From NCBI RefSeq assembly GCF_037572775.1, contig NZ_JBBHKA010000001.1:1488001-1552000 (forward strand): a stretch of 64,000 bases of DNA, written 5' to 3'. Shown here piece by piece: positions 1 to 64,000 of the stretch. The notes under the pieces were generated by a model that saw only the letters and a list, made by a program, of their open reading frames with translations, was not told the origin of the DNA and made no database searches. Both the position numbers and the translations under genes were made by a program. Origin of the DNA: Ramlibacter sp. PS4R-6 (GTDB lineage: Bacteria > Pseudomonadota > Gammaproteobacteria > Burkholderiales > Burkholderiaceae_C). How positions within the stretch are numbered: position 1 is the first letter of the stretch; the number at the start of each line of letters is the position of its first letter.

Positions 1-519
1 CCGCAGGACACGGTGCTGTTCAACGACACCGTGGAATACAACATCGCCTACGGCCGCACCGGCGCCTCGCGCGAGGAGGTGGAGGAAGCCGCCCGCCAGG
101 CCCGCATCCACGATTTCGTCGCCTCCACGCCCAAGGGCTACGCCACGATGGTCGGCGAGCGCGGCCTGAAGCTGTCGGGCGGCGAGAAGCAGCGCGTGGC
201 CATCGCGCGCACGCTGCTGAAGAACCCGCCGGTGATGATCTTCGACGAGGCCACCTCGGCGCTGGACTCGGCCAACGAACGCGCCATTCAGGCCGAACTG
301 AAAGGCGTGGCGCAGAACAAGACGGCGCTGGTCATCGCGCACCGCCTGTCCACCATCGTCGACGCGCACGAGATCCTGGTGATGGACGCCGGCCGCATCG
401 TCGAGCGCGGCACGCACCAGCAGCTGCTGGCCAAGGGCGGCCGCTACGCCGAGATGTGGTCGCTGCAGCAGCAGTCGAGCGACGAAGCCGAGAAGTTCAC
501 CGACGTGATCGGGCTATAG
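1..519 (+). CDS. ABC exporter ATP-binding domain, C-terminal part (5' end outside window)
   Basis: Partial gene, reading open from base 1 to the TAG at 517-519. It encodes the C-terminal half of the nucleotide-binding domain of a membrane ABC exporter. The fragment opens at the Q-loop (PQDTVLF), then shows the signature LSGGEKQR, Walker [12 protein letters not shown] and the H-loop IAHRLST. The sequence between these motifs resembles the ATM1/HMT half-transporters that export glutathione-linked or metal substrates, but the membrane domain that would decide the substrate is missing. The gene converges on the antiporter gene, whose stop lies 3 bases away. Confidence 0.85.
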
Positions 520-521
520 CC

Positions 522-2141
522 CTAGCCCATCGTCTGTTCGCCGATCTCGCGGGCGGCCACGCGCACGGGCGAATTCGCGGCGGGCAGCTTGGCCTGCTCG
601 TAGTCCAGCGTCTCCATCAGGTGGTGCATCACCTCGTCGCTGATGAGGTTCTCGCGCCACAGGCGCAGCAGCTCCAGCCTTTCGGCCTGGATCACGTCGT
701 GGCGCACGCGCGTCACCCATTCGAGCTTGGGCGTGAGGTCCGAATCGCTCGTGGCCACCAGCGAAATGCGCTCGCCCATTTCGGCCTTCAGGCCGTCGGC
801 CCACTGCGGCGGCACGCCGTCGGCGACGATCTTGCGGTCGATGGCGGCGAGCGCCACGGTGCTCATCGCCGCCCGCACGCGCACCTGCTCGTCGTGCAGG
901 CTCCAGCGCGAACCCACCTTCAGCCGCCGGATCACGGGCGGGAGCGTCAGGCCCTGGCCCACAAGTGTGGACACGACCACCACGAAGGTCGTGAAGATGA
1001 TCAGGTCGCGGTACGGGAAGGGGTGCCAGCTGGGCAGCATGAGCGGCAACGCCAGCGCCGCCGCCAGCGACACGATGCCGCGCATGCCGCACCAGCCCAT
1101 GATGGTGAGCTGGCTCGTCTTCGGGCGGCCCTTGCTGCCCAGGCCGCGGTCCTGGAAGACGCCCGGCAGCCAGCCGATGAAGTAGATCCACGCGAAACGC
1201 ACCGCCACGGAAACCCCCGTGACCGAAAACGCGATCGCGGCCAGCAGGAAGGGCGGGTAGCGGTCCAGGCTCTGGACCACGCCGTGGATCTGCAGGCCGA
1301 TCAGCATGAACACCAGGGTGTTCATCAGGAACACGAGGATGTTCCAGACCGACCGCGCCATGATGCGCGTCTCCGCCGACACGATCATCGGCGCGTAGCG
1401 GCCGCGCACCAGCCCCGCCGCGACGACGGCGAGCACGCCCGAGGTGTGCACCGCCTCGGCGGCGAGGTACGCCGCGTAGGGAATGGTCAGCACGGTGAGC
1501 ACCTCGATGAAAGGGTCGCCCAGGCGCTTGTGCACTTCGATGTAGATGAAGGCCAGGGCCATGCCGATGGCGACGCCGCCGGCCGACACGCCGACGAACT
1601 GCACCGTCGCGTCGGCCCAGGAGAAAGTGCCCGTGAGGACGGCGGCCGTCGCGAACTTGTACAGCACCAGGCCCGATGCGTCGTTGACCAGGCTTTCGCC
1701 TTCGAGGATGGTGACGATGCGGCGCGGGATGCTCAGGCGCGAGAGGATCGCGGTGGCCGCCACGGCATCGGGGGGCGACACGATCGCGCCCAGCGCGAAA
1801 GCCGCCGCCCACGGCACGTCGGGCACCAGCAGCTTGAGCGTGCAGCCGACGGCGAGCGTGGTGGCCGCCACGAGGCCGATCGCGAGCAGGCCAATGGGCT
1901 TCAGGTGCGCCTTGAAGTCCGTCCACGAGGTGAGCAGGGCCGCCTGGTACAGGATGGGCGGCAGCACCGTGACCAGCACGAATTCGGGGTCGAACTCGGG
2001 GCGCGGCATGTTCGGGATGAGCCCGATGACCACGCCGCCCGCCACGAGGGCGATCGGGTAGGGGAACTTGAAGCGGCGTGCCACCCAGCCCAGCGCCACG
2101 GCGCTCAGGAGCAACAACAACAACAATCCGATGTGCGCCAT
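522..2141 (-). CDS. CPA1-family Na+/H+ antiporter
   Basis: Encodes a 539-residue inner-membrane cation/proton antiporter. The first 400 or so residues form about a dozen hydrophobic segments, starting at the N terminus (MAHIGLLLLLLL). The ion-binding segment carries the family motif IVSPPDAVA near residue 140, with the conserved Asp, and an NDASGLV helix follows. The last 130 residues are hydrophilic, as expected for the cytoplasmic regulatory tail of NhaP/YjcE-type exchangers. Role by family: Na+ or K+ extrusion and pH homeostasis. It is divergent from the MAPEG gene, so 2142-2264 must hold both promoters. A TATAGT near 2183 could be a -10 element. Confidence 0.85.
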   Translation of the reverse strand: MAHIGLLLLLLLSAVALGWVARRFKFPYPIALVAGGVVIGLIPNMPRPEFDPEFVLVTVLPPILYQAALLTSWTDFKAHLKPIGLLAIGLVAATTLAVGCTLKLLVPDVPWAAAFALGAIVSPPDAVAATAILSRLSIPRRIVTILEGESLVNDASGLVLYKFATAAVLTGTFSWADATVQFVGVSAGGVAIGMALAFIYIEVHKRLGDPFIEVLTVLTIPYAAYLAAEAVHTSGVLAVVAAGLVRGRYAPMIVSAETRIMARSVWNILVFLMNTLVFMLIGLQIHGVVQSLDRYPPFLLAAIAFSVTGVSVAVRFAWIYFIGWLPGVFQDRGLGSKGRPKTSQLTIMGWCGMRGIVSLAAALALPLMLPSWHPFPYRDLIIFTTFVVVVSTLVGQGLTLPPVIRRLKVGSRWSLHDEQVRVRAAMSTVALAAIDRKIVADGVPPQWADGLKAEMGERISLVATSDSDLTPKLEWVTRVRHDVIQAERLELLRLWRENLISDEVMHHLMETLDYEQAKLPAANSPVRVAAREIGEQTMG

Positions 2142-2264
2142 CGCCCGATGCTAACGCGAGATGCGCCAAATCGCGCTTACGCCTATAGTCCGCGCAGCCG
2201 GGAGGAGGGCGGGCCCCGGCGCATGCAGTCCACCGCCTCCATGCAAGACAGACGGAGACAAACA

Positions 2265-2657
2265 ATGAAGACCGAGCTGTGGTACCTGGCCCTCGTCACC
2301 GCGTTCACGGGCCTCCTGTGGTTTCCCTACGTATTGGACCGCACGAAAGTGTGGGGCCTTACCGACACCGTGGGCTATCCGGCCAACCCCAAACCCCTGG
2401 ACGCCTGGGCCGAGCGCCTGAAACGCGCGCACGCCAACGCCGTGGAAAACCTGGTGATCTTCGCGCCGCTGGTGCTGGTGGCCAACGCAATGGGCATCAC
2501 CGGCGGCGCCATCGCCACCGCCGCCATGGTGTATTTCTGGGCGCGCGTGGTGCACGCCGTGGCCTACACCGCCGCGTGGCCGTGGGTGCGCACCCTCGCG
2601 TTCACTGCCGGCTGGCTGTCCTGCGTGGTCATCGCCTGGCAGATCCTCACGCGGTGA
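2265..2657 (+). CDS. MAPEG family membrane protein
   Basis: Encodes 130 residues with about four hydrophobic helices, the size and layout of MAPEG proteins (membrane-associated eicosanoid and glutathione metabolism). The stretch AHANAVENLVIFAPLVL around residue 55 matches the conserved MAPEG helix with its Glu-Asn pair. In bacteria the substrate is usually unknown, and glutathione-dependent chemistry is possible. The start at 2265 follows ACGGAGAC. Longer open frames upstream run antisense to the antiporter and were ignored. Its stop codon overlaps the GTG start of the next gene (GTGA), suggesting translational coupling. Confidence 0.85.
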   Translation: MKTELWYLALVTAFTGLLWFPYVLDRTKVWGLTDTVGYPANPKPLDAWAERLKRAHANAVENLVIFAPLVLVANAMGITGGAIATAAMVYFWARVVHAVAYTAAWPWVRTLAFTAGWLSCVVIAWQILTR

Positions 2658-3157
2658 AGGCGCGGGTCGTCATCCGCGCGCCGGTGCCCGCCGACCTGCC
2701 CGCCTTCGTCGCCGCGGCGAAGGCGAGTGCCAAGCTGCACCGGCCGTGGGTGGCGGCGCCGGCCACGCCGCAGAAGTTCCGCGAGTGGTTCAAGAGCGTG
2801 TCGACGCCGCGCAAGCAGGCTTTCCTCGTCTGCCGCAAGGACGACGGCGCGCTCGCCGGCGTGATCAACATGTCGGAGATCGTGCGCGGCAACTTCCGCA
2901 GCGCCTACCTGGGCTACTACGCCTTCGCCGGCCACGAGCGTCAGGGGCTGATGGCCGAAGGCATGCGCGCCGTGGTGCGGCATGCGTTCACGAAGATGAA
3001 GTTGCATCGGCTGGAGGCCAACATCCAGCCTGGGAATGCGGCTTCGCTTGCGCTGGCGCGCGCGTGTGGGTTTCGCAAGGAAGGGTTTTCGCCGAAGTAT
3101 TTGAAGATTGGCGGGCGGTGGTGTGATCACGAGCGGTGGGCGATCGTGGCGGGGTGA
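2654..3157 (+). CDS. GNAT acetyltransferase (RimJ/RimL type)
   Basis: Encodes a 167-residue cytoplasmic N-acetyltransferase of the RimJ/RimL group, which acetylates protein N termini or small amines using acetyl-CoA. The acetyl-CoA-binding strand-loop-helix is visible in the middle (GHERQGLMAEGMRAVVRHAF), followed by NIQPGNAASLALARACGF, the usual family ending. The GTG start overlaps the MAPEG stop. An earlier ATG in frame lies inside the MAPEG gene and would add a sequence unlike the family, so GTG was preferred. The acceptor substrate cannot be told. It is the last gene before the drop in GC that marks the cassette island. Confidence 0.8.
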   Translation: MKARVVIRAPVPADLPAFVAAAKASAKLHRPWVAAPATPQKFREWFKSVSTPRKQAFLVCRKDDGALAGVINMSEIVRGNFRSAYLGYYAFAGHERQGLMAEGMRAVVRHAFTKMKLHRLEANIQPGNAASLALARACGFRKEGFSPKYLKIGGRWCDHERWAIVAG

Positions 3158-3456
3158 CGGGCGGAAAAGAGGGCGGAGGAGTCGCCTTTGCCGGCCGTTA
3201 GGAAGTTGTTATCCGCCTGAATTTGGAAAAAAAAGCCAATGGTGGCGCGCCCCTGGCGAGCGCTGAGCCGCCAAGTTAGACGACTCGACGCGGTCAAACC
3301 CGACGCCCAAGTCGCCTTTGCCCCCAATTTCGTGTAGAGCCGCAGTGCCGCGTAGCGCGGCTCGCTGATATAAATCAGGCACTTGCGAGAGAAAAGGGGA
3401 GGCGCGATGAGCCGCAGTGAGATTTGTTATCCGACTGGTTTGCGGGCTCTATCACG
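3158..3456. other. Non-coding leader of the cassette island, possible attI remnant and cassette promoter
   Basis: No convincing gene is visible here. It precedes the first cassette boundary, the place where an integron has attI and its Pc promoter. Present are three GTTAG cores (3198, 3275, 3456), a repeated word TTGTTATCCG (3206 and 3424), a second repeated word GTCGCCTTTGCC (3181 and 3311), and a TATAAA box inside the inverted repeat CTGAT-ATAA-ATCAG (3365-3378), which could be a -10 element reading into the cassettes. No integrase is encoded on either strand. Naming it attI is inference. Confidence 0.35.
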
Positions 3457-3465
3457 TTAGAGCGC

Positions 3466-3825
3466 ATGGCACGCCGCAGAAGATCAGACGCCGCCCAGGT
3501 CGCCGAAGACACGGCGTTCATCGCGAACAAGCTCCCGTGGTGGGGCGCCGCCTTGTTCGGCGTGTTCTCGTTTGCGCTGTTCTATTGGCTGCTGCCGTGG
3601 TGGATCAACAGTCGAATTGAGATGGCGGGGAATTCCGCCCTGCGCCCGGCAATTGAAGCAATGCTCGGGAGGCGCATACACTGGTCGCAATACGTCGCAA
3701 TCGCTCTCGCATTGATTTGTGCTTTCTTTGCGGTGCGCAATTACTTTCGATCTGACCGATTGAAGTATCCAGAGGTCAAGGACGCCAGCTTCTTCGGGCG
3801 ACTGCTAGCCAGATTTCTAGATTAG
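3466..3825 (+). CDS. Cassette 1: two-helix membrane protein related to the N terminus of Mrr-type endonucleases
   Basis: Encodes 119 residues. It opens MARRRRSDAAQVAED, then has two predicted membrane helices (about residues 24-44, rich in W and F, and 75-92) and a basic tail. From memory of the family, many membrane-anchored Mrr_cat endonucleases start the same way (MARRRK..., then LPWW and two helices), but here the protein ends before any nuclease domain. It may be a stand-alone membrane module. The ATG lies 10 bases after the GTTAGAG core; a TTG at 3424 would place the start upstream of the cassette boundary and was rejected. No good ribosome-binding site is visible. Confidence 0.6.
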   Translation: MARRRRSDAAQVAEDTAFIANKLPWWGAALFGVFSFALFYWLLPWWINSRIEMAGNSALRPAIEAMLGRRIHWSQYVAIALALICAFFAVRNYFRSDRLKYPEVKDASFFGRLLARFLD

Positions 3826-3834
3826 GACTATGCG

Positions 3835-3923
3835 CTCTAACAAGGCATTCGACACGGGCGCCCAAGGGCGTCCGCGCCTGCGGCGCTCCGAGTTCCTTGG
3901 TCGCGGTCAACTCTACGTTAGCG
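3835..3923 (+). repeat. attC-like recombination site closing cassette 1
   Basis: The 89-base site has left core CTCTAAC (3835-3841) and right core GTTAGCG (3917-3923). Between them lie AAGGCATTCGAC near the left and GGTCAACTCTACG near the right, matching the layout of L boxes in attC hairpins. It resembles the third site of the array (5499-5588) through TAACAAGGC, GGGCGTCCGC and CTACGTTAGC. Recombination would fall between G3917 and T3918. Confidence 0.75.
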
Positions 3924-3927
3924 CCAT

Positions 3928-4842
3928 ATGCTCGATCGAATCACCGCACTCATAGACCGCTTGGCTGCGTGGAGCTGGCCGGTCAAGTTCGCGGTTGGCG
4001 CATCTGTAAGTGCATTCGCAGGAGGAGGAGTTCTGGCATTCCTGCTTCAAAACGCAGCCTATAACTTCTCCTTGACATTCGGCTTTCGCCCCGCGGTGGA
4101 GGGCATCCCATACCTGAGCGCACTCGTCACATTTTCTAGTGTCTCATTGCTCGTGATTGCGGCACTTGTCTCGCTGGTTGTGACGGTGGCAGGGAAGTAC
4201 TTCTTGCTCAACTTCATTGACTGGTTGGAGGCCAGAACACAGCGGTTTCAGCCGCAGACGTGGAGTCCGATCCCCTGGTTGCGGGGGCTACGCTTTTGGC
4301 CGGCCATGGCAGTTCTGCTGCCGTTGAACGTCCTTCTCGTTTTGACGGAGACCGCGGTTCTCCCGCGCTTTGCTCAACTTGATGCCACTTGCGCTTGGCC
4401 GCTGCTTCTTTGCACTCACGAGGAATTTCGGGGCCCTGAGTGGTTTGCGATCTCTTTTGCTGTCGGATTTTTCATCCTAATCATGCTGTGGCGACCTGCT
4501 TTGGTATGGCTCGCGACCTTAGGACTCGTGGCTATCTATTACGCATGGATCGGCGCGAATGTGCTCCCAGCTGATGGCTACGGTAGGCTGCTCCGAATGA
4601 CAGGTTTTGGCGGCGGAGTAAAAGTTACAGTGGAGGTGATAGAAAACGAAAACAAGCCGCCGCGCATTCTGGAAAGCTACCTATTGCTGCGGAGTTCGAC
4701 AAGTGTTTTCCTGTTCGATCCCACAAGCAAGCGCATTGAGGAGTATCAATTGGGAACGGTTCTCAGGTTAGCCCACACAGAGGGCGGGCTTCACGAGCTG
4801 CCGTACTCCTTGCCGCGCAAGGCGAACTTGATGCAAAGGTGA
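3928..4842 (+). CDS. Cassette 2: multi-helix membrane protein of unknown function
   Basis: Encodes 304 residues that I do not recognise. There are about five or six hydrophobic segments (roughly residues 17-40, 55-85, 120-145, 170-190, 192-212) and a C-terminal soluble part of about 85 residues (GVKVTVEVIENENKPPRILESY onwards in that region) that looks like a beta-rich domain. The start lies 10 bases after the attC core, with no clear ribosome-binding site, as is common for cassette genes that rely on an external promoter. The lower GC and its position between two attC sites mark it as acquired. Function is unknown; a transporter or a membrane effector are both possible. Confidence 0.6.
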   Translation: MLDRITALIDRLAAWSWPVKFAVGASVSAFAGGGVLAFLLQNAAYNFSLTFGFRPAVEGIPYLSALVTFSSVSLLVIAALVSLVVTVAGKYFLLNFIDWLEARTQRFQPQTWSPIPWLRGLRFWPAMAVLLPLNVLLVLTETAVLPRFAQLDATCAWPLLLCTHEEFRGPEWFAISFAVGFFILIMLWRPALVWLATLGLVAIYYAWIGANVLPADGYGRLLRMTGFGGGVKVTVEVIENENKPPRILESYLLLRSSTSVFLFDPTSKRIEEYQLGTVLRLAHTEGGLHELPYSLPRKANLMQR

Positions 4843-4852
4843 CGTGGGTGAT

Positions 4853-4933
4853 GGCTAACAGGTCAATCGACTCGGACACACACCTGCTACGTCTTCGGCG
4901 CGCAGGTGAGTGCCGGTCATCTTCACGCTAGAC
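4853..4933 (+). repeat. attC-like site closing cassette 2 (degenerate right core)
   Basis: The 81-base site has left core GGCTAAC (4853-4859) and a right core GCTAGAC (4927-4933), which departs from GTTRRRY at one base. The inner part folds strongly: CACCTGC pairs with GCAGGTG. ATGGCTAAC at its left end nearly complements the first bases of cassette 2 (GTTAGCGCCAT). Confidence 0.55.
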
Positions 4934-4946
4934 CTTAGGAGGCTCG

Positions 4947-5489
4947 ATGCCGAAAGGATCCGCTACCGGCGTGGACAGGCAGTATCAGCTTGACTGCCGA
5001 GATGTACTGACTTTTCGCGACGGGACACTGTTCCCTTGGTCAGGTGATGGGGTCGACGTACTCTTCAAACTCGAAGATACGGACTGGACCTTTGATGTCG
5101 CCCTGCGAGCACCTGATGGGAGTGCCGTAGTCGCCGAATGCAAGCGGCACGAGAGCGCGGTGAAACAGGGTGCTGTGGCGGAGTTCGCCTGGAAGGTCGA
5201 GCGCCTTCGCGAATATCTTGGGACGCCGGTATCGGGCATCTACTTTGGAAAGAGCGGGCATCAGCTAGGTGCGGTACGCGTGGGCGATTTCAGCGGTATC
5301 CAAGTAGTGGCGCTCGACGAAGCATCGACGCCTCCCGGGTTCAACATGACCTTCTACCGTTACGACGCAGCGAGAGAGAAGAAGCTGCGTGACATCATCA
5401 TGAGTGTTCCTCCTGGGCACATCGAGCTCACGGGGCACCCAGCCACCCTAATCGTTACGCGCAAAGATGGGACAACTGAGTCAAGATAA
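4947..5489 (+). CDS. Cassette 3: PD-(D/E)XK (Mrr-like) nuclease
   Basis: Encodes a 180-residue soluble protein with the restriction-endonuclease fold signature: Asp50 at the end of a beta strand (WTFDVALRAPDG), then Glu64-Cys-Lys66 in VVAECKRHES, followed by a helix AVAEFAWKVERLREYL and a strand GIYFGKSGHQLGA. This order matches the Mrr catalytic domain used by type IV restriction enzymes and other DNA-cleaving defence proteins. No DNA-binding domain is seen, so it may act with a partner. TAGGAGG at 4936-4942 is a good ribosome-binding site, unusual for this array. Nuclease activity is inferred from the motif; DNA repair is an alternative role. Confidence 0.65.
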   Translation: MPKGSATGVDRQYQLDCRDVLTFRDGTLFPWSGDGVDVLFKLEDTDWTFDVALRAPDGSAVVAECKRHESAVKQGAVAEFAWKVERLREYLGTPVSGIYFGKSGHQLGAVRVGDFSGIQVVALDEASTPPGFNMTFYRYDAAREKKLRDIIMSVPPGHIELTGHPATLIVTRKDGTTESR

Positions 5490-5498
5490 CTTGGACCG

Positions 5499-5588
5499 GG
5501 CTAACAAGGCCGTCAACACAGACGCCCGCGGGCGTCCGCTCCCGTCGGTCGCTGCTCTCCGAGGTCGCCGGTTACGTCTACGTTAGCC
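5499..5588 (+). repeat. attC-like site between cassettes 3 and 4
   Basis: The 90-base site has perfectly complementary cores GGCTAAC (5499-5505) and GTTAGCC (5582-5588). The inner arm ACGCCCGCGGGCGT folds on itself. Similarity to the first attC of the array supports common descent. This is the clearest attC of the three. Confidence 0.8.
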
Positions 5589-5636
5589 GGCATAAACGCA
5601 GATCTGTTCAGAATCGGAAACTGGGAGGAGGTCGCG

Positions 5637-6308
5637 GTGGCAAGAGCGAATATCGTATTTCTTGGGTGTAACTACAACGACAAGAAGATCAAGGGTCAGT
5701 TCGATAACTTAAAGAAGCGGATCGAAGCAGATACCCCGCTGTCGTGCATAGTGATCGACAAAAGAAGCAAAAAGCCAGCCCGCGATTTGTGGCAGGACAT
5801 CAAGAAGCACATCGAGGAGTCGGCGGCCTGCTTCTTCGATCTAACTGGGTTTCGTCCAAACGTCGTTCTTGAGCTGGGGTACGCTCTCTCCATCAAGGCC
5901 GAAGATCAAATTTTCATCACATTCCGTAAGCGCAAGACGAAAGGACGCGCGCCTGCGTGGCTACTCTCTGACATCGGTCATCTCAACAGGCACGAGTACA
6001 TCAGCATGATGCAACTCGAGTCCTTCATGCGCGATCAGCTCACCCAGATTCCATTTGCCGAAGGCACGCGGGAGTTCTGGGTCGATTGCGAAAATACGAA
6101 CGCCGCGGAGAAGTATCAGCAATACGGGCTCAGAATTCTTCAGTCCATTCGTGATAGTGGCCCTCAGTCAGAACAGCAGATTCAGCGAACTTTGCGCGGT
6201 TCCGCATGTCGACTTAGCAGAATGCTTTCCTTACTTAAGAAGAATAGGCTTATCGCACGTCCCCCTGGACCAAACGGCAAGTACCTGGTGCCTGAGCTTC
6301 CGGGTTAA
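5637..6308 (+). CDS. Cassette 4: TIR/nucleoside-deoxyribosyltransferase-like protein with C-terminal winged helix
   Basis: Encodes 223 residues from a GTG preceded by GGGAGGAGG. The first 110 residues look like a Rossmann-type flavodoxin fold: strand ANIVFLGCNYND, then Asp68 and Glu79 in FFDLTGFRPNVVLELGYAL. The pattern DxTGxxPNVxxELGYA is shared by TIR-like NAD-cleaving proteins and nucleoside 2-deoxyribosyltransferases, in which the Glu is catalytic. Residues 165-223 look like a winged helix (IQRTLRG, LSRMLSLLKKNRLI). A nucleotide- or NAD-hydrolysing effector with a nucleic-acid-sensing domain is a reasonable guess, fitting defence genes. The fold call rests on motif memory only. Confidence 0.6.
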   Translation: MARANIVFLGCNYNDKKIKGQFDNLKKRIEADTPLSCIVIDKRSKKPARDLWQDIKKHIEESAACFFDLTGFRPNVVLELGYALSIKAEDQIFITFRKRKTKGRAPAWLLSDIGHLNRHEYISMMQLESFMRDQLTQIPFAEGTREFWVDCENTNAAEKYQQYGLRILQSIRDSGPQSEQQIQRTLRGSACRLSRMLSLLKKNRLIARPPGPNGKYLVPELPG

Positions 6309-6317
6309 CTATGCCGT

Positions 6318-6452
6318 ATGTGGATCGCTCTGGTTCTCCTCCTAGTGGTCCTCGTTTGCGCCGGCCCGTATTGGTTGTTCCGTCAGCGCTGCCCCGCAGA
6401 GATAGTTCCGGCCCGCGAGCGCTTGGCAGCGCGAAGGGATAAGAACAGGTGA
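6318..6452 (+). CDS. Small membrane protein, 44 residues
   Basis: A short reading frame begins MWIALVLLLVVLVCAG and ends with a charged tail (RERLAARRDKNR), giving one N-terminal membrane helix and a basic cytoplasmic end. Its TGA overlaps the GTG start of the lipoprotein hydrolase gene (GTGA), the same coupling seen between real genes throughout this window, which is the main reason to accept it. It starts 9 bases after the end of cassette 4, so it may be the first native gene after the island. Function unknown. Confidence 0.45.
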   Translation: MWIALVLLLVVLVCAGPYWLFRQRCPAEIVPARERLAARRDKNR

Positions 6453-7246
6453 AGAGCGCATCGCGTTCTGGAGGTATGGCCGCTGCGGCCATAGTCGCAC
6501 TCGCCTTGCTAACGGCCGCATGCTCTTCGCCCCCTTCCGTCCCAGGCCGCATGCGCGCGGTGGCAGACCTGGCCAAGTGCTCCCGGCCCGCGGCAACGCT
6601 GCTCATCATGCTGCCCGGCGCATACACGGCGCCCGAGCGGTTCGAGTCCGAAGGCTTTGTGGCCGCGGTGCGTCGCGAGCGCATTGCAGCGGACATCCTG
6701 CTCGTCGATGCCCACGTCGGCTATTTCGAGAACCGCTCGATCGTGGAGCGACTGTCCGAGGACGTCCTGCAGCCCGCGCGTGCCTACGGCTACGCGAAGA
6801 TCTGGCTCGTGGGCATCTCCAACGGCGGCGCCGCCGCCATCCTCACGGTCGAGCGTGTTCCCCGGGCGGCGGAAGGGATCGTGCTGCTCGCGCCCTATCT
6901 CGGTGGCCGCAGCATCGCCCAACAGATCCGCAGCAAGGGCGGCCTGCGGCAATGGGAGCCGGCCATACCCTTCGATCGCGGCGACGGTGACCAGGTGATG
7001 TGGCGATGGCTGAAACAACACGCTGGCGATGCGGACGCAGCGCCGCGGCCCACCGTGCCGGAGCTCTATCTGGGCTACGGCAATTCGGATCTGTATGTCT
7101 TCAACCACCGCACGCTCGGGGCGGCCATGCCGCCGTCGCACGTGGTGGACACGGGGGGCGGCCACGACTGGCCCACGTGGCGTGGCCTTTGGGATCGCAT
7201 CCTTCCCCTGCTGCCGCTCGAGCGGGACGCTACCTGTAAAGGCTAG
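6449..7246 (+). CDS. Alpha/beta-hydrolase lipoprotein
   Basis: Encodes 265 residues starting at GTG. A lipoprotein signal is clear: basic start, hydrophobic run AAAAIVALALL, then lipobox LTAAC with Cys near residue 25. The mature part reads as an alpha/beta hydrolase: oxyanion region MLPGAYTAPERF, nucleophile elbow GISNGG with the Ser, and a final GGGHDWPTW supplying the His. It should sit in the outer or inner membrane facing the periplasm and cleave an ester or similar bond; the substrate is unknown. It is coupled to the small membrane protein upstream, and the VOC gene follows after 10 bases. Confidence 0.75.
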   Translation: MKSASRSGGMAAAAIVALALLTAACSSPPSVPGRMRAVADLAKCSRPAATLLIMLPGAYTAPERFESEGFVAAVRRERIAADILLVDAHVGYFENRSIVERLSEDVLQPARAYGYAKIWLVGISNGGAAAILTVERVPRAAEGIVLLAPYLGGRSIAQQIRSKGGLRQWEPAIPFDRGDGDQVMWRWLKQHAGDADAAPRPTVPELYLGYGNSDLYVFNHRTLGAAMPPSHVVDTGGGHDWPTWRGLWDRILPLLPLERDATCKG

Positions 7247-7256
7247 GCCCGCAGAC

Positions 7257-7679
7257 ATGAAGCCCCGCATCACCCTCATCACCGTCGGCGTCGACGACCT
7301 CGAGCGCGCCGTGCGCTTCTACCGCGACGGCCTGGGCTGGCCCACGCAAGGCATCGTGGGCACCGAGTTCGAAAACGGCGCCGTCGCTTTCTTCGACCTG
7401 GCGCACGGCCTGCGAATGGCGCTGTGGCCGCGCGCGAGCCTGGCCCAGGACGCGGGCGTGCCCCAAGACCCGCGCAGTGCGACGGACATTGCGCTTGCGC
7501 ACAATGTGGCCTCGCGCGATGAAGCCGATGCGGTGATGGCGCTGGCAAAGAAGGCCGGTGCGCGCATCGTCAAGCCCGCGCAGGAGACCTTCTGGGGCGG
7601 CTACGCCGGCTACTTCGCCGACCCCGACGGCCACCTGTGGGAAGTCGCGTGGAACCCGCAGATGCTGCCGCAGGACTGA
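7257..7679 (+). CDS. VOC/glyoxalase family protein
   Basis: Encodes a 140-residue protein of the vicinal oxygen chelate superfamily. The start MKPRITLITVGVDDLERAVRFYRD is the typical first beta-alpha unit, and the end GYAGYFADPDGHLWEVAWNP is the typical second metal-binding segment with a Glu ligand. A single chain would form the fold with two such halves and dimerise. Members include glyoxalases, dioxygenases and antibiotic-binding proteins; nothing decides among them here. Longer frames upstream overlap the hydrolase gene and were trimmed. The stop overlaps the start of the next GNAT gene. Confidence 0.8.
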   Translation: MKPRITLITVGVDDLERAVRFYRDGLGWPTQGIVGTEFENGAVAFFDLAHGLRMALWPRASLAQDAGVPQDPRSATDIALAHNVASRDEADAVMALAKKAGARIVKPAQETFWGGYAGYFADPDGHLWEVAWNPQMLPQD

Positions 7680-8155
7680 TGCTCACGTTTCGCACCCTCA
7701 CCCCCGCCGACCAGGACACGCTCTGGCACTGGCTGCACGTCTCGCTGTGGGACCCGCCGCCCGCACCCTACCGCCCCGCCGAAGTGCTGCAGCTGCCGCA
7801 GGTGCGCATCTACGCCGAGACCTGGGGCAAGCCCACGGACGTGGGCGTGGTGGCGCAGGTGGAGGGCAACGATGCCGGCGCCTGCTGGATGCGCCTGCTG
7901 CCCGAAGGCGTGGGCCTTGCGTACGTCGATGCGCACACGCCGCAGCTGGGCATCGCGCTGGACCCGCCGTACCAGCACCGCGGCTTCGGCACGCCGCTGA
8001 TGCAGGCCGCGCTGGAGCGTGCGCGCGAACACGGCTACCAGCAGGTGGCGCTGACCGTGCACCCGCAGAACCCGGCCATCCGCGTGTACGAGCGCTGCGG
8101 CTTCCGCAAGATCGGCCTGCGCAACACCTTCCACCACATGCTCGCGAAGCTCTAG
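7679..8155 (+). CDS. GNAT acetyltransferase
   Basis: Encodes 158 residues with the GNAT fold: N-terminal MLTFRTLTPADQDTLW, the acetyl-CoA loop PPYQHRGFGTPLM with its R/Q-x-x-G-x-G/A-like motif, and the ending NPAIRVYERCGFRKIG. It is a cytoplasmic acyl-CoA-dependent N-acetyltransferase of unknown substrate. ATG overlaps the VOC stop (ATGA), and the thioesterase gene begins 3 bases after its stop, so VOC, GNAT and thioesterase are probably one operon. Confidence 0.8.
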   Translation: MLTFRTLTPADQDTLWHWLHVSLWDPPPAPYRPAEVLQLPQVRIYAETWGKPTDVGVVAQVEGNDAGACWMRLLPEGVGLAYVDAHTPQLGIALDPPYQHRGFGTPLMQAALERAREHGYQQVALTVHPQNPAIRVYERCGFRKIGLRNTFHHMLAKL

Positions 8156-8158
8156 ACC

Positions 8159-8569
8159 ATGCCCGCCATCGACCTGAAAGCGCTGCAAGCCATCCTCGAC
8201 CCGCTGCTGCCCGGCCTGCTGGGCGTGAAGCTCGTTTCGGCCGCGCCCGACAAGGTGGTGGCCGAACTGAAGGTGCGCCCCGACCTGTGCACCACCGGCG
8301 GCATCATGCACGGCGGCGCGTACATGGCTTTCGCCGACACGCTGGGCGCGGTGGGCACCTTCGTTTCGCTGCCGCCCAACGCGCGCACGACGACGACCGA
8401 CTCCAGCACCAAGTTCATTTCCGGCGCCAAGGAAGGCTCCACCGTCACCGGCGAATGCGTGGCGCTGCACCTGGGCCGCACCACCCAGGTGTGGCAGACG
8501 ACCATCCGCCGCGAGGACGGCAAGCTCTGTGCCGTGGTCACCCAGACGCAGCTGACGATACCGGGCTGA
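8159..8569 (+). CDS. PaaI-family hotdog thioesterase
   Basis: Encodes 136 residues with the hotdog layout of the PaaI/YdiI thioesterases, which hydrolyse acyl-CoA or phenylacetyl-CoA-type esters. The conserved motif GGIMHGGAYMAFADTLGAVG around residues 45-65 contains the HGG turn and the catalytic Asp at the start of the central helix. Full length for the family. It ends the small operon with the VOC and GNAT genes and is followed closely by serS, which seems to have its own promoter (TTAAAAT at 8583-8589, a -10-like box). Confidence 0.85.
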   Translation: MPAIDLKALQAILDPLLPGLLGVKLVSAAPDKVVAELKVRPDLCTTGGIMHGGAYMAFADTLGAVGTFVSLPPNARTTTTDSSTKFISGAKEGSTVTGECVALHLGRTTQVWQTTIRREDGKLCAVVTQTQLTIPG

Positions 8570-8586
8570 TCGTGCCGGGCACTTAA

Positions 8587-9906
<1,320 letters not shown>

Positions 9907-10986
9907 TCAGCGGCGCAGCGTGTGGCTGCGGAAGAAGCGGATCATTTCCCTGGTCGCGTCCGGCCCCTGCGGGTCGGTGTACGAGCCGCGTGCGCTGCCA
10001 CCACACCACGCGTGCGCGGCGCCGTGCACCTGCCAGTGCTCAGCGCGCACCGTGCCGTCGGCAGCGGTCTTGACGTGCCGCGTCCACGCGCGCCCGCCAG
10101 GTACGCCACCGGTCTCGGTGCGAACCGTCGTGCCGCCGCCGCCGGCCATCGCGAAGACGGTCTCGCCATTGCGCGGGTGAACGGTGGGGTCGGCGTCGCC
10201 GTGGAAGACGATGATGGGCGTGGCGCCGGAAGAAGCTGCCGCCCCACGCCCGTTCTTCATCGCCTGCAGGGCCGAAGGCAGGTCGCGCGCCGCGCCATGC
10301 GGCAAGCCCGAGTGCACGCCGGCCGCGGCGAAGATGTCCGGATAGGCCTGCGCCAGGATCGCCGCCATCGCGCCGCCGGCCGACAGGCCTGCCACGTACA
10401 CGCGCGCGGGGTCGATGCCGTAACGCGCGATCACTTCGAGCGTGAGTGACGCGAGGATCGCGGGCTCGCCGCGGCCGCGCACCTGGTGGTTGTGCTTGAA
10501 CCAGTTCCAGCAGCGCTGCGGGTTGGCCTTTTGCGACTGCGCCGGGTACAGCACGAAGAAGCCGGCATCGCGCGCGGCTTCGTTCATGGCCGTGCCCGCG
10601 GCGAAGTCGTCGGGGTTTTGCGTGCAGCCGTGCAGCATCACGATGAGCGGCAGCGGCTGCGTGCCCGAAGCCGGCGGAACGTAGAGCTTGTAGTCGCGCG
10701 CGATGGCGCCGGTGCCGAAGCTGCCCGCGACGAACGCCTCATCACGGTGCGGGACCGGTTGCTCATCAGGAGCAACAACGGGCACGGGAACATCGGATGC
10801 GATGGCGAGAAGCTCGTCGGGCACCTCGCGGGCCTCGACATCGATGACGTCGCCCGCTGCATCGCCGGCGCTGCCGTCGGGCTCGCGCGCAAGCGCCGCC
10901 TGGATGGCCGCGGTGGCCGCCGCGAGGTCGCCCGATTGGGTCAGGCGGGTCGCGTCCTGCATCAGGCGCTGGAATTCTGCGTTCAT
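9907..10986 (-). CDS. PHB-depolymerase-type alpha/beta-hydrolase esterase
   Basis: Encodes 359 residues from ATG at 10986; an upstream extension reaches into the tRNA promoter region and was rejected. The first 35 residues (MNAEFQRLMQDATRLTQSG) resemble the N terminus common to this group. The catalytic part shows HGCTQNPDDFAAGT (oxyanion loop), GLSAGG with the nucleophile Ser, and GAAHAWCGG with the His. The family is the short-chain PHA depolymerase/feruloyl esterase type 1 domain. No signal peptide is visible, so it may act on intracellular PHB or soluble oligomers, which fits a phasin-like gene further along the window. Confidence 0.8.
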   Translation of the reverse strand: MNAEFQRLMQDATRLTQSGDLAAATAAIQAALAREPDGSAGDAAGDVIDVEAREVPDELLAIASDVPVPVVAPDEQPVPHRDEAFVAGSFGTGAIARDYKLYVPPASGTQPLPLIVMLHGCTQNPDDFAAGTAMNEAARDAGFFVLYPAQSQKANPQRCWNWFKHNHQVRGRGEPAILASLTLEVIARYGIDPARVYVAGLSAGGAMAAILAQAYPDIFAAAGVHSGLPHGAARDLPSALQAMKNGRGAAASSGATPIIVFHGDADPTVHPRNGETVFAMAGGGGTTVRTETGGVPGGRAWTRHVKTAADGTVRAEHWQVHGAAHAWCGGSARGSYTDPQGPDATREMIRFFRSHTLRR

Positions 10987-11102
10987 GGATGGATGGTGTA
11001 GGTGCGGGCAAACAGCAGCCCGTCGAGCGTAGGTTGAACCATCCGGGGTGAATGCAAGGGCGGTGCCCGCCTTTGTTGCAAAGTGGGCCGCCGGCAATCG
11101 TT

Positions 11103-11108
11103 TAGAAT
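11103..11108 (+). promoter_or_regulatory. Possible -10 element for tRNA-Ser
   Basis: TAGAAT lies 31 bases before the mature tRNA 5' end. A TTGCAA at 11076-11081 is 21 bases away, too far for a standard -35, so the promoter call is tentative. Confidence 0.3.
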
Positions 11109-11139
11109 CGCAGGCTTCGCACCACGCGAACCGAATTCA

Positions 11140-11230
11140 GGAGCGGTGGCAGAGTGGTCGAATGCGCCGGACTCGAAATCCGGTATACGGTTATACCGTA
11201 TCGAGGGTTCGAATCCCTCCTGCTCCGCCA
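11140..11230 (+). tRNA. tRNA-Ser (anticodon CGA)
   Basis: The 91-base sequence folds as a class II tRNA. The acceptor stem pairs GGAGCGG with CTGCTCC (one G-T pair), the anticodon stem encloses CTCGAAA with anticodon CGA, and a long variable arm follows (TACGGTTATACCGTA, self-complementary). The T arm has GGTTCGAATCC, and CCA is encoded. It reads UCG codons. The D-arm GTGGCAGAGTGGTCGAATGC is typical of tRNA-Ser. Confidence 0.97.
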
Positions 11231-11339
11231 GTCACGTAGGCTCGATGCTATTCAATCTGTAGCGTCGGGCCTTTTTGCTGGCCGTTGATTTGAGGCCCAG
11301 ACGGAGTATCGTGCCGGCCATGGAAGCCGAGGCGGCCTC

Positions 11340-12389
11340 ATGACATCCGACTTGCCCCGCCGCGCAATGCTGGGCTGGCTGGCCGGTGCTGCGCTTGCCC
11401 GGGACGTGAAAGCGCAATCGGGCTGGGTGCCCGACCGGCTTGACGCATTGAACGAGCAATTGCGCAGCAACTCGCGCATTCGCGCTTTCATGATGGAAGC
11501 CGACGGCGCGGAGCCGTTCGCGTACTTCCAACCAGGTGTCGCCGCGTCGAGCCGCACACCCGTGGCCTCCGTGACGAAGTCGATCGTGAGCCTGCTCGCG
11601 GGCATCGCGATCGAGCGCGGGGCTTTCAGCGGCGCCGACGAATCGTTGGCGTCGATCTTTCCCGAGCACGCGAAGGGCGCGCAGGGGGCAACGCTCGCGC
11701 GCGTGAAACTGGGTCACGTCATGGGCATGACGGCCGGTTTCGACCCCGGGCGGACCACCGAGGACAGCGATTACTTCGGCTTCGTCACACGGCTGTTCGC
11801 ACCCGGCCTGCTGGCGCACGCCCTGTCCCGCAAACTGGTCCAGGCACCCGGAGCGAAGTTCCGCTACAGCGACCTCGACGCCCACCTCGTCGCCTGCGCC
11901 ATCGCGCGCCGGATCGACGGGCCGTTGAAGGAATTTGCCAGCGCAGCGCTGTTCGGCCCCTTGGGGATCGACGGCTCCCAGTGGCTCGCCGGCCATGACG
12001 GCGTGCCCAATGGCGCCTCCGACCTCATGCTCACGCCGGCCGAGATGATGAGGATCGGCCGGATGATGCTGGCGGGCGGCCTTTGGGAAGGGCGGCAGGT
12101 GGTGCCGGCAGCCTGGGTGCAGGAATCGACATCGCCGAAGATCGCACTCGACAACAACAGCGATGGCACGCGCCGCGGCTACGGCTACCTGTGGTGGACT
12201 TCGGAAACAACGCCCGGCGAGCGCCGTCCGCTGTTTGCCGCAGTGGGCTTTGGCGGACAGTTCATCGCGGTCGTCCCCCGTCTCCAGCTGGTTGTCGTCG
12301 CGCTGACCGCGCAGGAGTCGCGCGAGGCCGCCGCAAGGACCGGGGCCCTGATACGCGAGTACGCGCTTCCCACCGTGCCACGTCCTTGA
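11340..12389 (+). CDS. Class-C beta-lactamase-like serine hydrolase
   Basis: Encodes 349 residues with an N-terminal export signal (DLPRRAMLGWLAGAALARDVKAQ; the RR could be a Tat motif). The catalytic SxxK is visible as SVTK in PVASVTKSIVSLLAG, and a YSD (Y-x-N-like) motif follows near residue 175. The C-terminal region holds FGGQFIAVVPRLQLVVVAL. It belongs to the beta-lactamase/penicillin-binding-protein-like hydrolases that include 6-aminohexanoate-dimer hydrolase and esterase EstB; the substrate cannot be named and antibiotic resistance should not be assumed. It lies alone between the tRNA and the TetR gene. Confidence 0.8.
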   Translation: MTSDLPRRAMLGWLAGAALARDVKAQSGWVPDRLDALNEQLRSNSRIRAFMMEADGAEPFAYFQPGVAASSRTPVASVTKSIVSLLAGIAIERGAFSGADESLASIFPEHAKGAQGATLARVKLGHVMGMTAGFDPGRTTEDSDYFGFVTRLFAPGLLAHALSRKLVQAPGAKFRYSDLDAHLVACAIARRIDGPLKEFASAALFGPLGIDGSQWLAGHDGVPNGASDLMLTPAEMMRIGRMMLAGGLWEGRQVVPAAWVQESTSPKIALDNNSDGTRRGYGYLWWTSETTPGERRPLFAAVGFGGQFIAVVPRLQLVVVALTAQESREAAARTGALIREYALPTVPRP

Positions 12390-12417
12390 TCCGTCCCCCT
12401 CGTCGCATGGCCCTGCT

Positions 12418-12437
12418 AATATGATGGTCATCATATT
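12418..12437. promoter_or_regulatory. Palindromic operator upstream of the TetR gene
   Basis: Perfect 9-base arms AATATGATG and CATCATATT flank a 2-base centre. The site is 18 bases before the TetR start and is nearly repeated upstream of the SDR gene, so it is most likely the TetR binding site for autoregulation. Confidence 0.75.
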
Positions 12438-12454
12438 TTGGTATCTTCCCGGCC

Positions 12455-13066
12455 ATGGAACATCGGCAATCCCCAGCCACCGGCTCCCGCAAGCAGCTGA
12501 CGCACGACCGCATCGTGGACACCGCGGCCCGTGTGCTTCGCGAAACGGGTTTCGCCGGTGTGGGCGTCGCGGACATCATGAAACGCGCGGGGCTCACGCA
12601 CGGCGGGTTCTATGCGCACTTCGAGTCGCGCGACGCCTTGCTCGCCGAAGCGCTGCAGCGCGCCGGCGAGGACAGCCGCACGCGCCTGCGCCAGTCCATC
12701 GAGGCCGCGCACGCCAAGGGGGTCAGCCCCTTTCGCGCCATGGTGGAGACGTACCTGGCGGATTCGCACCTGAAGTCACCCGAAACCGGCTGCCCCGTGG
12801 CCGCACTGTCTTCCGAAATGCCCCGGCAGGCGCCGGCCGTTCGCGAACAGGCGTCCACCCGCGTGCAGGCGCTCGTCGCAGGAGTTGAATCCGTCCTGCC
12901 CGCAGGCCGCTCGAAGGAAGACGCCGCCATCGTGGCCGCGCAGCTCGTCGGCGCGCTGCAGGTCGCCCGCGCCCTGGGCGACAACGCCGCCGGCCGGCGC
13001 CACCTGGCGCGGTCGCGGCAGTTCGTCGTCGAACAGTTCGATTCGCCCCAGCGGCGCGGCCGCTGA
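12455..13066 (+). CDS. TetR-family transcriptional regulator
   Basis: Encodes 203 residues. The N terminus is a TetR DNA-binding domain: TRKQLTHDRIVDTAARVL-like segment, GVGVADIMKRAGLTHGGFYAHFESRDALLAEAL around residues 30-65. The TTHGGFYAHF-type turn is characteristic of the subgroup that often controls a neighbouring oxidoreductase or efflux gene. The ligand-binding part (PETGCPVAALSSE) carries a Cys often conserved in this subgroup. Near-identical palindromes sit upstream of it and of the SDR gene, so it probably represses itself and the SDR-MATE pair. A terminator overlaps its 3' end. Confidence 0.88.
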   Translation: MEHRQSPATGSRKQLTHDRIVDTAARVLRETGFAGVGVADIMKRAGLTHGGFYAHFESRDALLAEALQRAGEDSRTRLRQSIEAAHAKGVSPFRAMVETYLADSHLKSPETGCPVAALSSEMPRQAPAVREQASTRVQALVAGVESVLPAGRSKEDAAIVAAQLVGALQVARALGDNAAGRRHLARSRQFVVEQFDSPQRRGR

Positions 13067-13077
13067 GGCTTTTTTTT
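13049..13077 (+). terminator. Intrinsic terminator after the TetR gene
   Basis: CAGCGGC and GCCGCTG form a perfect 7-base stem with a GCG loop, followed by AGGC and a run of eight T residues. The stem includes the last codons and stop of the TetR gene. It separates TetR transcription from the SDR gene, which has its own operator just downstream. Confidence 0.75.
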
Positions 13078-13085
13078 CGGCCGTC

Positions 13086-13105
13086 AATATGACGATCATC
13101 ATATT
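13086..13105. promoter_or_regulatory. Second TetR operator, upstream of the SDR gene
   Basis: Near-palindrome with arms AATATGACG and CATCATATT, differing by one base in the left arm and two in the centre from the operator at 12418-12437. It lies 15 bases before the SDR start, overlapping the ribosome-binding region (AGAAGGAGCG). Confidence 0.7.
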
Positions 13106-13120
13106 CAGAAGGAGCGCTCC

Positions 13121-13822
13121 ATGAACATCGCCAATGCCACCGTCCTCGTCACCGGCGCCAACCGGGGCATCGGCCTCGCCTTCGCCCGTGAAGCCCTGGC
13201 ACGCGGCGCGAAGCGCGTGTACGCCGCCGCGCGCGACCCGTCGACCGTGAAGCTCGCGGGTGTGGTGCCCATCCAGCTGGACGTCACCGATGCCGGCCAG
13301 GTGGCTCGCGCGGCGCGCGATTGCGGCGACGTGGAGATCGTTATCAACAATGCCGGCGTCGCCGAACTCGGCTGCTTCCTTCAGGATGCGTCGCTCGATG
13401 CAACCCGCCGGCAGTTCGAGGTGAACTTCTTCGGCATGCAGCGCATGGCGCAGGCCTTCGCGCCCGTGCTGGCCGCGCATGGGGGCGGCGCGATGCTGAA
13501 CGTCCTGTCCATCGCCAGCTGGATCAACCGTCCGCTGCTGGGCACGTACGGCGCAACCAAGTCCGCGGCATGGGCGCTGACGAACGGCCTGCGCCACGAG
13601 CTGCGTGCACAAGGCACGCAGGTCACGGCGCTGCACATGGGATTCGTCGACACCGACCTCACCAAGGGCATCGACATGCCGAAGGCCACGCCCGACGAAA
13701 TCGTGAGGATCGCGCTCGACGGCCTCGAAGCGGGCCAGGACGAAGTGTTGGCCGATGACGGCACGCGCGGCGTGAAGCTGTCGCTGTCCACGCCCACCCC
13801 GGCTTACCTGGCGGCCGCATGA
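13121..13822 (+). CDS. Short-chain dehydrogenase/reductase
   Basis: Encodes 233 residues, a classical SDR of slightly short length. It has the NAD(P)-binding TGANRGIG near the N terminus, the NNAG motif (INNAGVAELG), and the catalytic Tyr-x-x-x-Lys as YGATKSAAW with a Ser in LSIAS before it. An NADP preference is possible from the Arg after the glycine motif. It is a cytoplasmic oxidoreductase with unknown substrate. AGAAGGAG gives a strong ribosome-binding site. The palindrome upstream puts it under the TetR regulator, and its stop overlaps the MATE start. Confidence 0.88.
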   Translation: MNIANATVLVTGANRGIGLAFAREALARGAKRVYAAARDPSTVKLAGVVPIQLDVTDAGQVARAARDCGDVEIVINNAGVAELGCFLQDASLDATRRQFEVNFFGMQRMAQAFAPVLAAHGGGAMLNVLSIASWINRPLLGTYGATKSAAWALTNGLRHELRAQGTQVTALHMGFVDTDLTKGIDMPKATPDEIVRIALDGLEAGQDEVLADDGTRGVKLSLSTPTPAYLAAA

Positions 13823-15222
13823 GCGCCGTCGCGCCCGCTGCCGTCGCGAACACCGGCACCGCCCCGAAGATGCCCACGCCCACGCCCAAACAGCGCATGT
13901 TGCATGGCCCCGTGCTGCCGACACTACTGCGCCTGGCGACGCCCAATGTCCTGGGCCTGTTCGCCAACACGATCGTGATCGGCTTCGACGGGTACATCGT
14001 CGGCCGTCTGGGTTCCGACGCGCTGGCGGGCGTTGCGCTCGTGCTGCCGCTGGCGATGCTCATGCTGCAGATGTCCGCTGGCGCGCTGGGTGGCAGCACG
14101 ACCGCCGTGGTGGCCAGGGCGCTAGGCGCGGGTGATGCACGGCATGCGACCCGGCTGGCGCAGCATGCCTTGCTGCTCGGCCTCGCGGCGTCGTTGCTCT
14201 TCACGCTGGTGGCATCGGGCCCGGCGGTGTACGTGGCGATGGGCGCGCGGGACGGCGTCCTTGCCCAGGCATCGTCGTACGCGGCGGTGCTCTTTGCCGG
14301 CGCATCGGCGGTCTGGTCGGTCAACGTGCTGACGGGGATCGTGCGCGGGACAGGGGGCATGGTGGCAGCCGCTGTCGCGTTGGTGGCGACGACGGCGATG
14401 CACCTGGTGCTCTGCCCGGTGCTCGTGTTCGGCGCCGGACCCATCCCGGCGCTGGGGGTTGCGGGCGCTGCCACCAGCACGGTGACTGTCAATGCCGTCA
14501 CGGCGATCGCGCTATTCGCTTGGCTGTCGCGCCGCGATGCGCAAGTTCGACTCGTCGGAGGTTCGTGGCAGATTCACCGCGCCGCGTTCCGCAGCGTGCT
14601 CGGTGTGGCACTGCCTTCGGCGCTCGGGCCCATCCTGAGCAACGGTGCCATCCTCGCAGCCACTGCCTATGTCGGCGTGTTCGGCACCTTGACGATCGCG
14701 GCCTACGGCATTGCCGCCCGGCTCGAATACATCCTCGTGCCCATCGCTTTCGGCATCGGCGGCGCACTGACCGCGATGGTGGCGACAAACCTCGGTGCGC
14801 ATCAGCCGGAACGTGCGAAGAGCGCCACGTGGGCGGGCGCGGGCGTGGTCTTGCTCGTGACCGGATCCATCGGCCTTGTTGCCGCAGTGCAGCCGTCGCT
14901 ATGGATGAACATGTTCACCACCGACCCCGCCGTAGCGGCCGCAGGCAGCACCTACCTGCGCATCGTCGGTGGAACCTATGGATTCTTCGGGTTGGGGCTG
15001 GCGCTGTTTTTCGCGTCGCAAGGCGCCGGGCGCATGCGCTGGCCGCTGCTGGCCAGCACGTCGCGACTCCTCGTCGTCGCAGTCGGTGGCTGGATCGCGG
15101 TTCACGTGGTGCACGCAGGACCCGAGGCGCTTTACGCTGTCATCGCGCTGGGGTTGGTTGCGATGGGCGTGACGGTCTCCGCGGCGACTTATCTGTCGAA
15201 CTGGGACACGGGTCGCCACTGA
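13819..15222 (+). CDS. MATE-family efflux transporter
   Basis: Encodes 467 residues with 12 predicted membrane helices in two related halves, the layout of MATE cation- or proton-driven drug exporters. The N-terminal helix region (LLRLATPNVLGLFANTIVIGFDGYIVGRLG) and FGIGGALTAMVATNLGA in the second half match the family. The first 30 residues are a hydrophilic tail. ATG overlaps the SDR stop (ATGA), so it is probably co-regulated by TetR, perhaps exporting the compound that the SDR modifies. The substrate is unknown. Confidence 0.85.
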   Translation: MSAVAPAAVANTGTAPKMPTPTPKQRMLHGPVLPTLLRLATPNVLGLFANTIVIGFDGYIVGRLGSDALAGVALVLPLAMLMLQMSAGALGGSTTAVVARALGAGDARHATRLAQHALLLGLAASLLFTLVASGPAVYVAMGARDGVLAQASSYAAVLFAGASAVWSVNVLTGIVRGTGGMVAAAVALVATTAMHLVLCPVLVFGAGPIPALGVAGAATSTVTVNAVTAIALFAWLSRRDAQVRLVGGSWQIHRAAFRSVLGVALPSALGPILSNGAILAATAYVGVFGTLTIAAYGIAARLEYILVPIAFGIGGALTAMVATNLGAHQPERAKSATWAGAGVVLLVTGSIGLVAAVQPSLWMNMFTTDPAVAAAGSTYLRIVGGTYGFFGLGLALFFASQGAGRMRWPLLASTSRLLVVAVGGWIAVHVVHAGPEALYAVIALGLVAMGVTVSAATYLSNWDTGRH

Positions 15223-15248
15223 GCAAACGGGATGGGGAGGCTTCCGGT

Positions 15249-16859
15249 TCAGTGCGCCGCTCGAAGCAACCGGTTCAGCTCTTCCAACGCCACAGGCTTG
15301 ACCAGGTGTGCATCGAAGCCCGCCCTCGCTGTGCGCAAGCGATCTTCGGGGGAGCCATAGCCGGTGAGCGCAATCAGGCGCGCCGCCGAGCCGAAACGCC
15401 TGCGCCATTCGCGCGCGACTTCAAAGCCATCCATGTCCGGCAATCCGATGTCGAGCAGCACCACGTCGGGCAGCGCGCCCGATGACATGCAGTCCAAAGC
15501 TTCGGCCCCGTTGTGCGCCACCGCCACCTGCATGCCCTGAAGCCGCAGCGCTTCGGCCAGTGTCTGCGCCGCATCCTCGTTGTCGTCGACGATCAGCACA
15601 TGGCTCGGCGACAGACCGGCCGGTGCGACCGAGGTGGGACTTGTTTCGCGCTCGGCCGTGCGCGCGACGGGAAGGACCACCACGAACGTGCTGCCCATGC
15701 CGGGCCCGCCGCTTTCCGCCCGCACCGTTCCGCCATGGAGTTCGACGAGCGTGCGCACCAGCGTCAGGCCGATGCCGAGTCCACCGGGCGCGCGGTCGAG
15801 GGAGCCGGGGACCTGCTTGAACAGGTCGAAGATGCTGGTGAGCATCTCGCGCGGGATCCCGACCCCGGTATCCGACACGCGGACCTCGACATGCGCGCCG
15901 CGGTCGAAGGCCTCGAGGCGGATCGCGCCACCCGGTGGCGTGTACTTGGCGGCATTGTTGAGGAGGTTGGCGAACACCTGCGTCAGACGAACCTCGTCGG
16001 CGTCGACGCGCACGCCCCCGGGCACGGACCCGAACGTGAACGCATGGCGGCGGCTTTCGATGACGGGCCGGCTCGAGTCAACCGCGGCAGCGAGGACCCG
16101 ATGCAACGTCATCGGCTCACGGCGCAACTCGATCAGGCCCCGGCTCACCCGCGACACATCCAGGAGGTCGTCCACCAGGTGGGTCAATTGCTGGAGCTGG
16201 CGGCCGATGATTTCCATGCACCGCGCAGCGCGCGCTTCGCCTGCCGGCGCCAGCCGCCTGAGGACTTCCAGCGCACTCATGATCGGCGCCAGGGGGTTGC
16301 GCAACTCGTGGGCCAACATGGCGAGGAACTGGTCCTTGTGCTCGTGCTCCGCTTGCAGTTGCCGATTGGCTTCCGCGGCACCCGCGCGTGCCGCATCGAG
16401 GGCCCGCGCAAGTTCGCGCGCTTGCGTCGCCGCTTCGCGGGCTTCGGCTGCCGACGCGATTTCCAGGCGCAAGTCCTGCTGCGCGCGCAGCGCGCTCGCC
16501 AGCAGGGGGAAGGAATCGAGCAGGGCGGACGGAAACTCGCAGCGCCGGTTGCCCAGCAGCGCGAAGGCCGCCAGGCCGACGACCACGACAGTTGCATCCA
16601 GCACCTGGCCGCCGGCTTCGATCTTCGCGTGGACGCTATCGGAGCATCGGTCACGCAGGGCCGCCTGCCATTGGCTCGCGCAGGGCAGCGTCTGCGGCAT
16701 GCCCGGGGCAGGCAGGAAGACATCGAGCTCGGGATCCTTGACGAACAGCAGCAGCTCCATTGCGCCGGCGGCGTGCGCGAGTGCGCGCGCCGCCTCGCCG
16801 CGAGTGCCCGGTTCGGCAAGGGCGGCAATCAGCGATTGGAGCGGCGGCGCATCGATCAC
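15249..16859 (-). CDS. Hybrid histidine kinase with receiver domain, coupled to FIST protein
   Basis: Encodes 536 residues from GTG at 16859, which overlaps the FIST stop. Residues 1-125 look like a divergent GAF-type sensor; a charged coiled coil follows (130-175), then HisKA with His184 in AMLAHELRNPL, and HATPase with NLLNNAAKYTP, DTGVGIP and GGLGIGLTLV. Residues 410-535 are a receiver with VDDNED, phospho-acceptor Asp in VVLLDIGLPDMDG and Lys in HLVKP. There are no membrane helices, so it is cytoplasmic. It most likely takes its signal from the FIST protein made just before it. No DNA-binding output is attached. Confidence 0.88.
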   Translation of the reverse strand: MIDAPPLQSLIAALAEPGTRGEAARALAHAAGAMELLLFVKDPELDVFLPAPGMPQTLPCASQWQAALRDRCSDSVHAKIEAGGQVLDATVVVVGLAAFALLGNRRCEFPSALLDSFPLLASALRAQQDLRLEIASAAEAREAATQARELARALDAARAGAAEANRQLQAEHEHKDQFLAMLAHELRNPLAPIMSALEVLRRLAPAGEARAARCMEIIGRQLQQLTHLVDDLLDVSRVSRGLIELRREPMTLHRVLAAAVDSSRPVIESRRHAFTFGSVPGGVRVDADEVRLTQVFANLLNNAAKYTPPGGAIRLEAFDRGAHVEVRVSDTGVGIPREMLTSIFDLFKQVPGSLDRAPGGLGIGLTLVRTLVELHGGTVRAESGGPGMGSTFVVVLPVARTAERETSPTSVAPAGLSPSHVLIVDDNEDAAQTLAEALRLQGMQVAVAHNGAEALDCMSSGALPDVVLLDIGLPDMDGFEVAREWRRRFGSAARLIALTGYGSPEDRLRTARAGFDAHLVKPVALEELNRLLRAAH

Positions 16860-18022
16860 GAAGGCAGTACGCAGACCACCGCAGTGCAATTGTGAAAGCC
16901 GCTGAACTGGCCTTCGGCGCGGGCGATCTGGCCATAGGTGTTGCAACCCACGAATCCCGCCGGGGCAAGCAGGTTCGCGCACGCCTGCAATTCGTCCTCG
17001 AACTCGCGGCCCATGCGCAGGCGCGTGGCAACGCAGTCGAAGACAAGCGCGGCGGCCGGAGTCTCGCCGGCGAGCGCATCGATGGCAGCCTGCGTTGCGT
17101 GCCTCGCAGCCTGGACGGCCGAGGCGTTGCTGGTCTTCATGAAGTGCACGATGGTGCCTTCCGGAACATTTGCAGCGCACATGACAGAGCCATCCGCCGC
17201 AACGGCCAGGGGCACGCGCAGGCGGTGCGGGCCGTCCCCGCGGATGCCGATGACGTTGTGCAGGAAGAAAGGCAACGGGTCCTTGCGGTCGAACTTCTGG
17301 CCGCTCTGGCGCGCATGGGCCTCGAAGGCCTCCACGGCCGGTGCGCCATTGAGGCTGACGAGCTGCGCGCCACGGGCCTCGGTGACTCGCAGGCCTTCGC
17401 CCGCCGGCTCCCAGCCGTGCGCGACGCCGATGCCCACCGGCTTGCGGGAGAGGATCTCCAGCGCCGCGACCGCGTTCGTGTAGGCGCGCGTTCCCACGAA
17501 GACGTGGGTGGTCTGGAACCGTCCGTCGTCACCGGCGCCGCCGCCAAAGAAGCGGTAGTTGCCGCCGGTGCGCACGGTGAGCTGCTCGACCAGCGCATCC
17601 GCATGGCCGGCGAGCGCATCTGTCATCACCAGCGCGTTGCGGTAGGCGTACCCGGCGTCCTGGATGCCCGCAAACGCTTCCACCGTCTGCCGCGCAGCAT
17701 CGGCGGGATCGGTGCCCACGCCCTGCCCAAGGCCGACGGAGAATTTCATCTCCGGCGAGCGGATGGCAAGCGCGGACACCCGCCCTTCGCCGCGGTCCTT
17801 GTCCGTGAACTCGCCCGCCGACGAGGCCCCGGCGATCACGCGAGTGCCGGCATGCTCGGCGAGTGCCTCAAGCAGCTTGGGGTAGTCGTGCACTGCCGAA
17901 GCGAAGACCACGACAGCATGGGCCGGCGCGCCCGCGAATGCCCCGCGGATGGATCGGCCGAGCTCTGCGCCTGCGCGAGCGCTGTCGACCGTCTGGCTGA
18001 AGGCAATATGGGTCTGGGTCAT
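16856..18022 (-). CDS. FIST domain sensor protein
   Basis: Encodes 388 residues made of FIST_N and FIST_C domains, a cytoplasmic ligand-binding module thought to sense small molecules such as amino acids. Visible family features are the opening HIAFSQTVDSARAGAELGR, VIAGASSAGEFTD, GGGAGDDGRF, and the C-terminal FVGCNTYGQIARAEGQF, which resembles the conserved end of FIST_C. The ATG at 18022 follows GGGGGA and was chosen over one 20 codons earlier that adds an unlike tail. Its stop overlaps the GTG start of the hybrid kinase, a typical FIST-signalling pair. Confidence 0.85.
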   Translation of the reverse strand: MTQTHIAFSQTVDSARAGAELGRSIRGAFAGAPAHAVVVFASAVHDYPKLLEALAEHAGTRVIAGASSAGEFTDKDRGEGRVSALAIRSPEMKFSVGLGQGVGTDPADAARQTVEAFAGIQDAGYAYRNALVMTDALAGHADALVEQLTVRTGGNYRFFGGGAGDDGRFQTTHVFVGTRAYTNAVAALEILSRKPVGIGVAHGWEPAGEGLRVTEARGAQLVSLNGAPAVEAFEAHARQSGQKFDRKDPLPFFLHNVIGIRGDGPHRLRVPLAVAADGSVMCAANVPEGTIVHFMKTSNASAVQAARHATQAAIDALAGETPAAALVFDCVATRLRMGREFEDELQACANLLAPAGFVGCNTYGQIARAEGQFSGFHNCTAVVCVLPS

Positions 18023-18183
18023 GAGGGTCCCCCGAAAAGGAAACGAGTATGCGGCTGGGCATGATGACGTCGAGTCAGACAAAGCCGACTATTCCTCGCG
18101 AGGCCCGCCTACGGAATTTGGCGGTTCTGGCGGAGTCGGGACATCGTCCTACAGACAGCCGGGTCATCGTTGCGGATACATAA

Positions 18184-18198
18184 GTGTCCCCTGGACAC
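18184..18198. promoter_or_regulatory. Inverted repeat just before the MEDS gene
   Basis: GTGTCC-CCT-GGACAC is a perfect 6-base inverted repeat 6 bases before the ATG at 18205, in the divergent region between the FIST and MEDS genes. It could be an operator or an mRNA hairpin hiding the start. Role is inferred. Confidence 0.4.
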
Positions 18199-18204
18199 GC
18201 AGTC

Positions 18205-18861
18205 ATGCACAAACACCGAAAAATATCCCTCTGCGGCGAGTCGCTCGACGGGCTGCAGCACGTCTGCGCCTTCTTCGATTCCCGGGAAGAGCAGTACGAC
18301 GTGCTCAACCCTTACTTCCGCGAGGGCCTCGAGACAGGCGACGAGGTCGTGACCATCGTGGAATCCGCATACCACGACGAGCACATCCGGCGCATGTCCG
18401 GGGCGGGCATCCCCGTGGGTGCGGGAATGGAGTCGGGCCAGCTGAAGGTGCTTGCCTCCGAGGAGTCATACCTGAAAGACAATATCTTCGTGGTCGAGCG
18501 CATGTACGCGATGCTCGAGGAAGTGTTGCGCAACGCGGCCAGCGGGCCCTACAAATCCGTGCGCACGATGGGCGACATGGAATGGGCGCTCAAGAACCTG
18601 CCGGGCACCGACGAGCTCATAATGTACGAGGCGCGCGTGAACCTGCTCGCAGCGCACCACGACCGCACGTTGCTGTGCGCGTACGACGTGAACCGCTTCA
18701 GTGGGCGCGTCATCACCGACGTGCTGGCAACGCACTCCCATGTGATCATCAATGGGAAGGTGCACACGAACCCGTATTACGTCGACCCGGTGACCTACTT
18801 GAGCAAACTTGCGCTTCGCAAGCGCGCGGAGTCGCCGGCAAGGCCGTCCACCACGCATTGA
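18205..18861 (+). CDS. MEDS-domain (DcmR-like) sensory protein
   Basis: Encodes 218 residues that fit the MEDS family (methanogen/methylotroph DcmR sensory domain). Features are HVCAFFDSREEQYDVLNPYF at the start, GDEVVTIVESAYHDEHI, EVLRNAASGPYKSVRTMGDM and a final VHTNPYYVDPVTYL. MEDS domains are soluble and proposed to sense small organic compounds for linked regulators; here no output domain is attached, so it may act on the kinase encoded divergently. A GTG at 18184 could add seven codons, but it lies inside an inverted repeat, so the ATG was preferred. Confidence 0.8.
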   Translation: MHKHRKISLCGESLDGLQHVCAFFDSREEQYDVLNPYFREGLETGDEVVTIVESAYHDEHIRRMSGAGIPVGAGMESGQLKVLASEESYLKDNIFVVERMYAMLEEVLRNAASGPYKSVRTMGDMEWALKNLPGTDELIMYEARVNLLAAHHDRTLLCAYDVNRFSGRVITDVLATHSHVIINGKVHTNPYYVDPVTYLSKLALRKRAESPARPSTTH

Positions 18862-18892
18862 AGGCCAGTGACCCAGGGCCTCCGGCGCAACG

Positions 18893-19117
18893 CTACTGCT
18901 TTGGGGCCGCGCGGCGCATCTGATCCATCAACTCGGCAAGCCGTTCGCTTGCGAGGGCTCGAGCGTCTCGCACCAAGTCAAGGGTGTGCTTGTCAGGCGG
19001 AGAGCCCGCTCCTGAAAAGTAAGCCTCCCAGCTGCGACTGATTTCCTGCTCTGCTTCCCGAGCTAGATCGTCGAGCCGCTTCCACTCGTCGTGAAGTCGC
19101 CGTGCGCTTTCTGGCAT
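18893..19117 (-). CDS. Small hypothetical helical protein
   Basis: Encodes 74 hydrophilic residues (MPESARRLHDEWKRLDDLA...), almost entirely helical with alternating charges; it looks like a coiled coil or helical hairpin. Not recognised. It converges on the MEDS gene, 31 bases apart. Acceptance rests on its protein-like composition, a sensible start and no competing frame. Confidence 0.5.
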   Translation of the reverse strand: MPESARRLHDEWKRLDDLAREAEQEISRSWEAYFSGAGSPPDKHTLDLVRDARALASERLAELMDQMRRAAPKQ

Positions 19118-19156
19118 TCCGAAATGTTAACCAGATTCGCATGGCTGAGCAGCTAC

Positions 19157-19678
19157 CTATGCGCCGGTGCCTGGCACTTCGCTGAAGGCCTCCCTGAGCG
19201 CTTTCGACGCAGCAGTCGTTGCGGCAACGGAGTCCAACCACTGCTTCCACAGGTCAGGGTCGTACCCCGGGCATGCCTGGACCTTTGTCCTTGACCTGGA
19301 TCCAAAGATCCGCTTCTTTCTCGGTCGCGGCGTGGTATAGGTCGATGAAGTGTTGGCGAGTTCGCATTGGTCCCCGTGAAGTGCCAAATGGACTCTTGGC
19401 TGCGCATTCTACAAAGGCAGTCTGGACCAGCCATTTTGGAATGAGCCCGTGTTGAACGCCGTCTTGGAAGTTGGGGGCATGCCCCGAATGTTTGCAAAAA
19501 CACATTCGCTCGCGATGCTCGTCGCGACCCGCCCGCTGATGGCCGCGCCTCCAGACTCCTTCAGGACGAGCGGGACAGGTTGGTCTTTCGACCCGAACCG
19601 CCGGTGGGGCCAAATGGGACCTTCACGCGCGTGTGCATGTTCTTGCCGCCGCTTTGCGGCTTGTTCATGCTGTTCCAT
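19157..19678 (-). pseudogene. Decayed gene with one or two frameshifts
   Basis: Protein-like sequence jumps between frames on the minus strand. One frame gives SGGAAISGRVATSIASEC and PPTSKTAFNTGS, stopping at 19409. A second gives PKWLVQTAFVECAAKS and MRTRQHFIDLYHAATEKEAD before ending at 19254. A third continues with YDPDLWKQWLDSVAATTAA to 19157. The joint near 19270, KDKGP then PGYDPDLWKQW, looks like a single-base shift. No family was recognised. It may be a dead gene, and overlapping short genes are the alternative. Confidence 0.35.
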
Positions 19679-19770
19679 CCACGCGCCTTGCCTTCGGGGC
19701 GCTTGTGCTCCTCGGGATCGGACTGCCCTCGAGGGGCAGCCTCATCGGGGAGTCGTTTTCTTCTCGCCAT
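19561..19770 (-). CDS. Small hydrophilic protein (doubtful)
   Basis: A 69-residue frame, MARRKRLPDEAAPRGQSDPEEHK..., overlaps the end of the 54-residue basic protein gene and the decayed gene. It is strongly charged and low in hydrophobic residues, like small stress-associated proteins, but the start site is weak. An internal ATG at 19668 (MNKPQSGGKNMHTRV) is an alternative. It could also be non-coding. Confidence 0.25.
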   Translation of the reverse strand: MARRKRLPDEAAPRGQSDPEEHKRPEGKARGWNSMNKPQSGGKNMHTRVKVPFGPTGGSGRKTNLSRSS

Positions 19771-19906
19771 GCTTGAGGGGACCGGTCGGCGACGCACTGG
19801 AGCGGCCCGATTTCTTCGCCGCCTTGTCAGAGACGGCGCCGCTCGCGTGCTGCGTCTTTTTCGCGTGGGTCTTTCCACCCTGGCTGTCTTTGGTCGATTG
19901 CGGCAT
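19742..19906 (-). CDS. Small basic disordered protein, 54 residues
   Basis: Encodes MPQSTKDSQGGKTHAKK... with mostly K, S, G, T, A and no hydrophobic core; it ends GPLKHGEKKTTPR. A good ribosome-binding site (AAGGAA) lies 6 bases upstream of ATG 19906. The composition is like small stress-induced or plasmid-stabilisation-type basic proteins. No confident family. It lies between decayed genes and psiE, transcribed away from the latter. Confidence 0.45.
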   Translation of the reverse strand: MPQSTKDSQGGKTHAKKTQHASGAVSDKAAKKSGRSSASPTGPLKHGEKKTTPR

Positions 19907-20151
19907 GTGAGTTCCTTGGAAGTGAACCGGACCATTCCGGGCACCGTTCACGGTAGGGCACCGGATGTGACTTACCTGTGAGAAAAGAGGATCGGTGGCC
20001 GTAGGAGGTCGCTTTACACCAGACGCGTGTAGGAGACCTTGCGGCTGACAGCTGCTTCCGGCCAGAAGCGGAACGGCTCGCATCGCCGCTGCACGGCCGG
20101 GGGCTACCATGCACCTTGTCGGCCATCCGCGCCGGCCGAAGGAGAGTCATC

Positions 20152-20655
20152 ATGGAACAGCAGCCCCGTCCCCGGCTGATGCGCGAAACGCGCCGCTACT
20201 GGCCGCTGATGACCGCCTACGAGCGCTTCGAGCAAGTGGTCGTCGTCGTGCTCTCGCTCGTCATCGCGCTGGTGATCGCGCTGGCCCTGGTCCAGCTGTG
20301 CGCGCGGGTCATCCCGCTGCTGCTCACCGGCGTGATCGATCCGCTGGACCACGGCGTCTTCCAGGGCCTGTTCGGCATGGTGATGACTTTGCTGATCGCG
20401 CTGGAGTTCAAGCACTCCATCGTCCGGGTCGCGCTGCGGCGCGAGAGCATCGTGCAGGTCAAGACGGTGGTGCTGATCGCGCTGCTGGCGCTCAGCCGCA
20501 AGTTCGTCATCCTCGACACCGCTGCCATCGGCCCGGCGACGATCGCCGCGCTGGCTGGGGCGACGCTGGTGCTGGGGATCGTCTACTGGCTGCTGCGCGA
20601 GCGCGACGACCGGCTCGAATCGCAGCAGGAGCGTGCGGAAGCGACCGGCGCCTGA
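20152..20655 (+). CDS. PsiE-like phosphate-starvation-inducible membrane protein
   Basis: Encodes 167 residues with four membrane helices (about 27-52, 65-85, 105-125, 130-150) and hydrophilic ends. The pattern YERFEQVVVVVLSLVIALVI, IALEFKHSIV and LALSRKFVILD matches the PsiE family, named from an E. coli gene induced by phosphate shortage; its function is unknown. The start has an AAGGAGAG ribosome-binding site. Longer frames across this region run antisense to the next gene and are not real. A weak GGGCC/GGCCC hairpin with CTTT (20663-20682) may end transcription. Confidence 0.8.
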   Translation: MEQQPRPRLMRETRRYWPLMTAYERFEQVVVVVLSLVIALVIALALVQLCARVIPLLLTGVIDPLDHGVFQGLFGMVMTLLIALEFKHSIVRVALRRESIVQVKTVVLIALLALSRKFVILDTAAIGPATIAALAGATLVLGIVYWLLRERDDRLESQQERAEATGA

Positions 20656-20687
20656 AGAGTCCGGGCCGCGGCAGGGCCCTTTCCCGC

Positions 20688-22955
20688 CTACCAGCTCGCC
20701 TGCATCGAGTTGCGGTCGAAGCGCGGGTCGCTGGTGATCGACTTCAGGTCGACGAACTCCATGTTGTTCATCGTGATCGAGCGCAGCTGGCTCCACGCGG
20801 CCGCATGCCAGCCGTCGCTGGGTTCGCCCTGCACGTAGAAGTCCATGCCGTTGTCGGCCACGTACAGGCCGTAGCGCTTGGCCGCGTTCGCGACCGCCTT
20901 GGCTTGCGGGTCCCAGCTGTCGGGCACCACGAAGTCCGCGCGCAGGCGCAGCAGCGAGCCGAACGGGATCGCGCCGGGGTTGGCGCCGCCGGCGCCGAAT
21001 CGGCCCGGCCACGTGTGGGCCGTGTCGATCGCGCTGTCGCGGAAGGTGACGCGCAGCGCATGGCGGATCTCGCCGGTGGACGCTTCCGCCGCCTTCGCGA
21101 GCAGCGGCGTGATCGGCAGGCCGGCCGCATCGGACGAGCCCCACTGGTCGGGCCGCAAGGCATTGGACTTCAGGTCCCAGGCTGCGGTGGAGACCGCGTA
21201 CCACTTGCCGCCGAGGTTGTGCGCGTAGTACGACTCCCACAGGCGGCACACGCCCTTTTCGACGACCAGCACGTGGTGGTCGCCGCAGGTGCCGGGGCCG
21301 CCGCAGTTGCCGCCTTCGGCCAGGGTCACGCCACTGGGGAACGGGAAGCGCCGCGCGCTGGCGGGCACCGTCGTGCAATCGCGCGTCACGGCGTAGCCAC
21401 TGCCGCTCGTCACGGCGCAATCGCTCTTCTCCGGATAGCTGGGCGTGTTCCACACACCCGAACTGGCGTAATCGAACGAGACGACGGGCCAGTTGGTGGC
21501 GCCGCTCGTTCCGCCCACGTAGTTGATCGGGATGCCCCAGTAGTCGTTCGTGTTCGCGGGGTTGCTGCTGTTGCCCCAGTTGCCCATGAACTGCGTTCCC
21601 CCGCCGACCAGGTTCACCCAGGCGGTGCTGCTCGGGTGCGTGGGGAAACGCGCCGTGTCGTCGATGCGGGTGTTGAAGATCGACGTCGCCGGGAACATCG
21701 GGCAGTCGCCGAGGATCGTCGACCCCGGCTGCGCCACCGGTGCCGGCGCCGGTGCAGGAGAGGGCGCGGGCGCCGGTGCCGCCGCGCTGCCCGCAACGGA
21801 GAAGACGAAATCGTCGACGTACACCGACCCCGCGCCGGCGTTCTTCCAGACGTAGACCACGGCCCTCGCCACATTCGCCGGAGCCGTCACCTGCACGCGT
21901 GCCTGCGAATACGTGGTGGTGCTGACCGATGTGGACCCTTGCCCGATGACGGTGCCCAACGGGTCCAGGAAGTTCACGCCGACGAAGCCGGTTTCCGATG
22001 CGTCGCTCACCTTGAGCTGCACGGTCAGCACGTAGGTCGTCCCGGCGACGATGCCTGTCACGTCGTGCGCCGCGCCTCCGGCGGCGGTTCCCACGCGCAG
22101 CGCATAGCTGCCCGAGCTCGATTGCCCCGTGACCACCGATGCATTCCCCCAGTTCGACCACCCGGTCCAGGCGCTTTCGAAGCCGCCGTTGCTGAGAAGG
22201 CCTGCCGGTGCCGCCGGCACTGCCGGAGCCGGTGCCACGACGGGTGCGGGAGCCGGTGCCACGGCAGGAGCGGGCGCGGGTGCTGGTGCGGGAGCTGGTA
22301 CCGGTGCCGGTGCGGGCGCAGGAGCTGGTGCGGGCGCAGGAGCCGGCGTGGGCGCGGGCGCGGGAACCGGCGTGGGTGCGGGTGCAGGAGCAGCGGTGGC
22401 CGTGCCCGCGGAGAAGACGAAGTCGTCCACGTACACATAGCCCGAGCCGGCGTTCTTCCAGACGTAGACGACGGCCCTCGCCACATTGGCCGGTGCGACA
22501 ACCTGCACGCGTGCTTGCGAATACGTGGTGGTGCTGACCGTCGCCGATCCTTGCCGAATCACGTTGCCCGCCGCATCGAGGAAGTTCACGCCCACGAAGC
22601 CGACCTCGGAAGCACCGCTCACCTTGACCTGCGCGGTCAGGGTGTAGGTGGTGCCGGCGACCACGCCAGTCACGTCGTGGCCGGCACCTCCCGCGGCGGT
22701 TCCGACGCGCAACGCGTAGCTGCCCGAGCTCGACTGGCCGGTGACGACGGACGCGTTGCCCCAGTTCGCCCAACCCGTCCAGGCATTTTCGAAGCCGGGG
22801 TTGCTCAGCAGGTTCGTCGCCGCAGTCACGGCAGGCGCGGTCGCAGCCGTCGTCACCAGTGGCGCCGCGAGTTGCGTCGTCGCCGCGGCAAGCGCGACCA
22901 CAGTGACGCCGGAGAACAGGGCCGCCACTGCTTGCTTTTTACGTTTGTCAGACAT
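20688..22955 (-). CDS. Secreted protein with two CBM-like modules and an uncharacterised C-terminal domain
   Basis: Encodes 755 residues. An N-terminal signal peptide ends near residue 38. Two beta-sandwich modules follow (about 47-185 and 255-390), both opening LLSN(P/G)GFE.AWTGW.NWGN and ending A.VYVWKNAG...VYVDDFVFS, like the CBM4/9 family of carbohydrate-binding modules. An Ala-Pro linker of about 65 residues joins them and a shorter one follows. The C-terminal 340 residues begin GDCPMFPATSIFN and hold CGDHHVLVVEKGVCRLWESYY, GEIRHALRVTF and YGLYVADNGMDFYV. I recall similar unnamed secreted proteins but no known activity. Polysaccharide binding is inferred. Confidence 0.75.
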   Translation of the reverse strand: MSDKRKKQAVAALFSGVTVVALAAATTQLAAPLVTTAATAPAVTAATNLLSNPGFENAWTGWANWGNASVVTGQSSSGSYALRVGTAAGGAGHDVTGVVAGTTYTLTAQVKVSGASEVGFVGVNFLDAAGNVIRQGSATVSTTTYSQARVQVVAPANVARAVVYVWKNAGSGYVYVDDFVFSAGTATAAPAPAPTPVPAPAPTPAPAPAPAPAPAPAPVPAPAPAPAPAPAVAPAPAPVVAPAPAVPAAPAGLLSNGGFESAWTGWSNWGNASVVTGQSSSGSYALRVGTAAGGAAHDVTGIVAGTTYVLTVQLKVSDASETGFVGVNFLDPLGTVIGQGSTSVSTTTYSQARVQVTAPANVARAVVYVWKNAGAGSVYVDDFVFSVAGSAAAPAPAPSPAPAPAPVAQPGSTILGDCPMFPATSIFNTRIDDTARFPTHPSSTAWVNLVGGGTQFMGNWGNSSNPANTNDYWGIPINYVGGTSGATNWPVVSFDYASSGVWNTPSYPEKSDCAVTSGSGYAVTRDCTTVPASARRFPFPSGVTLAEGGNCGGPGTCGDHHVLVVEKGVCRLWESYYAHNLGGKWYAVSTAAWDLKSNALRPDQWGSSDAAGLPITPLLAKAAEASTGEIRHALRVTFRDSAIDTAHTWPGRFGAGGANPGAIPFGSLLRLRADFVVPDSWDPQAKAVANAAKRYGLYVADNGMDFYVQGEPSDGWHAAAWSQLRSITMNNMEFVDLKSITSDPRFDRNSMQASW
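22199..22402. repeat. Low-complexity Ala-Pro linker DNA
   Basis: Irregular GCGGGTGC/GGAGCCGG-type short repeats encode the (Ala-Pro)n linker between the two binding modules of the secreted protein. The units vary in length, so this is codon-level repetition, a region prone to slippage. Confidence 0.8.
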
Positions 22956-23107
22956 GTCGTACGTGATCGTCGGAAAGGGGCCGATTGTCCGGACGCAGCG
23001 CGTGCGGCGGGGACTTCCGGGTCAATCACGTGGACCAGCAGCGCTGGCGGTGTAATTTGTCCTGCGCCCAGTTGACGCTGAGCTTCAGGACTGCTGGGGT
23101 TCGAAGC

Positions 23108-23494
23108 TCAGGTGTTCGCCGACGAAAGCCACTCGATGGCGTCGGGAAGATTTTCGAAGTTGCGGATGCGCAGCCCCTCCTGCTGCGCCTGGCGCTCGCC
23201 GAGGTGCGTGTTCTGTTCTTCCTTCAGGACCACCGCGATGCGGTCGACGGCGTGCAGGAGGCCGGCTGCCACGTGGCCCATCTCGACGCGGTCGGCATCC
23301 GTGCCGTCGAAGTCCACCGCCAGGAGGTCGAAGAGGAAGAGCGGGCGCATGGAGCGCCGCGAGACTTCGGCGCCGAAGGTGAGCGCCCCGCAGATCTCGA
23401 GCACCGTGGCGGGCCCCGAGCACGCTATCAGCACCATCGATGGGCCGTAGGAAACCGACACGGCGAACAGGCCCTTGGAGTTGCTTCGCGGCAC
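23108..23494 (-). CDS. STAS/SpoIIAA-like small protein
   Basis: Encodes 128 residues from GTG at 23494, which sits 5 bases after GGAGG; another GTG two codons upstream is too close to it. The sequence alternates beta strands and helices (LFAVSVSYGPSMVLIACSGP, RPLFLFDLLAVDFDG, HLLHAVDRIAVV-like segment), ending NLPDAIEWLSSANT. The layout matches SpoIIAA-like/STAS proteins with the usual C-terminal element DAIxWL. Role unknown. It lies just downstream of a frameshifted Bug gene that now reads into it. Confidence 0.65.
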   Translation of the reverse strand: MPRSNSKGLFAVSVSYGPSMVLIACSGPATVLEICGALTFGAEVSRRSMRPLFLFDLLAVDFDGTDADRVEMGHVAAGLLHAVDRIAVVLKEEQNTHLGERQAQQEGLRIRNFENLPDAIEWLSSANT

Positions 23495-23513
23495 AGTCAC
23501 CTCCAACTTGCTG

Positions 23514-24490
23514 CTATGAGAGGGGTTGGTACCCGACGGAGCGTAACACCCTGCCGGTGCGTTCATGGTCCCTGCGAAGGGCTTCGCGAAGCTCCGCGAT
23601 GCCCTGGCGCGGCGATGCGGCCTGCAGGCCGGCCGCCTTGAAAGCGGCCACCAGGTCGGATCCGACAGCGCAGCGAGCACGCGCGCCCGCAGGTCGGCGA
23701 CGATGCCTGCGGGATTCGAAGGCGTCGTGAACAGGGTGATGCCGACAGCTTGCGTGAGTTCGCCGTAGCCGAGTTCGGCAAGCGTCGGCACGCCCGGCAG
23801 CACCTCGGCGGGCGCTGCGCTCGTCACGGCCAGCGCCTTCAACGCCCCGCCGCGAATGTGCGGCAGCGAAGTGGCGATGCCATCGAACATGAAGGGCACG
23901 CGACCCGCGATCACGTCGAGGAGTGCCGGCGGCGAACCCCTGTAGCCGACGTGCAGCAGGTCGGCACCCGCAGCCTTGGCGAGCTGCAGGACCTTCACAT
24001 GCGAAGCGGTGCCGGCGCCGAACGACGCGATCGGCACGGGGGCCGGCTGGGCTTTCACGTAGCGGACCATGTCCGGGACGCTTTGCACGCCGACCGAGGC
24101 GCTTGCCACCAGCACGAGCCCTGTGGATGCGACTTGCGCCAGCGGCACGATGTCCGCGAAAGGGTCGTAGCGCGGCTTGACGGTATACGGCACTTCGGTG
24201 ACCAGCGAATCCGGCGACAGGAGGAAGACCGACCCGTCCGCCGGCGCAGCGAGGAGGGCATCCGTCGCGACGGTGCCCCCCACGCCGGGAAGGTTCTCGA
24301 TCACGGCCTGCAGGCCGGCCGTGCGCTGCAGGACGTCGGCGAGCTTTCGCGCAACGAAATCGGTCGTGCCGCCGGCGGGCGCGGGCACGATCAGGCGCAA
24401 CGGCCGCGCGGCCTTCGCGGCGGGCAGCACGCTGCTTGCGCACAACGCGGCGATGAACGCACGGCGCCGGATCGGTGGGTGAATCAGCAT
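23514..24490 (-). pseudogene. Frameshifted Bug-family (TctC) binding protein
   Basis: The first 280 or so residues are a standard tripartite-tricarboxylate receptor: export signal RRRAFIAALCASSVLPAAKA, LIVPAPAGGTTDFVARKLA, IENLPGVGGTVATDAL, GYRGSPPALLDVIAG. At about 23652-23655 the frame breaks: LAALSDPT should continue as VAAFKAAGLQAASPRQGIAE and end at the TAG at 23514-23516, but one base seems missing. In the present sequence the frame instead runs on into the next gene. This may be a true pseudogene or a sequencing error in a GC-rich tract. Confidence 0.8.
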
Positions 24491-24570
24491 GGGCGTGGCA
24501 CATCATAGGGCAGCGCCCCCAGCCGAAGGCCGATCAGCCGGTGCCCGGTGCCGCACCGCCGCGCACGCGC

Positions 24571-27500
24571 TCAGGCGAGGATGAGGTCCGAAGCCACCAG
24601 CGTGGCCACCCCCGTCAGCTCCACGACGAACTCCGCGGCGCCGTCGGCATTGGTGCTGCCATAGAGCTTGTGCGTCGCGCTGTCGAAGCGCAGCTGCCCG
24701 GTCGCGTTCGCGCTGAATTCGGCGCTGCCGATGAACGTGAAGGACTGGAGGCCCTTCTTCGCGCTGTTCGCATCCATCTTGGCGAGGTCGATGTGGTCGC
24801 CCTCGGCCGGCCGGAAGTCCGTGATCACGTCGGTGTGCAGCCCGTCGCTGTCGGCCGCCGAGAGGTAGACGAAGCGGTCGCCGCCGGCGCCGCCGGTCAG
24901 CACGTCCGCGCCGGCTGCGCCATTGATCACGTTGGCCTGCGCATTGCCCGTGATCGCGTTGTCCAGCGCGTTGCCCGTGGCGCTCTTGGCCGTGCTCCCG
25001 GTGAGGGTCAGGTTCTCCACACCGGCGACCAGCACCATGTTCACCGACGACAGGATCGAGTCGATGCCTCCATTGGCGGCTTCGATGACCACGTCCTTCG
25101 AGATGTCGACGATGAAGGTGTCGTCGCCTGCGCCGCCGTCCATCGTGTCCGCGCCCGTGCCGCCGTCGAGCGTGTCCGCGCCCGCTCCGCCGGCCAGCGA
25201 GTCCGTGCCGGCCCCGCCTGCCAGCGAGTCGGCGCCGACGCCCCCCACGAGCGTGTCGGCGCCCGACGTGCCGCCCAGTGCCTGGCCGCCCGCCGTGATG
25301 AAGTTGAAGTCGCTCGAGCCCGCGTAAGCATTGCCGGCGGCGTCCTTGAACGTGCCCGCCGCGAACGTCAGCCGGTACTCGGTGCCAGCGGCCAGGTCGG
25401 CGGTGGGATCGATCGTCACTTCGCCGCCGGCGATCGACACGCGCGTGCTGGCCGCCGTGTCGAAGGTTTCCACCACCGTGCCGTCGGCCTTCTGCAGCAC
25501 GACATTGCCGCTTCCGCGCAGTACGTCTTCGCTGAAGGTCACGACCACGTTCGCGCCGATGGGGACGCCGACGGTTTCGTCGGAAGGGCTGAACGAGGTG
25601 ACAACCGGCGGCGTGCTGTCCGCGACGAGGACCGCCACGGGCGCCGTCGCGGCCGAAGCCACCTGCTCGTAGCTGCCGGCCTGGTCGAAGTAGCTCGCGA
25701 TCACCGTGATGGTCTTGCCCACCTCGCTCTCGCCCAGCAGGAGCGTCGCGCCGGTTGCGCCGGCGATGTCGGTGCTGTCGGCCTGCCACTGGTAGCCCAC
25801 GGTGCCCATGCCGTCGGCGTCGGCAAGCGAGTCGGAGGCGGTGAGCACCTCGCCCTGCCTTGGCGTGCCCGAGATCATCACTTCGCCGGTGGGCGCATCG
25901 TTGGCGGGGATGAGCCGCATCGTCGTGTCGCCGACGGCCTGCAACGCGCCGCCCGTTCCCTGCGCGCCCGTGTTGCCGTCGTCGAAGGTCCAGGCCACCT
26001 GCACCTGGCCGGACGGCGTGTCGGAATTGCTCGAATAGGTGATGCTCGAAAGCGCTTCGTTGACGCGAGACTGTGTCGCGTTGCCGTTGAAGGCGATCGC
26101 GAGCGAGCCGCCTGCGTTGGTGTAGGTGCCGATCGTGATGCCGCCCAGCACCGCGTCGCCCGCCGCCAGCGTCAGGTTGCCGCCGCCCGCGAAGGTGTCC
26201 TCGCCCGACGCGCCGCCCATGCGCTGCACCGTGATGCTGGAGCCCGCGTAGTTGCCCACGCCGCCGTCGAGCGCGGCGAGGTTCGCGTCGAAGACCGCGA
26301 CAGAGCTGTCGAGGAAGACCGGCGCCGCGTTCTCGATGAAAGTCGAGCCTGCGGAGAGCGTGTCGACCGGCGCGCCGTGGAAGCTCGTGTCGAGGCTGCC
26401 GTCGGCGTTGTACCGCGCCACGAGCACGTCGGCCTCGATGCCTTCCGTGGTGGAGGCGGCAACGACGATCTTGCCGTCCGCCTGCACCGACACGCTGCCG
26501 CCCATCTCGGTGTTGCCGTGCAAGTCGGTGAGGACGTAGCCGGTGCCGTTGAAGGTGGTGTCCACGCTGCCGTTCGCGTTGTAGCGCATGGTCACCACGT
26601 CGGAATGGGCCTCATCGGCATACCCGGTCACCACGAACTTGCCGTCGGCCTGCAGCGCGATGCCCTGGACCGATACGTTGGCGGTGGGCACGAGGTTTGT
26701 CAGGACCTTGCCTGTGCCGTTGAAGGCGGTGTCGAGGGTGCCGTCGGTGTTGTAGCGCGCGATGGCGAACGAACCGCCCGAACCGCCTGCGACGAGTATC
26801 TTGCCGTCGGACTGCATCGCGATGCCTGTGGCCGAGTCGGGTGTGCCGAACTGGCCCCCGGAGCCGAAGTCGGTGGTGGCAATCCCGTCGCCGCTGAAGC
26901 TCGTGTCGAGGGAGCCGTTCGAATTCAGGCGCATCACCTGGAAGTCGCTGTTGTCGTTGGAGCCCGCGACGACGATCTTCCCGTCGGCTTGCAACGCGAT
27001 GTCGCGGATCACGCTGAACCTGTTGCCCAGGCCGATGAGCTCGGAGCCGGTCCCGTTGAAAGTCGTGTCGAGGCTGCCGTTGCTGTTCAGGCGCGCAATC
27101 GCGAACGTCTGGTAGCCGTTGACCGGGTGCCAGTTGGCCATGCCCGCGACCAGGATCCTGCCGTCGGCCTGCACCGCGACAGCCTGGCCGCTCTCGCTGG
27201 CGGGGCCGACCTGGACGCTGGCAACGCCGGTTCCGTTGAACGACGTGTCCAGGCTGCCGTCCGTGTTGTAGCGGATGACGCCGAAGCCGCCCGAGTTTTG
27301 CGTGCCCCCGACCACCATCTTGCCGTCGGCCTGCAACACCATGTCGGCCGCCGCAAAACCGCTGACGCTGGTGGAGCTGCCCGTGCCGTTGAAAGTCGTG
27401 TCCAGGGTACCGTCGGCGTTCAGGCGCAGCACGGTGGCCGTCCTGTAGTCGATGTTGGCCGCGAGGAGAATCTTTCCATCCGGCAGCGTGATCGTTGTGC

Positions 27501-28728
27501 GCGCGTAGTCGTTTGTCCCATCGCCCAGGGCCATCACGGCCATGCCGGGTATGACCGCCGCGAACGTCGGTGCGACGTTGCCCGGGTCGACCGGAGCCGG
27601 CACACCGAAGCGCGTGCTGTAGATGTCCAGGCCGCTCGCCGGGTCGACGTAGCCTTCCCATGACACGGCGTAGCCGCCGCCTTCGAGAGCGGTGATGGCG
27701 GGGCGCGTCTGCCCGTCGGTGAAGTCGGCGGGGCTGATGCGCGTTTCGCCGCCGACGCGGCTGCCGTCCGCCGCGAACTGCTGCGCCTCGATGACCGGTG
27801 CGCCGTTCGCGAACGAATGCCATGCAACCACCCATCCGCCTTCATCGAGGCCGGTGATGGTCGGTGCCGTCTGCTCTTCGGCGATCACCGTGTTCACGAG
27901 CGTCTCGCCGCCGACGGGGCTGCCGTCGCCCGCGTAGCGCTGCGAGTAGATGCCGCCCAGGTCGCCTTCCTGCGAGTACGAGGTCCATGCGACCACATAG
28001 CCGCCGTCCGCCAGTGCGGCCACTTCCGGCGACATCTGGTTGTCGGCGATCGTCGTGTTCACACGCGTCTCGGCGCCGGCGAAAGTGCCGTCGGCGTTGA
28101 AGCGCTGCGCGGACACGCCCCATGTGAACCCCACGTCCGGCGAAATCCAGGTGACGACCCAGCCGCCGCCGGCGAGGCCGGCCACCATGGGATCGCCCTG
28201 GTTGCCCGCGGTGGTGGTATTGGCGCGCACTTCGCCGCCCACGCGCGAACCGTCGGCCGCATGGCGCTGCGTGTAGATGCCGTAGTCGTCGCCATCGCCC
28301 GAGACCCAGGCGGCCAGGTAGCCGCCGTCCGCCAGGCCGCCGGCGTCGGCAACGCTTTGCGTGCCCACTGTCTGCGTGTTGACCAGGGTCTCGCCGCCGA
28401 TCGGCGTGCCGTCGGCCGCGAATCTCTGGCTGAGCACCCCCTCCGAGCTGCCGTCCGCCTCGTTCGAAGTCCAGACGACGACGAAGCCGCCGGCTTGCGC
28501 CGTGATGGCGGGCATCATCTGCATGTTGGCCGTCGTGGTGTTCACGCGGGTCTCGGCCCCGGCGGCGTTGCCGTCGGCGCCGTAGCGTTGGAAGTAGATG
28601 TCGCCGAAGTCGCTTCCGGGCTGGAAGGAGTGCCAGGCGACGACATAGCCGCCATCGGGCAGGGCGGCGATGTCGGACCAGCTCTGTTCGTCGGCGGTCG
28701 ACGTGTTGACGCGGGAAACGGTGCTCAT
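24571..28728 (-). CDS. Giant RTX/delta-60 repeat protein, probable type I secretion substrate
   Basis: Encodes about 1385 residues from ATG 28728; a start 49 codons earlier is possible and neither has a clear ribosome-binding site. Residues 1-375 hold about eight repeats of about 45 residues around GGYVVAWxS and VNTxxAxxQ. Then come delta-60 repeats (SLDTTFNGTG...ADGKIVVAG), an Ig-like domain (PVVTSFSPSDETVGVPIGAN), and calcium-binding RTX nonapeptides such as GGAGADTLDGGTGADTMDGG. The C terminus (GQLRFDSATHKLYGSTN, then VATLVASDLILA) resembles the M10 serralysin-type secretion signal. No N-terminal signal peptide, as expected for type I export. Likely cell-surface or released adhesin. Confidence 0.8.
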   Translation of the reverse strand: MSTVSRVNTSTADEQSWSDIAALPDGGYVVAWHSFQPGSDFGDIYFQRYGADGNAAGAETRVNTTTANMQMMPAITAQAGGFVVVWTSNEADGSSEGVLSQRFAADGTPIGGETLVNTQTVGTQSVADAGGLADGGYLAAWVSGDGDDYGIYTQRHAADGSRVGGEVRANTTTAGNQGDPMVAGLAGGGWVVTWISPDVGFTWGVSAQRFNADGTFAGAETRVNTTIADNQMSPEVAALADGGYVVAWTSYSQEGDLGGIYSQRYAGDGSPVGGETLVNTVIAEEQTAPTITGLDEGGWVVAWHSFANGAPVIEAQQFAADGSRVGGETRISPADFTDGQTRPAITALEGGGYAVSWEGYVDPASGLDIYSTRFGVPAPVDPGNVAPTFAAVIPGMAVMALGDGTNDYARTTITLPDGKILLAANIDYRTATVLRLNADGTLDTTFNGTGSSTSVSGFAAADMVLQADGKMVVGGTQNSGGFGVIRYNTDGSLDTSFNGTGVASVQVGPASESGQAVAVQADGRILVAGMANWHPVNGYQTFAIARLNSNGSLDTTFNGTGSELIGLGNRFSVIRDIALQADGKIVVAGSNDNSDFQVMRLNSNGSLDTSFSGDGIATTDFGSGGQFGTPDSATGIAMQSDGKILVAGGSGGSFAIARYNTDGTLDTAFNGTGKVLTNLVPTANVSVQGIALQADGKFVVTGYADEAHSDVVTMRYNANGSVDTTFNGTGYVLTDLHGNTEMGGSVSVQADGKIVVAASTTEGIEADVLVARYNADGSLDTSFHGAPVDTLSAGSTFIENAAPVFLDSSVAVFDANLAALDGGVGNYAGSSITVQRMGGASGEDTFAGGGNLTLAAGDAVLGGITIGTYTNAGGSLAIAFNGNATQSRVNEALSSITYSSNSDTPSGQVQVAWTFDDGNTGAQGTGGALQAVGDTTMRLIPANDAPTGEVMISGTPRQGEVLTASDSLADADGMGTVGYQWQADSTDIAGATGATLLLGESEVGKTITVIASYFDQAGSYEQVASAATAPVAVLVADSTPPVVTSFSPSDETVGVPIGANVVVTFSEDVLRGSGNVVLQKADGTVVETFDTAASTRVSIAGGEVTIDPTADLAAGTEYRLTFAAGTFKDAAGNAYAGSSDFNFITAGGQALGGTSGADTLVGGVGADSLAGGAGTDSLAGGAGADTLDGGTGADTMDGGAGDDTFIVDISKDVVIEAANGGIDSILSSVNMVLVAGVENLTLTGSTAKSATGNALDNAITGNAQANVINGAAGADVLTGGAGGDRFVYLSAADSDGLHTDVITDFRPAEGDHIDLAKMDANSAKKGLQSFTFIGSAEFSANATGQLRFDSATHKLYGSTNADGAAEFVVELTGVATLVASDLILA

Positions 28729-28933
28729 GGGGGGATCCAGGGAAGGGGATCGGGCAGCGGGGGAGCCGCCGCGCGCGCTGGCGGGGGAGATGCGGCTGCG
28801 CGCGGAACTGCGTCGCAGGGACTGGAACTGTATGGATGGCGCGGCGCAGGAACTCCTGTCGCGATTCGCCTGCATCCAACGATGCAGCGACCTTGTGACT
28901 TAGAGCCCTAGCGCCGAGTTCGGAGACCGCCCG

Positions 28934-29881
28934 CTAGCGCGCGGAAACAGCCACGCCCCAGGGCGACTCGCCGACTCCAATGTCCATCACGCGCACGAGC
29001 GCCACGGTGTCGATGATCGTGACGCTGTTGGAGCGCCCATTCGCCACATAGAGCCGGGCGCCGTCGGGCGAGAGGGCCATGTTCCATGGCCGCTGCCCGA
29101 CGCCCACCGTTGCGACGACTTCGCCGCGCGCGAGGTCGACCACCGAAACGCTGGCGCCGCGCCCATTGGAGACGTAGGCGCGCGAGCCGTCGGGGCTGAT
29201 CGCCACACCGTTGGCGAACTGCCCGGCAGCGATCGTGCGCTCTACCTTGCGCGTCGCCATGTCGATGACGTGCACCGTGCTGTCGAGTTCGCAAGCGACG
29301 ACGGCGCGGCGGCCGTCCGGCGTGAAGGCGATGCCGCGGGGGCGCCGGCCCACGGCGATGCTCGCGACCTGCCGGCGCTCGCCCACGTCGATGACGTCGA
29401 CCTGCGCCGCGTCCTCCGCTCCCGCCAGCAGCCAGCGTCCGTCGGGCGAGAAGGCCGTGTGCTCGGGGTTCTTGCCCTCCACGCGGATGCGGGCGGCGAC
29501 GCGGCCGTTCGCGACATCGACGAGCACGACGGCATTTTCTTCTTCGATCGCCGCGGCCAGCCATTGGCCGTCGCGCGACACGGAGATGCCTTCCGGAGAC
29601 GCGCCGAGAGCGATCCGCCCGCGCTCCCGGCGAAGCGCCGTATCGATGAGCAGGAGCGAACCCGACTCCTGTTCGCTGATGAAGAGCGTGGCGCCGTCCG
29701 CGCCGACCGCCACGCCCCTCGGGCGCCCGCCGGTGCGGATTTCGCCGGTGACTTGCTGCGTTTGCGTGTCGACGATGCTCACGCTACCCGACTTCTCGTT
29801 GGGCACGTAGGCGAAGGGCGCGGCCAGCACGCTCGCGGAATGCAGCGCGAGGAGGGCGACATAGAGGCGAAGGCTTTTCAT
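28934..29881 (-). CDS. YVTN beta-propeller protein associated with PQQ-dependent catabolism
   Basis: Encodes 315 residues with a signal peptide (MKSLRLYVALLALHSASVLA). The mature protein is about seven repeats of roughly 42 residues of the YVTN type (FAYVPNEKSGSVSIVDT, AYVSNGRGASVSVVDLA, LYVANGRSNSVTIIDT), forming a periplasmic beta-propeller. Such proteins are regularly found beside PQQ alcohol dehydrogenases, as here; their exact role is unclear. ATG overlaps the stop of the cytochrome b561 gene, giving a two-gene minus-strand unit divergent from the PQQ dehydrogenase operon. Longer frames upstream are antisense noise. Confidence 0.85.
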   Translation of the reverse strand: MKSLRLYVALLALHSASVLAAPFAYVPNEKSGSVSIVDTQTQQVTGEIRTGGRPRGVAVGADGATLFISEQESGSLLLIDTALRRERGRIALGASPEGISVSRDGQWLAAAIEEENAVVLVDVANGRVAARIRVEGKNPEHTAFSPDGRWLLAGAEDAAQVDVIDVGERRQVASIAVGRRPRGIAFTPDGRRAVVACELDSTVHVIDMATRKVERTIAAGQFANGVAISPDGSRAYVSNGRGASVSVVDLARGEVVATVGVGQRPWNMALSPDGARLYVANGRSNSVTIIDTVALVRVMDIGVGESPWGVAVSAR

Positions 29882-30447
29882 CGCAGGGAAGGAATCCCCA
29901 TTCGCGCGGCCACGCCGTCGTGCTGCAGCCAGTGCCATGCCGAGGCCGCCACGTGCAGTGCGACGAGCACCACGAACGCATACGCGGCCGCAAGGTGGAA
30001 GTCCGCCATCAGCTGCTTGGCCGCGGGCCAGTCGGCATGCGGCAGCGGCAACGCGGCCCCGAAGAAACGGATGGGATAGCGGGTGAAGCTGGAGCCGAGG
30101 AACCCGCTCACCGGCATGAGGAGCATGCAGGCATACAGAGCCCCGTGCGTCGCCTGTGCTGCCGCCAGTTGCCATGCGGGCAGGGCGTGCGCCGCTGGCG
30201 CGGGGTGCGACGCGCGCCACGCGAGCCGCAGGGCGACGAGGACCGCCAGGACGATGCCGATGGACTTGTGGACGTTGAACCACCCGGCGCGCAGTCCGGG
30301 TGGCGACTTGGGAAGGTCCACCATCCACCAGCCGAGCACGAGTTGCGCGATGAGCAGCACGGCGAGCAGCCAGTGCAGCGCGACCGTAGCGCGCGAGTAG
30401 GGCGCTACGGCCGGTGAAACGTGAGGTCGATCGCCCGAAAGAGTCAT
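29878..30447 (-). CDS. Cytochrome b561 family protein
   Basis: Encodes 189 residues with four membrane helices and the expected haem-ligand histidines: ALHWLLAVLL (helix 1), NVHKSIGIVL (helix 2), THGALYACMLL (helix 3) and DFHLAAAYAF with LHVAAS (helix 4). The family transfers electrons between quinone and periplasmic partners. The PYSRATVALHWL start matches the prokaryotic b561 group. It is translated first in a two-gene unit with the YVTN propeller, divergent from the PQQ dehydrogenase, suggesting a linked redox role. Confidence 0.88.
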   Translation of the reverse strand: MTLSGDRPHVSPAVAPYSRATVALHWLLAVLLIAQLVLGWWMVDLPKSPPGLRAGWFNVHKSIGIVLAVLVALRLAWRASHPAPAAHALPAWQLAAAQATHGALYACMLLMPVSGFLGSSFTRYPIRFFGAALPLPHADWPAAKQLMADFHLAAAYAFVVLVALHVAASAWHWLQHDGVAARMGIPSLR

Positions 30448-30627
30448 GCGGCTTGCATCGATTGCGATTGGATGATGCCCCAAACACGTGCGCGCTGTGT
30501 AAACTCGATCGCACCGGAACAAGGCGCCTGCACTGTCGAGCTGAGCGCCTTTTTCTGGCGTGGATGCATCGTGCCGCGATGTATTCCGGTACCGGGCTTT
30601 GTCAGTTGCTCGCTGTTGGGAGAATCG

Positions 30628-32400
30628 ATGAGGCTTGCCCTTTTCGCCGCCGTTTTGCTTGCGTCCGTTGCTGTCGCGCAGGTGCCCGCGGCCGCGCCGG
30701 ACGACGGCGCGTGGGTCATGCCGGGCCGTAACCACGCCGGCACACGGTTTTCGCCGCTGGCCCAGGTCACCGCGGCCAACGCCGGGCAGCTCAAGCTTGC
30801 CTTCAGCATGCCGACGGGCATCCACAAGGGCCACGAGGCCGCGACGATCGTCGCCGAGGACACGATGTTCATCGTGACGCCGTATCCCAACGCGGTGATC
30901 GCGCTCGACCTCACGAAACCCGGCGCCAGCGTGAAGTGGCGGTTCGAAGCCAAGCCCGACCCGGGGTCCCAGGGCGTCGCGTGCTGCGACGTGGTGAATC
31001 GCGGGGCCGCCTACGACAAGGGCCGCGTCTTCTTCAACACGCTCGACAACCAGGCCATCGCGCTCGATGCGAAGACCGGGCGCGAGCTGTGGCGCGCGAA
31101 GCTCGGCGAGATCAAGAAGGGCGAGAGCATGACCATGGCTCCGCTCGTGGTGAAGGACAAGGTGCTGGTGGGCAACAGCGGCGGCGAATTCGGCGTGCGC
31201 GGATGGCTCAAGGCGCTCGATGCGGCCACCGGCAAGGTCGCATGGACGGCTTACAGCACCGGCCCCGACAAGGATGTGCTCATCGGGCCGAACTTCAAGC
31301 CGTTCTATCCGCAGGACCAGGGCACCGACCTGGGCGTGAAGACATGGCCCGCCGACGCGTGGAAGATTGGCGGCGGCACCGTGTGGGCGTGGATCACCTA
31401 TGACGCCGCGCTCGACCTCGTCTTCTACGGCACGGCGAACCCGGGGCCATGGAACCCCGCGCAGCGCCCGGGCGACAACAAGTGGACGTCGGCGCTCATC
31501 GCGCGGCGGCCGGCCACCGGCGAGGCGATCTGGGCCTACCAGAAGAGCCCGCACGACCTGCACGACTTCGACGGCGTGAACGAAGCCGTCGTCGTGGAAC
31601 TGGATTGGCAGGGCCGCAACCGCAAGGTGCTGCTGCATCCCGACCGCAACGGCTACATGTATGTGATGGACCCGGCGACGGGCCAGGTGCTCGCGGCGCA
31701 ACCCTTCGTGCACATCACGACGTCCACCGCTGTGGACCTGCGAACGGGCAAGCTGAACTACAACCCCGACAAGGACCCGCGCCCCGGCGAGGTCACGCGC
31801 GACATCTGCCCCGCATCGCCCGGCGCCAAGGATTGGCAGCCCACCGCCTGGTCGCCGCGCACGAAGCTCCTCTATATCCCGCACCAGAACCTGTGCCAGG
31901 ACGCGGTGCCCGGCCAGGCGAGCTACATCGCCGGCACGCCCTACGTGGGCATGGACATCAAGATGTACCCGGGGCCGGGCGGGCACCGCGGGCTCTTCAC
32001 GGCATGGGACCCGGTGGCCGGCAAGGCCGCGTGGCAGGTGCGCGAACATTTCCCGGTGTGGAGCGGCGCGCTCGCCACGGCCGGCGACGTCGTGTTCTAC
32101 GGGACGATGGACGGCTGGTTCAAGGCGCTCGATGCGAAGACCGGCCAGAAGCTCTGGGAATACAAGACCGAGTCGGGAATCATCGGCCAGCCCGTGAGCT
32201 ACCGCGGCCCCGACGGCAAGCAGTACATCGCCGTGCTCGCGGGCGTCGGGGGCTGGGCGGGCGCGATCGTCTCGGGCGACATGGACCCGCGCGACGGCAC
32301 GGGCGCCTCGGGCTTCGCGTACGCGATGCGAGACCTGCGCGAAGCGACGAAGAAGGGTGGGCGGCTGTACGTCTTCTCGCTGGAAGGGCCCGCGAAGTGA
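30628..32400 (+). CDS. PQQ-dependent alcohol dehydrogenase (methanol/ethanol type)
   Basis: Encodes 590 residues: signal peptide (1-17), then an eight-bladed quinoprotein propeller. It oxidises a primary alcohol in the periplasm using PQQ and passes electrons to a cytochrome c. Visible are the adjacent cysteines Cys119-Cys120 (VACCDVVNRG) that form the ring disulfide over PQQ, the catalytic-Asp region ITYDAALDLVFYGTANPGP, and W-motifs such as GKVAWTAY. Two residues after the catalytic Asp is Ala, whereas lanthanide (XoxF-type) enzymes have Asp, so Ca2+ is more likely. The ATG at 30628 follows GGGAG; its stop overlaps the next start. Confidence 0.88.
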   Translation: MRLALFAAVLLASVAVAQVPAAAPDDGAWVMPGRNHAGTRFSPLAQVTAANAGQLKLAFSMPTGIHKGHEAATIVAEDTMFIVTPYPNAVIALDLTKPGASVKWRFEAKPDPGSQGVACCDVVNRGAAYDKGRVFFNTLDNQAIALDAKTGRELWRAKLGEIKKGESMTMAPLVVKDKVLVGNSGGEFGVRGWLKALDAATGKVAWTAYSTGPDKDVLIGPNFKPFYPQDQGTDLGVKTWPADAWKIGGGTVWAWITYDAALDLVFYGTANPGPWNPAQRPGDNKWTSALIARRPATGEAIWAYQKSPHDLHDFDGVNEAVVVELDWQGRNRKVLLHPDRNGYMYVMDPATGQVLAAQPFVHITTSTAVDLRTGKLNYNPDKDPRPGEVTRDICPASPGAKDWQPTAWSPRTKLLYIPHQNLCQDAVPGQASYIAGTPYVGMDIKMYPGPGGHRGLFTAWDPVAGKAAWQVREHFPVWSGALATAGDVVFYGTMDGWFKALDAKTGQKLWEYKTESGIIGQPVSYRGPDGKQYIAVLAGVGGWAGAIVSGDMDPRDGTGASGFAYAMRDLREATKKGGRLYVFSLEGPAK

Positions 32401-33170
32401 AAGCGGCGTGCGTGATGGCGTTCGCCTTGAACTTCGCCGGCGCGGCATTCGCGCAGGCCGCGCCCGACGCGCTGCGCGTGTGCGCCGACCCCGACAACCT
32501 GCCGTACTCGCGCGCCGACGGCAGCGGCTTCGAGAACCGCATCGCGCAAACGCTGGCCGACGACCTGAAGCTGCCGCTGCAGTACGAATGGCTGCCCGAC
32601 CGCCGCGGCTTCGTGCGCAAGACGCTGGGCGAGCAGAAGTGCGACCTGATCGTCGGCGTTCCCGCGCAGTTCGAGCGCACGGCCAACACGCGGCCCTATT
32701 ACCGCTCCACCTACGTGTTCGTCGAGCGCGCGACGGCGGCACCGCCCGTCCACTCGCTGGACGACCCTCGCCTGCCGAAGCTGCGCATCGGCGTGCAGCT
32801 GATCGGCAACGACCTCGCGGCCTCGCCGCCGGGCGAGCTGCTCGCCCGCCACGGCCACACGCAGAACGTGCGGGGTTTCACGCTGGCAGGCGAGACGCCT
32901 TCGGCCGAACGCGCCGTCGACGCCATCGTGCGCGGCGACATCGACGCCGCCGTTCTGTGGGGGCCGCAAGCCGCGTACTTCGCGCGCCGCGCCGCGGCGC
33001 CGCTGCGCGTGACGAAGCTGCAGGTCCCCGCCGATGCGCATTTCGAATTCGCCATCGCCATGGGCGTGCGCCGCGGCGACAAGGAGTTGCGTGAGCGCCT
33101 GGACGACTTCATTCGCCGCCGGCAGGCCGACATCGACGTCATCCTGGCCGAGTACGAGGTGCCGCAATGA
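32397..33170 (+). CDS. MoxJ/XoxJ-like periplasmic binding protein
   Basis: Encodes 257 residues from GTG, with a signal peptide ending in AGAAFAQA. It is a family 3 solute-binding fold: LRVCADPDNLPYSRADGSGFENRI at the N terminus, then LPDRRGFVRKTLGEQKCDLIVG. Members called quinoprotein-dehydrogenase-associated binding proteins (MoxJ/XoxJ) are thought to help mature or activate PQQ dehydrogenases rather than import solutes, and no ABC transporter is nearby, which fits. It overlaps the dehydrogenase stop (GTGA) and the cytochrome c start. Confidence 0.85.
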   Translation: MKAACVMAFALNFAGAAFAQAAPDALRVCADPDNLPYSRADGSGFENRIAQTLADDLKLPLQYEWLPDRRGFVRKTLGEQKCDLIVGVPAQFERTANTRPYYRSTYVFVERATAAPPVHSLDDPRLPKLRIGVQLIGNDLAASPPGELLARHGHTQNVRGFTLAGETPSAERAVDAIVRGDIDAAVLWGPQAAYFARRAAAPLRVTKLQVPADAHFEFAIAMGVRRGDKELRERLDDFIRRRQADIDVILAEYEVPQ

Positions 33171-33736
33171 CGAAGTGGGCCATTGCAATCGCCATCGCGC
33201 TGCTGGCCTCCGGGTGCGAGCGCGAGGCGCGGCGCTTCGACGTGCCGGCGAAGAACCAGACGCCTGCGGAGACGGCGCCTCGGATGTCGAGCAACCAACC
33301 CGCGATCGCGCAGCAGGGCAACGTCCGCGCGCCGCTGCGAAGCGAGAGCCCGTACGACGAGAACGCATACGCCGTGAACCAGGGCAAGCGCCTCTACCGC
33401 TGGTACAACTGCAACGGCTGCCATTCCATGGGGGGCGGCGGCATCGGCCCCGCGCTGATGGACAGCCAGTGGAAATACGGCGGCGACCCCGCGAGCATCT
33501 TCGATTCGATCATGCGCGGGCGCCCCGAGGGCATGCCCTCCTTCGGCGGCCACATCCCCGAAGACCAGGTGTGGCAGATCGTCGCCTACGTGCGCTCGAT
33601 GGGCGGGCAGTTGCGCAAGGACGTGGCGCCCAGCCGGGCCGACACGCTGTACCCCGGCAATCCCGAAAACGCGCGCCCGAAGGAGGCCCAGGTGCCCCAG
33701 AAGGCCGAGACCCCCGTTCCCGGAGCCCGTCCATGA
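33167..33736 (+). CDS. Lipoprotein cytochrome c
   Basis: Encodes 189 residues. A lipobox LLASGC gives a lipid-anchored periplasmic protein with Cys near residue 17. One haem site, CNGCH in YRWYNCNGCHSMGGGG, and a distal Met in PEGMPSFGG fit a class I cytochrome c. The C-terminal 35 residues are Pro/Lys rich. It sits between the PQQ dehydrogenase genes and the oxidase genes and overlaps both neighbours, so it is the natural electron carrier from dehydrogenase to oxidase. Confidence 0.88.
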   Translation: MTKWAIAIAIALLASGCEREARRFDVPAKNQTPAETAPRMSSNQPAIAQQGNVRAPLRSESPYDENAYAVNQGKRLYRWYNCNGCHSMGGGGIGPALMDSQWKYGGDPASIFDSIMRGRPEGMPSFGGHIPEDQVWQIVAYVRSMGGQLRKDVAPSRADTLYPGNPENARPKEAQVPQKAETPVPGARP

Positions 33737-34803
33737 CGCCGGCGATCCATTTATTCATGCGTCTCCTGCTCGGTGCGGCGGTCACGGTCGTGATGCTCTC
33801 GCTCGCCGACTATGCGATGGCTGCGACCCCGGTGGATACGGTGCACGACGCCTTGCACGCCTTCGGGCCGCAGGCCGCGCACTTCGGCAAGCTCTGGAAC
33901 ATCTTCCTGTTCACCTGCACGGCCGTCTTCGCGGCGATCCTGATCGCACTCGTCATCGCGTTGCGCCGCGCGCCGCCGGCCGACGAATCGTCGGCAGCCG
34001 ACCTGTCCAACGTGAACCGGCAGGAGCCCGCGCTGAAGCGCCATGTCACGCGCGCGGTCGTCGCTTCGGCGCTGGCCCTCGTCGCCCTCATCGTCGCGAG
34101 CGTCTTCACCGACCGCGCGATGGCGCGTCTGTCGCTGGTGAACGCGGTCAACGTCGAGATCACCGGGCACCAGTGGTGGTGGACAGTGCGCTACATCGAC
34201 GGGCCCAACGCCAGCGACATCTTCACCACCGCCAACGAGATGCACATCCCGGTCGGGCGGCCCGTGATCATCCAGCTTTCGGCCGACGACGTGATCCACA
34301 GCCTGTGGGTGCCGAACCTCGCCGGCAAGAAGGACCTGATCCCCGGCCGCAGCGCAACGTTGCAGCTGCGTGCGGACCATCCGGGCATTTATCGCGGGCA
34401 GTGCGCGGAGTTCTGCGGGCTCGAACATGCGCTGATGGGCTTGCTGGTCATCGCGGAACCCCAGGACCAGTACGACCGGTGGGTCGCGGGGCAGAAACAG
34501 CCGGCGCCGGAGCCGCAGGATGCCCAGGCGCAGCGCGGCAAGCAGGTCTTCCAGTCCTCCAGCTGCGCGATGTGCCACGCCATCGCAGGGGCCGACTTTG
34601 CCGGCGCGCAGCGCGGGCCCGACCTTACGCACGTCGCCAGCCGCCAGACGCTCGCGGCCGGCACGCTGAAGAACACGCGCGAAGAGATGGCCGCGTGGAT
34701 CCGCGATCCGCAGACGCACAAGCCGGGCACGGCGATGCCGGCGACGCCGCTGTCGCAGGAGGACCTGGACGCCGTCGTCGCCTACCTGGGGGGATTGAAA
34801 TGA
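33733..34803 (+). CDS. ctaC: Cytochrome c oxidase subunit II with fused cytochrome c (caa3 type)
   Basis: Encodes 356 residues. A signal or first helix (9-30) and two membrane helices (53-77, 105-127) precede the cupredoxin domain. The CuA ligands are His189, Cys224, Cys228, His232 and Met235 (QCAEFCGLEHALM), and EITGHQWWWTVRY is the conserved aromatic strand. Residues 263-356 add a cytochrome c with SSCAMCHAI (Cys278, Cys281, His282) and an axial Met near the end (GTAMPATPL). The fused haem c defines the caa3 class, which accepts electrons from cytochrome c. Overlaps at both ends show tight coupling. Confidence 0.92.
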   Translation: MTPAIHLFMRLLLGAAVTVVMLSLADYAMAATPVDTVHDALHAFGPQAAHFGKLWNIFLFTCTAVFAAILIALVIALRRAPPADESSAADLSNVNRQEPALKRHVTRAVVASALALVALIVASVFTDRAMARLSLVNAVNVEITGHQWWWTVRYIDGPNASDIFTTANEMHIPVGRPVIIQLSADDVIHSLWVPNLAGKKDLIPGRSATLQLRADHPGIYRGQCAEFCGLEHALMGLLVIAEPQDQYDRWVAGQKQPAPEPQDAQAQRGKQVFQSSSCAMCHAIAGADFAGAQRGPDLTHVASRQTLAAGTLKNTREEMAAWIRDPQTHKPGTAMPATPLSQEDLDAVVAYLGGLK

Positions 34804-36719
34804 GCGTGAAGGACGGGGCCCTGCACGACACGCAAGTGGCCGCGCTGCTCGACCGCACCTGGGACGACCCCCGGGGATTCTTGGGCTGGTTCTGCGTGGT
34901 CAACCACAAGACGATCGCCAAGCGGTTCATCGTGGCGTGCCTGGTGTTCTTCGCGCTCGCGGGGTTGCTGGCCGCCGTGATGCGCCTGCAGCTGGCCAGG
35001 CCCGACAACAACGTCGTCGGCCCGGACATGTACAACCAGCTGTTCACCATGCACGGCTCGGCGATGATGTTCCTCTTCGCCGTGCCGGTGATGCAGGCGG
35101 TCGCGGTGTTCCTGGTGCCGCTGATGGTCGGCGCGCGGCAGGTGGCGTTCCCGCGGATGAACGCGTTCGCGTTCTGGATCTTCCTGTTCGGCGGCTTCAC
35201 GCTGTTCATCGCGTTCTTCCTGAACACCGGGCCCGACGCAGGCTGGTTCGCCTACGTGCCCCTGTCGGGCCCCGACTATTCGCCGGGCAAGCGCGTGGAC
35301 ATCTGGGCGCAGATGATCACCTTCACCGAGCTGTCGGCGCTGCTGGAGGCGATCACCCTCATCACGACCATCCTCAAGTTCCGCGCACCGGGCATGACGA
35401 TGAACCGCATCCCGCTGTTCTGCTGGGCGACGCTCATCACGTCGTTCATGGTGCTCTTCGCGATGCCGGCCGTGATGCTGGGAAGCTCGGCGCTGATCAT
35501 GGACCGCCTGATCGGCACGCACTTCTACAACCCCGCGGAAGGCGGCGACGTCGTCCTGTGGCAGCACCTCTTCTGGTTCTTCGGGCACCCGGAGGTCTAC
35601 CTGATCTTCATCCCGGGCCTGGGCTTCCTCTCCGCGATGATCCCCACCTTCTCGCGCCGGCCGCAATTCGGCTACGCGGCGATGGTCCTTTCGCTCATCG
35701 CGACGGGCTTCCTGTCGTTCGGGCTGTGGGTGCACCACATGTTCGCGACGAACCTGCCCGAACTCGGCAAGAGCTTCTTCACGGCCGCGAGCATGCTGAT
35801 CGCCATCCCTTCGGCAATCCAGATCTACTGCTGGATCGCCACGATGTGGACGGGGAAGCTGAACCTGCGCACGCCGATGCTCTATTGCCTGGCGTTCTTC
35901 TTCATCCTCGTCCTGGGCGGCATGACGGGGCTGATGCTGGCCTCGGTGCCGCTGGACTATCAGGTGCACGACACGTACTTCGTCGTCGCGCACCTGCACT
36001 ACGTGCTGATCGGCGGCGCCGTGTTCCCGCTGTTCGGCGCGTTCTATTACTGGTTCCCCAAGTTCCTCGGCCGCATGATGTCCGAGAGGCTCGGCCGGTG
36101 GTCGTTCTGGCTGATGTTCATCGGCTTCAACGTGGCGTTCTTCCCGATGCACATCCTGGGCCTGCAAGGCATGCCGCGGCGCGTGTGGACGTACCAGGCG
36201 GGCATGGGCTGGGACGGCATGAACCTGCTGTCGACTGTCGGCGCGTTCACCTTCGCCTTGGGCATCTTCCTGAGCCTGGTCAATGCCGTGCGCAGCGCCA
36301 GGGCGGGCGCGGCCGCGCCCGCGAACCCGTGGGGCGCGGGCACGCTCGAATGGGCCACGCAATCGCCGCCGGCGCCGTGCAACTTCCATGCGATTCCCGT
36401 CGCGCACGGCCGCGATCCCCTGTGGCAGGGCGCCCCTGAAGGCGAGCCGTCGCACGTGGCCGGCCTGGCCGCGGACAAAAGGGAGGCGCTGGTCACCACC
36501 GTCATCGACGCGCTGCCCGACCACCGCTACCTGTCGCCGCCGCCGTCGCCGCTTCCCTTCCTTTCGGCCGTGGCCACGACCGTGCTCTTCATCGGCTCCA
36601 TCTTCACGCCGTGGGCTATCGTGTGGGGCTCCGTCATCGTCGCGGTCCCGGTGATCGCGTGGTTCTGGCCGAAACGCCACGACGTCGACAGCGAACTCGC
36701 CCTGGAGAAGAGGCCATGA
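34800..36719 (+). CDS. ctaD: Cytochrome c oxidase subunit I (haem-copper, extended)
   Basis: Encodes 639 residues, about 100 longer than common aa3 subunit I. Catalytic ligands are visible: MHGSAMMF (haem a His), FGHPEVYLI (CuB His, the proton-path Glu and the cross-linked Tyr), WVHHMFAT (CuB His pair) and VAHLHYVLIGG (haem a3 and a His). This is an A1-type haem-copper oxidase that reduces O2 to water and pumps protons. The C-terminal 70 residues add two more helices (LPFLSAVATTVLFIGS, AIVWGSVIVAVPVIA), as in the 14-helix subunit I of Bacillus caa3, with a correspondingly short subunit III following. Confidence 0.94.
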   Translation: MSVKDGALHDTQVAALLDRTWDDPRGFLGWFCVVNHKTIAKRFIVACLVFFALAGLLAAVMRLQLARPDNNVVGPDMYNQLFTMHGSAMMFLFAVPVMQAVAVFLVPLMVGARQVAFPRMNAFAFWIFLFGGFTLFIAFFLNTGPDAGWFAYVPLSGPDYSPGKRVDIWAQMITFTELSALLEAITLITTILKFRAPGMTMNRIPLFCWATLITSFMVLFAMPAVMLGSSALIMDRLIGTHFYNPAEGGDVVLWQHLFWFFGHPEVYLIFIPGLGFLSAMIPTFSRRPQFGYAAMVLSLIATGFLSFGLWVHHMFATNLPELGKSFFTAASMLIAIPSAIQIYCWIATMWTGKLNLRTPMLYCLAFFFILVLGGMTGLMLASVPLDYQVHDTYFVVAHLHYVLIGGAVFPLFGAFYYWFPKFLGRMMSERLGRWSFWLMFIGFNVAFFPMHILGLQGMPRRVWTYQAGMGWDGMNLLSTVGAFTFALGIFLSLVNAVRSARAGAAAPANPWGAGTLEWATQSPPAPCNFHAIPVAHGRDPLWQGAPEGEPSHVAGLAADKREALVTTVIDALPDHRYLSPPPSPLPFLSAVATTVLFIGSIFTPWAIVWGSVIVAVPVIAWFWPKRHDVDSELALEKRP

Positions 36720-37330
36720 ACCAGGCGCACGTACGGGATGGCGCGCTGGACGTCGCCGGGCTTCCGAGCCACCGCTTTTCGCACCACAGCCCGATGTGGT
36801 GGGGCACGTTCGGGATGATGGCGATCGAGGGCACGGTCTTCGCGCTGACGGTGATGTGCTACTTCTACCTGCGCAGCCACTCGAAGATCTGGCCGATGTC
36901 GGTGCTGCCGCCCGACCTGTTGTGGGGCACGGTGGCGCTGGTGCTGATGCTGCTCAGCGCGATCCCGAACCACCTGGCCAAGAGAGCCGGCGAACGCTAC
37001 GACCGTCATGGCGTGCGGCTGTGGATGGGCGTCATGGTGGTGCTGGGTGCCGCGCTGCTCGTCGTGCGGGGCTTCGAGTTCGCGGCGCTGAACGTCCGCT
37101 GGGACACCAACGCCTATGGTTCCGTGGTGTGGCTGCTGCTTGGCCTGCACACGGTGCACCTGGCGACGGACTGGGTCGACACGGCGGTACTGGAGGCACT
37201 CTTCTTCACCGACAGGATCACGGGACGGCGCTACGTCGACATCAGCGAGAACGCGATGTACTGGTACTTCGTCGTCTTCTCGTGGCTGCCGATCTACCTC
37301 GTGCTCTATTGGGGAGGGCGCCAGCCATGA
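36716..37330 (+). CDS. ctaE: Cytochrome c oxidase subunit III, five-helix form
   Basis: Encodes 204 residues with five membrane helices, lacking the first two helices of the seven-helix form; those are probably supplied by the C-terminal extension of subunit I. The stretches WGTFGMMAIEGTVFALTVMCYFYLR (split over helix 1) and WLLLGLHTVHLATDWVDT carry the conserved Glu and His of subunit III. It stabilises the proton-pumping oxidase core. ATG overlaps the ctaD stop, and its own stop overlaps the next small gene. Confidence 0.88.
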   Translation: MNQAHVRDGALDVAGLPSHRFSHHSPMWWGTFGMMAIEGTVFALTVMCYFYLRSHSKIWPMSVLPPDLLWGTVALVLMLLSAIPNHLAKRAGERYDRHGVRLWMGVMVVLGAALLVVRGFEFAALNVRWDTNAYGSVVWLLLGLHTVHLATDWVDTAVLEALFFTDRITGRRYVDISENAMYWYFVVFSWLPIYLVLYWGGRQP

Positions 37331-37659
37331 GGATCTGGCTCGCGCTGCTGGCGGCGCCGTCTCTCGCACTGGCCGCGCAAGCGATCATGTTCGCGCTGGT
37401 GACGCCGTCGTGCTCCACCCAGACGCGCGTGGCCATCCACGCCGTCGCGGCCGTCGCGCTCGTGCTGTGCCTGGGCTTCATCGGGTTGGCGCGGTCGGCG
37501 GGCGCGCCCGTGCGTTTCGGCGCCGACCACGACGACGGTGAAGCGTCCACCACGCGGCACTTCCTCGCCATCGTCGCCACCGCCGTCGGCGCCATCTCGG
37601 CGCTGGTGGTGCTCGGCATGTGGATCGGTGCATGGGTCCTGTCGCCCTGCTTCTCCTGA
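37327..37659 (+). CDS. Small membrane protein, possible caa3 subunit IV
   Basis: Encodes 110 residues with three hydrophobic segments (about 5-27, 36-55, 80-105). Not recognised by motif, but its place between subunit III and CtaG, its length and its overlap on both sides match the small accessory subunit (CtaF-like) of caa3 oxidases. Two Cys (SCSTQ and SPCFS) are present. A structural or assembly role in the oxidase is inferred from position alone. Its 3' end overlaps the start of ctaG by 28 bases. Confidence 0.65.
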   Translation: MRIWLALLAAPSLALAAQAIMFALVTPSCSTQTRVAIHAVAAVALVLCLGFIGLARSAGAPVRFGADHDDGEASTTRHFLAIVATAVGAISALVVLGMWIGAWVLSPCFS

Positions 37660-38537
37660 CGGCGGCCGCACCGGCCCTCGCGCACGCGCCCGATGCGCGC
37701 GGCGCGCACGACGCGCTGCTGCACTGGACCTTCGAACCCTGGGTGGTCGTTCCGTTGCTCATCGCGGCGGCCTTGTACGCGCGCGGTATCCGGCACCTGT
37801 GGCGCAACGCGGGCAGGGGGCGCGGCATCACGTTGGCGCAGGTGGCGTGTTTCGCGGCCGGGTGGCTGTCGCTGGTCGCGGCGCTCGTTTCGCCGCTCGA
37901 TACGTTAGGCGGCCGGCTCTTTTCGGCGCACATGGTCCAGCATGAGGTGTTGATGCTCGTCTCGGCCCCCCTGATAGTGCTGGCACGGCCGCTGGCCGCG
38001 TGGACGTGGGCGTTCTCGCTGCACAACCGCCAACGCATCGGCGACGGTCTGCGGCCGCGGTGGTGGCGCGCGACCTGGTCATTCCTCACCGAGCCGGTTG
38101 CCGCCACGGCGCTGCACGCGCTGGCCCTGTGGCTGTGGCACGTGCCCGCGTCGTTCGAGGCCGCGCTGCACAGCGAAGCCGTACATGCGCTGCAGCACAC
38201 CAGCTTCCTGGGCACGGCGCTGTTCTTCTGGTGGGCGGTGCTGGGGCGCGATTCGCGCGTGTCGCGCGGCGGCGGCATGGCGCTGGCGTGCCTGTTCGCG
38301 ACGATGATGCACACGAGCGCACTGGGCGCGCTGCTCACGTTGGCCCCCACGCCGTGGTATCCGGCTTACGCGGCCAGCGCTCCCTTGTTCGGCATGGACC
38401 CCGTCGAAGACCAGCAGCTCGGCGGCCTCGTGATGTGGGTGCCCGGGGCGGCAGCGTATCTGTGGGCCACGCTGGCCATCGCTTCGCGCTTCCTCGGGTT
38501 CCGTGGAGCCACGCAGCCGCGGGCAGCGCGGCCCTGA
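37632..38537 (+). CDS. ctaG: Cytochrome c oxidase assembly factor, CtaG (caa3) type
   Basis: Encodes 301 residues with a signal-like first helix and six or seven further membrane helices. Conserved His-containing segments are SAHMVQHEVLMLVSAPLIVL and ALALWLWHVPASFEAAL, with MMHTSALGALLT near the end, which match the caa3_CtaG family (distinct from Cox11). These membrane proteins help insert copper or mature caa3 oxidases. ATG 37632 was chosen; a GTG four codons earlier is possible. It completes the seven-gene overlapping operon that begins with the PQQ dehydrogenase. Confidence 0.85.
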   Translation: MGPVALLLLTAAAPALAHAPDARGAHDALLHWTFEPWVVVPLLIAAALYARGIRHLWRNAGRGRGITLAQVACFAAGWLSLVAALVSPLDTLGGRLFSAHMVQHEVLMLVSAPLIVLARPLAAWTWAFSLHNRQRIGDGLRPRWWRATWSFLTEPVAATALHALALWLWHVPASFEAALHSEAVHALQHTSFLGTALFFWWAVLGRDSRVSRGGGMALACLFATMMHTSALGALLTLAPTPWYPAYAASAPLFGMDPVEDQQLGGLVMWVPGAAAYLWATLAIASRFLGFRGATQPRAARP

Positions 38538-38546
38538 AGCCGGGAT

Positions 38547-39359
38547 TCAGCCCACGCGAGCCGCCCGCCGCATTAGCGGCGAACTCGTTGCGGCGATCGC
38601 CAGTTCCCCTGCCGCCTGCACGAGCGGCGCCCCCAGCTCCTGCATCCGCGCAACCGTCAACCGTTGCAGCGGCCCCGCGATCGTGATCACCCCCGCCGCC
38701 ACGCCTCCGCGCCCCAGCACCGGGGCGGCCATCGCGCTCATCCCCGGCGCATACATCTCCACGATCATGCTGAAGCCGCGCTTGCGGTCTTCGTCGAGCA
38801 CCTTCATCAGCGCCTTGAACGTGGTCGGCGCCTTGGGGCCGAATTCGCGGGGCGATCCGAAGCCCTCGGCCGCGACGAGTTGCGTCGCGCGTTCCTCGCT
38901 CAGCGTCATCAGCCACGCATGGCCGGCGGCGCTGCACGACAGGCGCACGTCGATGCCCATGTCGGGGTCGTAGCGCAGGCCGGCGCGCGCGCCTTGCGCT
39001 TTCGCGACGAACGTCAGGCGGTCGGCGTCGACCAGCGCGAGGCGCACCAGCTCGCCGGACACTTCCGCCAGGCGGTCGATGATGGGCTGCGCGATGTCGA
39101 GGATGCCAGCGGCGCCCAGGAAGCTCAGGCCCAGCGCCGGCAGTCGCGTGGTCAATGTGTAGTCGCCCAGTTCACGCAGCTGGCGCACGTAGCCGCAGCG
39201 CACCAGGTCGGCCAGCAGCCGGTGGCACGCGCTGCGCGGCATGTTCACTTCATCGGCCAGCGCGGCCAGCGGCAGGCCCTCGGGCTGCGACGCGAGTGTC
39301 TCGAGGATGCGCAGCGTGCGGTCGACGGTGCCCACGGGGGCGGCTGCTGGGTTCGTCAT
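38547..39359 (-). CDS. IclR-family transcriptional regulator
   Basis: Encodes 270 residues. The N-terminal winged helix-turn-helix (VDRTLRILETLASQPEGLPLA, then MPRSACHRLLADLVRCGYV) and the effector-binding domain (LSFLGAAGILDIAQPIIDRL, GAGVITIAGPLQRL-like end) are typical. IclR proteins sense small carbon compounds and often control the neighbouring catabolic or transport genes. It is divergent from the TRAP binding-protein and aroQ genes, which are probable targets. The 88-base intergenic space is where operators should lie; no clear palindrome was found. Confidence 0.88.
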   Translation of the reverse strand: MTNPAAAPVGTVDRTLRILETLASQPEGLPLAALADEVNMPRSACHRLLADLVRCGYVRQLRELGDYTLTTRLPALGLSFLGAAGILDIAQPIIDRLAEVSGELVRLALVDADRLTFVAKAQGARAGLRYDPDMGIDVRLSCSAAGHAWLMTLSEERATQLVAAEGFGSPREFGPKAPTTFKALMKVLDEDRKRGFSMIVEMYAPGMSAMAAPVLGRGGVAAGVITIAGPLQRLTVARMQELGAPLVQAAGELAIAATSSPLMRRAARVG

Positions 39360-39447
39360 GTGAAACGCGATTCTGGTCTGGAACGGAGTTCAAGGTACCG
39401 GCCTATCATGCCCCACTTCCGCTTCGACATCCACAGGAGACAAACGC

Positions 39448-40458
39448 GTGAACCCCATCACCCGCCGCGGCCTCGCCGCCTTCACCTTCCTTCTTGCCGC
39501 CGCGAGCGTTGGCGCGCAGGACATCCAGGAACGCACGATCAAGTTCGGGCACCTGAACAACCCCGAGCACCCGACGAGCCTGGGCGTGCGCAAGTTCGCC
39601 GAGATCGTCGCCGCCAAGACCGGCGGCAAGATCAAGGTGCAGGAATTCCCGTCCTCGCAGCTGGGCAACGAACTGCAGCAGCAGTCGGCGCTGCAAGGCG
39701 GCGTGCAGGAAATGCTGGTGGCCTCCACCACGTCGCTGAACGGCATCGTGAAGGAGTTCGGCCTGCTCGACTTCCCGTTCCTGTTCTCCAACGCCAAGCA
39801 GGCCGACGCGATGGTCGACGGCCCGCTCGGCAAGGCGCTTGCCGCGAAGCTGCCCGAGAAGGGCGTGATGATCCTGGGCTTCTTCGACCTGGGCTTTCGC
39901 AACGTCACCAACAGCAAGCGCCCGATCACCAAGGGCTCCGACCTCGAAGGCCTGAAGCTGCGCGTGATCCCCAACCCGGTGTTCCTGGAAACGTTCAAGA
40001 CCTTTGGCGCGAACCCGCTGCCGATGCCGTTCGCCGAGCTGTACGGCGCGCTGGAGAGCAAGGCCGTGGACGGCCAGGAGAACCCGTTCGCCGTCATCGC
40101 GTCGAGCAAGTTCTACGAGGTGCAGAAGTACGTCAGCGGCACCAACCACGTGTACGCGACCAACCCGGTGCAGATCAGCAAGCGCTTCTGGGACAAGCTG
40201 TCGCCGGTGGAGCAGAAGATCCTGCAGGAGTCCGCGATCGAAGCGCAGAACTGGCAGCGCACGGTGAGCCGTGAAGTGTCGAGCAAGGCGCTCTCGGAGC
40301 TGACCGCCAAGGGCATGGTCTACAACGACGTGCCGGCCGCCGAAATGGCCAAGATGCGCGCCGCGGTGAAGCCGGTCTACGACAAGTTCTCCGCGGCCTA
40401 CGACCCGGCTATCGTCACGCTCTTCAGGACCGAACTGGAACGCGTGTCCAAGCTGTGA
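39448..40458 (+). CDS. TRAP transporter substrate-binding protein (DctP type)
   Basis: Encodes 336 residues from GTG with a CAGGAGAC ribosome-binding site. A signal peptide ends AAASVGAQ. The mature protein is a DctP-type periplasmic receptor for organic acids: IKFGHLNNPEHPTSLGVRKF, EFPSSQLGNELQQQSALQGG, FRNVTNSKRPI, LKLRVIPNPVFLETFKTFGA with the Arg that binds the carboxylate, and VDGQENPF. The membrane subunits (DctQM) are not in the window, so it may be an orphan. Its stop overlaps the aroQ start, which hints at a shikimate- or quinate-like ligand. Confidence 0.88.
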   Translation: MNPITRRGLAAFTFLLAAASVGAQDIQERTIKFGHLNNPEHPTSLGVRKFAEIVAAKTGGKIKVQEFPSSQLGNELQQQSALQGGVQEMLVASTTSLNGIVKEFGLLDFPFLFSNAKQADAMVDGPLGKALAAKLPEKGVMILGFFDLGFRNVTNSKRPITKGSDLEGLKLRVIPNPVFLETFKTFGANPLPMPFAELYGALESKAVDGQENPFAVIASSKFYEVQKYVSGTNHVYATNPVQISKRFWDKLSPVEQKILQESAIEAQNWQRTVSREVSSKALSELTAKGMVYNDVPAAEMAKMRAAVKPVYDKFSAAYDPAIVTLFRTELERVSKL

Positions 40459-40895
40459 AGTTCCTCGTCCTGCACGGCCCGAACCTCAACCTGTTCGGGC
40501 GCCGCGAGCCGCACATCTACGGCCACACCACGCTCGCGCAGATCGATGCGCAGCTCGCCGCGCTGGCCGGCGAGCTGGGCGTACAGCTCGAGACGATCCA
40601 GTCCAACCACGAAGGCGCACTGGTCGATTTCCTGCACAAGTACATCGACGAGGCGCGCGGCGCGCTGGTCAACCCGGCCGGGCTGACCCAGCACGGCGTG
40701 CCGCTGCACGACGCCATCAAGGCCATGCCCTTCCCCGTGATCGAGGTGCACATGTCCAACATCGCCGCGCGCGAGAGCTGGCGGGTGCATTCGATCATCT
40801 CGCCGGCCGTGAAGGGCACGATCCAGGGCCTGGGGCCGCAGTCCTACCTGATGGGGTTGCGCGCACTCGCCGCGCTGGCCACAGAGGCCAAGTAA
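40455..40895 (+). CDS. aroQ: Type II 3-dehydroquinate dehydratase
   Basis: Encodes 146 residues, the usual length, from a GTG overlapping the previous stop. Family hallmarks are HGPNLNLFGRREPHIYG with the catalytic Arg-Tyr region, QSNHEGALVDFLH, VNPAGLTQHG and EVHMSNIAARESWR. It converts 3-dehydroquinate to 3-dehydroshikimate, in the shikimate pathway or in quinate breakdown. The translational link to a TRAP receptor gene and the IclR neighbour favour the catabolic role, though this is inference. GPQSYLMGLRAL ends the protein normally. Confidence 0.93.
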   Translation: MKFLVLHGPNLNLFGRREPHIYGHTTLAQIDAQLAALAGELGVQLETIQSNHEGALVDFLHKYIDEARGALVNPAGLTQHGVPLHDAIKAMPFPVIEVHMSNIAARESWRVHSIISPAVKGTIQGLGPQSYLMGLRALAALATEAK

Positions 40896-40990
40896 GCCTT
40901 GCGCCTCCCGCCGGTCCGGGCGTAGCCTCGTGCAACGCCCGTGGAACGCCGCGGCGATCACAGTCGCGGCAGTCCACAAGGGGAACGCTC

Positions 40991-42220
40991 ATGGCCGGCA
41001 CGGCACTCGACAAGACGGAAATGCAGGCGCGCCTGATGGTCGCGGCCTGCACGCTGATGATCACGATGGGCTTCGGCGTCATCGTGAACGTGGCGGTGTT
41101 CCTCACGCCACTGGCCGCGGAGTTCGGCTGGGCGCGCGCCGACCTGTCGCTGGCTTACTCGGTCGCCACGGTCGCAACCGGCATCGGCGGCATCGTGATG
41201 GGCCTGTTGGCCGACCGCCTGCCCGTGCGCCCGCTGCTGGTGTGCTGCGCCGTGATCCCTGGCATTGCGCTCTTCATGCTCTCGCACATGACGAGCACGG
41301 CCGAGCTGTACGGCTGGCACCTGCTGCTCGGGCTGTTCGGCGTGGGCGCGCTGATGTCGCCGCTCAACGCATTGGCCGGGCAGTGGTTCCACCGCAACCC
41401 GGGCTTCGCGATCGGCATCGTGTCGGCGGGCGGTGCGCTGGGGCAGGGGCTGGGCCCCTTCATCGCGCGGCAGCTGGTGCTGGCCGGCGGCTGGCGCCAG
41501 GCCTACGTCATTCTGGCCATCGGCTACCTCGCGGTGATGCTGCCGCTGGCGCTGTACATCCGCAACGCGCCGCGCGCGTCGGCCGCGCTGGCCGCGGCCA
41601 ACGTGCCGAAGTTCAAGGACTCGCCCGCGTGGCTGCTGGGCTGGCTGTGCGTCGCTGTGGTGTTCTGCTGCATGTGCATGGCCACGCCGATCATGCACGT
41701 CGCGGCGCTCGGCTCCGACCGCGGCCTGGGCGCGACGGGCTCGGCCGGCCTGCTCGCGACGATGATGGTCTGCGGCATGGCCGGGCGCGTTGCGTTCGGG
41801 CGCCTCGCCGACCGCTTCGGCAACCTCGTCGCGTACATCATCGCGTCGGCGGGGCAGACCGCGCTGGCCTTCATGTTCCCCTTCGCACCCGGCACCCTGT
41901 CGCTCTACGTGCTCTCCGGCATCTTCGGCGTGGTGTTCAGCGGGGCGATGACGGCGTTCATCCTCTGCGCGCGCGAGTACGCACCTGCCGGGCGCACGGC
42001 GATGGCGATCGGCATCGTGCTTTTCTTCGCCTGGGGCGGCATGGCGCTGGGCAGTTGGCAGGGCGGCCTGTTCTTCGACATCTGCGGCACCTACACGGTG
42101 TCGTTCGTCAACGCATCGCTCGGCGGCGTCGCGAACCTCGCGGTGCTCGCGCTGCTGTACTGGCGCACGACGGGCGGCAGCTTGCCGCAGCTACCATGGC
42201 GGCGCGCCGAAGCCCGGTGA
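40991..42220 (+). CDS. MFS transporter
   Basis: Encodes 409 residues with 12 predicted membrane helices. The loop after helix 2 carries GLLADRLPVRPLL, a variant of the MFS motif A (G-x-L-a-D-r), and the second half has GRLADRFGNLVAYI in the same position. The group resembles the oxalate/formate and monocarboxylate antiporters in Burkholderiales. The substrate is unknown. AAGGGGAACGCTC precedes ATG 40991. It follows aroQ after 95 bases, so a functional link is possible. Confidence 0.85.
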   Translation: MAGTALDKTEMQARLMVAACTLMITMGFGVIVNVAVFLTPLAAEFGWARADLSLAYSVATVATGIGGIVMGLLADRLPVRPLLVCCAVIPGIALFMLSHMTSTAELYGWHLLLGLFGVGALMSPLNALAGQWFHRNPGFAIGIVSAGGALGQGLGPFIARQLVLAGGWRQAYVILAIGYLAVMLPLALYIRNAPRASAALAAANVPKFKDSPAWLLGWLCVAVVFCCMCMATPIMHVAALGSDRGLGATGSAGLLATMMVCGMAGRVAFGRLADRFGNLVAYIIASAGQTALAFMFPFAPGTLSLYVLSGIFGVVFSGAMTAFILCAREYAPAGRTAMAIGIVLFFAWGGMALGSWQGGLFFDICGTYTVSFVNASLGGVANLAVLALLYWRTTGGSLPQLPWRRAEAR

Positions 42221-42232
42221 CACCCCACACGC

Positions 42233-42412
42233 ATGCCGACCGACCCCCTCAGCTGGCTGGTGCTCCTCGTGAGCGTCGGCGTCACTTTCGCCGTCTCGCG
42301 GTGGTTGTCGTCGCGGTGGCGCGCCCGCCGGCGCGACCGCCAGGAGAAGGACGCACGCGCCGGCGAGACGCGCCAGGTTCGCCGCGCGCGCGAGCGGCGC
42401 GGCGCGAGGTGA
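42233..42412 (+). CDS. Small membrane protein with basic tail
   Basis: Encodes 59 residues: one N-terminal helix (WLVLLVSVGVTFAVSRWL) followed by a very basic, charged tail (RWRARRRDRQEKDARAG...). It begins 13 bases after the MFS stop and reads in the same direction, so it may be co-transcribed. Unrecognised; accepted because of the clear helix-plus-tail design, close spacing and lack of a competing frame. Confidence 0.4.
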   Translation: MPTDPLSWLVLLVSVGVTFAVSRWLSSRWRARRRDRQEKDARAGETRQVRRARERRGAR

Positions 42413-42499
42413 TCGACGCGGCGCTGCGTCAGGGTTGATCCGGTGCCGCGTGCATGGGGCCTGGCCTATGGTGGCGTTCTTCGCTTCCTGGAGAACCCC

Positions 42500-42736
42500 A
42501 TGCGCACACTGATCCTTGCCCTGGGCCTGGCCATCACCAGCACGGCCTGGGCGCACAACTGCCCCAACGAGATGCAGGCCATCGATGCCAAGCTCGCCAC
42601 CAAGCCGCAGCTGTCGAAGGAAAACGCGGACAAGGTCGCCAAGCTGCGCGCGGAGGGCGAAGCCCTGCACAAGGCCGGGAAGCACACGGAATCGATGGCG
42701 GCGCTGGGCCAGGCGAAGAAGCTGCTGGGCATCTGA
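42500..42736 (+). CDS. Small secreted helical protein
   Basis: Encodes 78 residues with a cleavable signal peptide (MRTLILALGLAITSTAWA) and a mature, charged helical part of about 60 residues (IDAKLATKPQLSKENADKVAKLR). GGAGA precedes the ATG by 5 bases. Likely a small periplasmic protein of unknown function; similar short proteins occur in related bacteria as far as I recall. A longer start at 42443 would bury the signal peptide and was rejected. Confidence 0.65.
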   Translation: MRTLILALGLAITSTAWAHNCPNEMQAIDAKLATKPQLSKENADKVAKLRAEGEALHKAGKHTESMAALGQAKKLLGI

Positions 42737-42789
42737 ACGCGGCCGCCCGGCGGCGCTGGAGCCATGGATGAGCATGGCCCTGCGGCACA

Positions 42790-44799
42790 ATGGCTGCCGA
42801 TGTACTGCCTTGTCGCGCGAATCGTGAGGGAAAGCCGGATCGCGCCGCAGTAAGCGCGGGAAACGGCGTGCGCCGCCACGCAGGCGCACCGCCGCCCATA
42901 CTTCCAGTGTTTGAAGGAAAACCCCTGACGCCCACTGACGAGGCAGAGCGCCTGCGCCTGTTCATCTCCCGCATCTCCGACTATGCGATCTACATGCTCG
43001 GCCCGGACGGCACGGTGGCGAGCTGGAACGCGGGTGCGCAGCGCTTCAAGGGCTACGCGCCCGACGAGATCATCGGCCAGCATTTCTCGCGCTTCTACAC
43101 GGATGAAGACCGCGCAGCCGGCGTGCCGGTCGAGGCGCTGCGCCGCGCACGGGAAGAAGGCAAGTTCGAGGCCGAAGGCTGGCGCGTGCGCAAGGACGGC
43201 AGCCGCTTCTGGGCGCACGTGGTCATCGATCCCGTCACCAACGAGGCCGGCGAGCTCATCGGCTTCGCCAAGATCACGCGCGACATCACCGACAAGCGCG
43301 CCGCGCAGCTGGCCCTGAAGGAGAGCGAAGAGCGCTTCCGGATGCTGGTGCAAGGTGTCACCGACTACGCGATCTACATGCTGTCGCCCACCGGCGAGGT
43401 CACCAACTGGAACGCGGGCGCGCGCCGCATCAAGGGGTACGACGACGACGAGGTGATCGGCACGCACTTCTCGCGCTTCTACACCGAGGAGGAGCGGGCG
43501 CGCGGCACTCCCGTGAAGGCCCTGGCGGAAGCCACCGCGAACGGGCGCTACGAAGCCGAAGGGTGGCGGGTGCGCAAGGACGGCACGCGCTTCTGGGCGC
43601 ACGTGGTGATCGACGCGATCCGCACCGACGCGGGCGATCTCGCCGGCTTCGCCAAGATCACGCGCGACATCACCGAAAGGCGCAAGGCCGCGCAGGAGCT
43701 GGAGAAGGCGCGCGAAGCCATGTTCCAGTCGCAGAAACTGGAGGCGATCGGCAAGCTCACCGGCGGCGTCGCGCACGACTTCAACAACCTCCTGAGCGTT
43801 GTCACCAACGGCCTGGACCTGCTGCGGCATTCGGTCAAGGACGCGGCGGCGCTCAACCTGATCGGCAGCATGGAGAAAGCGGCGCAACGCGGTGCGTCGC
43901 TGACGAACCAGCTGCTCACGTTCGCCCGCCAGCAGCCCGTCACGCCGGAGCCGCGCGAGCTCAATCGCGTGATCACGGCGTTCGAATCGGTGCTGCGCCG
44001 CGCCACCCGCAGCTCGATCAAGTTCGACCTGCACCTGCATGGCCACCTGCCCACCGTGCTGATCGACGTGGCGCTGTTCGAGGCCGCGCTCCTCAACCTC
44101 GTCGTCAACGCGAACGACGCGACGCTGGACGGCGGGAGCATCCTGGTTGCCACCCACGTCAGCGACCTCAACGCCCACGAGATCGGCAACCTGCCGGCGG
44201 GGCGCTACGTCGTGGTGTCGGTGCAGGACACGGGCTCGGGCATGTCCGAAGAGGTCATCTCGCGCGCCGTGGAGCCCTTCTTCACGACCAAGGCCGTCGG
44301 CAAGGGGACGGGCCTCGGCCTGAGCCAGGTCTACGGCATGGTGCAGCAGTCCGGCGGCGAGCTGAAGATCACGTCGCAGCTGGCGCAGGGCACCACGGTC
44401 TCGATGTATTTCCCCATCTCGTCGGAAGAACCGATCCAGGACTCGCTGCCGCCCCCCAGCGACAAGGTGCTGGTCGTGGACGACCAGCCCGACGTGCTGG
44501 AGATGGCCAGCGAGATGTTCCGCACGCTCGGCTTCCAGGTCGTCACGGCGACGTCCGGCCGGCAGGCGCTGGAGATCCTCGCGCGCACCAACGACGTCCA
44601 CCTGATGTTCAGCGACGTGGTGATGCCGGGCCTGAGCGGCGTGGAGCTGGGGATGAAGGCGAAGGAGATCTCGCCGAAGACGCGCGTCCTGCTCGCCTCG
44701 GGCTACACCGCGTCGGCGGGCAACGTCCAAGGCTTCGAGTTCGTGTCCAAGCCGTACCGCATCGCCGACATCCTGAAGAAGCTGCGGCTGCTGGGGTAG
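42790..44799 (+). CDS. Double-PAS hybrid histidine kinase with receiver
   Basis: Encodes 669 residues, cytoplasmic. Two PAS domains with PAC tails (about 58-170 and 183-298) are near copies of each other: YAIYML, GQHFSRFYT/GTHFSRFYT, EGWRVRKDG, FWAHVVID, GFAKITRDIT. HisKA follows with His329 in GGVAHDFNNLLSVV, then HATPase (NLVVNANDAT, DTGSGMS, GKGTGLGLSQVYGMV). Residues 557-669 are a receiver with VDDQPD, Asp in LMFSDVVMPGLSG and Lys in FVSKPY. The start is uncertain; a GTG at about 42907 would trim 39 unconserved residues. No cognate regulator is adjacent. Confidence 0.88.
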   Translation: MAADVLPCRANREGKPDRAAVSAGNGVRRHAGAPPPILPVFEGKPLTPTDEAERLRLFISRISDYAIYMLGPDGTVASWNAGAQRFKGYAPDEIIGQHFSRFYTDEDRAAGVPVEALRRAREEGKFEAEGWRVRKDGSRFWAHVVIDPVTNEAGELIGFAKITRDITDKRAAQLALKESEERFRMLVQGVTDYAIYMLSPTGEVTNWNAGARRIKGYDDDEVIGTHFSRFYTEEERARGTPVKALAEATANGRYEAEGWRVRKDGTRFWAHVVIDAIRTDAGDLAGFAKITRDITERRKAAQELEKAREAMFQSQKLEAIGKLTGGVAHDFNNLLSVVTNGLDLLRHSVKDAAALNLIGSMEKAAQRGASLTNQLLTFARQQPVTPEPRELNRVITAFESVLRRATRSSIKFDLHLHGHLPTVLIDVALFEAALLNLVVNANDATLDGGSILVATHVSDLNAHEIGNLPAGRYVVVSVQDTGSGMSEEVISRAVEPFFTTKAVGKGTGLGLSQVYGMVQQSGGELKITSQLAQGTTVSMYFPISSEEPIQDSLPPPSDKVLVVDDQPDVLEMASEMFRTLGFQVVTATSGRQALEILARTNDVHLMFSDVVMPGLSGVELGMKAKEISPKTRVLLASGYTASAGNVQGFEFVSKPYRIADILKKLRLLG

Positions 44800-44843
44800 G
44801 GCGGCGCTGGCCGCCCCCGAGCCGCGCTCAAAAAACGCCCGCT

Positions 44844-45731
44844 TCAGCGCGCCCCGCTCCCCACCAGCATTTCGCAAGGCCCGACGAACCCGCTGCCCGG
44901 GCTTTCGAACTGCGCGAGCGTGGCCTCGATCTCGTCCCACGTGGCCGCGCGCTCGGCATCGTCCATGCCGCCCATCATCTGCAGCAGCGCACCGAACGAT
45001 TCGCGCTCGAACCGCACGCACTCGGCCGCGGTCGGCAGGCGCACCGGCGACTCCACCTTGCGAACCTCGATGTCACGGAAGCCGGCCTGTTCGAGCGTCT
45101 TCGCAAGGACGCCTTCGCCGCCCAGCGAGAACGGCCCCGGCTGGCCCGGCAGCGGGGGCGGCAGTTGCGCGCGGCGGCGGATGATGCCGACGGGCAGCGC
45201 GAAGAAGGCGTTCCTGTCGGGCGTGGAATACACGACGGCCGCGAAGCGACCGCCCGGCTTCAGGGCGTGGCGGATGCCCGCCAGCGCGCGCTGCTGGTCC
45301 GGGAAATAGATCAGGCCCACACGCGAGATCGCGGCGTCGAACGATTCCGCCGGCAGCAGGTCGTGGCGCTCGCCGTCGAGCTCGCGGGTCTCGACGTTGG
45401 ACAGCCCCTCTTTCTGCGCGGCGGCCTTCGCGTAGCGCAGGATCGCCGGCGAGATGTCGGTGGCCAGCACGTAGCCGGACGGCCCGGCGCGGCGCGCGGC
45501 GGCCAGGGTCTGGTCACCTGCACCGGCCGCGATGTCGAGCACGCGTGAGCCCGGCACGATGCGTGCGGCATCCAGCATGGCTTCGGTGGCGGCGCCCAGC
45601 CAGCGGTTGAGCAGCGGCGCCCAGCGGTCCCACGCTTCGGCGGCGTTCTCCCATTGGGTGCGCGTGGTGGCGCGGAACTTGTCGGCGTCGAACGCGGCAG
45701 TGGCAGCGGGGCGGGTGGCGGCTTCGGTCAT
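44844..45731 (-). CDS. SAM-dependent methyltransferase (class I)
   Basis: Encodes 295 residues from ATG 45731, which has AAGGAG 6 bases upstream; a frame 18 codons longer was trimmed. The SAM-binding motif I is VLDIAAGAGDQTLAAA, followed by YVLATDISPAIL (motif II, acidic end) and the UbiE-like LKPGGRFAAVVY segment. It resembles UbiE/Coq5-type small-molecule methyltransferases; the substrate is unknown. It is divergent from an HxlR-family regulator, with about 100 bases between them, so that regulator probably controls it. Confidence 0.85.
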   Translation of the reverse strand: MTEAATRPAATAAFDADKFRATTRTQWENAAEAWDRWAPLLNRWLGAATEAMLDAARIVPGSRVLDIAAGAGDQTLAAARRAGPSGYVLATDISPAILRYAKAAAQKEGLSNVETRELDGERHDLLPAESFDAAISRVGLIYFPDQQRALAGIRHALKPGGRFAAVVYSTPDRNAFFALPVGIIRRRAQLPPPLPGQPGPFSLGGEGVLAKTLEQAGFRDIEVRKVESPVRLPTAAECVRFERESFGALLQMMGGMDDAERAATWDEIEATLAQFESPGSGFVGPCEMLVGSGAR

Positions 45732-45834
45732 GTCTTTGCTCCTTGGGGAAGAGGCCAAGGTAGTCGGCATGGCCGCAGGGCTCAAGTCCAGAATCTGGAG
45801 TCGTCACCGTACTTACGGCGGCATACACTGGCCC

Positions 45835-46518
45835 ATGATCGACTACATGCAGTTCTGCACCGTGGCGCGCGGCGCCGAGGTGCTGGGCGAGTTGTGGACG
45901 CCGCTCGTCGTGCGCGAGCTGCTGTGCGGCAGCCGCCGCTTCAACGACATCCACCGCGGCGTTCCGCGCATGTCGGCCACCTTGCTCACGCAGCGGCTGC
46001 GCAAGCTCGAAGCCATCGGCGTCGTCGAGCGCCGCAAGGCGGACAAGGGGTGGGAGTACCACCTGACCGAAGCGGGCGAAGAGCTGCGCCCCATCGTCGT
46101 GGGCATCGGCCACTGGGGCGCGCGCTGGATCGGCAGCCGCCTGCGCAAGGAGCAGCTCGATGCCGGCTTCCTGATGTGGGACATCCGGCGCTTCGCGCGC
46201 ATCGACGAGTTCCCGGACCAACGCACGGTGGTGCACTTCCGCTTCCGCGACGCGCCCGCGGCGGAGCGCCAGTGGTGGCTGGTCGTGCACGACCACGCGG
46301 CCGACTTGTGCCGCGACGATCCCGGGCATGACGTGACGGTGGTCTGCGAATCGACCGTGCGCGCGCTCACCCAGGTCTGGACCGGCGACAGCGATCCCGC
46401 CGACGAAATCCGCGCCGGTGCGCTCGCCGTTCAGGGCGCGGGCCGGCAGGGGCAGCAGCTGTGGCGCTGGCTGGGGCGCAGCATGTTCGCGCCGACGCGG
46501 ATCGAAGCGCGCAACTAG
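45835..46518 (+). CDS. HxlR-family transcriptional regulator with C-terminal extension
   Basis: Encodes 227 residues. Residues 1-100 are the HxlR winged helix: CTVARGAEVLGELWTPLVVREL, FNDIHRGVPRMSATLLTQRLRKLEAIGVV and GWEYHLTEAGEEL. The C-terminal 125 residues (RTVVHFRFRDAPAAERQWW onwards) look like a SCP2-like or small ligand-binding domain, making it twice the length of plain HxlR proteins. Start ATG 45835 is supported by homology to the family's early Cys. It is divergent from the methyltransferase gene, a likely target. Confidence 0.85.
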   Translation: MIDYMQFCTVARGAEVLGELWTPLVVRELLCGSRRFNDIHRGVPRMSATLLTQRLRKLEAIGVVERRKADKGWEYHLTEAGEELRPIVVGIGHWGARWIGSRLRKEQLDAGFLMWDIRRFARIDEFPDQRTVVHFRFRDAPAAERQWWLVVHDHAADLCRDDPGHDVTVVCESTVRALTQVWTGDSDPADEIRAGALAVQGAGRQGQQLWRWLGRSMFAPTRIEARN

Positions 46519-46533
46519 GGTCGCAAGCGCGGC

Positions 46534-46875
46534 TCAGCGCCGGCGCAGCCTGCGCGCGTTCGCAACCGCCTTGCTGTGCACCGGCGCCAAGCCGGCGCTC
46601 AGCACCGAAGTGCCCGCCGCGGCGGCCGACGCGAACGACCGCGTGAACGCCATGTAGTTCGAAAGGGCCGACATCCACATCCGCGCCCACGACTGGTAGA
46701 AGGCCAGCACCTTCTCGCTGCCCATCTGCATGAACTCGGCTCGGTCGCGTGCCGAGGGCGAAGCGCCCGCCGTCGCCATGCGCGCCATGCGGTGCATGAC
46801 GACCTGGGGCGCCGCGAGGGCGAGTTCGGTGGATTGGCGCGCGAGGCGGGCGGAGGAGTGGGTGCGTCTGGCCAT
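46534..46875 (-). CDS. Phasin-like PHA granule-associated protein
   Basis: Encodes 113 residues from ATG 46875. It is amphipathic and helical: LALAAPQVVMHRMARMATAG, SARDRAEFMQMGSEKVLAFYQSW, MWMSALSNYMAFTRSF, then a basic end. This pattern (PSARDRAEFxxMxxEKVxAFxxSW) is what I recall for Burkholderiales PHA granule-associated phasins, which coat PHB granules. It fits a PHB-depolymerase-type esterase elsewhere in the window. Frames extending upstream to 46968 are less likely. It ends just past the HxlR gene in convergent orientation. Confidence 0.6.
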   Translation of the reverse strand: MARRTHSSARLARQSTELALAAPQVVMHRMARMATAGASPSARDRAEFMQMGSEKVLAFYQSWARMWMSALSNYMAFTRSFASAAAAGTSVLSAGLAPVHSKAVANARRLRRR

Positions 46876-46979
46876 AGAGGGGGTGAGCTTGACAGGCTGC
46901 CCGGCCGTGCGGCGAAGGATGGCAGGCCGCGGGCTTGTCCGCATGAGCCGACTCAGCGGATGGCACACTAGCCGCTGCC

Positions 46980-47732
46980 GTGTCCCTGAAGTCCTCCTTC
47001 TCGTCGCTGCGCGCCGGCGCCGCCGCCCTCATGCAGCGGCCGCTGTTCCGCGAGGGCGTGCGCGACACGCTGCCCATGGCCTTCGGCATCGGCGCCTGGG
47101 GCATCGTGGCCGGCGTCGCGATGGCCAAGAGCGAGATGGGCATCCCGCTGGCGGTCTTCATGTCGGTGCTGGTGTACGCGGGCTCGGCGCAGATCGCGGT
47201 GCTGCCGCTGATCGCCGCCGATGCGCCGATGTGGATCGTGTGGGCCGCGACGCTGTGCGTCAGCCTGCGCTTCATGGCTTTCAGCTTCCACTACCGCCCC
47301 TACTTCGCGCACCTGCCGCGCAAGCGTCGCGTCGCGCTCAGCTTCCTGATGGGCGACACCAACTTCGCGCTGTTCATCCGGCGGTTCCCCGAGGCGCAGC
47401 CCGGCGGCGACTACGCGGATTACTTCCTCGGCAGCGCGCTCATCACCTGCGCGATGTGGCAGGCGTCCATCATCACCGGCATCGTGGCGGGCCACGCGAT
47501 CCCGCCGTCATGGGGCCTGGGCTTCGCGGGCACGATGGCGCTGCTCGCGCTCACCTGCAACCTGCTGCGTGATGCGTCGACGTGGCTGGCGGCCATCGTC
47601 GCCGCCTGCGCGGCCGTTGCCGCCTACGCGCTGCCCCTGCGCCTGAACATCGTGGTGGCCATCGCCGCCGCGGTTGCCGTGGGCGCGCTCGCGCAGCATG
47701 CGAAGCGCCGGCGTGCAGGGGCTGCGCCATGA
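46980..47732 (+). CDS. azlC: AzlC-family branched-chain amino acid exporter, large subunit
   Basis: Encodes 250 residues from GTG, with seven or eight membrane helices. The helix-rich sequence FREGVRDTLPMAFGIGAWGIVAG and VYAGSAQIAVLPLIAA (with the conserved G-S-A-Q) is characteristic of AzlC/YgaZ. With AzlD it exports branched-chain amino acids or related compounds such as azaleucine. Its stop overlaps the AzlD start, making a two-gene unit. Confidence 0.87.
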   Translation: MSLKSSFSSLRAGAAALMQRPLFREGVRDTLPMAFGIGAWGIVAGVAMAKSEMGIPLAVFMSVLVYAGSAQIAVLPLIAADAPMWIVWAATLCVSLRFMAFSFHYRPYFAHLPRKRRVALSFLMGDTNFALFIRRFPEAQPGGDYADYFLGSALITCAMWQASIITGIVAGHAIPPSWGLGFAGTMALLALTCNLLRDASTWLAAIVAACAAVAAYALPLRLNIVVAIAAAVAVGALAQHAKRRRAGAAP

Positions 47733-48058
47733 GCAGCTGGGAGATCTTCTTCACCACGCTGGGCATGGCCGCGATCACGCTGCTGTGCCGCTCGTTCTTC
47801 CTGCTGCCCAGGAACGACCTGCCGATGCCGCGCTGGCTGCGCGAGGGCCTGGCCTATGCGCCGACGGCCGCGCTCGCCGCGGTGGTGATGCCGGAGCTGG
47901 TCATGACGCAAGGCCATTTGATCGACACGTGGCGCGACGCGCGCGTCTTCGGCGCGCTGGCGGGGCTGGCCTACTACGCCTGGCAGCGCAGCCTGTTCGG
48001 CACCATCGCGTGCGGCACCGGGGTTATGCTGGCGCTGCGGTTCGGCCTCGGCTGGTAG
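47729..48058 (+). CDS. azlD: AzlD-family small subunit
   Basis: Encodes 109 residues with three or four membrane helices (MSSWEIFFTTLGMAAITLLCRS, LAYAPTAALAAVVMPEL). The signature AxxAxxxP in AYAPTAALAAVVMPE is typical of AzlD/YgaH. It pairs with AzlC, whose last codons overlap its ATG. Next to a fatty-acyl or CoA-ester operon that starts 3 bases later, so transcription may continue. Confidence 0.85.
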   Translation: MSSWEIFFTTLGMAAITLLCRSFFLLPRNDLPMPRWLREGLAYAPTAALAAVVMPELVMTQGHLIDTWRDARVFGALAGLAYYAWQRSLFGTIACGTGVMLALRFGLGW

Positions 48059-48060
48059 CA

Positions 48061-48921
48061 ATGACCCTGACGACATCCCGTATCGATGCAGACGCCCTGC
48101 GCGCGTGGGTCGGGCGCACGGAAACCCTGGACGAGGAAATCGTCGCGGCGTCCGTGCGCGGGCTCGCGGCGACGCTGGACCTCAAAGCAGCCCCGCAGCC
48201 CGGCGACGAACTCCCGCCGCTGTGGCACTGGATGTTCTTCGCGACGCGCGCGCCGCAGTCGCAGCTGGGCGGTGACGGGCATCCGAAGCTGGGCGGCTTC
48301 ATGCCGCCGGTGCCGCTGTCGCGGCGCATGTGGGCGGGCGGGCGGCTCGAGTGGCTCGCGCCGCTGCGCGTCGGCGACATGGCGACGCGCGTCTCGCGCA
48401 TCGCCGCCATCGAGCACAAGGCGGGCCGGTCCGGTGACCTGGTGTTCGTCACGGTGCGGCACGAGGTCTCGGCGCGCGGCCAGTTGGCGCTGACCGAAGA
48501 ACACGACATCGTCTACCGCGCGCCGGCGCAGCCGGGCGACCCCGTTCCGCAGCCGCAACCCGCGCCGACGGATGCGGCGTGGTCGCGCGAGGTCCGCGCC
48601 AATGCGGTGATGCTGTTCCGCTATTCGGCATTGACCTTCAACGGCCATCGCATCCACTACGACCGCAGCTACGCGGCCGAGGTGGAAGGCTATCCCGGGC
48701 TGGTCGTGCATGGCCCGCTCATCGCGACCTTGCTCGCAGGCCTCGCGCAGGAGAACAGGCCCGGCGCGCGCTTGCGCCGCTTCGACTTCAAGGCCGTGCG
48801 GCCCGTCTTCGACATGGACGCCTTTCGCATCTGCGGCAAGCCCGACGGCAAGATGGCGAACCTCTGGGCGCAGGACCACGAAGGCTGGCTCACCATGCGC
48901 GCCGAGGCGCACTTCGAATGA
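48061..48921 (+). CDS. HTD2/mesaconyl-C4-CoA hydratase-like enzyme (double hotdog)
   Basis: Encodes 286 residues with an N-terminal FAS1-like hotdog (residues 1-150) and a C-terminal MaoC-type hotdog. The segment FNGHRIHYDRSYAAEVEGYPGLVVHGPL near residue 195-225 is the family signature, with the catalytic His/Asp of hydratases (His in HRIHYD). Such enzymes hydrate mesaconyl-C4-CoA or similar branched unsaturated CoA esters. It overlaps the acyl-CoA dehydrogenase start and forms an operon with it and the CoA transferase. The substrate is inferred from context. Confidence 0.82.
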   Translation: MTLTTSRIDADALRAWVGRTETLDEEIVAASVRGLAATLDLKAAPQPGDELPPLWHWMFFATRAPQSQLGGDGHPKLGGFMPPVPLSRRMWAGGRLEWLAPLRVGDMATRVSRIAAIEHKAGRSGDLVFVTVRHEVSARGQLALTEEHDIVYRAPAQPGDPVPQPQPAPTDAAWSREVRANAVMLFRYSALTFNGHRIHYDRSYAAEVEGYPGLVVHGPLIATLLAGLAQENRPGARLRRFDFKAVRPVFDMDAFRICGKPDGKMANLWAQDHEGWLTMRAEAHFE

Positions 48922-50087
48922 AAACGCAGATCCCCGCCCCGGACCAATTCCAGGACATCCGCGACGCGATGCGCGACCTGTGCGGCCGTTTCGACTCCGC
49001 GTATTGGCAGGGTATCGATGCCGCGCGCGGCTACCCCGAGGCGTTCGTCGATGCGCTCACCGGCGCCGGCTGGCTCGCCGCGATGATCCCGGCGGAGTAC
49101 GGCGGCTCGGGCCTGGGCCTGGCCGAAGCGTCGGTGGTGATGGAGGAAGTGAACCTGTCCGGCGGCAATGCGGGCGCGGTGCACGGCCAGATGTACAACA
49201 TGGGCACGCTCCTGCGCCACGGCTCGCCGCAGCAGAAGCAGCAGTACCTGCCCGCCATCGCCAGCGGCCAATTGCGCCTGCAGACGATGGCCGTGACGGA
49301 GCCCACCACCGGCACCGACACCACGCAGCTCAAGACGACGGCGGTGCGCAAGGGCGACCGCTACGTCGTCAACGGCCAGAAGGTGTGGATCTCGCGCATC
49401 CAGCACTCGGACCTGATGATCCTGCTGGCGCGCACCACGCCGCTGGCCGAGGTGAAGAAGAAGAGCGAGGGCATGAGCATCTTCCTCGTCGACCTGCACC
49501 AGGCCCTCGGCAAGGGCATGACGGTGCGGCCGATCATGAACATGGTGAACCACGAGACCCACGAAGTCTTCTTCGACAACCTCGAGGTTCCCGCGGAGAA
49601 CCTCATTGGCGAGGAAAGCAAGGGCTTCAAGTACATCCTGGACGGCCTGAACGCCGAGCGCACGCTGATCGCGGCCGAGTGCATCGGCGACGCGTACTGG
49701 TTCGCCAACAAGTCCCGCGCGTATGCGAGCGAGCGTGTCGTCTTCGGGCGGCCCATCGGCCAGAACCAGGGCGTGCAGTTCCCCATCGCCGACGCGTACA
49801 TCGAGACGGAAGCCGCGAACCTGATGCGCTGGAAAGCCTGTTCGCTCTTCGACGCCGGCAAGCCCTGCGGCGGCGAGGCCAACATGGCGAAGTACCTCGC
49901 GGCCAAGGCATCGTGGGAAGCCGCGAACGTGTGCCTGCAGACGCACGGCGGCTTCGGCTTCGCGCACGAATACGACGTGGAGCGCAAGTTCCGCGAGACG
50001 CGCTTGTACCAGGTGGCGCCCATCTCCACCAACCTGATCTACTCGTACGTGGCCGAGCACCTGCTGGGCCTGCCGCGGAGCTTCTGA
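48918..50087 (+). CDS. Acyl-CoA dehydrogenase
   Basis: Encodes 389 residues, a full-length FAD-dependent acyl-CoA dehydrogenase. Hallmarks are LQTMAVTEPTTGTDTTQLKTTA (first flavin loop), YVVNGQKVWISRIQHSD, and YVAEHLLGLPRSF at the end. The helix LQTHGGFGFAHEYDVER is the conserved C-terminal flavin-binding motif. It introduces a double bond in an acyl-CoA, passing electrons to ETF. ATG overlaps the hydratase stop, and the CoA transferase follows 1 base after its stop, so the three enzymes should act on one substrate series. Confidence 0.9.
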   Translation: MKTQIPAPDQFQDIRDAMRDLCGRFDSAYWQGIDAARGYPEAFVDALTGAGWLAAMIPAEYGGSGLGLAEASVVMEEVNLSGGNAGAVHGQMYNMGTLLRHGSPQQKQQYLPAIASGQLRLQTMAVTEPTTGTDTTQLKTTAVRKGDRYVVNGQKVWISRIQHSDLMILLARTTPLAEVKKKSEGMSIFLVDLHQALGKGMTVRPIMNMVNHETHEVFFDNLEVPAENLIGEESKGFKYILDGLNAERTLIAAECIGDAYWFANKSRAYASERVVFGRPIGQNQGVQFPIADAYIETEAANLMRWKACSLFDAGKPCGGEANMAKYLAAKASWEAANVCLQTHGGFGFAHEYDVERKFRETRLYQVAPISTNLIYSYVAEHLLGLPRSF

Positions 50088-50088
50088 C

Positions 50089-51270
50089 ATGGTGCGCCCG
50101 CTCGACGGCATCACGGTGGTATCGCTGGAGCATGCAATCGCGGCGCCGTTCTGCACGCGGCAGCTCGCCGACCTGGGGGCGCGCGTGATCAAGGTGGAGC
50201 GGCCGGGTGGCGGCGACTTCGCGCGCGACTACGATGAGCGCGCGCAAGGCCTGTCGTCGCACTTCGTGTGGGTGAACCGTTCCAAGGAGAGCCTCACGCT
50301 CGACCTCAAGCAGCCGCAGGCGCTCGCGCTGCTGAGAGACCTGCTGAAGACCGCGGACGTGTTCGTGCAGAACCTCGCGCCGGGCGCCGCCGCGCGCATG
50401 GGCCTGGCGTACGACGAACTGCAGCGGCTCAACCCGAAGCTCGTGGCGTGCAGCATCTCGGGCTACGGCGAGGATGGGCCCTACCGCGACAAGAAGGCTT
50501 ACGACCTCCTGATCCAGAGCGAAGGCGGCTTCCTCGACGTGACGGGCACGCCCGATGAACGCTGCAAGGCGGGCATCTCCATCGCCGACATCGCCGCCGG
50601 CATGTACGCGTACACGAACATCCTGTCGGCGCTGCTGCTGCGCGGGCGCACCGGCGTGGGCTCGAACATCGACGTCTCGATGCTGGAGGCGCTGGCCGAG
50701 TGGATGGGGTTCCCGATGTACTACGCGTACGAGGGACAGTCCGCGCCGACGCGCAACGGCGCCGCGCACGCCACGATCTACCCGTATGGCCCGTTCCGCG
50801 CCGGCGACGGCCGTGAGGTGATGCTGGGCCTGCAGAACGAGCGCGAGTGGAAGGCCTTCTGCGACAAGGTGCTGCTGCAGCCGCAACTCGCGGTCGACCC
50901 GCGCTTCGACGTCAACCCGAAACGCAGCGAGCACCGCAGCGAACTGCGCCGCATCATCGAGGAAGCGTTCGCGTCCCTCTCCGCCGAACAGGTGATCGCG
51001 CGCCTCGATGAAACGCAGATCGCGAACGCGCACGTGAACACCGTCGGCGCTTTGTGGGACCACCCCCAGCTGAAGGCACGCGGGCGCTTTCGCTCGGTCG
51101 GCTCGCCGCAAGGCGATCTGCAGGCGCTGGTGCCGCCGGGCCTCAACGCCAGTTTCGACTACCGCATGGACGCGATCCCGGCCATCGGCGAGCACACGGA
51201 TGCGATCCTGCGATCGCTGGGCCGCGGCGACGCCGACATCGCCGCGCTGCGCGCGGCCGGTGCGATCTGA
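50089..51270 (+). CDS. CaiB/BaiF family III CoA transferase
   Basis: Encodes 393 residues. It opens MVRPLDGITVVSLEHAIAAPF, ending with the segment GARVIKVERPGGGDFARD, and YGEDGPYRDKKAYDLLIQSEGG is the conserved stretch with the catalytic Asp (of the YDLL motif). Family III enzymes transfer CoA between acids such as succinate and a dicarboxylate or aromatic substrate. With the hydratase and dehydrogenase it suggests breakdown of a branched or unsaturated dicarboxylate, such as a mesaconate or itaconate-like acid. The convergent Bug gene begins immediately downstream. Confidence 0.9.
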   Translation: MVRPLDGITVVSLEHAIAAPFCTRQLADLGARVIKVERPGGGDFARDYDERAQGLSSHFVWVNRSKESLTLDLKQPQALALLRDLLKTADVFVQNLAPGAAARMGLAYDELQRLNPKLVACSISGYGEDGPYRDKKAYDLLIQSEGGFLDVTGTPDERCKAGISIADIAAGMYAYTNILSALLLRGRTGVGSNIDVSMLEALAEWMGFPMYYAYEGQSAPTRNGAAHATIYPYGPFRAGDGREVMLGLQNEREWKAFCDKVLLQPQLAVDPRFDVNPKRSEHRSELRRIIEEAFASLSAEQVIARLDETQIANAHVNTVGALWDHPQLKARGRFRSVGSPQGDLQALVPPGLNASFDYRMDAIPAIGEHTDAILRSLGRGDADIAALRAAGAI

Positions 51271-51273
51271 GGC

Positions 51274-52248
51274 TCAGTCGGCCGTGATGCCCTGCGCCTT
51301 GATCGTCTTGCCCCAGAACTCCGTTTCGCGCTTGACCATGTCGCCCAGCTGCGCGGGCGGCAGGTAGCGCAGCTCGATCCCCGCCGTGTCGGCGCGTGTC
51401 TTCGCCTCGGGCGTCTCCAGCGCCTGCTTGATGCCGGCCGAGAGTTTCTGCACCACGTCGGGCGGGGTGCCGGTGGGCGCGAAGATCGCCACCCACGATT
51501 CGAGCTCGAAGCCCTTCAAACCCGCTTCGGCCGTGGTCGGCACATTGGGCAGGCCCGGGTGGCGGCCCTTGCCGGTCACCGCGAACGCCTTGAGCTTGCC
51601 GGCCTGCACGTGCCCCATCACCGATGGCGGCGTGGTCATGAACACCTGCACCTGCCCCGAGAGCACGTCGCGGATCGCATCGCCCGAGCCCTTGTACGGG
51701 ATGTGGACCATGCTGGTGCCGGTCTGCGTCTTGAACATCTCCGTGCCGATGTGCGACACCGAGCCGTTGCCCTGCGACGCGTAGCTGAGCTTGCCGGGGT
51801 TCTTCTTCAGGTATGCGATGAATTCCTGCAGGTTGTTCGCGGGCACCGACGGGTGCGCGGCGATCACGTTGGTCGCCACCGTCACCAGCGCGATGGGGGT
51901 GAAGTCCTTTTCGTTCCACGGCAGCTTGGCCGACAGCCACGGGTTGCCCACGTGGTACGCGGAGTACGACGTGAGCAAGGTGTAGCCGTCCGCGGGTGCG
52001 CGCGCGACGAAGCCGTACGCCACGTTGCCGCTGGCGCCGCCGCGGTTGTCGATGACCACCGGCTGGCCGATCACCTTGGTGAGCGCGTCGCCGACGATGC
52101 GCGCCGACGTGTCCACCAGCCCGCCCGGCGGGTTGGGGACGACGAGCGTGACGGGCCGCGACGGCCAGGCCTGGGCCGAAGCCGTCGCGGGGAGGAGGGC
52201 GGCCACGGCGGCAAGCGTCGTGGCGAGGAGGAGGTGTCGGCGGTCCAT
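51274..52248 (-). CDS. Bug-family (TctC) solute-binding protein
   Basis: Encodes 324 residues with an export signal (MDRRHLLLATTLAAVAALLPATASA). Mature protein features are WPSRPVTLVVPNPPGGLVDTSAR, GNVAYGFVARAPADGYTLL, MVHIPYKGSGDAIRDVLSGQ and GTPPDVVQKLSAGI, the standard tripartite-tricarboxylate receptor pattern. It binds a carboxylic acid in the periplasm; no TctAB subunits are visible. Convergent with and 3 bases from the CoA transferase, suggesting the ligand feeds that operon. ATG 52248 was chosen because the signal begins there. Confidence 0.88.
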   Translation of the reverse strand: MDRRHLLLATTLAAVAALLPATASAQAWPSRPVTLVVPNPPGGLVDTSARIVGDALTKVIGQPVVIDNRGGASGNVAYGFVARAPADGYTLLTSYSAYHVGNPWLSAKLPWNEKDFTPIALVTVATNVIAAHPSVPANNLQEFIAYLKKNPGKLSYASQGNGSVSHIGTEMFKTQTGTSMVHIPYKGSGDAIRDVLSGQVQVFMTTPPSVMGHVQAGKLKAFAVTGKGRHPGLPNVPTTAEAGLKGFELESWVAIFAPTGTPPDVVQKLSAGIKQALETPEAKTRADTAGIELRYLPPAQLGDMVKRETEFWGKTIKAQGITAD

Positions 52249-52333
52249 GGGTCGAGCGTGCCACCAATGGAACGCCCGTGCAACGCACCCGCTTTCACAG
52301 TGCGGGTTCCAACCACCGGAGGAGATTCCCCCC

Positions 52334-53524
52334 ATGAAAGCCCAACGCATCCTTACCGGCCTCGCGGCAGCGCTCGCGATCGCCGGTTTCTCGTCGGCCC
52401 GGGCCGACGCCGTCACCGACTGGAACACCAAGGCCGGCGAGCTCATCGCCGAAGCCCGGATGGGCACGCCGCCCGCCGTGCGCCTGATGGCGCTGGTGCA
52501 GACGGCCGTGCACGACGCCGTGAAGGCGGCGCGCCCCGGCCAGGCGTCCGTCGATGCCGCCGTCGCCGCGGCCAACCGTGCCGTGCTGGCGCGCGCGCTG
52601 CCCACGCAGGAGCAGGCGCTGGGCGCCGCCTACCAGGCCGCCATCGCCGCGATCCCGGAGAACGCCTCACGCGCGGCAGGCATCGAGATCGGCGAGAAGG
52701 CTGCGGCCGCCGTGCTCGCCGCACGCGCCGACGACGGCGCCGCGACGCCCGAGGCCTACCGTCCCGCCGCCAACGCCGGCAGCTACGTGCCGACGGTCGT
52801 CCCCGCCGTGCCGCAATGGGCGCAGCGCAAGCCGTGGCTCATGGCGCGCCCCGACGAGTTCCGCCCCGCGCCGCCGCCCGACATGAAGAGCGCGCTATGG
52901 GTGCGTGACTTCGAGGAAGTGAAGGGCCTGGGCAGCCGCACCAGCACGCGCCGCACGGCGGAGCAAACCGAGATCGCGCGCTTCTGGGAGTTCTCGCTGC
53001 CCTCGATCTACTTCGGCGTGGTGCGCTCGGTGGCCGCCACGGCCGACCGCGACGTCGCGCGCAACGCGCGCCTGTACGCCGCCGTCGCGCAAGGCATGGA
53101 CGACGCGATGATCTCGGTGATGGACGCCAAGTACCACTACCAGTTCTGGCGCCCCGTCACCGCGATCCGCAACGCCGACAAGGACGGCAACGACGCGACC
53201 GAGCGCGATGCGGGCTGGGTGTCGCTGATCGACTCGCCGATGCACCCGGAGTACCCGAGCGCGCACAGCATCCTGGCCGGCACGGTCGGCGCGGTGCTGA
53301 AGGCGGAACTGGGCCGCGCGCCGGTGCCGGTGCTCACGACCACCAGCGGTTCGCTCAAGGGCGTCACGCGCCGCTGGACGCGCATCGACGACTTCATGCA
53401 GGAAGTGGCCGAAGCGCGCATCTACGAAGGCATCCACTACCGCAACTCGACCGAGATCGGCCTGGCCATGGGCCGCCGCATCGGCACGCTGGCCGCGCAG
53501 CGCCACCTGGAGCGCGCCGACTGA
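52334..53524 (+). CDS. PAP2/vanadium-haloperoxidase superfamily protein
   Basis: Encodes 396 residues with a signal peptide (MKAQRILTGLAAALAIAGFSSARA). The active-site elements of the acid phosphatase/haloperoxidase superfamily are visible in variant form: KYHYQFWRPVTAIRN (Lys and Arg for oxyanion binding), PEYPSAHSILAG (Ser-Ala-His) and YEGIHYRNSTEIG (His). The enzyme should be periplasmic and bind vanadate or phosphate; whether it is a haloperoxidase or phosphatase cannot be decided. CGGAGGAGATTC precedes the ATG as a strong ribosome-binding site. It is divergent from the Bug gene. Confidence 0.85.
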   Translation: MKAQRILTGLAAALAIAGFSSARADAVTDWNTKAGELIAEARMGTPPAVRLMALVQTAVHDAVKAARPGQASVDAAVAAANRAVLARALPTQEQALGAAYQAAIAAIPENASRAAGIEIGEKAAAAVLAARADDGAATPEAYRPAANAGSYVPTVVPAVPQWAQRKPWLMARPDEFRPAPPPDMKSALWVRDFEEVKGLGSRTSTRRTAEQTEIARFWEFSLPSIYFGVVRSVAATADRDVARNARLYAAVAQGMDDAMISVMDAKYHYQFWRPVTAIRNADKDGNDATERDAGWVSLIDSPMHPEYPSAHSILAGTVGAVLKAELGRAPVPVLTTTSGSLKGVTRRWTRIDDFMQEVAEARIYEGIHYRNSTEIGLAMGRRIGTLAAQRHLERAD

Positions 53525-53545
53525 GGCCGCGCAGGAGCGCTGGGC

Positions 53546-53863
53546 TCAGCGCGCGAAGAGTCGCTGCAGGCGCGTGAAGACACCCACGGGTGCTTCACCC
53601 TGCGGCGACAGCCGTTCGGCCGTGCGCTGCCAGCGCTGCGCGAGTTTGGCGAAGCGGGCGCGCGAGCGCTCGCCGTAGCACTCCTGCTGGCGCAGCGTGT
53701 TGAAGTTGCGCGCGATGCGGCGCGCGAGGAGCAAGCGGTGGGCCGGCGCGCCGTTGTGCATGTACGCCGTCATCAGCGACAAGGTGGCGAGCCACAGGGA
53801 CTGGCAGGCCCGTGCGAGCTCCTGGAGCTGGGCATCGGGGGAAGGCGCCGGGAGGGACTGCAT
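53546..53863 (-). CDS. Small hypothetical helical protein
   Basis: Encodes 105 residues, mostly helical: LQELARACQSLWLATLSLMTAYM and a basic region LLLARRIARNFNTLRQQECYG. It may carry one weakly hydrophobic helix. A GTG at 53893 could add ten residues. Unrecognised, though the Trp/Arg-rich helical pattern recalls small conserved proteins of Burkholderiales. Convergent with the PAP2 gene. Confidence 0.5.
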   Translation of the reverse strand: MQSLPAPSPDAQLQELARACQSLWLATLSLMTAYMHNGAPAHRLLLARRIARNFNTLRQQECYGERSRARFAKLAQRWQRTAERLSPQGEAPVGVFTRLQRLFAR

Positions 53864-53985
53864 CGGGGCGTGTTTCCTGGAATGTGTGGACACATCCTAG
53901 GAACGGCGCCCCTGTCCGTTTGTCAGCCCCCGGCATGAGGGCCGGCCCGCCGTTTCCGACAGCGGGCGTGCGGATTCGCCCCAGC

Positions 53986-54237
53986 TCAGCCGCTGCTGGC
54001 GGGTTCGCCGATGTCCTCGCCGCGCGCCTTCGCGTGGCGCTTGCGCCCGGCCGCGCGGGCTTCCTCGGTCGTGAATTCATGCGCGTGCCCGCTCTGGTGG
54101 GCGGCACGGCCGCCGAGGCTGGCGATCTCGCGCTGCTTCTGCGGGTCCATCGCCGCGAAACCGCGCGGTGAACGCGCGCGCGAGACGGGCGTGCGCACTT
54201 CGCCGTTGTCCGTGGGGGATTGCTCGTTGAATGTCAT
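53986..54237 (-). CDS. KGG-type stress protein, copy 2
   Basis: Encodes 83 residues. The conserved block GFAAMDPQKQREIASLGG, then RAAHQSGHAHEFTTEEA and RAAGRKRHA, is the KGG (stress-induced protein, YciG/GsiB-like) repeat: two GG-plus-charged helices. Such proteins are small, disordered and induced by stress. AAGGAA lies before ATG 54237. Almost the same block occurs in the gene upstream (54278-54508), so the pair arose by duplication. Only the ends differ: this copy has a longer Thr/Glu N-terminal part and a charged tail. Confidence 0.75.
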   Translation of the reverse strand: MTFNEQSPTDNGEVRTPVSRARSPRGFAAMDPQKQREIASLGGRAAHQSGHAHEFTTEEARAAGRKRHAKARGEDIGEPASSG

Positions 54238-54277
54238 GGCTGTTCCTTTTCTGCAGTGCGGATCGGGCGGCGTCGTC

Positions 54278-54508
54278 CTACACGGCGCTGGCCAGGTTCT
54301 TCTGGTGGCGCTTGCGGCCCGCTGCCCGCGCTTCCTCGGGGGTGAACTGGTGCGCATGGCCGCTCTGGTGCGCCGCGCGCCCGCCGAGGCTGGCGATCTC
54401 GCGCTGCTTTTGCGGGTCCATGGCGGCGAAGCCGCGCATCGCGCGGGACCGGGTCGCGGAAACGCTCGATTCGTCGGCGGCAAGCGCCTCTTCGTAGGTG
54501 GATGACAT
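54278..54508 (-). CDS. KGG-type stress protein, copy 1
   Basis: Encodes 76 residues with the same core as the downstream copy (GFAAMDPQKQREIASLGG, RAAHQSGHAHQFTPEEARAAG) and an N terminus MSSTYEEALAADESSVSAT. It lies 40 bases upstream of copy 2 in the same direction, with AAAGGCGG before the ATG, so both are probably one transcript. Function by family: general stress response, possibly desiccation or heat; mechanism unknown. Confidence 0.75.
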   Translation of the reverse strand: MSSTYEEALAADESSVSATRSRAMRGFAAMDPQKQREIASLGGRAAHQSGHAHQFTPEEARAAGRKRHQKNLASAV

Positions 54509-54614
54509 GGGAACCGCCTTTCAGGCTGGCCCGGCGGGCAAGGAGCCGGGCGCGATGTAGGTCGGGCAAGATCGCTCGACAGCTTCCTTGTACTAGCGCG
54601 GCGGTGAAACCGAA

Positions 54615-54638
54615 AGCGCCGGCCGCTATTTCGGCGCT
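54615..54638 (-). terminator. Weak hairpin downstream of the truncated sensor gene
   Basis: AGCGCCG (54615-54621) and CGGCGCT (54632-54638) form a 7-base stem with a 10-base loop; on the minus strand it is followed by TTTCGGTTTC. It may end the sensor gene or lie in the KGG promoter region. Weak evidence. Confidence 0.3.
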
Positions 54639-54678
54639 CTGTCCTACACCGCACCAAGTGCTATGTGCGGTAACGCAC

Positions 54679-55704
54679 TCACCGCCGCTTGCCGGTGCGC
54701 GCGGGATGGCCGGTGGCGGCCGATCGCGGGCCGCGCGGGTTCGGCAATTCGTGCGTGAGCATCGCCGTCAAGTCGCCGTGCGTGCGCGCGTGCGCTTCCT
54801 GCCGGCGCACGCGCCGCACGATCGCATCGGCGATGGCCGCCGCCAGCAGCAGCCCCGCGAGGATCGCCACGCCGCTCGTGGACAACGCGCGCGCCAGCAG
54901 GTCGCGTTGCGCGGCGTCGACGGGCCGCGCGGCAACGAACACGCGCGCATGCCATCCCGAGAGCGGCACGCGGTCCCATGCGGCGTAGACCTCGCTGCCG
55001 TCCGCTTCGCTGGAGCGCTGCACGCCGCGGGCCTTGCGCAACATGGCCTGCAAGGGCTCCGGCGGCAGGCGCGCGCCGGCGGGCGCCGCGCCGCCGGATT
55101 GGCTGATCAGACGGCCCTCGCGGTCGTACAGCCGTGCGTGCCCGTCCTCGGGCAGCGGCGCGGCCGCGGCCAGCCGCGGCCACAGCGACGCCGCGAGCCG
55201 CACGCCCAGGACGTAGCGCGCCTGGTCCTGCTGCATCACGGGCAGCGCGATCGCGAAGCCCGCGTCGCCCAGCGCGGACACCACCGGCGCGAGCCGCGCC
55301 AGCGTCTCGCGGTGCACGTCAGCAAACGCCGCGGCCGGCGCGGGGCGCGGCGCCGTGTCGAGCACCACGTTGCCCTGCGCGTCCAGCACGAAGATGCTGT
55401 CCCAGTCGCGGCGCGGGCGTCCTTGCAGCAGGCGGCCCATCGCCGTGATGCGGCCCTGCTGGAACAGCTCCGACTGCGACAGCACCCGCAGCGCGCCGAC
55501 CGAGGAGGCGAGCTCGCGGTCGACCGCCTGCGCAAACTCCGTCGCCGCCCGCGCGAGCTCGCCTTCGGTGCGTTCGCGCTCGGCGCGCAGCGACCCGTGC
55601 ACCTGCCACGCCACCACCCCGGCAATCGGCAGCAGGGCCGCCAGCACCAGGCATGCGAGCAGCGCGTGCAGGGAAGGGCGGGAAGGGGCGGGGGGACTGC
55701 TCAT
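54679..55704 (-). CDS. Membrane sensor protein with truncated kinase (H-box remnant)
   Basis: Encodes 341 residues: helix 1 (about 17-37), a periplasmic domain of about 240 residues (FAQAVDRELASSVGALRVLSQSELF, DSIFVLDAQGNVVLDT, VPLSGWHARVFVAARP) resembling a double-Cache sensor, and helix 2 (about 280-302). After the second helix it ends with TAMLTHELPNPRG, close to the HisKA motif LTHELRNPLG, and then a basic tail. No ATPase domain follows, so the signalling part seems lost. Start ATG 55704 precedes the first helix. It is divergent from a full histidine kinase gene. Confidence 0.65.
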   Translation of the reverse strand: MSSPPAPSRPSLHALLACLVLAALLPIAGVVAWQVHGSLRAERERTEGELARAATEFAQAVDRELASSVGALRVLSQSELFQQGRITAMGRLLQGRPRRDWDSIFVLDAQGNVVLDTAPRPAPAAAFADVHRETLARLAPVVSALGDAGFAIALPVMQQDQARYVLGVRLAASLWPRLAAAAPLPEDGHARLYDREGRLISQSGGAAPAGARLPPEPLQAMLRKARGVQRSSEADGSEVYAAWDRVPLSGWHARVFVAARPVDAAQRDLLARALSTSGVAILAGLLLAAAIADAIVRRVRRQEAHARTHGDLTAMLTHELPNPRGPRSAATGHPARTGKRR

Positions 55705-55766
55705 GGCGCCGCGGCGTTTCGCCCACAGCATAGCGCCCCGGCGAACGGCTCGACTAGACTCGCCCC

Positions 55767-57188
55767 ATGAAGCCGGACGTCACGCCCGCGATCGCCACAC
55801 CCGCGGAAACGCAGTGGGTCGAAGCGGAACTGGTGCGCAGCCTGATGCGCATCGCGCGCAACACGCAGGCGGTGGGCGTCCTGCTGATCCCGGTGTTCGT
55901 CGGCGTGCTCTACGACGACCACGAGGCGGTCGCGCTCACCTTGTGGGCGATCTGCGCGCTGGCCGTGGCGGCGCTGCGCTTCACGGTGATCCGCAAGTAC
56001 GTCCACGAGGTGATGGCGGCCGGCTCGCGCGCGCACCTGCAGTTCTTCGGCAGGTACGCGGCGCTGTGGCCGGTGAGCGCCTTCGTGTGGGGCTTCTCCA
56101 CCGTCCTGTTCTTCGACCGCTCGCCGCTGGCCGACCAGTTCATCTGCTGGCTGGTGCTGGCGGGGCTGGCGATGTTCTCGATCAACAGCCTCTCGAGCCA
56201 CCTGCGCACGCTGTTCCTGTGGCTGGACACGCTGGCCGTCACCAGCCTGGCGGTGATCCTGTGGCGTGTCGGCGTGGAGCTGCAATTCAGCGGCCCCTTC
56301 TACCACTGGTGGATCATCGCGCTGGTGGTGATCTTCTGGCAGGTGCTGCGCCAGGCCGGCCTGCGCCTGCACAACACGCACCGCCGCAACTTCGAGCTGC
56401 AGTACCGCAACAACCAGCTCATCGAATCGCTGACGCGCCAGACGCAGGCGGCGCTGGACGCGGTGGAGATCAAGAACCGCTTCCTCGCCAGCGCCGCGCA
56501 CGACATCCGCCAGCCGGTGCACGCGCTGAGCCTGTACGCCGACTGGCTGGGGAGCGAACCGGAGCTGGTGCACGAGATCGCGCCGAAGATCGTCGAATCG
56601 ACGAAGGCCGTGAACGCGCTCTTCGACTCGCTCTTCGACCTGGTGCGGCTGGACTCCGGCAAGATCAAGCTGGCCATCGAGCCCGTGGACCTGGCGCAGG
56701 TGCTGCACGACATCGAGCTGCAGTACCGGCCGCTGGCCGAGGCCAAGGGCCTGGAGTTTCGCGTGCATGTGTCGCCGGGTAGCGTGCTGACCGACGGCAT
56801 CCTGCTGCGCCGCATCGTCGGCAACCTCGTTTCCAACGCCATCAAGTACACGCAGCGCGGCGGCGTGCTGCTGGCCACGCGCCAGCGCGGCGCGGGCCGG
56901 GTGCTGGAGGTGTGGGACACGGGCCTGGGCATCGCGGCCGTGCACCAGAAGGAAATCTTCCGCGAGTTCTACAAGGTGCCGGGGCATGCCGGCACGGAGG
57001 ACGGCTTCGGGCTGGGGCTGTACATCGTGGCGCGCCTGTCGACGATCCTCGGTCACCCGGTGACGCTGGCGTCGCGCCCGGCGCGCGGCACGGTGTTCCG
57101 CCTGACGCTCAAGCCCACCGACGCGAAGCAGGCTGCCGAGCGGGCGACCGCGGCGTCGACGACGCTTCAATTGGTCAGCATGCCCTGA
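55767..57188 (+). CDS. Membrane histidine kinase with seven-helix-like sensor
   Basis: Encodes 473 residues. The first 200 form about six membrane helices (AVGVLLIPVFVGVLY, LTLWAICALAVAALRF, QFICWLVLAGLAMFSI, WWIIALVVIFWQVL). The kinase core follows: H-box AHDIRQPVHALSLYADWL, N-box NLVSNAIKYTQRGG, G1 DTGLGIA and G2 GFGLGLYIVARLS, a HDIRQP-type kinase. No receiver is attached. The convergent LuxR-type regulator at 57195 is its probable partner, and both lie beside the Tad pilus locus. The start codon follows ACTCGCCCC without a strong ribosome-binding site. Confidence 0.87.
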   Translation: MKPDVTPAIATPAETQWVEAELVRSLMRIARNTQAVGVLLIPVFVGVLYDDHEAVALTLWAICALAVAALRFTVIRKYVHEVMAAGSRAHLQFFGRYAALWPVSAFVWGFSTVLFFDRSPLADQFICWLVLAGLAMFSINSLSSHLRTLFLWLDTLAVTSLAVILWRVGVELQFSGPFYHWWIIALVVIFWQVLRQAGLRLHNTHRRNFELQYRNNQLIESLTRQTQAALDAVEIKNRFLASAAHDIRQPVHALSLYADWLGSEPELVHEIAPKIVESTKAVNALFDSLFDLVRLDSGKIKLAIEPVDLAQVLHDIELQYRPLAEAKGLEFRVHVSPGSVLTDGILLRRIVGNLVSNAIKYTQRGGVLLATRQRGAGRVLEVWDTGLGIAAVHQKEIFREFYKVPGHAGTEDGFGLGLYIVARLSTILGHPVTLASRPARGTVFRLTLKPTDAKQAAERATAASTTLQLVSMP

Positions 57189-57194
57189 GCGCGA

Positions 57195-57875
57195 CTAGGC
57201 GGCTTCCGCGAGCTGGTGGCGCATCGCGTAGGCGTACAGGTCCAGGCGGTTGCACACCTCGAGCTTGCTGTAGATCGACGTGAGGTGGTTGCGCAGCGTG
57301 TGTTCGCTGATGCACAGGCGCCCGGCGATCACCTTCGCGGGCGCGGCGCAGTCGCGGGTCATCGCCGCGATGGCCTGCCGCTCGCGCATGGTGAGCGTGG
57401 CGATCTTCGACTTCTCCGGGTCGCGGCCTTCGGCGGCCTTCTGGCGCGCCATCTCCATGAACAGGCGGCTGGTGGCGCCGCGGTCGATCCACAGCTCGCC
57501 TTCGTTCACCTTCTCCACCGCCTTGAGCAGGATCTCGGGCGCTTCCCAGTTCTTGACCACGCCGCGTGCGCCGGCCAGCACGGCGCGGTCGGCCAGCGTG
57601 GTGTCGCGCGAGCCCGTGATCATGAGGCAGCGCGCGCTGGGCAGGCTGTCGTGCAGCAGCGTGAGCTCCAGGAGGTCGGCGTCGCAGTCGATGGCGATGG
57701 CCACCAGGCAGGTGGGACGCCCCGCCATCTCCGCCAGGGCGACCCCGGCGGTGCGCGCCGCGCCGGTCATCTCGATGTGCGGATGGCCGGATTGCAGGAG
57801 CCGCTCGAGGCCCCACGACGTCATCGCCGGCGCGATCACGTATACGCGCGCGGCACTCATTCGAATCACGGACAT
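57195..57875 (-). CDS. LuxR/NarL-type response regulator with atypical receiver
   Basis: Encodes 226 residues. The N-terminal part (ARVYVIAPAMTSWGLERLLQ, LVAIAIDCDADLLELTLLHD, GARGVVKNWEAPEILLKAV) has the receiver fold, but the acidic pocket is not standard and the phospho-acceptor is uncertain (probably the Asp in AIDCDAD). The C terminus is a LuxR helix-turn-helix: LTMRERQAIAAM, ISEHTLRNHLTSIYSKL. It ends NRLDLYAYAMRHQL. It converges on the histidine kinase gene (6 bases apart), so the two are a likely system. GGGAGCC precedes ATG 57875. Confidence 0.82.
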   Translation of the reverse strand: MSVIRMSAARVYVIAPAMTSWGLERLLQSGHPHIEMTGAARTAGVALAEMAGRPTCLVAIAIDCDADLLELTLLHDSLPSARCLMITGSRDTTLADRAVLAGARGVVKNWEAPEILLKAVEKVNEGELWIDRGATSRLFMEMARQKAAEGRDPEKSKIATLTMRERQAIAAMTRDCAAPAKVIAGRLCISEHTLRNHLTSIYSKLEVCNRLDLYAYAMRHQLAEAA

Positions 57876-58146
57876 CCTGGCTCCCTTGTTTTCGCATTGC
57901 AAAGGCGGCAAGCGTTTGGCGGATGGTAGGGGCGCGTGTGAGCACTTGTGCGTTCGCGTTGCAAAGCCTTGCGCGCCTTTCCGAATCTGCAGCCACTGCC
58001 GCGTATCGCGCGGCGCTGTATGTGCGGCGGCGTACGAAAACGGGCGCCTTGTGTGCGGTGGCGAACGCGCGCGGCGGGGGAGGGCATCCCCTCCAAAACG
58101 GTTGGTTCCGTCCCCGTCGGCGCCGCCGTGCCCCGCACACTGGCGC
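57876..58146. promoter_or_regulatory. Intergenic region between the LuxR regulator and PilZ genes
   Basis: The 271-base region carries divergent promoters for the LuxR-type regulator (minus) and the PilZ gene (plus). I see no clear tRNA, small RNA or conserved operator. Short open frames across it have no protein-like sequence. Confidence 0.4.
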
Positions 58147-58428
58147 ATGTTCCTCGAGAAGCGCTGCGAGCCGCGCGTCGTCATGGCGCTCCCCCTGAAG
58201 GTCGGCGACGGGCTGGCCGCGGTGACGCGCGACGTGAGTCCCTCGGGCCTGTACTTCCGCATCGCCGGCGACACGGCGCTGGAGGGCACGCTGCATTTCG
58301 AGATGGACCTGGAGGAGGCCAACATGAAGTTCACCGCCAGCGGCAGCATCGTGCGGATGGAGCGCGGCGCGGGCTTCACCGGCATCGCCGTGAAGCTCGT
58401 GGCCGGCCACCTCGAAACCATCACCTGA
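58147..58428 (+). CDS. PilZ-domain protein
   Basis: Encodes 93 residues, close to a single PilZ domain. PilZ signatures are RCEPRVVMALPLKVG (RxxxR motif near the start) and DVSPSGLYFRI (D-x-S-x-x-G). The domain binds cyclic di-GMP, so it may set pilus or motility output. It lies just before the Tad genes in the same direction, 100 bases from tadV, making it a candidate regulator of pilus assembly. No other domain is present. Confidence 0.82.
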   Translation: MFLEKRCEPRVVMALPLKVGDGLAAVTRDVSPSGLYFRIAGDTALEGTLHFEMDLEEANMKFTASGSIVRMERGAGFTGIAVKLVAGHLETIT

Positions 58429-58528
58429 GCGCCTGAGCAACGTCCCGGCGGGCACCGGGAGCCCTCCCACCCAAGTCGGGAGCACGCGCCCATACCCCGC
58501 GGCCGCGCCACTTCTATTCTGGCTCTCC

Positions 58529-59068
58529 ATGAACGCGCTGGCCCTGCTTCCCCCCGGACACTGGCTCCTCGAAGGATTGCTCGTCGCAGCGGCCGTCATC
58601 GACTGGCGCACGTCGCGCCTGCCCAACTGGCTCACCTTCGGCGGCGCGGCTGCCGGGCTGCTCGCGAGCGTGCTGCCCCACGGCATCGGCATCGGCTCGA
58701 GCGTGCTCGGCGCGGCCGCCGCCCTCGCGCTGCTGCTGCCGCTGTGGCTGCTGCGCGTGACCGGGGCCGGCGACGTGAAGCTGCTGGCGATGGCCGGCGC
58801 CTTCCTGGGCGTGCCCGACGTCTTCTTCGCGCTGCTGCTCACGATGGCCGCCGGCGGCGCCCTGGCGCTCGGCTTCGCGGCGATGCGCGGCAGCCTGGGG
58901 CGCATGGTCGCCAACACCCGCGACCTGCTGCAGGTGACCGCGCTCGCGGCCGTGCACCGGCAGCGGCCGGCCACCGGCGCGATCGCATCGGTGGGCAAGC
59001 TGCCCTACGGCGTGTGCGTGTGCCTGGGAACGTCGGCCTGGCTCGCATGGCGCGCGCTGCAGGCATGA
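58529..59068 (+). CDS. tadV: Prepilin peptidase A24 (TadV/CpaA)
   Basis: Encodes 179 residues with about four or five membrane helices and no methyltransferase extension, the short TadV/CpaA form. The two catalytic aspartates are visible in AAVIDWRTSRLPNW and VTGAGDVKLLAMAGAF (GxGD motif). It cleaves the Flp and TadE/F leader peptides after the Gly, in the inner membrane. First gene of the Tad locus here; rcpC follows 22 bases later. Confidence 0.9.
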   Translation: MNALALLPPGHWLLEGLLVAAAVIDWRTSRLPNWLTFGGAAAGLLASVLPHGIGIGSSVLGAAAALALLLPLWLLRVTGAGDVKLLAMAGAFLGVPDVFFALLLTMAAGGALALGFAAMRGSLGRMVANTRDLLQVTALAAVHRQRPATGAIASVGKLPYGVCVCLGTSAWLAWRALQA

Positions 59069-59090
59069 ACCGACAGACAAGGAGATCGAC

Positions 59091-59930
59091 ATGAGGAACA
59101 TGAAAGCCACCGTCCTGCTGGGCATCGCCGTCGCGGCCGGGCTCGCGGCGGCGTTGTATGCGGCGGGCTGGGTCGCGCAGCGCGCCAGCGTCGCGTCGCA
59201 GCAGGTCGTCGTCGCGGCCGTCGACATCGAGCTGGGCAGCCGCATGCACCCGCAGATGCTCACCACCGTCGAGTGGCCCACTGGCTCGACGCCGCCCGGC
59301 GCGTTCCGCGAACTGAAGGACGTGCAGGACCGCGTGCTGCGGGTCGGCGTGCTGCGCGGCGACGCCATCCTGGACCGCAAGCTGGCGCCCGCGGGCACGC
59401 AGGGCGGGCTGTCGGCGGTGATCGCGCCCGGCAAGCGCGCGATGACCGTGCGCGTGAACGACGTGGTCGGCGTCGCCGGCTTCGCGCTGCCGGGCAACTA
59501 CGTGGACGTGATGGTCAACTCGCAGCAGGACCACGCCCGCGGCGAGGCGCCGGTACCCGTGAGCATGACGGTGCTGGAACACGTGCTGGTCCTGGCCGTC
59601 GCGCAGGAAGCCAGCCGCGACGACACGAAACCCAAGGTGGTCAGCGCGGTGACGCTCGAGCTCGCGCCCGAAGACGCCGAGAAGCTGGACCTCGCGCGCA
59701 GTGTCGGCACCCTGTCGCTCGTGCTGCGCAACCAGCTCGACAAGCTCAGCGTGCCGACCAGCGGCGTCACCAAGGTCGACCTGCTGCGCCTGCGTCCCGT
59801 GGTGGACACGCGCGTCGCCGGTGGGCCGCCCGCGCCGCGCAGCGCGCCGCGACCGGCGCAGGCGCGTGCCGCCTCTGCCCAATGCGTCGAGGTGATCCGC
59901 AACGCGACGCGCGCCAGCGAATGCTTCTGA
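59091..59930 (+). CDS. cpaB: Flp pilus assembly protein RcpC/CpaB
   Basis: Encodes 279 residues. An N-terminal helix (ATVLLGIAVAAGLAAALYAAGWV) anchors it, followed by the SAF-like domain of CpaB: VAAVDIELGSRMHPQMLTTVEWP, then GAFRELKDVQDRVLRVGVLRGDAIL and the RcpC segment RAMTVRVNDVVGVAGFALPGNYVDVMV. It is a periplasmic or inner-membrane part of the Tad secretion system, thought to work with the secretin. AAGGAGATCGAC gives the ribosome-binding site. The last 35 residues are Pro/Ala rich. Confidence 0.88.
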   Translation: MRNMKATVLLGIAVAAGLAAALYAAGWVAQRASVASQQVVVAAVDIELGSRMHPQMLTTVEWPTGSTPPGAFRELKDVQDRVLRVGVLRGDAILDRKLAPAGTQGGLSAVIAPGKRAMTVRVNDVVGVAGFALPGNYVDVMVNSQQDHARGEAPVPVSMTVLEHVLVLAVAQEASRDDTKPKVVSAVTLELAPEDAEKLDLARSVGTLSLVLRNQLDKLSVPTSGVTKVDLLRLRPVVDTRVAGGPPAPRSAPRPAQARAASAQCVEVIRNATRASECF

Positions 59931-59940
59931 AAGGTCATCC

Positions 59941-61512
59941 GTGAAACACCCCTTCTTCAGACCCGCCCTGCTGGCCTGCTGCGCCAGCGCGGCGCTCGGC
60001 GCCGCCGCGCAACAAGCCGCGGAGCCCGCCGCTGCGCCATCGACCGCACCGCGTGCGGCGCCGGCTGTGCGCGCCGCGCCATCGCCCGCGCTGAAGCCGT
60101 GCCAGTCGGTCAAGGTCGACGAGCCGACCTACCTCACGCTGGGCAAGTCGCAGGTGATCCGCCTGGACTTCCCGGCCGCGCGGATGATGGTGGGCGGCGC
60201 GGGCACCAGCCCGGCAGGACGCGCGACGGCGGCCACCGCGGCCGCGCCCGCTCCCGCGGGCCGCCCGGCGGGCGCCGGCGCCGCGGGCGTGGCCGACACC
60301 GAGATCACGCTGCTGTCGCCCACCGAGCTGTTCTTCCTGGGCCGCAAGTCCGGCGCGATGAACGTCGTGCTGCAAAGCGCCGACGGCCGCTGCGTGGTGA
60401 AGGACCTCATCGTGACGGTGGACCCCGCCACGCTGCAGTCGACCATCGGGCAGATCATGCCCGGCGAGACCGGCGTGCGCGTGCGCGCCGCCGAGGACAC
60501 GATCGTCCTCACCGGCACGGTGAGCGACCCTGTGCACATGGAACAGGTGCTGGCGTTGGCGGGCGCCTACGGCGACGGCAAGAAGGTCGTCAACTTCATG
60601 CGCGTCGGTTCGGCGCAGCAGGTGATGCTGGAAGTGAAGATCGCCGAGGTCAGCAAGACGCTGCTCGATTCGCTCGGGCTCGACTTCAGCCGGCTCGTCA
60701 CCTCCGCCGGCGGCCTCACGTCGTCGATCATCTCCGGGATCATCGGCGGCGGCGCGGCGGCGCTGGGCCGCTTCAGCGGCGGCGGCGGCGTGATCAACGG
60801 CAGCGCGGCGGGCTCCGTCGGGGGCCGCAGCGGTGCGGCCACCGCCAACTTCGGCACGACGTCGCGCGGCGCCACGCTGCTGGGCATCGACGCGCAGAAG
60901 AAGGACGGCATCGTGCGCGTGCTCGCCGAGCCGAACATCATGGCCATCAGCGGCCAGGCCTCCAGCTTCCTGTCGGGCGGCAAGATCTTCATCCCCGTCG
61001 CGCAGAGCAACGGCAGCGGCGGCTCGACGATCACGCTGGAGGAAAAGGAATTCGGCGTGGGGCTGCGTTTCACGCCCACGGTGCTGGACGGCACGCGCAT
61101 CAACCTCAAGCTCGTGTCCGAAGTCTCCGAGCTGTCGCAGGCCGGGTCGCCGTTCACGTCCGTCAATGGCGTGACGTCCGTCCTGCCGTCGATGACGACG
61201 CGGCGCGTGGACACGACCGTTCAACTGCTCGACGGGCAGAGCTTCGTGGTGGCGGGCCTGATCAAGAACAACCTGACGCAGGCGCTGGACAAGTTCCCCG
61301 GCCTGGGCGACGCGCCCGTGCTCGGCGCGCTGTTCCGCTCCACCGAGTTCCAGACCGACCAGACCGAGCTGATGTTCGTGATCACCGCGCGCCTGGTCAA
61401 GCCGCTGGCGGGCCCCGTGACCTTGCCCACCGACAACCACATCGCGCCGACGCCGGCCGACGCCTTCATGCGCGGCAAGTCCGAAGGCTCGCCGGGCGGG
61501 CCCACGCGATGA
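59941..61512 (+). CDS. cpaC: Tad/Flp pilus secretin RcpA/CpaC
   Basis: Encodes 523 residues from GTG with a signal peptide (LLACCASAALGAAAQQA). A BON/N-terminal pilus domain follows (SVKVDEPTYLTLGKSQVIRLD, TLQSTIGQIMPGETGVRVRA), then the secretin channel: MLEVKIAEVSKTLLDSLGLD, FLSGGKIFIPVAQSN, and KEFGVGLRFTPTVLDGTRINLKLVSEVSELS. The end LPSMTTRRVDTTVQL, then GQSFVVAGLIKNN and PVLGALFRS, is the conserved secretin lip. It forms the outer-membrane pore for the pilus. A Gly/Ala/Arg-rich insert near residue 80 lacks family similarity. Confidence 0.92.
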   Translation: MKHPFFRPALLACCASAALGAAAQQAAEPAAAPSTAPRAAPAVRAAPSPALKPCQSVKVDEPTYLTLGKSQVIRLDFPAARMMVGGAGTSPAGRATAATAAAPAPAGRPAGAGAAGVADTEITLLSPTELFFLGRKSGAMNVVLQSADGRCVVKDLIVTVDPATLQSTIGQIMPGETGVRVRAAEDTIVLTGTVSDPVHMEQVLALAGAYGDGKKVVNFMRVGSAQQVMLEVKIAEVSKTLLDSLGLDFSRLVTSAGGLTSSIISGIIGGGAAALGRFSGGGGVINGSAAGSVGGRSGAATANFGTTSRGATLLGIDAQKKDGIVRVLAEPNIMAISGQASSFLSGGKIFIPVAQSNGSGGSTITLEEKEFGVGLRFTPTVLDGTRINLKLVSEVSELSQAGSPFTSVNGVTSVLPSMTTRRVDTTVQLLDGQSFVVAGLIKNNLTQALDKFPGLGDAPVLGALFRSTEFQTDQTELMFVITARLVKPLAGPVTLPTDNHIAPTPADAFMRGKSEGSPGGPTR

Positions 61513-61529
61513 ACCCCAGGAGCCACGCC

Positions 61530-61808
61530 ATGAACCGCATCGCCATCGCCACGCTGTGCTGCGCCCTCGCGGGCTGCGCGGCCACCAAGACCGCCACGCC
61601 CAACTACGACCTGCGCTTCGGCAGCGCCGTGCGCGAGGCGCGGGCCCGCATGACGCTCAACCCCGCAGCGGCCACGGGCGACGCGGTCGCCGGCATGGAC
61701 GGGCGCGCCGCGCACGAGGCGCAGGAGCGCTACCAGGAAAGCTTCCGGGCGCCGCCGCCCGTGGTGAACGTGATCAACATCGGCGGCGCGGCCAAGGGCG
61801 GCCAGTGA
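61530..61808 (+). CDS. Tad locus lipoprotein
   Basis: Encodes 92 residues from ATG 61530, which has AGGAG 9 bases upstream; an ATG at 61509 that overlaps the secretin stop is possible. The lipobox is CCALAGC in MNRIAIATLCCALAGC, giving a lipid-anchored protein. The mature part is short and polar (YDLRFGSAVREARARMTLNP, FRAPPPVVNVINIG). Not recognised as TadD, which is longer; it is probably a pilus-locus lipoprotein of the kind next to CpaC or CpaD in related bacteria. Confidence 0.7.
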   Translation: MNRIAIATLCCALAGCAATKTATPNYDLRFGSAVREARARMTLNPAAATGDAVAGMDGRAAHEAQERYQESFRAPPPVVNVINIGGAAKGGQ

Positions 61809-61905
61809 ACCCGCCGAGCCGGAAGGAGGGCCGTGCCATGGACTGACCCGGAGCGCACCCCGACCCCATTTCCTTTCCCCCAACTTTTTCCAAAGAGGTA
61901 ACACC

Positions 61906-62103
61906 ATGAACCAGATCCTGAACACCCTGCGCGCCTTCGTGCGCGAGGACGACGGCGCGCAAGTCGTCGAGTACGCGCTGATCATCGCGGTCGTCTCGAT
62001 CGCGCTGGTCGTCGCGCTGCAGGCGCTGACCGCCAACGGCGGCGGCTTCACGCAGTTCATCACGCGCGTCGTGAACTGCCTGACGACACCCACCTGCACG
62101 TGA
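61906..62103 (+). CDS. flp: Flp pilin 1
   Basis: Encodes 65 residues, the typical Flp/Fap size. The leader ends FVREDDG and cleavage is expected after Gly, giving AQVVEYALIIAVVSIALVV with Glu at position 5 and the Tyr of the Flp motif. The rest is one long hydrophobic helix and a small C-terminal loop with two Cys (NCLTTPTCT). AAAGAGGTAAC gives the ribosome-binding site. It forms the pilus fibre. A near-identical gene follows. Confidence 0.92.
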   Translation: MNQILNTLRAFVREDDGAQVVEYALIIAVVSIALVVALQALTANGGGFTQFITRVVNCLTTPTCT

Positions 62104-62128
62104 CGCAAACGGCGGCGCCGACACCACC

Positions 62129-62329
62129 ATGCCGAACGACCGCATGTCCACAGCCGCCGCCGCCTTCCTGCGCGAGGACGACGGCGCGCAAGTGGTCGAG
62201 TACGCGCTGATCATCGGCGTCGTCTCGATCGCGCTGGTGCTGGCCCTGCAGCCCGTGTTCGTCAGCGGGCAGTTCGGCAGCTTCATCACGCGGGTGGCCA
62301 ACTGCCTCATGGGGCCCGTGTGCACCTGA
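62129..62329 (+). CDS. Flp pilin 2
   Basis: Encodes 66 residues. The core EDDGAQVVEYALIIGVVSIAL is nearly identical to pilin 1, with the same cleavage Gly and Glu5; the end NCLMGPVCT also has two Cys. The N-terminal leader and middle differ, so the copies have diverged and may be a major and minor pilin. It begins 25 bases after pilin 1 without a strong ribosome-binding site and is followed within 2 bases by the next gene. Confidence 0.9.
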   Translation: MPNDRMSTAAAAFLREDDGAQVVEYALIIGVVSIALVLALQPVFVSGQFGSFITRVANCLMGPVCT

Positions 62330-62331
62330 CC

Positions 62332-63639
62332 ATGGCCACCCGTCCTGCACGCCGAGGCTCGCGCCGCCGCCAGGGCGGCGCGATGCTCGTGACCGCCGCG
62401 CTCGTCACGCTGCTGCTCCTGGGCTTCATGGGCGCCGCGCTCGATTTCGGCCGGCTGTTCGTGATCCGCACCGAGCTGCAGACGGCGATGGACGGCTGCG
62501 CGCTGGCCGCGGCGCAGGAGCTCGACGGCCAGGGCGACGCGCTCGTGCGCGCACGCAACGCGGGCAAGAGCGCCGCCGACGCGAACCGCGTCGATTTCCA
62601 GTCGGCCGTGTGGCGGGGCCTGGGGCTGCTCGACGCGGCCTCCGGCATCACCTTCCGCGACGCCACCTACAACGTGACGGCCGCCCCGGCGGCGGCCCGC
62701 TACTCGCAATGCCAGCACACGCACACGGGCTCGCCCACGTGGCTGCTGCAGGCGCTGGGCGCATTCGGCGGCAACGCCGCGCTGGCCGTGAACACCCGCA
62801 ACGTGAACGCGCTGGCCGTCGCAACCAGGGGCAGCGCGCAGAGCACCTGCCCGCTGCCGATCGCGCTGCGGCCCAAGACGGCGGGCGCCGCCGCGCCGAA
62901 CTTCGGCTACGCGCCCGGCGAATGGGTCACGCTGCTGACCAAGACCGACACCGGCTCGCCGGGCTACGCCGGCTGGGCCAACCTGGACGGCACCAACAGC
63001 GCGTCGAACACGACCGCCGAGATGAACGGCTACTGCGGCGTGACCATCGGCACCAACCTCGGCACGCCCGGCGTGCAGAGCAGCATCGTCGACAACTGGA
63101 ACTGGCGCTTCGGCATCTACAAGAACAACCAGCACCCGTACGACGCCAACATGCAGCCGGACCGCAGCGGCTACATCTACACCGCCTCCACATGGCCGTC
63201 GCAGAGCAATGCCTGGGGCGGCAACCGGCCGCCCGCGGCGCCGGCCAACGCGGCGAATTTCCAGACGATGCGCGCCAACCGCGCCAACTGCGTCGTCAGC
63301 ACCACGGTCAGCAACCAGTCGGTCGCCAACTGCGCGGCGCTCACCGGCATCGCCCTGAACAGCTTCAAGGACCTGATCGAAGGCGGCACGGCCTCCGCCA
63401 CCGGCCACCAGCGCTGGGGCACCAACCGCCGAATCGTGCTCGTGCCGGTGACGCGCAGCTACCCCGGATCGGTCGCCGACTACGCCTGCATGCTGATGCT
63501 GCAGCCGCTCACGCCCGGCCTGCCCAACGACGTCAAGCTGGAATTCATCGGCAACGCCGCCGCCGTGGGCAGCCCATGCTCGGCCAACGGCCTGCCCGGC
63601 GGGACCGCGGGCCCGCTCGTGCCGGTGCTCGTGCGATGA
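62332..63639 (+). CDS. TadG-like pilus/secreted protein
   Basis: Encodes 435 residues from ATG 62332 (a GTG 4 codons earlier lies inside pilin 2). The N terminus is TadE/G-like: RRQGGAMLVTAALVTLLLLGFMGAALDFGRLF, with a membrane helix, followed by TELQTAMDGCALAAAQEL. The remaining 350 residues are a polar, Asn/Thr/Ala-rich periplasmic domain with many Trp and Cys but no von Willebrand motif that I could find, so it differs from typical TadG. It is coupled to the next gene (stop overlaps ATG). Confidence 0.75.
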   Translation: MATRPARRGSRRRQGGAMLVTAALVTLLLLGFMGAALDFGRLFVIRTELQTAMDGCALAAAQELDGQGDALVRARNAGKSAADANRVDFQSAVWRGLGLLDAASGITFRDATYNVTAAPAAARYSQCQHTHTGSPTWLLQALGAFGGNAALAVNTRNVNALAVATRGSAQSTCPLPIALRPKTAGAAAPNFGYAPGEWVTLLTKTDTGSPGYAGWANLDGTNSASNTTAEMNGYCGVTIGTNLGTPGVQSSIVDNWNWRFGIYKNNQHPYDANMQPDRSGYIYTASTWPSQSNAWGGNRPPAAPANAANFQTMRANRANCVVSTTVSNQSVANCAALTGIALNSFKDLIEGGTASATGHQRWGTNRRIVLVPVTRSYPGSVADYACMLMLQPLTPGLPNDVKLEFIGNAAAVGSPCSANGLPGGTAGPLVPVLVR

Positions 63640-64000
63640 ACACGCGCGCCCGCCTTCGCAGCCAGCGCGGCGTCGCGCTGGTCGAGCTCGCGCTGGTCAT
63701 CCCGTTCCTGCTGGTGATGGCCATGCTCGTGGCCGAATTCGGGCGCGCGATCTACCAGTACAACCTGCTCGCGAAGTCGGTGCGCGATGCCGCGCGCTAC
63801 CTCACGATGCAGACGCCCGGCACGCACATGGCGGAGGCGCGCAACCTGGTCGTGTACGGGACGACGGGCAGCGGCAGCGTCCCGCTGGCGCCGGGCCTGG
63901 CCACGACGATGGTCTCGGCGGCGTGGCCCGCCGCGCAGGTGGGTACCAACCCGCCGATCAGCATCGTGCGCGTGACCATCACCGGCTATTCGTTCCAGTC
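63636..64000 (+). CDS. TadE-like pseudopilin, 3' end outside window
   Basis: Partial gene; 121 codons are visible with no stop before the window end. The leader ends RSQRG with cleavage expected after Gly, giving VALVELALVIPFLLVMAML with Glu5, the pattern of TadE/TadF minor pilins. LAEFGRAIYQYNLLAKSVRDAARYL follows (split over helix and repeat region), typical of TadE. It is overlapped by the previous stop (ATGA), so the TadG-like and TadE genes are translationally linked. Confidence 0.85.
   Translation, partial: MNTRARLRSQRGVALVELALVIPFLLVMAMLVAEFGRAIYQYNLLAKSVRDAARYLTMQTPGTHMAEARNLVVYGTTGSGSVPLAPGLATTMVSAAWPAAQVGTNPPISIVRVTITGYSFQ

Follow-up and report, generated by a model that had tools for sequence, protein, structure and literature searches.

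The open reading frame at positions 4947-5489 (forward strand) of the window (the whole 64,000-nucleotide stretch of DNA that we analysed) had been annotated from its letters as a cassette-borne nuclease resembling Mrr, and the question raised by this locus is whether the frame does belong to an integron cassette, to which family its product can be assigned, and what such a protein may do for the cell. The reading that we hold with fair confidence is that it constitutes a cassette of a CALIN (defined as at least two attC sites with no nearby integron integrase; PMC9024848) and encodes a divergent, stand-alone PD-(D/E)XK nuclease of the Mrr_cat type, probably directed against foreign DNA.

Reading frame and cassette array

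By direct reading of the window (4947-5489), the frame proceeds uninterrupted from ATG to TAA over 180 codons, and the ribosome-binding site AGGAGG (4937-4942, forward strand) lies 4 nt before its ATG. The features on which the initial annotation had built its prediction of a stand-alone Mrr-like PD-(D/E)XK nuclease were all found in place, namely D50 (codon 5094-5096), E64 (5136-5138), C65, K66 (5142-5144) and the GIYFGKSG stretch (residues 97-104), together with the length of 180 amino acids and the strong ribosome-binding site.

The frame is the third in a block of four forward-strand open reading frames (cassettes 1 to 4) with three attC sites between them, all on the same strand: cassette 1 (3466-3825) ends in attC site A (3834-3925), cassette 2 (3928-4842) in site B (4853-4934) and cassette 3 in site C (5499-5590), after which comes cassette 4 (5637-6308). 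Ahead of cassette 1, the element GTTAGAGC (3456-3463, forward strand) is complementary to the R'' core GCTCTAAC at 3834-3841 and is likely the R' core that opens this cassette; the rest of an attC site was not recognisable upstream of that element, and no full attC site was found 3' of cassette 4. In each of the sites A to C, the R'' and R' cores are complementary, an L''/L' pair is present, and a C in L'' is left unpaired at one and the same position (column 17); the sites score 82-104 bits with a covariance model built from those three sites themselves. On an alignment of 10 distinct attC sites (model-fitted, which favours the signal), double-sided compensatory changes affect 5 of the 11 stem pairs, as compared to a mean of 2.2 in shuffled controls (0 of 500 as high) and to lower values in all slid controls; searches with Rfam yielded chance matches only. 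Moreover, the block has a lower G+C content (0.51-0.58; cassette figure, 0.576) than the chromosomal flanks (0.68-0.70). The earlier statement that the gene is cassette-borne is thereby borne out by a frame followed by its attC site, within a set of three sites that show the unpaired C and a covarying stem.

An integron integrase was not found in the genome, whose only two tyrosine recombinases were both read as Xer-type (by sequence and context), and an integron-integrase (IntI) fragment from another genome had no match there in a search that was run without a positive control. Given three attC sites and no integron integrase found, the array is a CALIN. The R' core of site B (4927-4933) reads GCTAGAC and thus begins with GCT in place of GTT, which may impair its recombination; the alteration, which falls where cassettes 2 and 3 meet, may lock both cassettes together. 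Furthermore, a search for promoter-like sites detected no sigma-70-like promoter in the array, so expression would depend on read-through from outside. A conserved empty site for the array could not be shown, the GNAT orthologues of four congeners having different neighbouring genes.

With the attC model, additional clusters came to light elsewhere in this genome (near C1:1680335-1682486 and C1:2009464-2011137), which represent two more integrase-less arrays (L095, G000:C1:1678500-1684500; L096, G000:C1:2006500-2013500). The open reading frames between their attC sites, as named by eye, are SnoaL-like, hydrolase, cupin, GNAT and small membrane proteins.

Family and predicted fold of the cassette 3 protein

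The Pfam, NCBIfam, PHROGs and PADLOC models returned nothing usable for the cassette 3 protein, and the curated Mrr_cat model PF04471 (curated cut-off 21 bits) did not match it at E-values up to 10. The bridge to Mrr was provided by a weak tblastn match on a plasmid, a Pantoea restriction endonuclease that is itself recognised as Mrr_cat at 1.5e-8; in pairwise BLASTP, the Pantoea member of Mrr_cat (PF04471) and the cassette 3 protein align at E 1e-8. In line with this, hhalign of an Mrr_cat subfamily profile (nine plasmid-borne proteins from diverse bacteria and one archaeon) against the protein gave a probability of 96 and a score of 57.3, as compared to a mean of 12.0 and a maximum of 19.3 over 200 shuffles. 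An Mrr HMM built without the cassette 3 protein (33 sequences: 9 from plasmids, 9 from genomes of the order and 15 from viral contigs) scores it at 28.5 bits and places D50, E64 and K66 in the D, E/Q and K catalytic columns, as does a 16-sequence alignment. One MAFFT alignment had put D44 forward as the catalytic aspartate, a candidate that was dropped because the canonical Mrr sequences and the independent HMM point to D50. The motif argument of the initial annotation is insufficient alone, since the pattern D-x(8-20)-[DE]-x-K arises in 56% of shuffled cassette 3 proteins; the exact D-x13-E-x-K spacing is found in 3.6% of such shuffles.

Judged by profile comparison, the cassette 3 protein is homologous to the Mrr_cat subfamily, well above chance. 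As PF04471 misses it, we regard it as a divergent relative reached via a bridge subfamily and not as a profile-defined member; the earlier family call is, on these sequence comparisons, right in essence. The proposed Mrr-like core with D50, E64 and K66 is supported by hhalign, the independent HMM and the structural model.

The AlphaFold2 model computed with a 16-sequence alignment (the cassette 3 protein plus 15 Mrr sequences from viral contigs) attained a pLDDT of 74 overall and of about 90 over most of residues 40-122, and its core elements succeed one another as helix, three strands, helix, strand, helix, strand. A single-sequence model was set aside for its pLDDT of 38; its order of strands and helices over the core is similar. 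The predicted structure thus contains, with confidence over the core, the alpha-beta-beta-beta-alpha-beta arrangement expected of a PD-(D/E)XK fold, with PDB matches (Z 8-12.6) led by AF1548 (Z 12.6), NucS/EndoMS (11.2) and the Can2/Card1 group (Can2 10.5, Cdn1 10.3), and including the Mrr-like enzymes MspJI and AspBHI (8.3); as the sequences aligned had been chosen as presumed relatives, the fold supports the assignment and is not an independent proof of it. The further claim that the protein lacks a DNA-binding domain holds for known domains, none being recognisable as a target-recognition or DNA-binding domain by family models or in the AlphaFold2 model. The first core strand begins after about 35 residues, and residues 127-180 are modelled as a low-confidence helix plus strands, a segment that could hold a small accessory module.

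Close homologues of the cassette 3 protein were found neither in samples of 399, 369 and 398 genomes (from the order, class and phylum, with some overlap) nor in phages or plasmids, and peptide-pattern scans of 85,000 species genomes and of viral contigs, which need near-exact short peptides, recovered no relative; a ten-member alignment was too diverse for a scan pattern to be derived from it. Five weak genome matches (L002, L003, L007, L008 and L110) were dismissed, as they are located in or across unrelated genes. These searches thus yielded no close homologue that would show conservation of the triad within a family of the protein's own. The same genome encodes a second Mrr_cat protein (G000:C1:3417365-3417694, L028) in an open frame of 187 residues, in which a membrane segment lies ahead of the domain; it carries AQCTHW where its relatives have VQCKQW, so that the catalytic lysine appears to be lost.

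Neighbouring cassettes and the membrane partner

The initial annotation had suggested that cassettes 1 and 2, as membrane proteins, could provide the nuclease with a partner, and that cassettes 1-3 should be sought together in other genomes. Cassette 1 encodes a small membrane protein with two helices, whose family has links to restriction nucleases. Its two-helix domain corresponds to the N-terminus of TM-Mrr_cat-zinc-ribbon proteins (hhalign score 48, where hydropathy-preserving shuffles reach 24 at most; BLASTP 5e-9), and proteins of this build are common in the genus and the order. In three type I restriction-modification operons, a stand-alone homologue occupies the position between hsdS and hsdR (L069 5962-6339; L070 5962-6339; L080 6048-6413); the operons are those in Paracoccus pPAN1, on a Burkholderia multivorans plasmid and in genome G221, with a Pfam check of the operons of Paracoccus pPAN1 and G221. 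In all three operons hsdS ends in a one-base overlap with the homologue, which directly precedes hsdR; among titles and abstracts, we found no published account of a membrane protein in this position. Other homologues (47-48% identity) are themselves cassettes in two further arrays, one of which belongs to another genus, has an integrase-like gene and flanks the homologue with attC on both sides (L079, 6045-6416), the second being L082 (1114-1485).

Around these cassette 1 homologues, no relative of cassettes 2-4 was detectable nearby. Cassette 2 encodes a 304-residue membrane protein with no detectable relatives (in 0 other genomes of a 340-genome sample of the order, and none on plasmids). 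The proposal of cassettes 1 and 2 as partners is thus not supported so far; cassette 1 homologues occur without 2 or 3, and no evidence points to a single system made up of cassettes 1-3. Cassette 4 (223 residues) has a weakly TIR-like N-terminal half (PADLOC Effector TIR, 5.6e-7; Pfam CAP12-PCTIR below cut-off) and a C-terminus with a winged-helix-like match, and is possibly another defence-related cassette, to judge by these matches.

It could be argued that cassettes 1 and 3 are the two halves of a membrane-anchored nuclease, with the two-helix anchor encoded by the former and the catalytic domain by the latter, both of which elsewhere form one polypeptide (TM-Mrr_cat-zinc ribbon). The homology of cassette 1 to the N-terminal domain of such polypeptides within the same genus and order, and its stand-alone homologues in the type I operons, speak for this arrangement, yet no closeness of the cassette 3 protein to the TM-fused Mrr_cat subfamily could be measured (score 17, with shuffles reaching 22), the homologues in the two other arrays have no detectable relative of cassettes 2-4 in their vicinity, and every cassette, with an attC of its own, is able to move independently. 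We therefore consider the arrangement improbable. Sequence comparison does connect cassette 1 independently with restriction nucleases, but the Mrr_cat subfamily concerned is not the one that cassette 3 resembles, and a membrane partner for the cassette 3 nuclease is unproven. The broader conjecture, in which the two-helix family would serve restriction nucleases as an exchangeable membrane anchor (fused to Mrr_cat, encoded between hsdS and hsdR, or carried as a cassette) and cassettes 1 and 3 a split, shuffle-able nuclease cutting DNA at cell entry, is given equally little credence here. The three links of this small membrane family to restriction nucleases nonetheless furnish a concrete hypothesis on membrane-associated restriction.

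Possible function and comparison with known systems

Two other explanations concern the function of cassette 3 itself. The protein might be a repair or mismatch nuclease of the NucS/EndoMS type and no defence enzyme, seeing that NucS/EndoMS is the best Foldseek match of its model (E 2.9e-4) and the second-best by VIA-align (Z 11.2, 21% identity), and that a weak sequence match exists too. By sequence, however, the protein is closer to Mrr_cat than to NucS, and the nuclease domain of NucS starts near residue 126 (2vld), after another domain, while the cassette 3 protein has about 35 residues ahead of its own; we accordingly think a repair role very unlikely. It is also conceivable, if unlikely, that the cassette is a relic, intact in its open reading frame but silent, without selected function and kept in a decaying array, as the failure to find an integrase, a promoter-like site or a 3' attC for cassette 4 and the altered R' triplet of attC B would suggest. 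Against this reading, the open reading frame, the ribosome-binding site and the catalytic triad are all intact, whereas a silent cassette would be expected to decay.

We consider that cassette 3 most likely represents one more anti-phage or anti-foreign-DNA cassette and not a new kind of system. Its product would be a small metal-dependent DNA nuclease (by its family, with fold and active site computed), probably acquired by horizontal transfer and employed against foreign DNA, either in a type IV-like restriction or as an abortive nuclease. As it has no recognition domain, it may be a low-specificity homodimer, be restrained until triggered, or depend on a partner; specificity and activation could arise from dimerisation, from the C-terminal segment (residues 127-180) or from a factor of the host or the invader. 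The putative defence role draws on the Mrr family and on the load of defence genes in cassette arrays: those of Xanthomonas carry restriction-modification and other defence genes (PMC12444791), and about 20% of the V. cholerae cassettes without predicted function are anti-phage according to a study as cited in the same paper.

Among the known Mrr_cat proteins, the subfamily of Pantoea WP_172607963 and Acinetobacter WP_067663152 shares with cassette 3 the D-E-K triad, the PD-(D/E)XK core and the pattern ECK...V...F...G.....SG.Q.GA...GI. Its members are longer (about 270-305 residues, with a long C-terminal region), whereas cassette 3 has a different C-terminus of about 54 residues, a shorter beta hairpin (14 residues from D to E, as compared to 17) and a longer helix-strand loop. 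The type IV restriction enzyme Mrr of E. coli K-12 (EcoKMrr) has an Mrr-like catalytic core as well, but it combines an N-terminal winged-helix domain with a PD-QxK site (PMC12707154), while the cassette 3 protein is without this recognition domain and has an ExK site. NucS/EndoMS, the nearest solved nuclease by Foldseek, exhibits the same D-x13-E-x-K spacing, though it has an N-terminal domain before the nuclease domain that cassette 3 lacks, and the similarity is only local. The CRISPR ancillary nucleases Can2/Card1/Cdn1 resemble it in the fold of the nuclease domain (Z 9.5-10.5) and differ in having a sensor domain before it, for which the cassette 3 protein is too short.

At the level of the array, a literature search found no published description of an Mrr-type integron cassette. 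The locus differs from the defence-gene CALINs of Xanthomonas and Vibrio in having only three attC sites and a nuclease missed by defence-finding profiles; it is similar to them in its attC sites without a nearby integrase and in its restriction-type cargo. For many integron cassettes no function has been assigned, and cassette 3 goes undetected by the defence-profile library applied here. Taken together, a compact nuclease of 180 residues that is seen only via a bridge subfamily may serve as an example of the anti-foreign-DNA functions hidden among such cassettes.

Follow-up and report, generated by a model that had tools for sequence, protein, structure and literature searches.

A FIST–hybrid kinase operon and a divergent MEDS gene in Ramlibacter sp. 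PS4R-6 are probably two separate sensors

We suggest, with a probability of about 0.68, that the FIST–kinase operon and the neighbouring MEDS gene of the soil-type bacterium Ramlibacter sp. PS4R-6 are two separate, co-regulated sensors, the operon resembling NosP–NahK/NosK systems and the MEDS protein not being its input. FIST and MEDS are sensory families that occur widely and have seen little biochemical work. In the window (the whole 64,000-nucleotide stretch analysed), gene and domain calls confirmed the arrangement given in a preliminary description, namely a FIST gene overlapping a kinase-receiver gene at GTGA and a divergent MEDS gene (Table 1). The domains, the catalytic residues, the conservation of the operon and the confinement of the kinase input domain to FIST-linked kinases are direct observations. 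The adjacency of FIST and MEDS is no evidence of a shared kinase.

Table 1. Features of the FIST–kinase operon, the MEDS gene and the region between them (positions within the window)
Feature	Position	Strand	Remarks
Soluble hybrid histidine kinase	15249..16859	-	536 aa, GTG start
Receiver domain (Response_reg)	15267..15599	-	residues 421-531; D470
HATPase_c	15663..15998	-	residues 288-399
HisKA	16143..16337	-	residues 175-239; H184 in HELRN
Kinase N-terminal GAF-like input domain + coiled coil	16350..16859	-	residues 1-170; predicted fold, pLDDT 90.7
GTGA overlap, FIST stop / kinase start	16856..16859	-	
FIST/FIST_C protein, NosP-like	16856..18022	-	388 aa, ATG start; domain and family profile matches
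FIST C domain	16919..17287	-	residues 246-368, Pfam match
FIST N domain	17345..17917	-	residues 36-226, Pfam match
Divergent intergenic region	18023..18204	.	182 bp between FIST and MEDS starts; no sigma-70-type consensus match
GTCCTACAGAC promoter-type element, reads towards MEDS	18146..18156	+	1 of 4 exact genome copies
Stand-alone MEDS protein	18205..18861	+	218 aa, no output domain, predicted KaiC-like fold without Walker A motif

The kinase has the full set of domains of its class (HisKA, HATPase_c and a receiver) together with their catalytic residues. Its N, D and G boxes can be recognised, and H184 (within HELRN), D470 and the lysine of the receiver are where expected, so the enzyme should be active. 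Nor is it predicted to be input-less, as its first ~130 residues are confidently modelled as a GAF-like fold, the best structural matches of which are GAF domains, at modest scores. A profile of this N-terminal region found 13 matches among the 739 predicted proteins of the compared loci (R. albus being counted twice, as L051 and L103), every one of them a kinase behind FIST, with the next-best match at E 0.11. An adjacent, co-directional kinase follows FIST in the window and in 12/12 testable orthologous loci; 13 other loci were compared in total, and the contig of one (G500) stops inside FIST. Gene calls in relatives came from a codon-usage script that overlooked or truncated some genes, among them FIST in L106 and the start of the kinase in L105. 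As the operon is strictly conserved and the kinase input domain is confined to partners of this FIST, the view that FIST feeds the kinase is well supported.

On the Pfam models, the FIST protein scores 122.6 bits for FIST and 78.8 bits for FIST_C; it consists of these two domains alone, with no output domain, as is characteristic of NosP. Its sole NCBIfam match is the NosP model, at 98.9 bits against an equivalog cut-off of 450, and the kinase similarly scores 148.1 bits against a cut-off of 400 on the NahK/ErcS model (NF041832). The FIST orthologues, 65–74% identical among the 11 aligned of the 13 other loci, form a separate clade with ~25% identity to other FIST proteins of the family; on the NosP model this clade scores 99–113 bits. 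Seven further FIST proteins of the family, similar in type, were scored as well, six of them reaching 55–73 bits and the seventh 100. C330 and H377 are invariant in an alignment of 18 proteins. A comparison with solved structures gave no match for FIST, and among contigs of named-organism genomes relatives were found at one locus, in R. albus. The ligands of both families had been described as unsettled; for FIST this goes too far, in that heme and NO binding has been reported for members of the NosP type, although one review still words it as "may bind". The NO part of our reading is an analogy, since the FIST protein falls below the NosP cut-off.

In the mechanism that we propose, the window would hold two separate cytoplasmic sensing units facing one common intergenic region. 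Encoded in one operon, FIST and the hybrid kinase would function as a detached sensor paired with a kinase, in the NosP–NahK/NosK manner: FIST would sense a small signal, probably of the heme/NO type, and may dock on the N-terminal GAF-like domain of the kinase, where its binding would set the kinase/phosphatase balance, and phosphate would be handed from H184 to D470 and onwards to a putative unlinked partner. The MEDS gene, which has its own stress-type promoter element, may have become a neighbour of the operon in the Ramlibacter PS4R-6 lineage, and its product would probably act on another protein or as a stand-alone sensor. The kinase input domain offers a precise place to seek FIST docking.

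The MEDS protein matches Pfam MEDS at 155 bits (cut-off 29.8) and contains no other domain. Its best NCBIfam match is the RsbA-type anti-sigma family, at 71.3 bits and below the cut-off of 210, and solved structures gave one weak match (E 0.0018, chain b-iTHR-110), which was set aside. A paralogue with 83% identity lies 28 kb away (C1:1477636), beside transporter and acyl-CoA genes. The window MEDS is most likely a recently duplicated solo gene outside the FIST–kinase unit.

The survey of genome neighbourhoods did not find FIST–MEDS linkage kept in relatives. Of the 10 relatives in which sequence flanks the operon to either side, R. albus (G472) alone has a MEDS gene at most 5 kb away; there, MEDS, a GAF-PAS protein, FIST and kinase follow each other on one strand. 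This MEDS belongs to another subfamily and arrangement, and in a tree it is not an orthologue of the window MEDS. For three relatives that carry the operon (G483, G488 and G509), no MEDS match was obtained. Of 39 genomes encoding both families, that of the window among them, 2 have a linked pair; treating contigs as whole genomes, this compares to 0.16 pairs expected within 5 kb (P 0.012), and once the window is removed, the 10 genomes that carry both the operon and MEDS hold one pair (P 0.022). MEDS is present in 10/13 operon-bearing and 11/47 other Ramlibacter genomes (Fisher test, 0.0007; restricted to the 45 better genomes, 0.017; both uncorrected for phylogeny). The two genes are largely, not wholly, unlinked in relatives, given R. 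albus and a within-genus co-occurrence that exceeds chance before phylogenetic correction. Within the library searched, no paper names the FIST domain together with MEDS, or contains FIST, MEDS and histidine kinase as whole words. A joint FIST–MEDS unit was considered and was not supported by linkage, by partner-domain searches or by the literature.

In eight other genomes, MEDS genes adjoin genes for proteins with a different, dedicated N-terminal domain, carried by histidine kinases and by sigma-54 activators. It occurs eight times in 80 genomes, always adjacent to MEDS, in a search with a model that was seeded from MEDS-adjacent genes and gave back exactly its eight seeds, six MEDS-positive genomes (G588, G603, G653, G889, G534 and G563) being left out. 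No copy was found in 39 genomes without MEDS or, by profile search, in the window genome. The window kinase lacks this domain, and a profile comparison of the two N-terminal domains gave a probability of 0.4%. More broadly, 12/28 MEDS genes adjoin kinase or receiver genes, compared to 47/304 background genes. Loss of a partner by the window MEDS pair was also considered and not supported, the pair falling outside the partner-bearing group in a tree of 27 MEDS proteins. The MEDS-linked domain is a testable candidate for signal relay by output-less MEDS proteins.

A sigma-70 promoter scan of the 182-bp gap found nothing. The gap also holds one terminator-like stem, which is unremarkable. The 11-base element GTCCTACAGAC recurs before the MEDS paralogue, and the element sits before catalase, BON, sodium/proton exchanger and aldo/keto reductase genes as well as both MEDS copies. 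In Ramlibacter, GTCCTACAG-type elements are found on the FIST and MEDS families and are common to stress-type genes; a search for the GTCCTACAG string in the literature gave nothing relevant by title among the matches listed. A TCCTAC-type element lies 56–69 bases before the start in 12/12 other FIST orthologues with upstream DNA, and none was found at that distance from the window FIST gene. No exact copy lies upstream of 31 of the 35 MEDS genes examined. Intergenic GTCCTACA sites numbered 0/1 and 0/1 in two further genera and 2/3 in one more Ramlibacter, a small sample. The shared promoter element places the FIST operon and MEDS in an apparent stress regulon and narrows the conditions worth testing.

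The preliminary description had MEDS and FIST both feeding one hybrid kinase, which would integrate two signals. Its FIST half holds, by the conservation of the operon and an input domain found behind this FIST alone; its MEDS half is not supported, given linkage in 1/10 relatives and with another subfamily, the three relatives without MEDS, and MEDS genes in eight other genomes beside proteins with a domain absent from this kinase. We consider a two-input kinase improbable: the adjacency seen here and in R. albus, the excess of linked pairs, the co-occurrence within Ramlibacter and the frequency of kinase or receiver neighbours speak for it, and the window-genome MEDS proteins could use the FIST-linked kinase, because no protein of the partner type known elsewhere was found there; however, the kinase bears the FIST-type input domain and not the MEDS-linked one, the operon is kept without MEDS in three relatives, the linked MEDS genes are not orthologous, and MEDS has its own promoter element, also present at the unlinked paralogue. 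Co-occurrence, the R. albus linkage, the GTCCTACAG-type element on both families and the missing partner-type protein all count against separate sensors.

A transcriptional link, with MEDS as a stress-response regulator of the GTCCTACAG regulon including the operon, appears quite unlikely. It would fit the RsbA match (71 bits), the genes behind the element, the TCCTAC-type element of the other FIST orthologues and a proposed SigB stress-response role for actinobacterial MEDS proteins that is reported in PMC11507031, but the window FIST lacks the element at 56–69 bases, and most MEDS genes examined lack an exact upstream copy. A FIST ligand other than gas or heme, that is, different chemistry in a NosP-like architecture, is a tentative alternative compatible with the anatomy of our preferred reading; the low NosP score and the separate clade point to it, whereas NosP is still the only family match, the clade outscores six of seven similar FIST proteins on that model, and C330 and H377, at most candidate heme ligands, are invariant. 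Also speculative is a general kit in which detached cytoplasmic sensors act in trans via dedicated N-terminal docking domains. The exclusive adjacency speaks for its first half, in which a stand-alone, dead KaiC-like MEDS would act on proteins with one domain family and the Ramlibacter FIST on a second, GAF-like family. That one MEDS copy, settled beside the FIST operon, was re-plugged into it seems a long shot.

Returning to separate sensors, the closest known counterpart of the operon is NosP–NahK/NosK, where a FIST–FIST_C protein likewise shares one operon with a soluble kinase; NosK, too, has no recognised sensory domain, and the H-E-x-x-N motif of the window kinase is reported for NosK as well. 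The window pair differs in its scores (98.9/450 bits for NosP, 148/400 bits for NahK/ErcS), in carrying the receiver on the kinase itself, with no separate response regulator in the operon, and in an N-terminal GAF-like domain that forms a family of its own. The MEDS protein agrees with MEDS (DcmR sensory) proteins in its profile match and in a predicted KaiC/FlaH-like fold without Walker A, and MEDS is labelled inactivated KaiC in a published table (PMC5847659); unlike them, it has no fused DNA-binding or kinase output. H-NOX, described in PMC8738867 as a detached gas sensor adjoining a cytoplasmic histidine kinase, offers a similar layout, with FIST in place of H-NOX as the sensor family in the window.

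The three genes of the region are present as the preliminary description had them, with coordinates and domains checked: a FIST gene, a hybrid kinase gene that overlaps it as GTGA, and a divergent MEDS gene whose start lies 182 bp from that of FIST. The genome (3.84 Mb, 5 contigs) carries a second FIST gene at C1:998658 (L048:8545-9804), whose type seems to be widespread in the family and which gives no match to the NosP model, as well as another MEDS gene at C1:1477636. The latter (L049:8571-9239; G000:C1:1477570 on) is 83% identical to the window MEDS, and its neighbours are presumably a branched-chain-amino-acid-type transporter and an acyl-CoA ligase-like gene. Elsewhere in the window, a long open frame at 24571-28875 (-) encodes 1434 aa, with GGxGxDxL-type repeats in its C-terminal part, as is typical of secreted calcium-binding proteins; the final third of a solute-receptor-like frame at 23108-24490 (-) looks unlike its start, as if a frame change had joined two genes.

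Coordinates of the genes, promoter-type element and associated loci
Feature	Position or loci	Strand	Remarks
Hybrid kinase gene	15249-16859	-	HisKA with H184, HATPase_c, receiver with D470
FIST/FIST_C protein gene	16856-18022	-	gene call and domain match
GTCCTACAGAC element before MEDS	18146-18156	+	ends 48 bases before start codon
MEDS-only protein gene	18205-18861	+	gene call and domain match
GTCCTACAGAC-type element, other loci	L183-L209; L112, L142, L144		
MEDS-linked N-terminal domain	L116, L117, L118, L119, L120, L121, L133, L148		

A search with the FIST protein found matches in 16/60 genomes of the genus, 13 of them (window included) at ≥65% over the part available and three at 25-29%; the closest named relative is Ramlibacter albus (74%), and one more orthologue lies outside the genus (G156). 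The kinase is directly downstream in 12/13 orthologous loci (window's not counted), the exception being G500, where the contig stops inside FIST. A model of the kinase N-terminus (first 170 residues, alignment of 12 orthologues) matches 13 of the 739 predicted proteins of the examined loci, counting R. albus twice (L051, L103); all 13 are kinases behind FIST genes, with the following match at E 0.11, indicating that this input domain accompanies FIST. The predicted fold of residues 1-170 (mean pLDDT 90.7) has GAF domains as its top PDB matches at modest scores (best E 0.0035, TM 0.44), none at E≤0.001. We conclude that the operon is well founded as a detached-sensor kinase unit of an ordinary kind.

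It had been proposed that MEDS and FIST proteins form a joint unit feeding one kinase. This is possible, and the pairing of FIST with its kinase bears out half of it, but MEDS is mostly unlinked: among ten orthologous loci whose flanks are available on either side, only R. albus has MEDS within 5 kb of the operon. There, unlike the divergent arrangement of the window, MEDS, a GAF-PAS protein, FIST and the hybrid kinase lie in that order on a single strand (L103:6455-10910), and the two MEDS proteins fall on different tree branches. Further hybrid kinases flank the R. albus row. MEDS gave no match in the operon-bearing genomes G483, G488 and G509. On the other side, among 39 genomes with both families, two MEDS-FIST pairs (window included) lie within 5 kb vs 0.16 expected (P 0.012; minus the window, one pair in 10 operon-bearing genomes with MEDS, P 0.022), the third-nearest pair being 16 kb apart (G334). 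Above-cut-off MEDS occurs in 7/200 genomes of the family, vs 163/200 for FIST, and is commoner in the genus (21/60), where it accompanies the operon in 10/13 operon-bearing genomes vs 11/47 others (Fisher 0.0007; 0.017 in 45 better genomes; 0.0015 minus the window's genome), with relatedness uncontrolled and several MEDS subfamilies pooled throughout. This co-occurrence counts against a reading of the two as separate sensors.

Kinases and regulators adjoining MEDS in eight loci (hybrid kinases, a PAS kinase and three sigma-54 activators) have a common N-terminal domain of their own, with consensus start LRDLMGLLALPALWAG, for which Pfam gave no identification in the proteins scanned. Across 80 genomes, of which 41 have MEDS above cut-off and 39 do not, it occurs eight times, always adjoining a MEDS gene; as all eight are the model's own seeds, the result is that the search met no copy elsewhere than beside MEDS, and it does not imply that the model reaches every member. 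A model search found the domain absent from the window's genome, its profile does not match that of the FIST-kinase domain (hhalign probability 0.4%), and the N-terminal domain on the window kinase is of the FIST type, which further weakens the MEDS half of the proposed joint unit. MEDS itself has a predicted KaiC/FlaH-like fold (E 2e-6) and no Walker A motif was found in the window protein, in agreement with the label of inactivated KaiC in a table of PMC5847659.

What MEDS and relatives of the operon do have in common is a promoter-type element. The MEDS paralogue carries GTCCTACAGAC at a similar upstream position, while the remaining upstream DNA is unlike. The genome holds 27 sites, four of them exact and 23 with a single mismatch, a total not above that of a reversed-pattern control (27 vs 61); it is their placement that stands out, 24/27 lying outside genes by our own gene calls (P 3e-17 assuming 15% non-coding), mostly 35-85 bases before a same-strand gene. 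Similarly, in 772 kb of loci GTCCTACAG is intergenic in 10/13 cases vs 2/37 for each of two control strings; five more, less frequent controls gave 0/15, 0/0, 2/17, 3/9 and 2/2. Genes behind the element include those for a catalase, a BON-domain protein, a sodium/proton exchanger-family protein and an aldo/keto reductase. A stretch within two mismatches of GTCCTACAG lies 56-69 bases before the FIST start in 12/12 other orthologues with upstream DNA (G513, without it, is outside the count); the window FIST gene has no such stretch at that distance. The exact 11-base copy precedes 4/35 MEDS genes examined, from three genomes. A literature search found no description of an element of this type; in Ramlibacter it looks to be the promoter element of a stress regulon. 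Its presence before both MEDS genes and FIST orthologues suggests that the two sensors share a single stress-type regulon in the genus. Such a common regulon is a likelier explanation of their co-occurrence than a shared kinase, and the joint unit is not the best reading; the promoter element is itself a link, of a separate kind. MEDS stands beside the operon but has a promoter of its own and a near-copy that is unlinked.

The sole NCBIfam match of the window FIST is the NosP model, at 98.9 bits (cut-off 450); the kinase scores 148 with the NahK/ErcS model (cut-off 400). Both scores being below cut-off, the pair is NosP-like in architecture, yet not filed as NosP. The earlier remark on the unsettled ligand of FIST is fair for the window's clade but holds less well for the family, given the heme/NO reports on NosP-type proteins. 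The family that the pair resembles is NosP with NahK or NosK, in which, according to PMC12570481, a heme-binding FIST protein associates with NosK and represses its autophosphorylation, an effect that NO strengthens; in further cases, described in PMC8846402 and PMC8738867, the direction of control varies by species.

Follow-up and report, generated by a model that had tools for sequence, protein, structure and literature searches.

The DNA analysed here, a stretch of 64,000 nucleotides from Ramlibacter sp. PS4R-6 (the window), contains a compact gene cluster that we read, with a probability of roughly 85%, as an xoxF3-cox operon of the 'COX operon type a-II' kind. It would encode a methanol-to-oxygen electron chain whose PQQ is supplied from outside through PqqU. 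The features of the locus are as follows.

28934..29881, minus strand: YncE-like beta-propeller with YVTN repeats (TIGR03866, 220 bits, under the cut-off of 287)
29878..30447, minus strand: cytochrome b561, 189 aa, divergent from xoxF (PF01292, 93 bits)
30448..30627, plus strand: divergent intergenic region, 180 bases separating both start codons
30628..32400, plus strand: xoxF3, predicted lanthanide-type PQQ methanol dehydrogenase, 590 aa (TIGR03075, 629 bits, over the curated cut-off)
32397..33170, plus strand: xoxJ, periplasmic binding-protein-like partner, 257 aa, GTG start, GTGA overlap (TIGR03871, 289 bits, over the cut-off)
33167..33736, plus strand: lipoprotein cytochrome c in the XoxG position, 189 aa, lipobox LASGC, heme motif CNGCH (PF13442/PF00034)
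33733..34803, plus strand: ctaC, oxidase subunit II (PF00116 and PF00034, over the Pfam cut-offs)
34800..36719, plus strand: ctaD, oxidase subunit I, 639 aa, extended at the C terminus (TIGR02891, 698 bits, over the cut-off)
36716..37330, plus strand: ctaE, short subunit III, 204 aa (PF00510, 23.6 bits, slightly below the cut-off of 23.8; NF050119, 51.6 bits, under the cut-off)
37327..37659, plus strand: small membrane protein, 110 aa, three predicted helices (no family match; model pLDDT 90.7)
37632..38537, plus strand: ctaG, caa3 assembly factor of the Caa3_CtaG type, 301 aa (PF09678, 199 bits, over the cut-off)

The initial annotation described a row of overlapping plus-strand genes ending in CtaG, and all eight frames and every junction between 30628 and 38537 were confirmed. 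In the order xoxF, xoxJ, xoxG, ctaC, ctaD, ctaE, small protein gene, ctaG, adjacent genes overlap throughout, by 4 bases (GTGA or ATGA) at the first six junctions and by 28 bases at the last. No terminator-like sites were found on the plus strand within the cluster. A single operon from xoxF to ctaG, whose genes would be co-transcribed, is supported. The divergent b561 and YVTN genes of that annotation are also present and overlap each other by ATGA. The 180 bases between the two gene sets are likely to be the promoter region for both directions; a promoter scan of this region did not find a sigma-70 consensus.

The dehydrogenase had been called a PQQ alcohol dehydrogenase. The PQQ part of this name stands; the generic alcohol part does not, since its ligands and relatives point to a lanthanide methanol dehydrogenase, and it is better called a predicted XoxF3-type enzyme. 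The protein has a signal peptide and a CC disulfide (C119-C120). Its lanthanide site (E187, N271, D313 and D315) corresponds to E172, N256, D299 and D301 of 4mae, and the PQQ ligands are likewise conserved in the alignment. The best solved relative is 4mae itself (50% identity) and the closest structures are all XoxF enzymes, so a generic PQQ ethanol or alcohol dehydrogenase was ruled out; PQQ ethanol dehydrogenases are far less similar (35-38% identity). An 'empty quinoprotein' without cofactor (TIGR04528) was also ruled out, since the protein scores 315 bits where 650 are required and retains its PQQ and metal ligands. In the XoxF tree, the window sequence belongs to a 101-member clade with a support of 0.974, which includes sequences from soil Acidobacteria, Rokubacteria and Methylocaldum; the XoxF1, XoxF2 and XoxF5 structures lie outside it, and the deep nodes of the tree are weakly supported. 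The name XoxF3 is given to this clade from its position in a tree built without labelled XoxF3 or XoxF4 references, from the described XoxF3 gene content and from the organisms.

The cytochrome that follows xoxJ scores under the MoxG/cL cut-off (TIGR03872, 40.5 against 147.8 bits) and is named XoxG by position only. By a crude motif test, a lipobox is present in 62 of 96 loci, so that a lipid anchor on XoxG is common but may not be universal. The caa3 oxidase proposed earlier is borne out: CtaC has the CuA motif CAEFCGLEHALM and a fused C-terminal cytochrome c (CAMCH), which places the oxidase in the caa3 type, and in CtaD the A-family heme and CuB ligands are complete and the cross-linked tyrosine is kept. 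The small protein matches nothing in Pfam or the curated profile families. A Foldseek search with its model gave a best E value of 0.32 (subunit III of cytochrome oxidase appeared weakly, at E > 1, and is not trusted), and VIA-align matched merely three-helix bundles. Sixty-nine loci encode a counterpart between ctaE and ctaG, and C29, F79 and C108 are invariant in the alignment of these counterparts.

A synteny survey had been suggested in the initial annotation, and it finds the dehydrogenase-oxidase linkage both in Ramlibacter and in several phyla. Thirteen further Ramlibacter loci have the same order with intact frames, and the order recurs across many other phyla, so the cluster is not a chance arrangement. 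The isolate R. paludis XY19 has the operon as well. Among informative XoxF3 loci, 62 of 65 have ctaD within 10 kb of xoxF3 (in 48 of the 62 it shares the strand of xoxF3 and follows it, with a median distance of 2.4 kb). None of the nine lower-identity (38-47%) XoxF5-like or alcohol-dehydrogenase loci tested has ctaD within that range. The YncE-like partner is common among XoxF3 loci, and b561 occurs in few.

In the proposed chain, XoxF3 would oxidise methanol or another small alcohol in the periplasm with PQQ and a lanthanide. The lipoprotein cytochrome c, tethered to the membrane, would take up the electrons and hand them to the cytochrome c domain of CtaC; within the oxidase they would move from CuA to heme a and on to heme a3/CuB, where oxygen would be reduced. 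XoxJ may load or activate the dehydrogenase, while CtaG, and perhaps also the small two-cysteine protein, would aid the assembly of the copper centres. PQQ would be imported by PqqU in place of own synthesis, and formaldehyde would go to a glutathione-dependent dehydrogenase.

A putative dedicated chain of this kind, as also predicted in the initial annotation, is well supported by genomics because XoxF3 loci keep ctaD linked and XoxF5-like loci do not; the linkage of dehydrogenase, XoxJ, cytochrome and caa3 oxidase is kept over long evolutionary distances. The genome encodes two further heme-copper oxidases (one aa3-type, the other more divergent and probably cbb3-type), so the operon oxidase is not the only one of the cell, and electrons from XoxF3 could also reach the other two. 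The operon might then be a unit of co-expression only, its dehydrogenase feeding a shared cytochrome c pool that empties through any of the three oxidases. One of the additional oxidases has every canonical proton-path residue, and three XoxF3 loci with ample flanks (L196, L202 and L212) lack nearby cox genes. We nevertheless consider a mere shared pool unlikely: the linkage to this oxidase persists even under altered gene order, and cytochrome and oxidase are both membrane-bound c-type relays. As to the substrate, Ramlibacter is not known as a methylotroph. Fae is absent from the genome, which makes methanol doubtful as a carbon source for growth, and a gene for the glutathione-dependent formaldehyde dehydrogenase provides the only route of formaldehyde handling. 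XoxF3 enzymes, moreover, had no experimental study when PMC10875860 was written. The enzyme might thus act on another alcohol or an aldehyde (for example, ethanol or formaldehyde), in detoxification or energy supply and not in growth on methanol. The fold, the ligands and the best relatives are those of methanol dehydrogenases, however, and the distance to the PQQ ethanol dehydrogenases also argues against this alternative, which we hold to be somewhat improbable.

PqqC is absent from this genome, which is estimated to be 100% complete, and PqqE reaches background level only, under the cut-off; in the same search, both exceed their cut-offs in four other Ramlibacter genomes (G557, G585, G586 and G544). 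This might suggest that the operon is a functionless relic in a strain unable to make PQQ. Such a reading is very improbable, since every frame is intact and the ligands are fully conserved, and since other near-complete Ramlibacter genomes likewise have the operon without pqq genes. In addition, the genome encodes a PqqU homologue (G000:C1:2877408-2879426) with F99, K274, R304, R365 and R536; the PQQ-binding signature (Tyr/Phe/Trp99, Arg304 and Arg365) is present as F, R and R. PQQ scavenging through PqqU is a documented strategy (Munder et al. 2025, PMC12124388). With PqqC and PqqE absent and the importer present, the strain probably scavenges its PQQ in this way. The split between PQQ makers and PQQ users links the trait to the surrounding community.

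The methanol-to-oxygen chain may also be unusual in its proton uptake. The canonical D124, K354 and E278 (Paracoccus numbering) are Q114, Q341 and E265 in the window CtaD, so that the glutamate alone is retained. All 73 rows of an alignment of XoxF3-linked CtaD sequences have glutamine in place of the K-pathway lysine, and 69 of the 73 have a non-acidic residue at the position of the D-pathway entry aspartate. The entry glutamate of subunit II is missing in those XoxF3-linked copies viewed. No conserved replacement lysine was found near the K pathway; only a new buried glutamate in helix IV (E177 in the window) stood out, invariant across the 73 rows. Loss of the K pathway is known for some A-family (archaeal) oxidases (PMC8239418), and the main text of the type a-II paper is silent on proton-path residues (PMC4013037). 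A tentative extension, which we regard as possible and somewhat doubtful, is that XoxF3-linked oxidases form a distinct A-family branch that lacks both textbook proton pathways, perhaps with another route through E177 and with fewer or no protons pumped, and that the Ramlibacter chain needs the PQQ of its neighbours. If the substitutions do mean weak or no pumping, the energy gain now attributed to methanol oxidation in soil would have to be revised. XoxF3 is among the commonest soil lanthanide dehydrogenases. With its compact operon in Ramlibacter, of which sequenced isolates exist, the idea of a private chain from methanol to oxygen can be put to the test by gene deletion.

The initial annotation took the arrangement to be unusual. 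It is a known one, shared with many bacteria. Clusters of xoxF3 and cox genes have been described with xoxF, xoxJ, xoxG, coxI-III, ctaG and a protein of about 110 aa separating coxIII and ctaG (Voutsinos et al. 2024, PMC10875860, where they are traced to Keltjens et al. 2014), and the window cluster has this content, including the small protein. Those systems belong to soil Acidobacteria, Gemmatimonadetes and Verrucomicrobia. The present locus differs in its beta-proteobacterial host, its end-to-end overlaps and its divergent b561, and neither an NRAMP nor a TonB receptor gene was found beside it. The COX operon type a-II (Degli Esposti et al. 2014, PMC4013037) is defined by an operon PQQ methanol dehydrogenase, a COX1 of 630-670 aa with a COX4-like C-terminal extension and a 5-helix COX3. 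It shares with our locus the dehydrogenase, the COX1 length (639 aa here), the short COX3 and a coexisting ordinary aa3 oxidase. That study includes several beta-proteobacteria but covers mainly alpha-proteobacteria, and calls its dehydrogenase only MxaF-related. The XoxF2 enzyme 4mae with its XoxJ and XoxG partners resembles the present system in fold, lanthanide ligands and XoxJ-like partner, although its described core has no oxidase. The caa3 oxidases of the A family share the CtaC-cytochrome c fusion, the CtaD ligands and CtaG, and differ at three positions: here glutamine replaces the K-pathway lysine, the aspartate at the D-pathway entry is gone and a buried glutamate is added. Finally, the PqqU scavengers, like this strain, combine the signature residues with a quinoprotein and no biosynthesis genes, and uptake is predicted for this strain.

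The eight plus-strand genes of the cluster were said in the initial annotation to overlap end to end, and this is confirmed, both in their coordinates and in their overlaps. Six of the junctions are 4-base overlaps (the first GTGA, the next five ATGA), the other is a 28-base overlap, and no terminator-like sites were found on the plus strand inside the cluster. The genes of the cluster and its upstream side are as follows:

24571-28875, minus strand: large RTX/DUF5122 protein of 1434 aa (DUF5122 propeller repeats, an Ig-like domain and RTX calcium-binding repeats)
28934-29881, divergent from the cluster: YncE-like propeller
29878-30447, divergent from the cluster: cytochrome b561
30628-38537, plus strand: xoxF, xoxJ, a cytochrome gene in the xoxG position, ctaC, ctaD, ctaE, a small gene (37327-37659) and ctaG

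The b561 and YncE-like genes share an ATGA overlap, and 180 bases separate the two directions of transcription. The large RTX/DUF5122 gene upstream is unrelated to the cluster, and the downstream genes (an IclR regulator, a DctP binding protein and AroQ) are likewise unrelated to it. Elsewhere in the window, G+C falls to 0.56 (4001-6000) and 0.61 (18001-20000) against about 0.68 around; these stretches are possible recent insertions.

The dehydrogenase scores 629 bits with TIGR03075, over the cut-off. Among solved structures it is closest to the XoxF2 methanol dehydrogenase 4mae (50% identity), followed by XoxF1 and XoxF5 (44-45%) and PQQ ethanol dehydrogenases (35-38%). Comparison with solved relatives shows that the enzyme retains all four lanthanide ligands, together with the vicinal cysteines and the PQQ arginines. 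The XoxJ-type partner is over the TIGR03871 cut-off. The cytochrome carries the LASGC motif of a lipoprotein; it falls below the MoxG cut-off and is therefore XoxG by position only. CtaC combines a CuA site with a fused cytochrome c, CtaD is over the TIGR02891 cut-off and CtaG is of the Caa3_CtaG type. XoxF3 homologues with replaced metal ligands (A/R/G and D/S/R at the E172/N256/D299 sites) occur within cox clusters at L121 (identical to L192, a Rhizobacter MAG) and L122, where no XoxJ was detected; here metal catalysis has possibly been lost and the oxidase retained.

A survey of synteny, which the initial annotation had proposed, identified all eight genes, in unchanged order and with intact frames, at 13 further Ramlibacter loci. 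One more (L110, in a genome scored 63% complete) has this order with many broken frames, probably sequencing errors. The operon is present in about a quarter of the 59 Ramlibacter genomes sampled. Among named genomes, scanning turned up 80 loci of the XoxF3 type; these belong to Acidobacteriota, Gemmatimonadota, Verrucomicrobiota, Rokubacteria and alpha-, beta- and gamma-proteobacteria. Where there was enough flank, ctaD lies within 10 kb in 62 of 65, and in 48 of these 62 it is downstream on the same strand (median distance 2.4 kb). Because two collections supplied some loci twice, totals that combine both sets are a little too high. No such oxidase lies near the nine XoxF or alcohol-dehydrogenase loci of 38-47% identity. 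A dedicated dehydrogenase-to-oxygen chain is thus plausible from these sequence comparisons and better supported than the initial annotation could know. XoxF3-type xoxF-xoxJ-xoxG clusters at L196, L202 (Hyphomicrobium) and L212 (Methylobacterium sp. 2A) have no cox genes despite ample flanks, and provide natural controls for the idea of a private oxidase.

The 110-aa small membrane protein matched no family in profile searches. In 69 of the examined loci a counterpart sits between ctaE and ctaG, and two cysteines are invariant across 17 aligned sequences. The predicted structure is a three-helix bundle (pLDDT 90.7), for which structure comparison returned no trusted relative. Both cysteines lie at helix ends predicted to be on the same side. 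With an N-terminus on the inside, they would face the periplasm, a position that would fit a part in handling copper or in assembly.

We compared 73 CtaD rows (at least 53% identity) with solved aa3 oxidases and the aa3 oxidase of PS4R-6 itself. Every XoxF3-linked copy retains the heme and CuB ligands and the cross-linking tyrosine, and in these 73 rows the gating glutamate is also kept. The K-pathway lysine is replaced by glutamine in all 73 rows (Q341 in the window), and the D-pathway entry aspartate by N, S, A, T or Q in 69 (Q114 in the window). An extra buried glutamate in helix IV (E177), glycine in canonical enzymes, is invariant. Among the copies viewed, the subunit II entry glutamate appears to be lost. 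The pattern is found throughout the sampled phyla. A more distant group keeps the D-pathway aspartate; there the K-pathway lysine is replaced by A, T or Q and, in 9 of 15 rows, the gating glutamate by W as well. A second XoxF3-linked oxidase type (45-47% identity; L111, L124, L131, L158, L194, L197, L200, L203 and L207) has tryptophan for the gating glutamate and no K-pathway lysine. Sister Ramlibacter CtaDs at L112-L116 (49-51% identity) carry the Q341 and E177 equivalents with no XoxF in the fetched stretch, so these changes may predate the linkage to XoxF. K-pathway loss has been reported for some A-family oxidases (PMC8239418). These altered proton-path residues, as read from sequence, may bear on proton pumping and deserve follow-up.

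So does the supply of PQQ. In the PS4R-6 genome (estimated completeness 100%) the search for PqqC gave no match and that for PqqE only a background radical-SAM match (50 bits; cut-off 381). In four other operon-carrying Ramlibacter these searches placed both over cut-off; six of nine tested Ramlibacter carriers, 99-100% complete, are without both. PqqC is over cut-off in 28 of 50 genomes of named XoxF3 loci, and among those without it are isolates of Mesorhizobium, Sphingomonas, Lysobacter and Microvirga. PS4R-6 encodes a candidate for uptake:

C1:2877408-2879426 of the PS4R-6 genome: PqqU homologue, 51% identical to the protein of E. coli

All five PQQ-contacting residues are present, F99 being an accepted variant. 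With a PQQ-dependent operon and a PqqU homologue but no PQQ biosynthesis, the genome fits the PQQ-scavenging strategy described in PMC12124388. The genome lacks Fae and encodes a glutathione-dependent formaldehyde dehydrogenase, so that the operon may supply energy rather than carbon.

The same gene set has been reported for XoxF3 in Acidobacteria (PMC10875860). That paper credits a mini-review (Keltjens 2014) with noting that xoxF3 operons contain cox genes and ctaG. COX operon type a-II is defined in PMC4013037: its COX1 has 630-670 aa and its COX3 five helices, a PQQ methanol dehydrogenase is often included, and it occurs in 40 alpha- and several beta-proteobacteria. The initial annotation considered the arrangement unusual; this is not supported, since both gene set and operon type were already described in these two papers, and the cluster is therefore no surprise.
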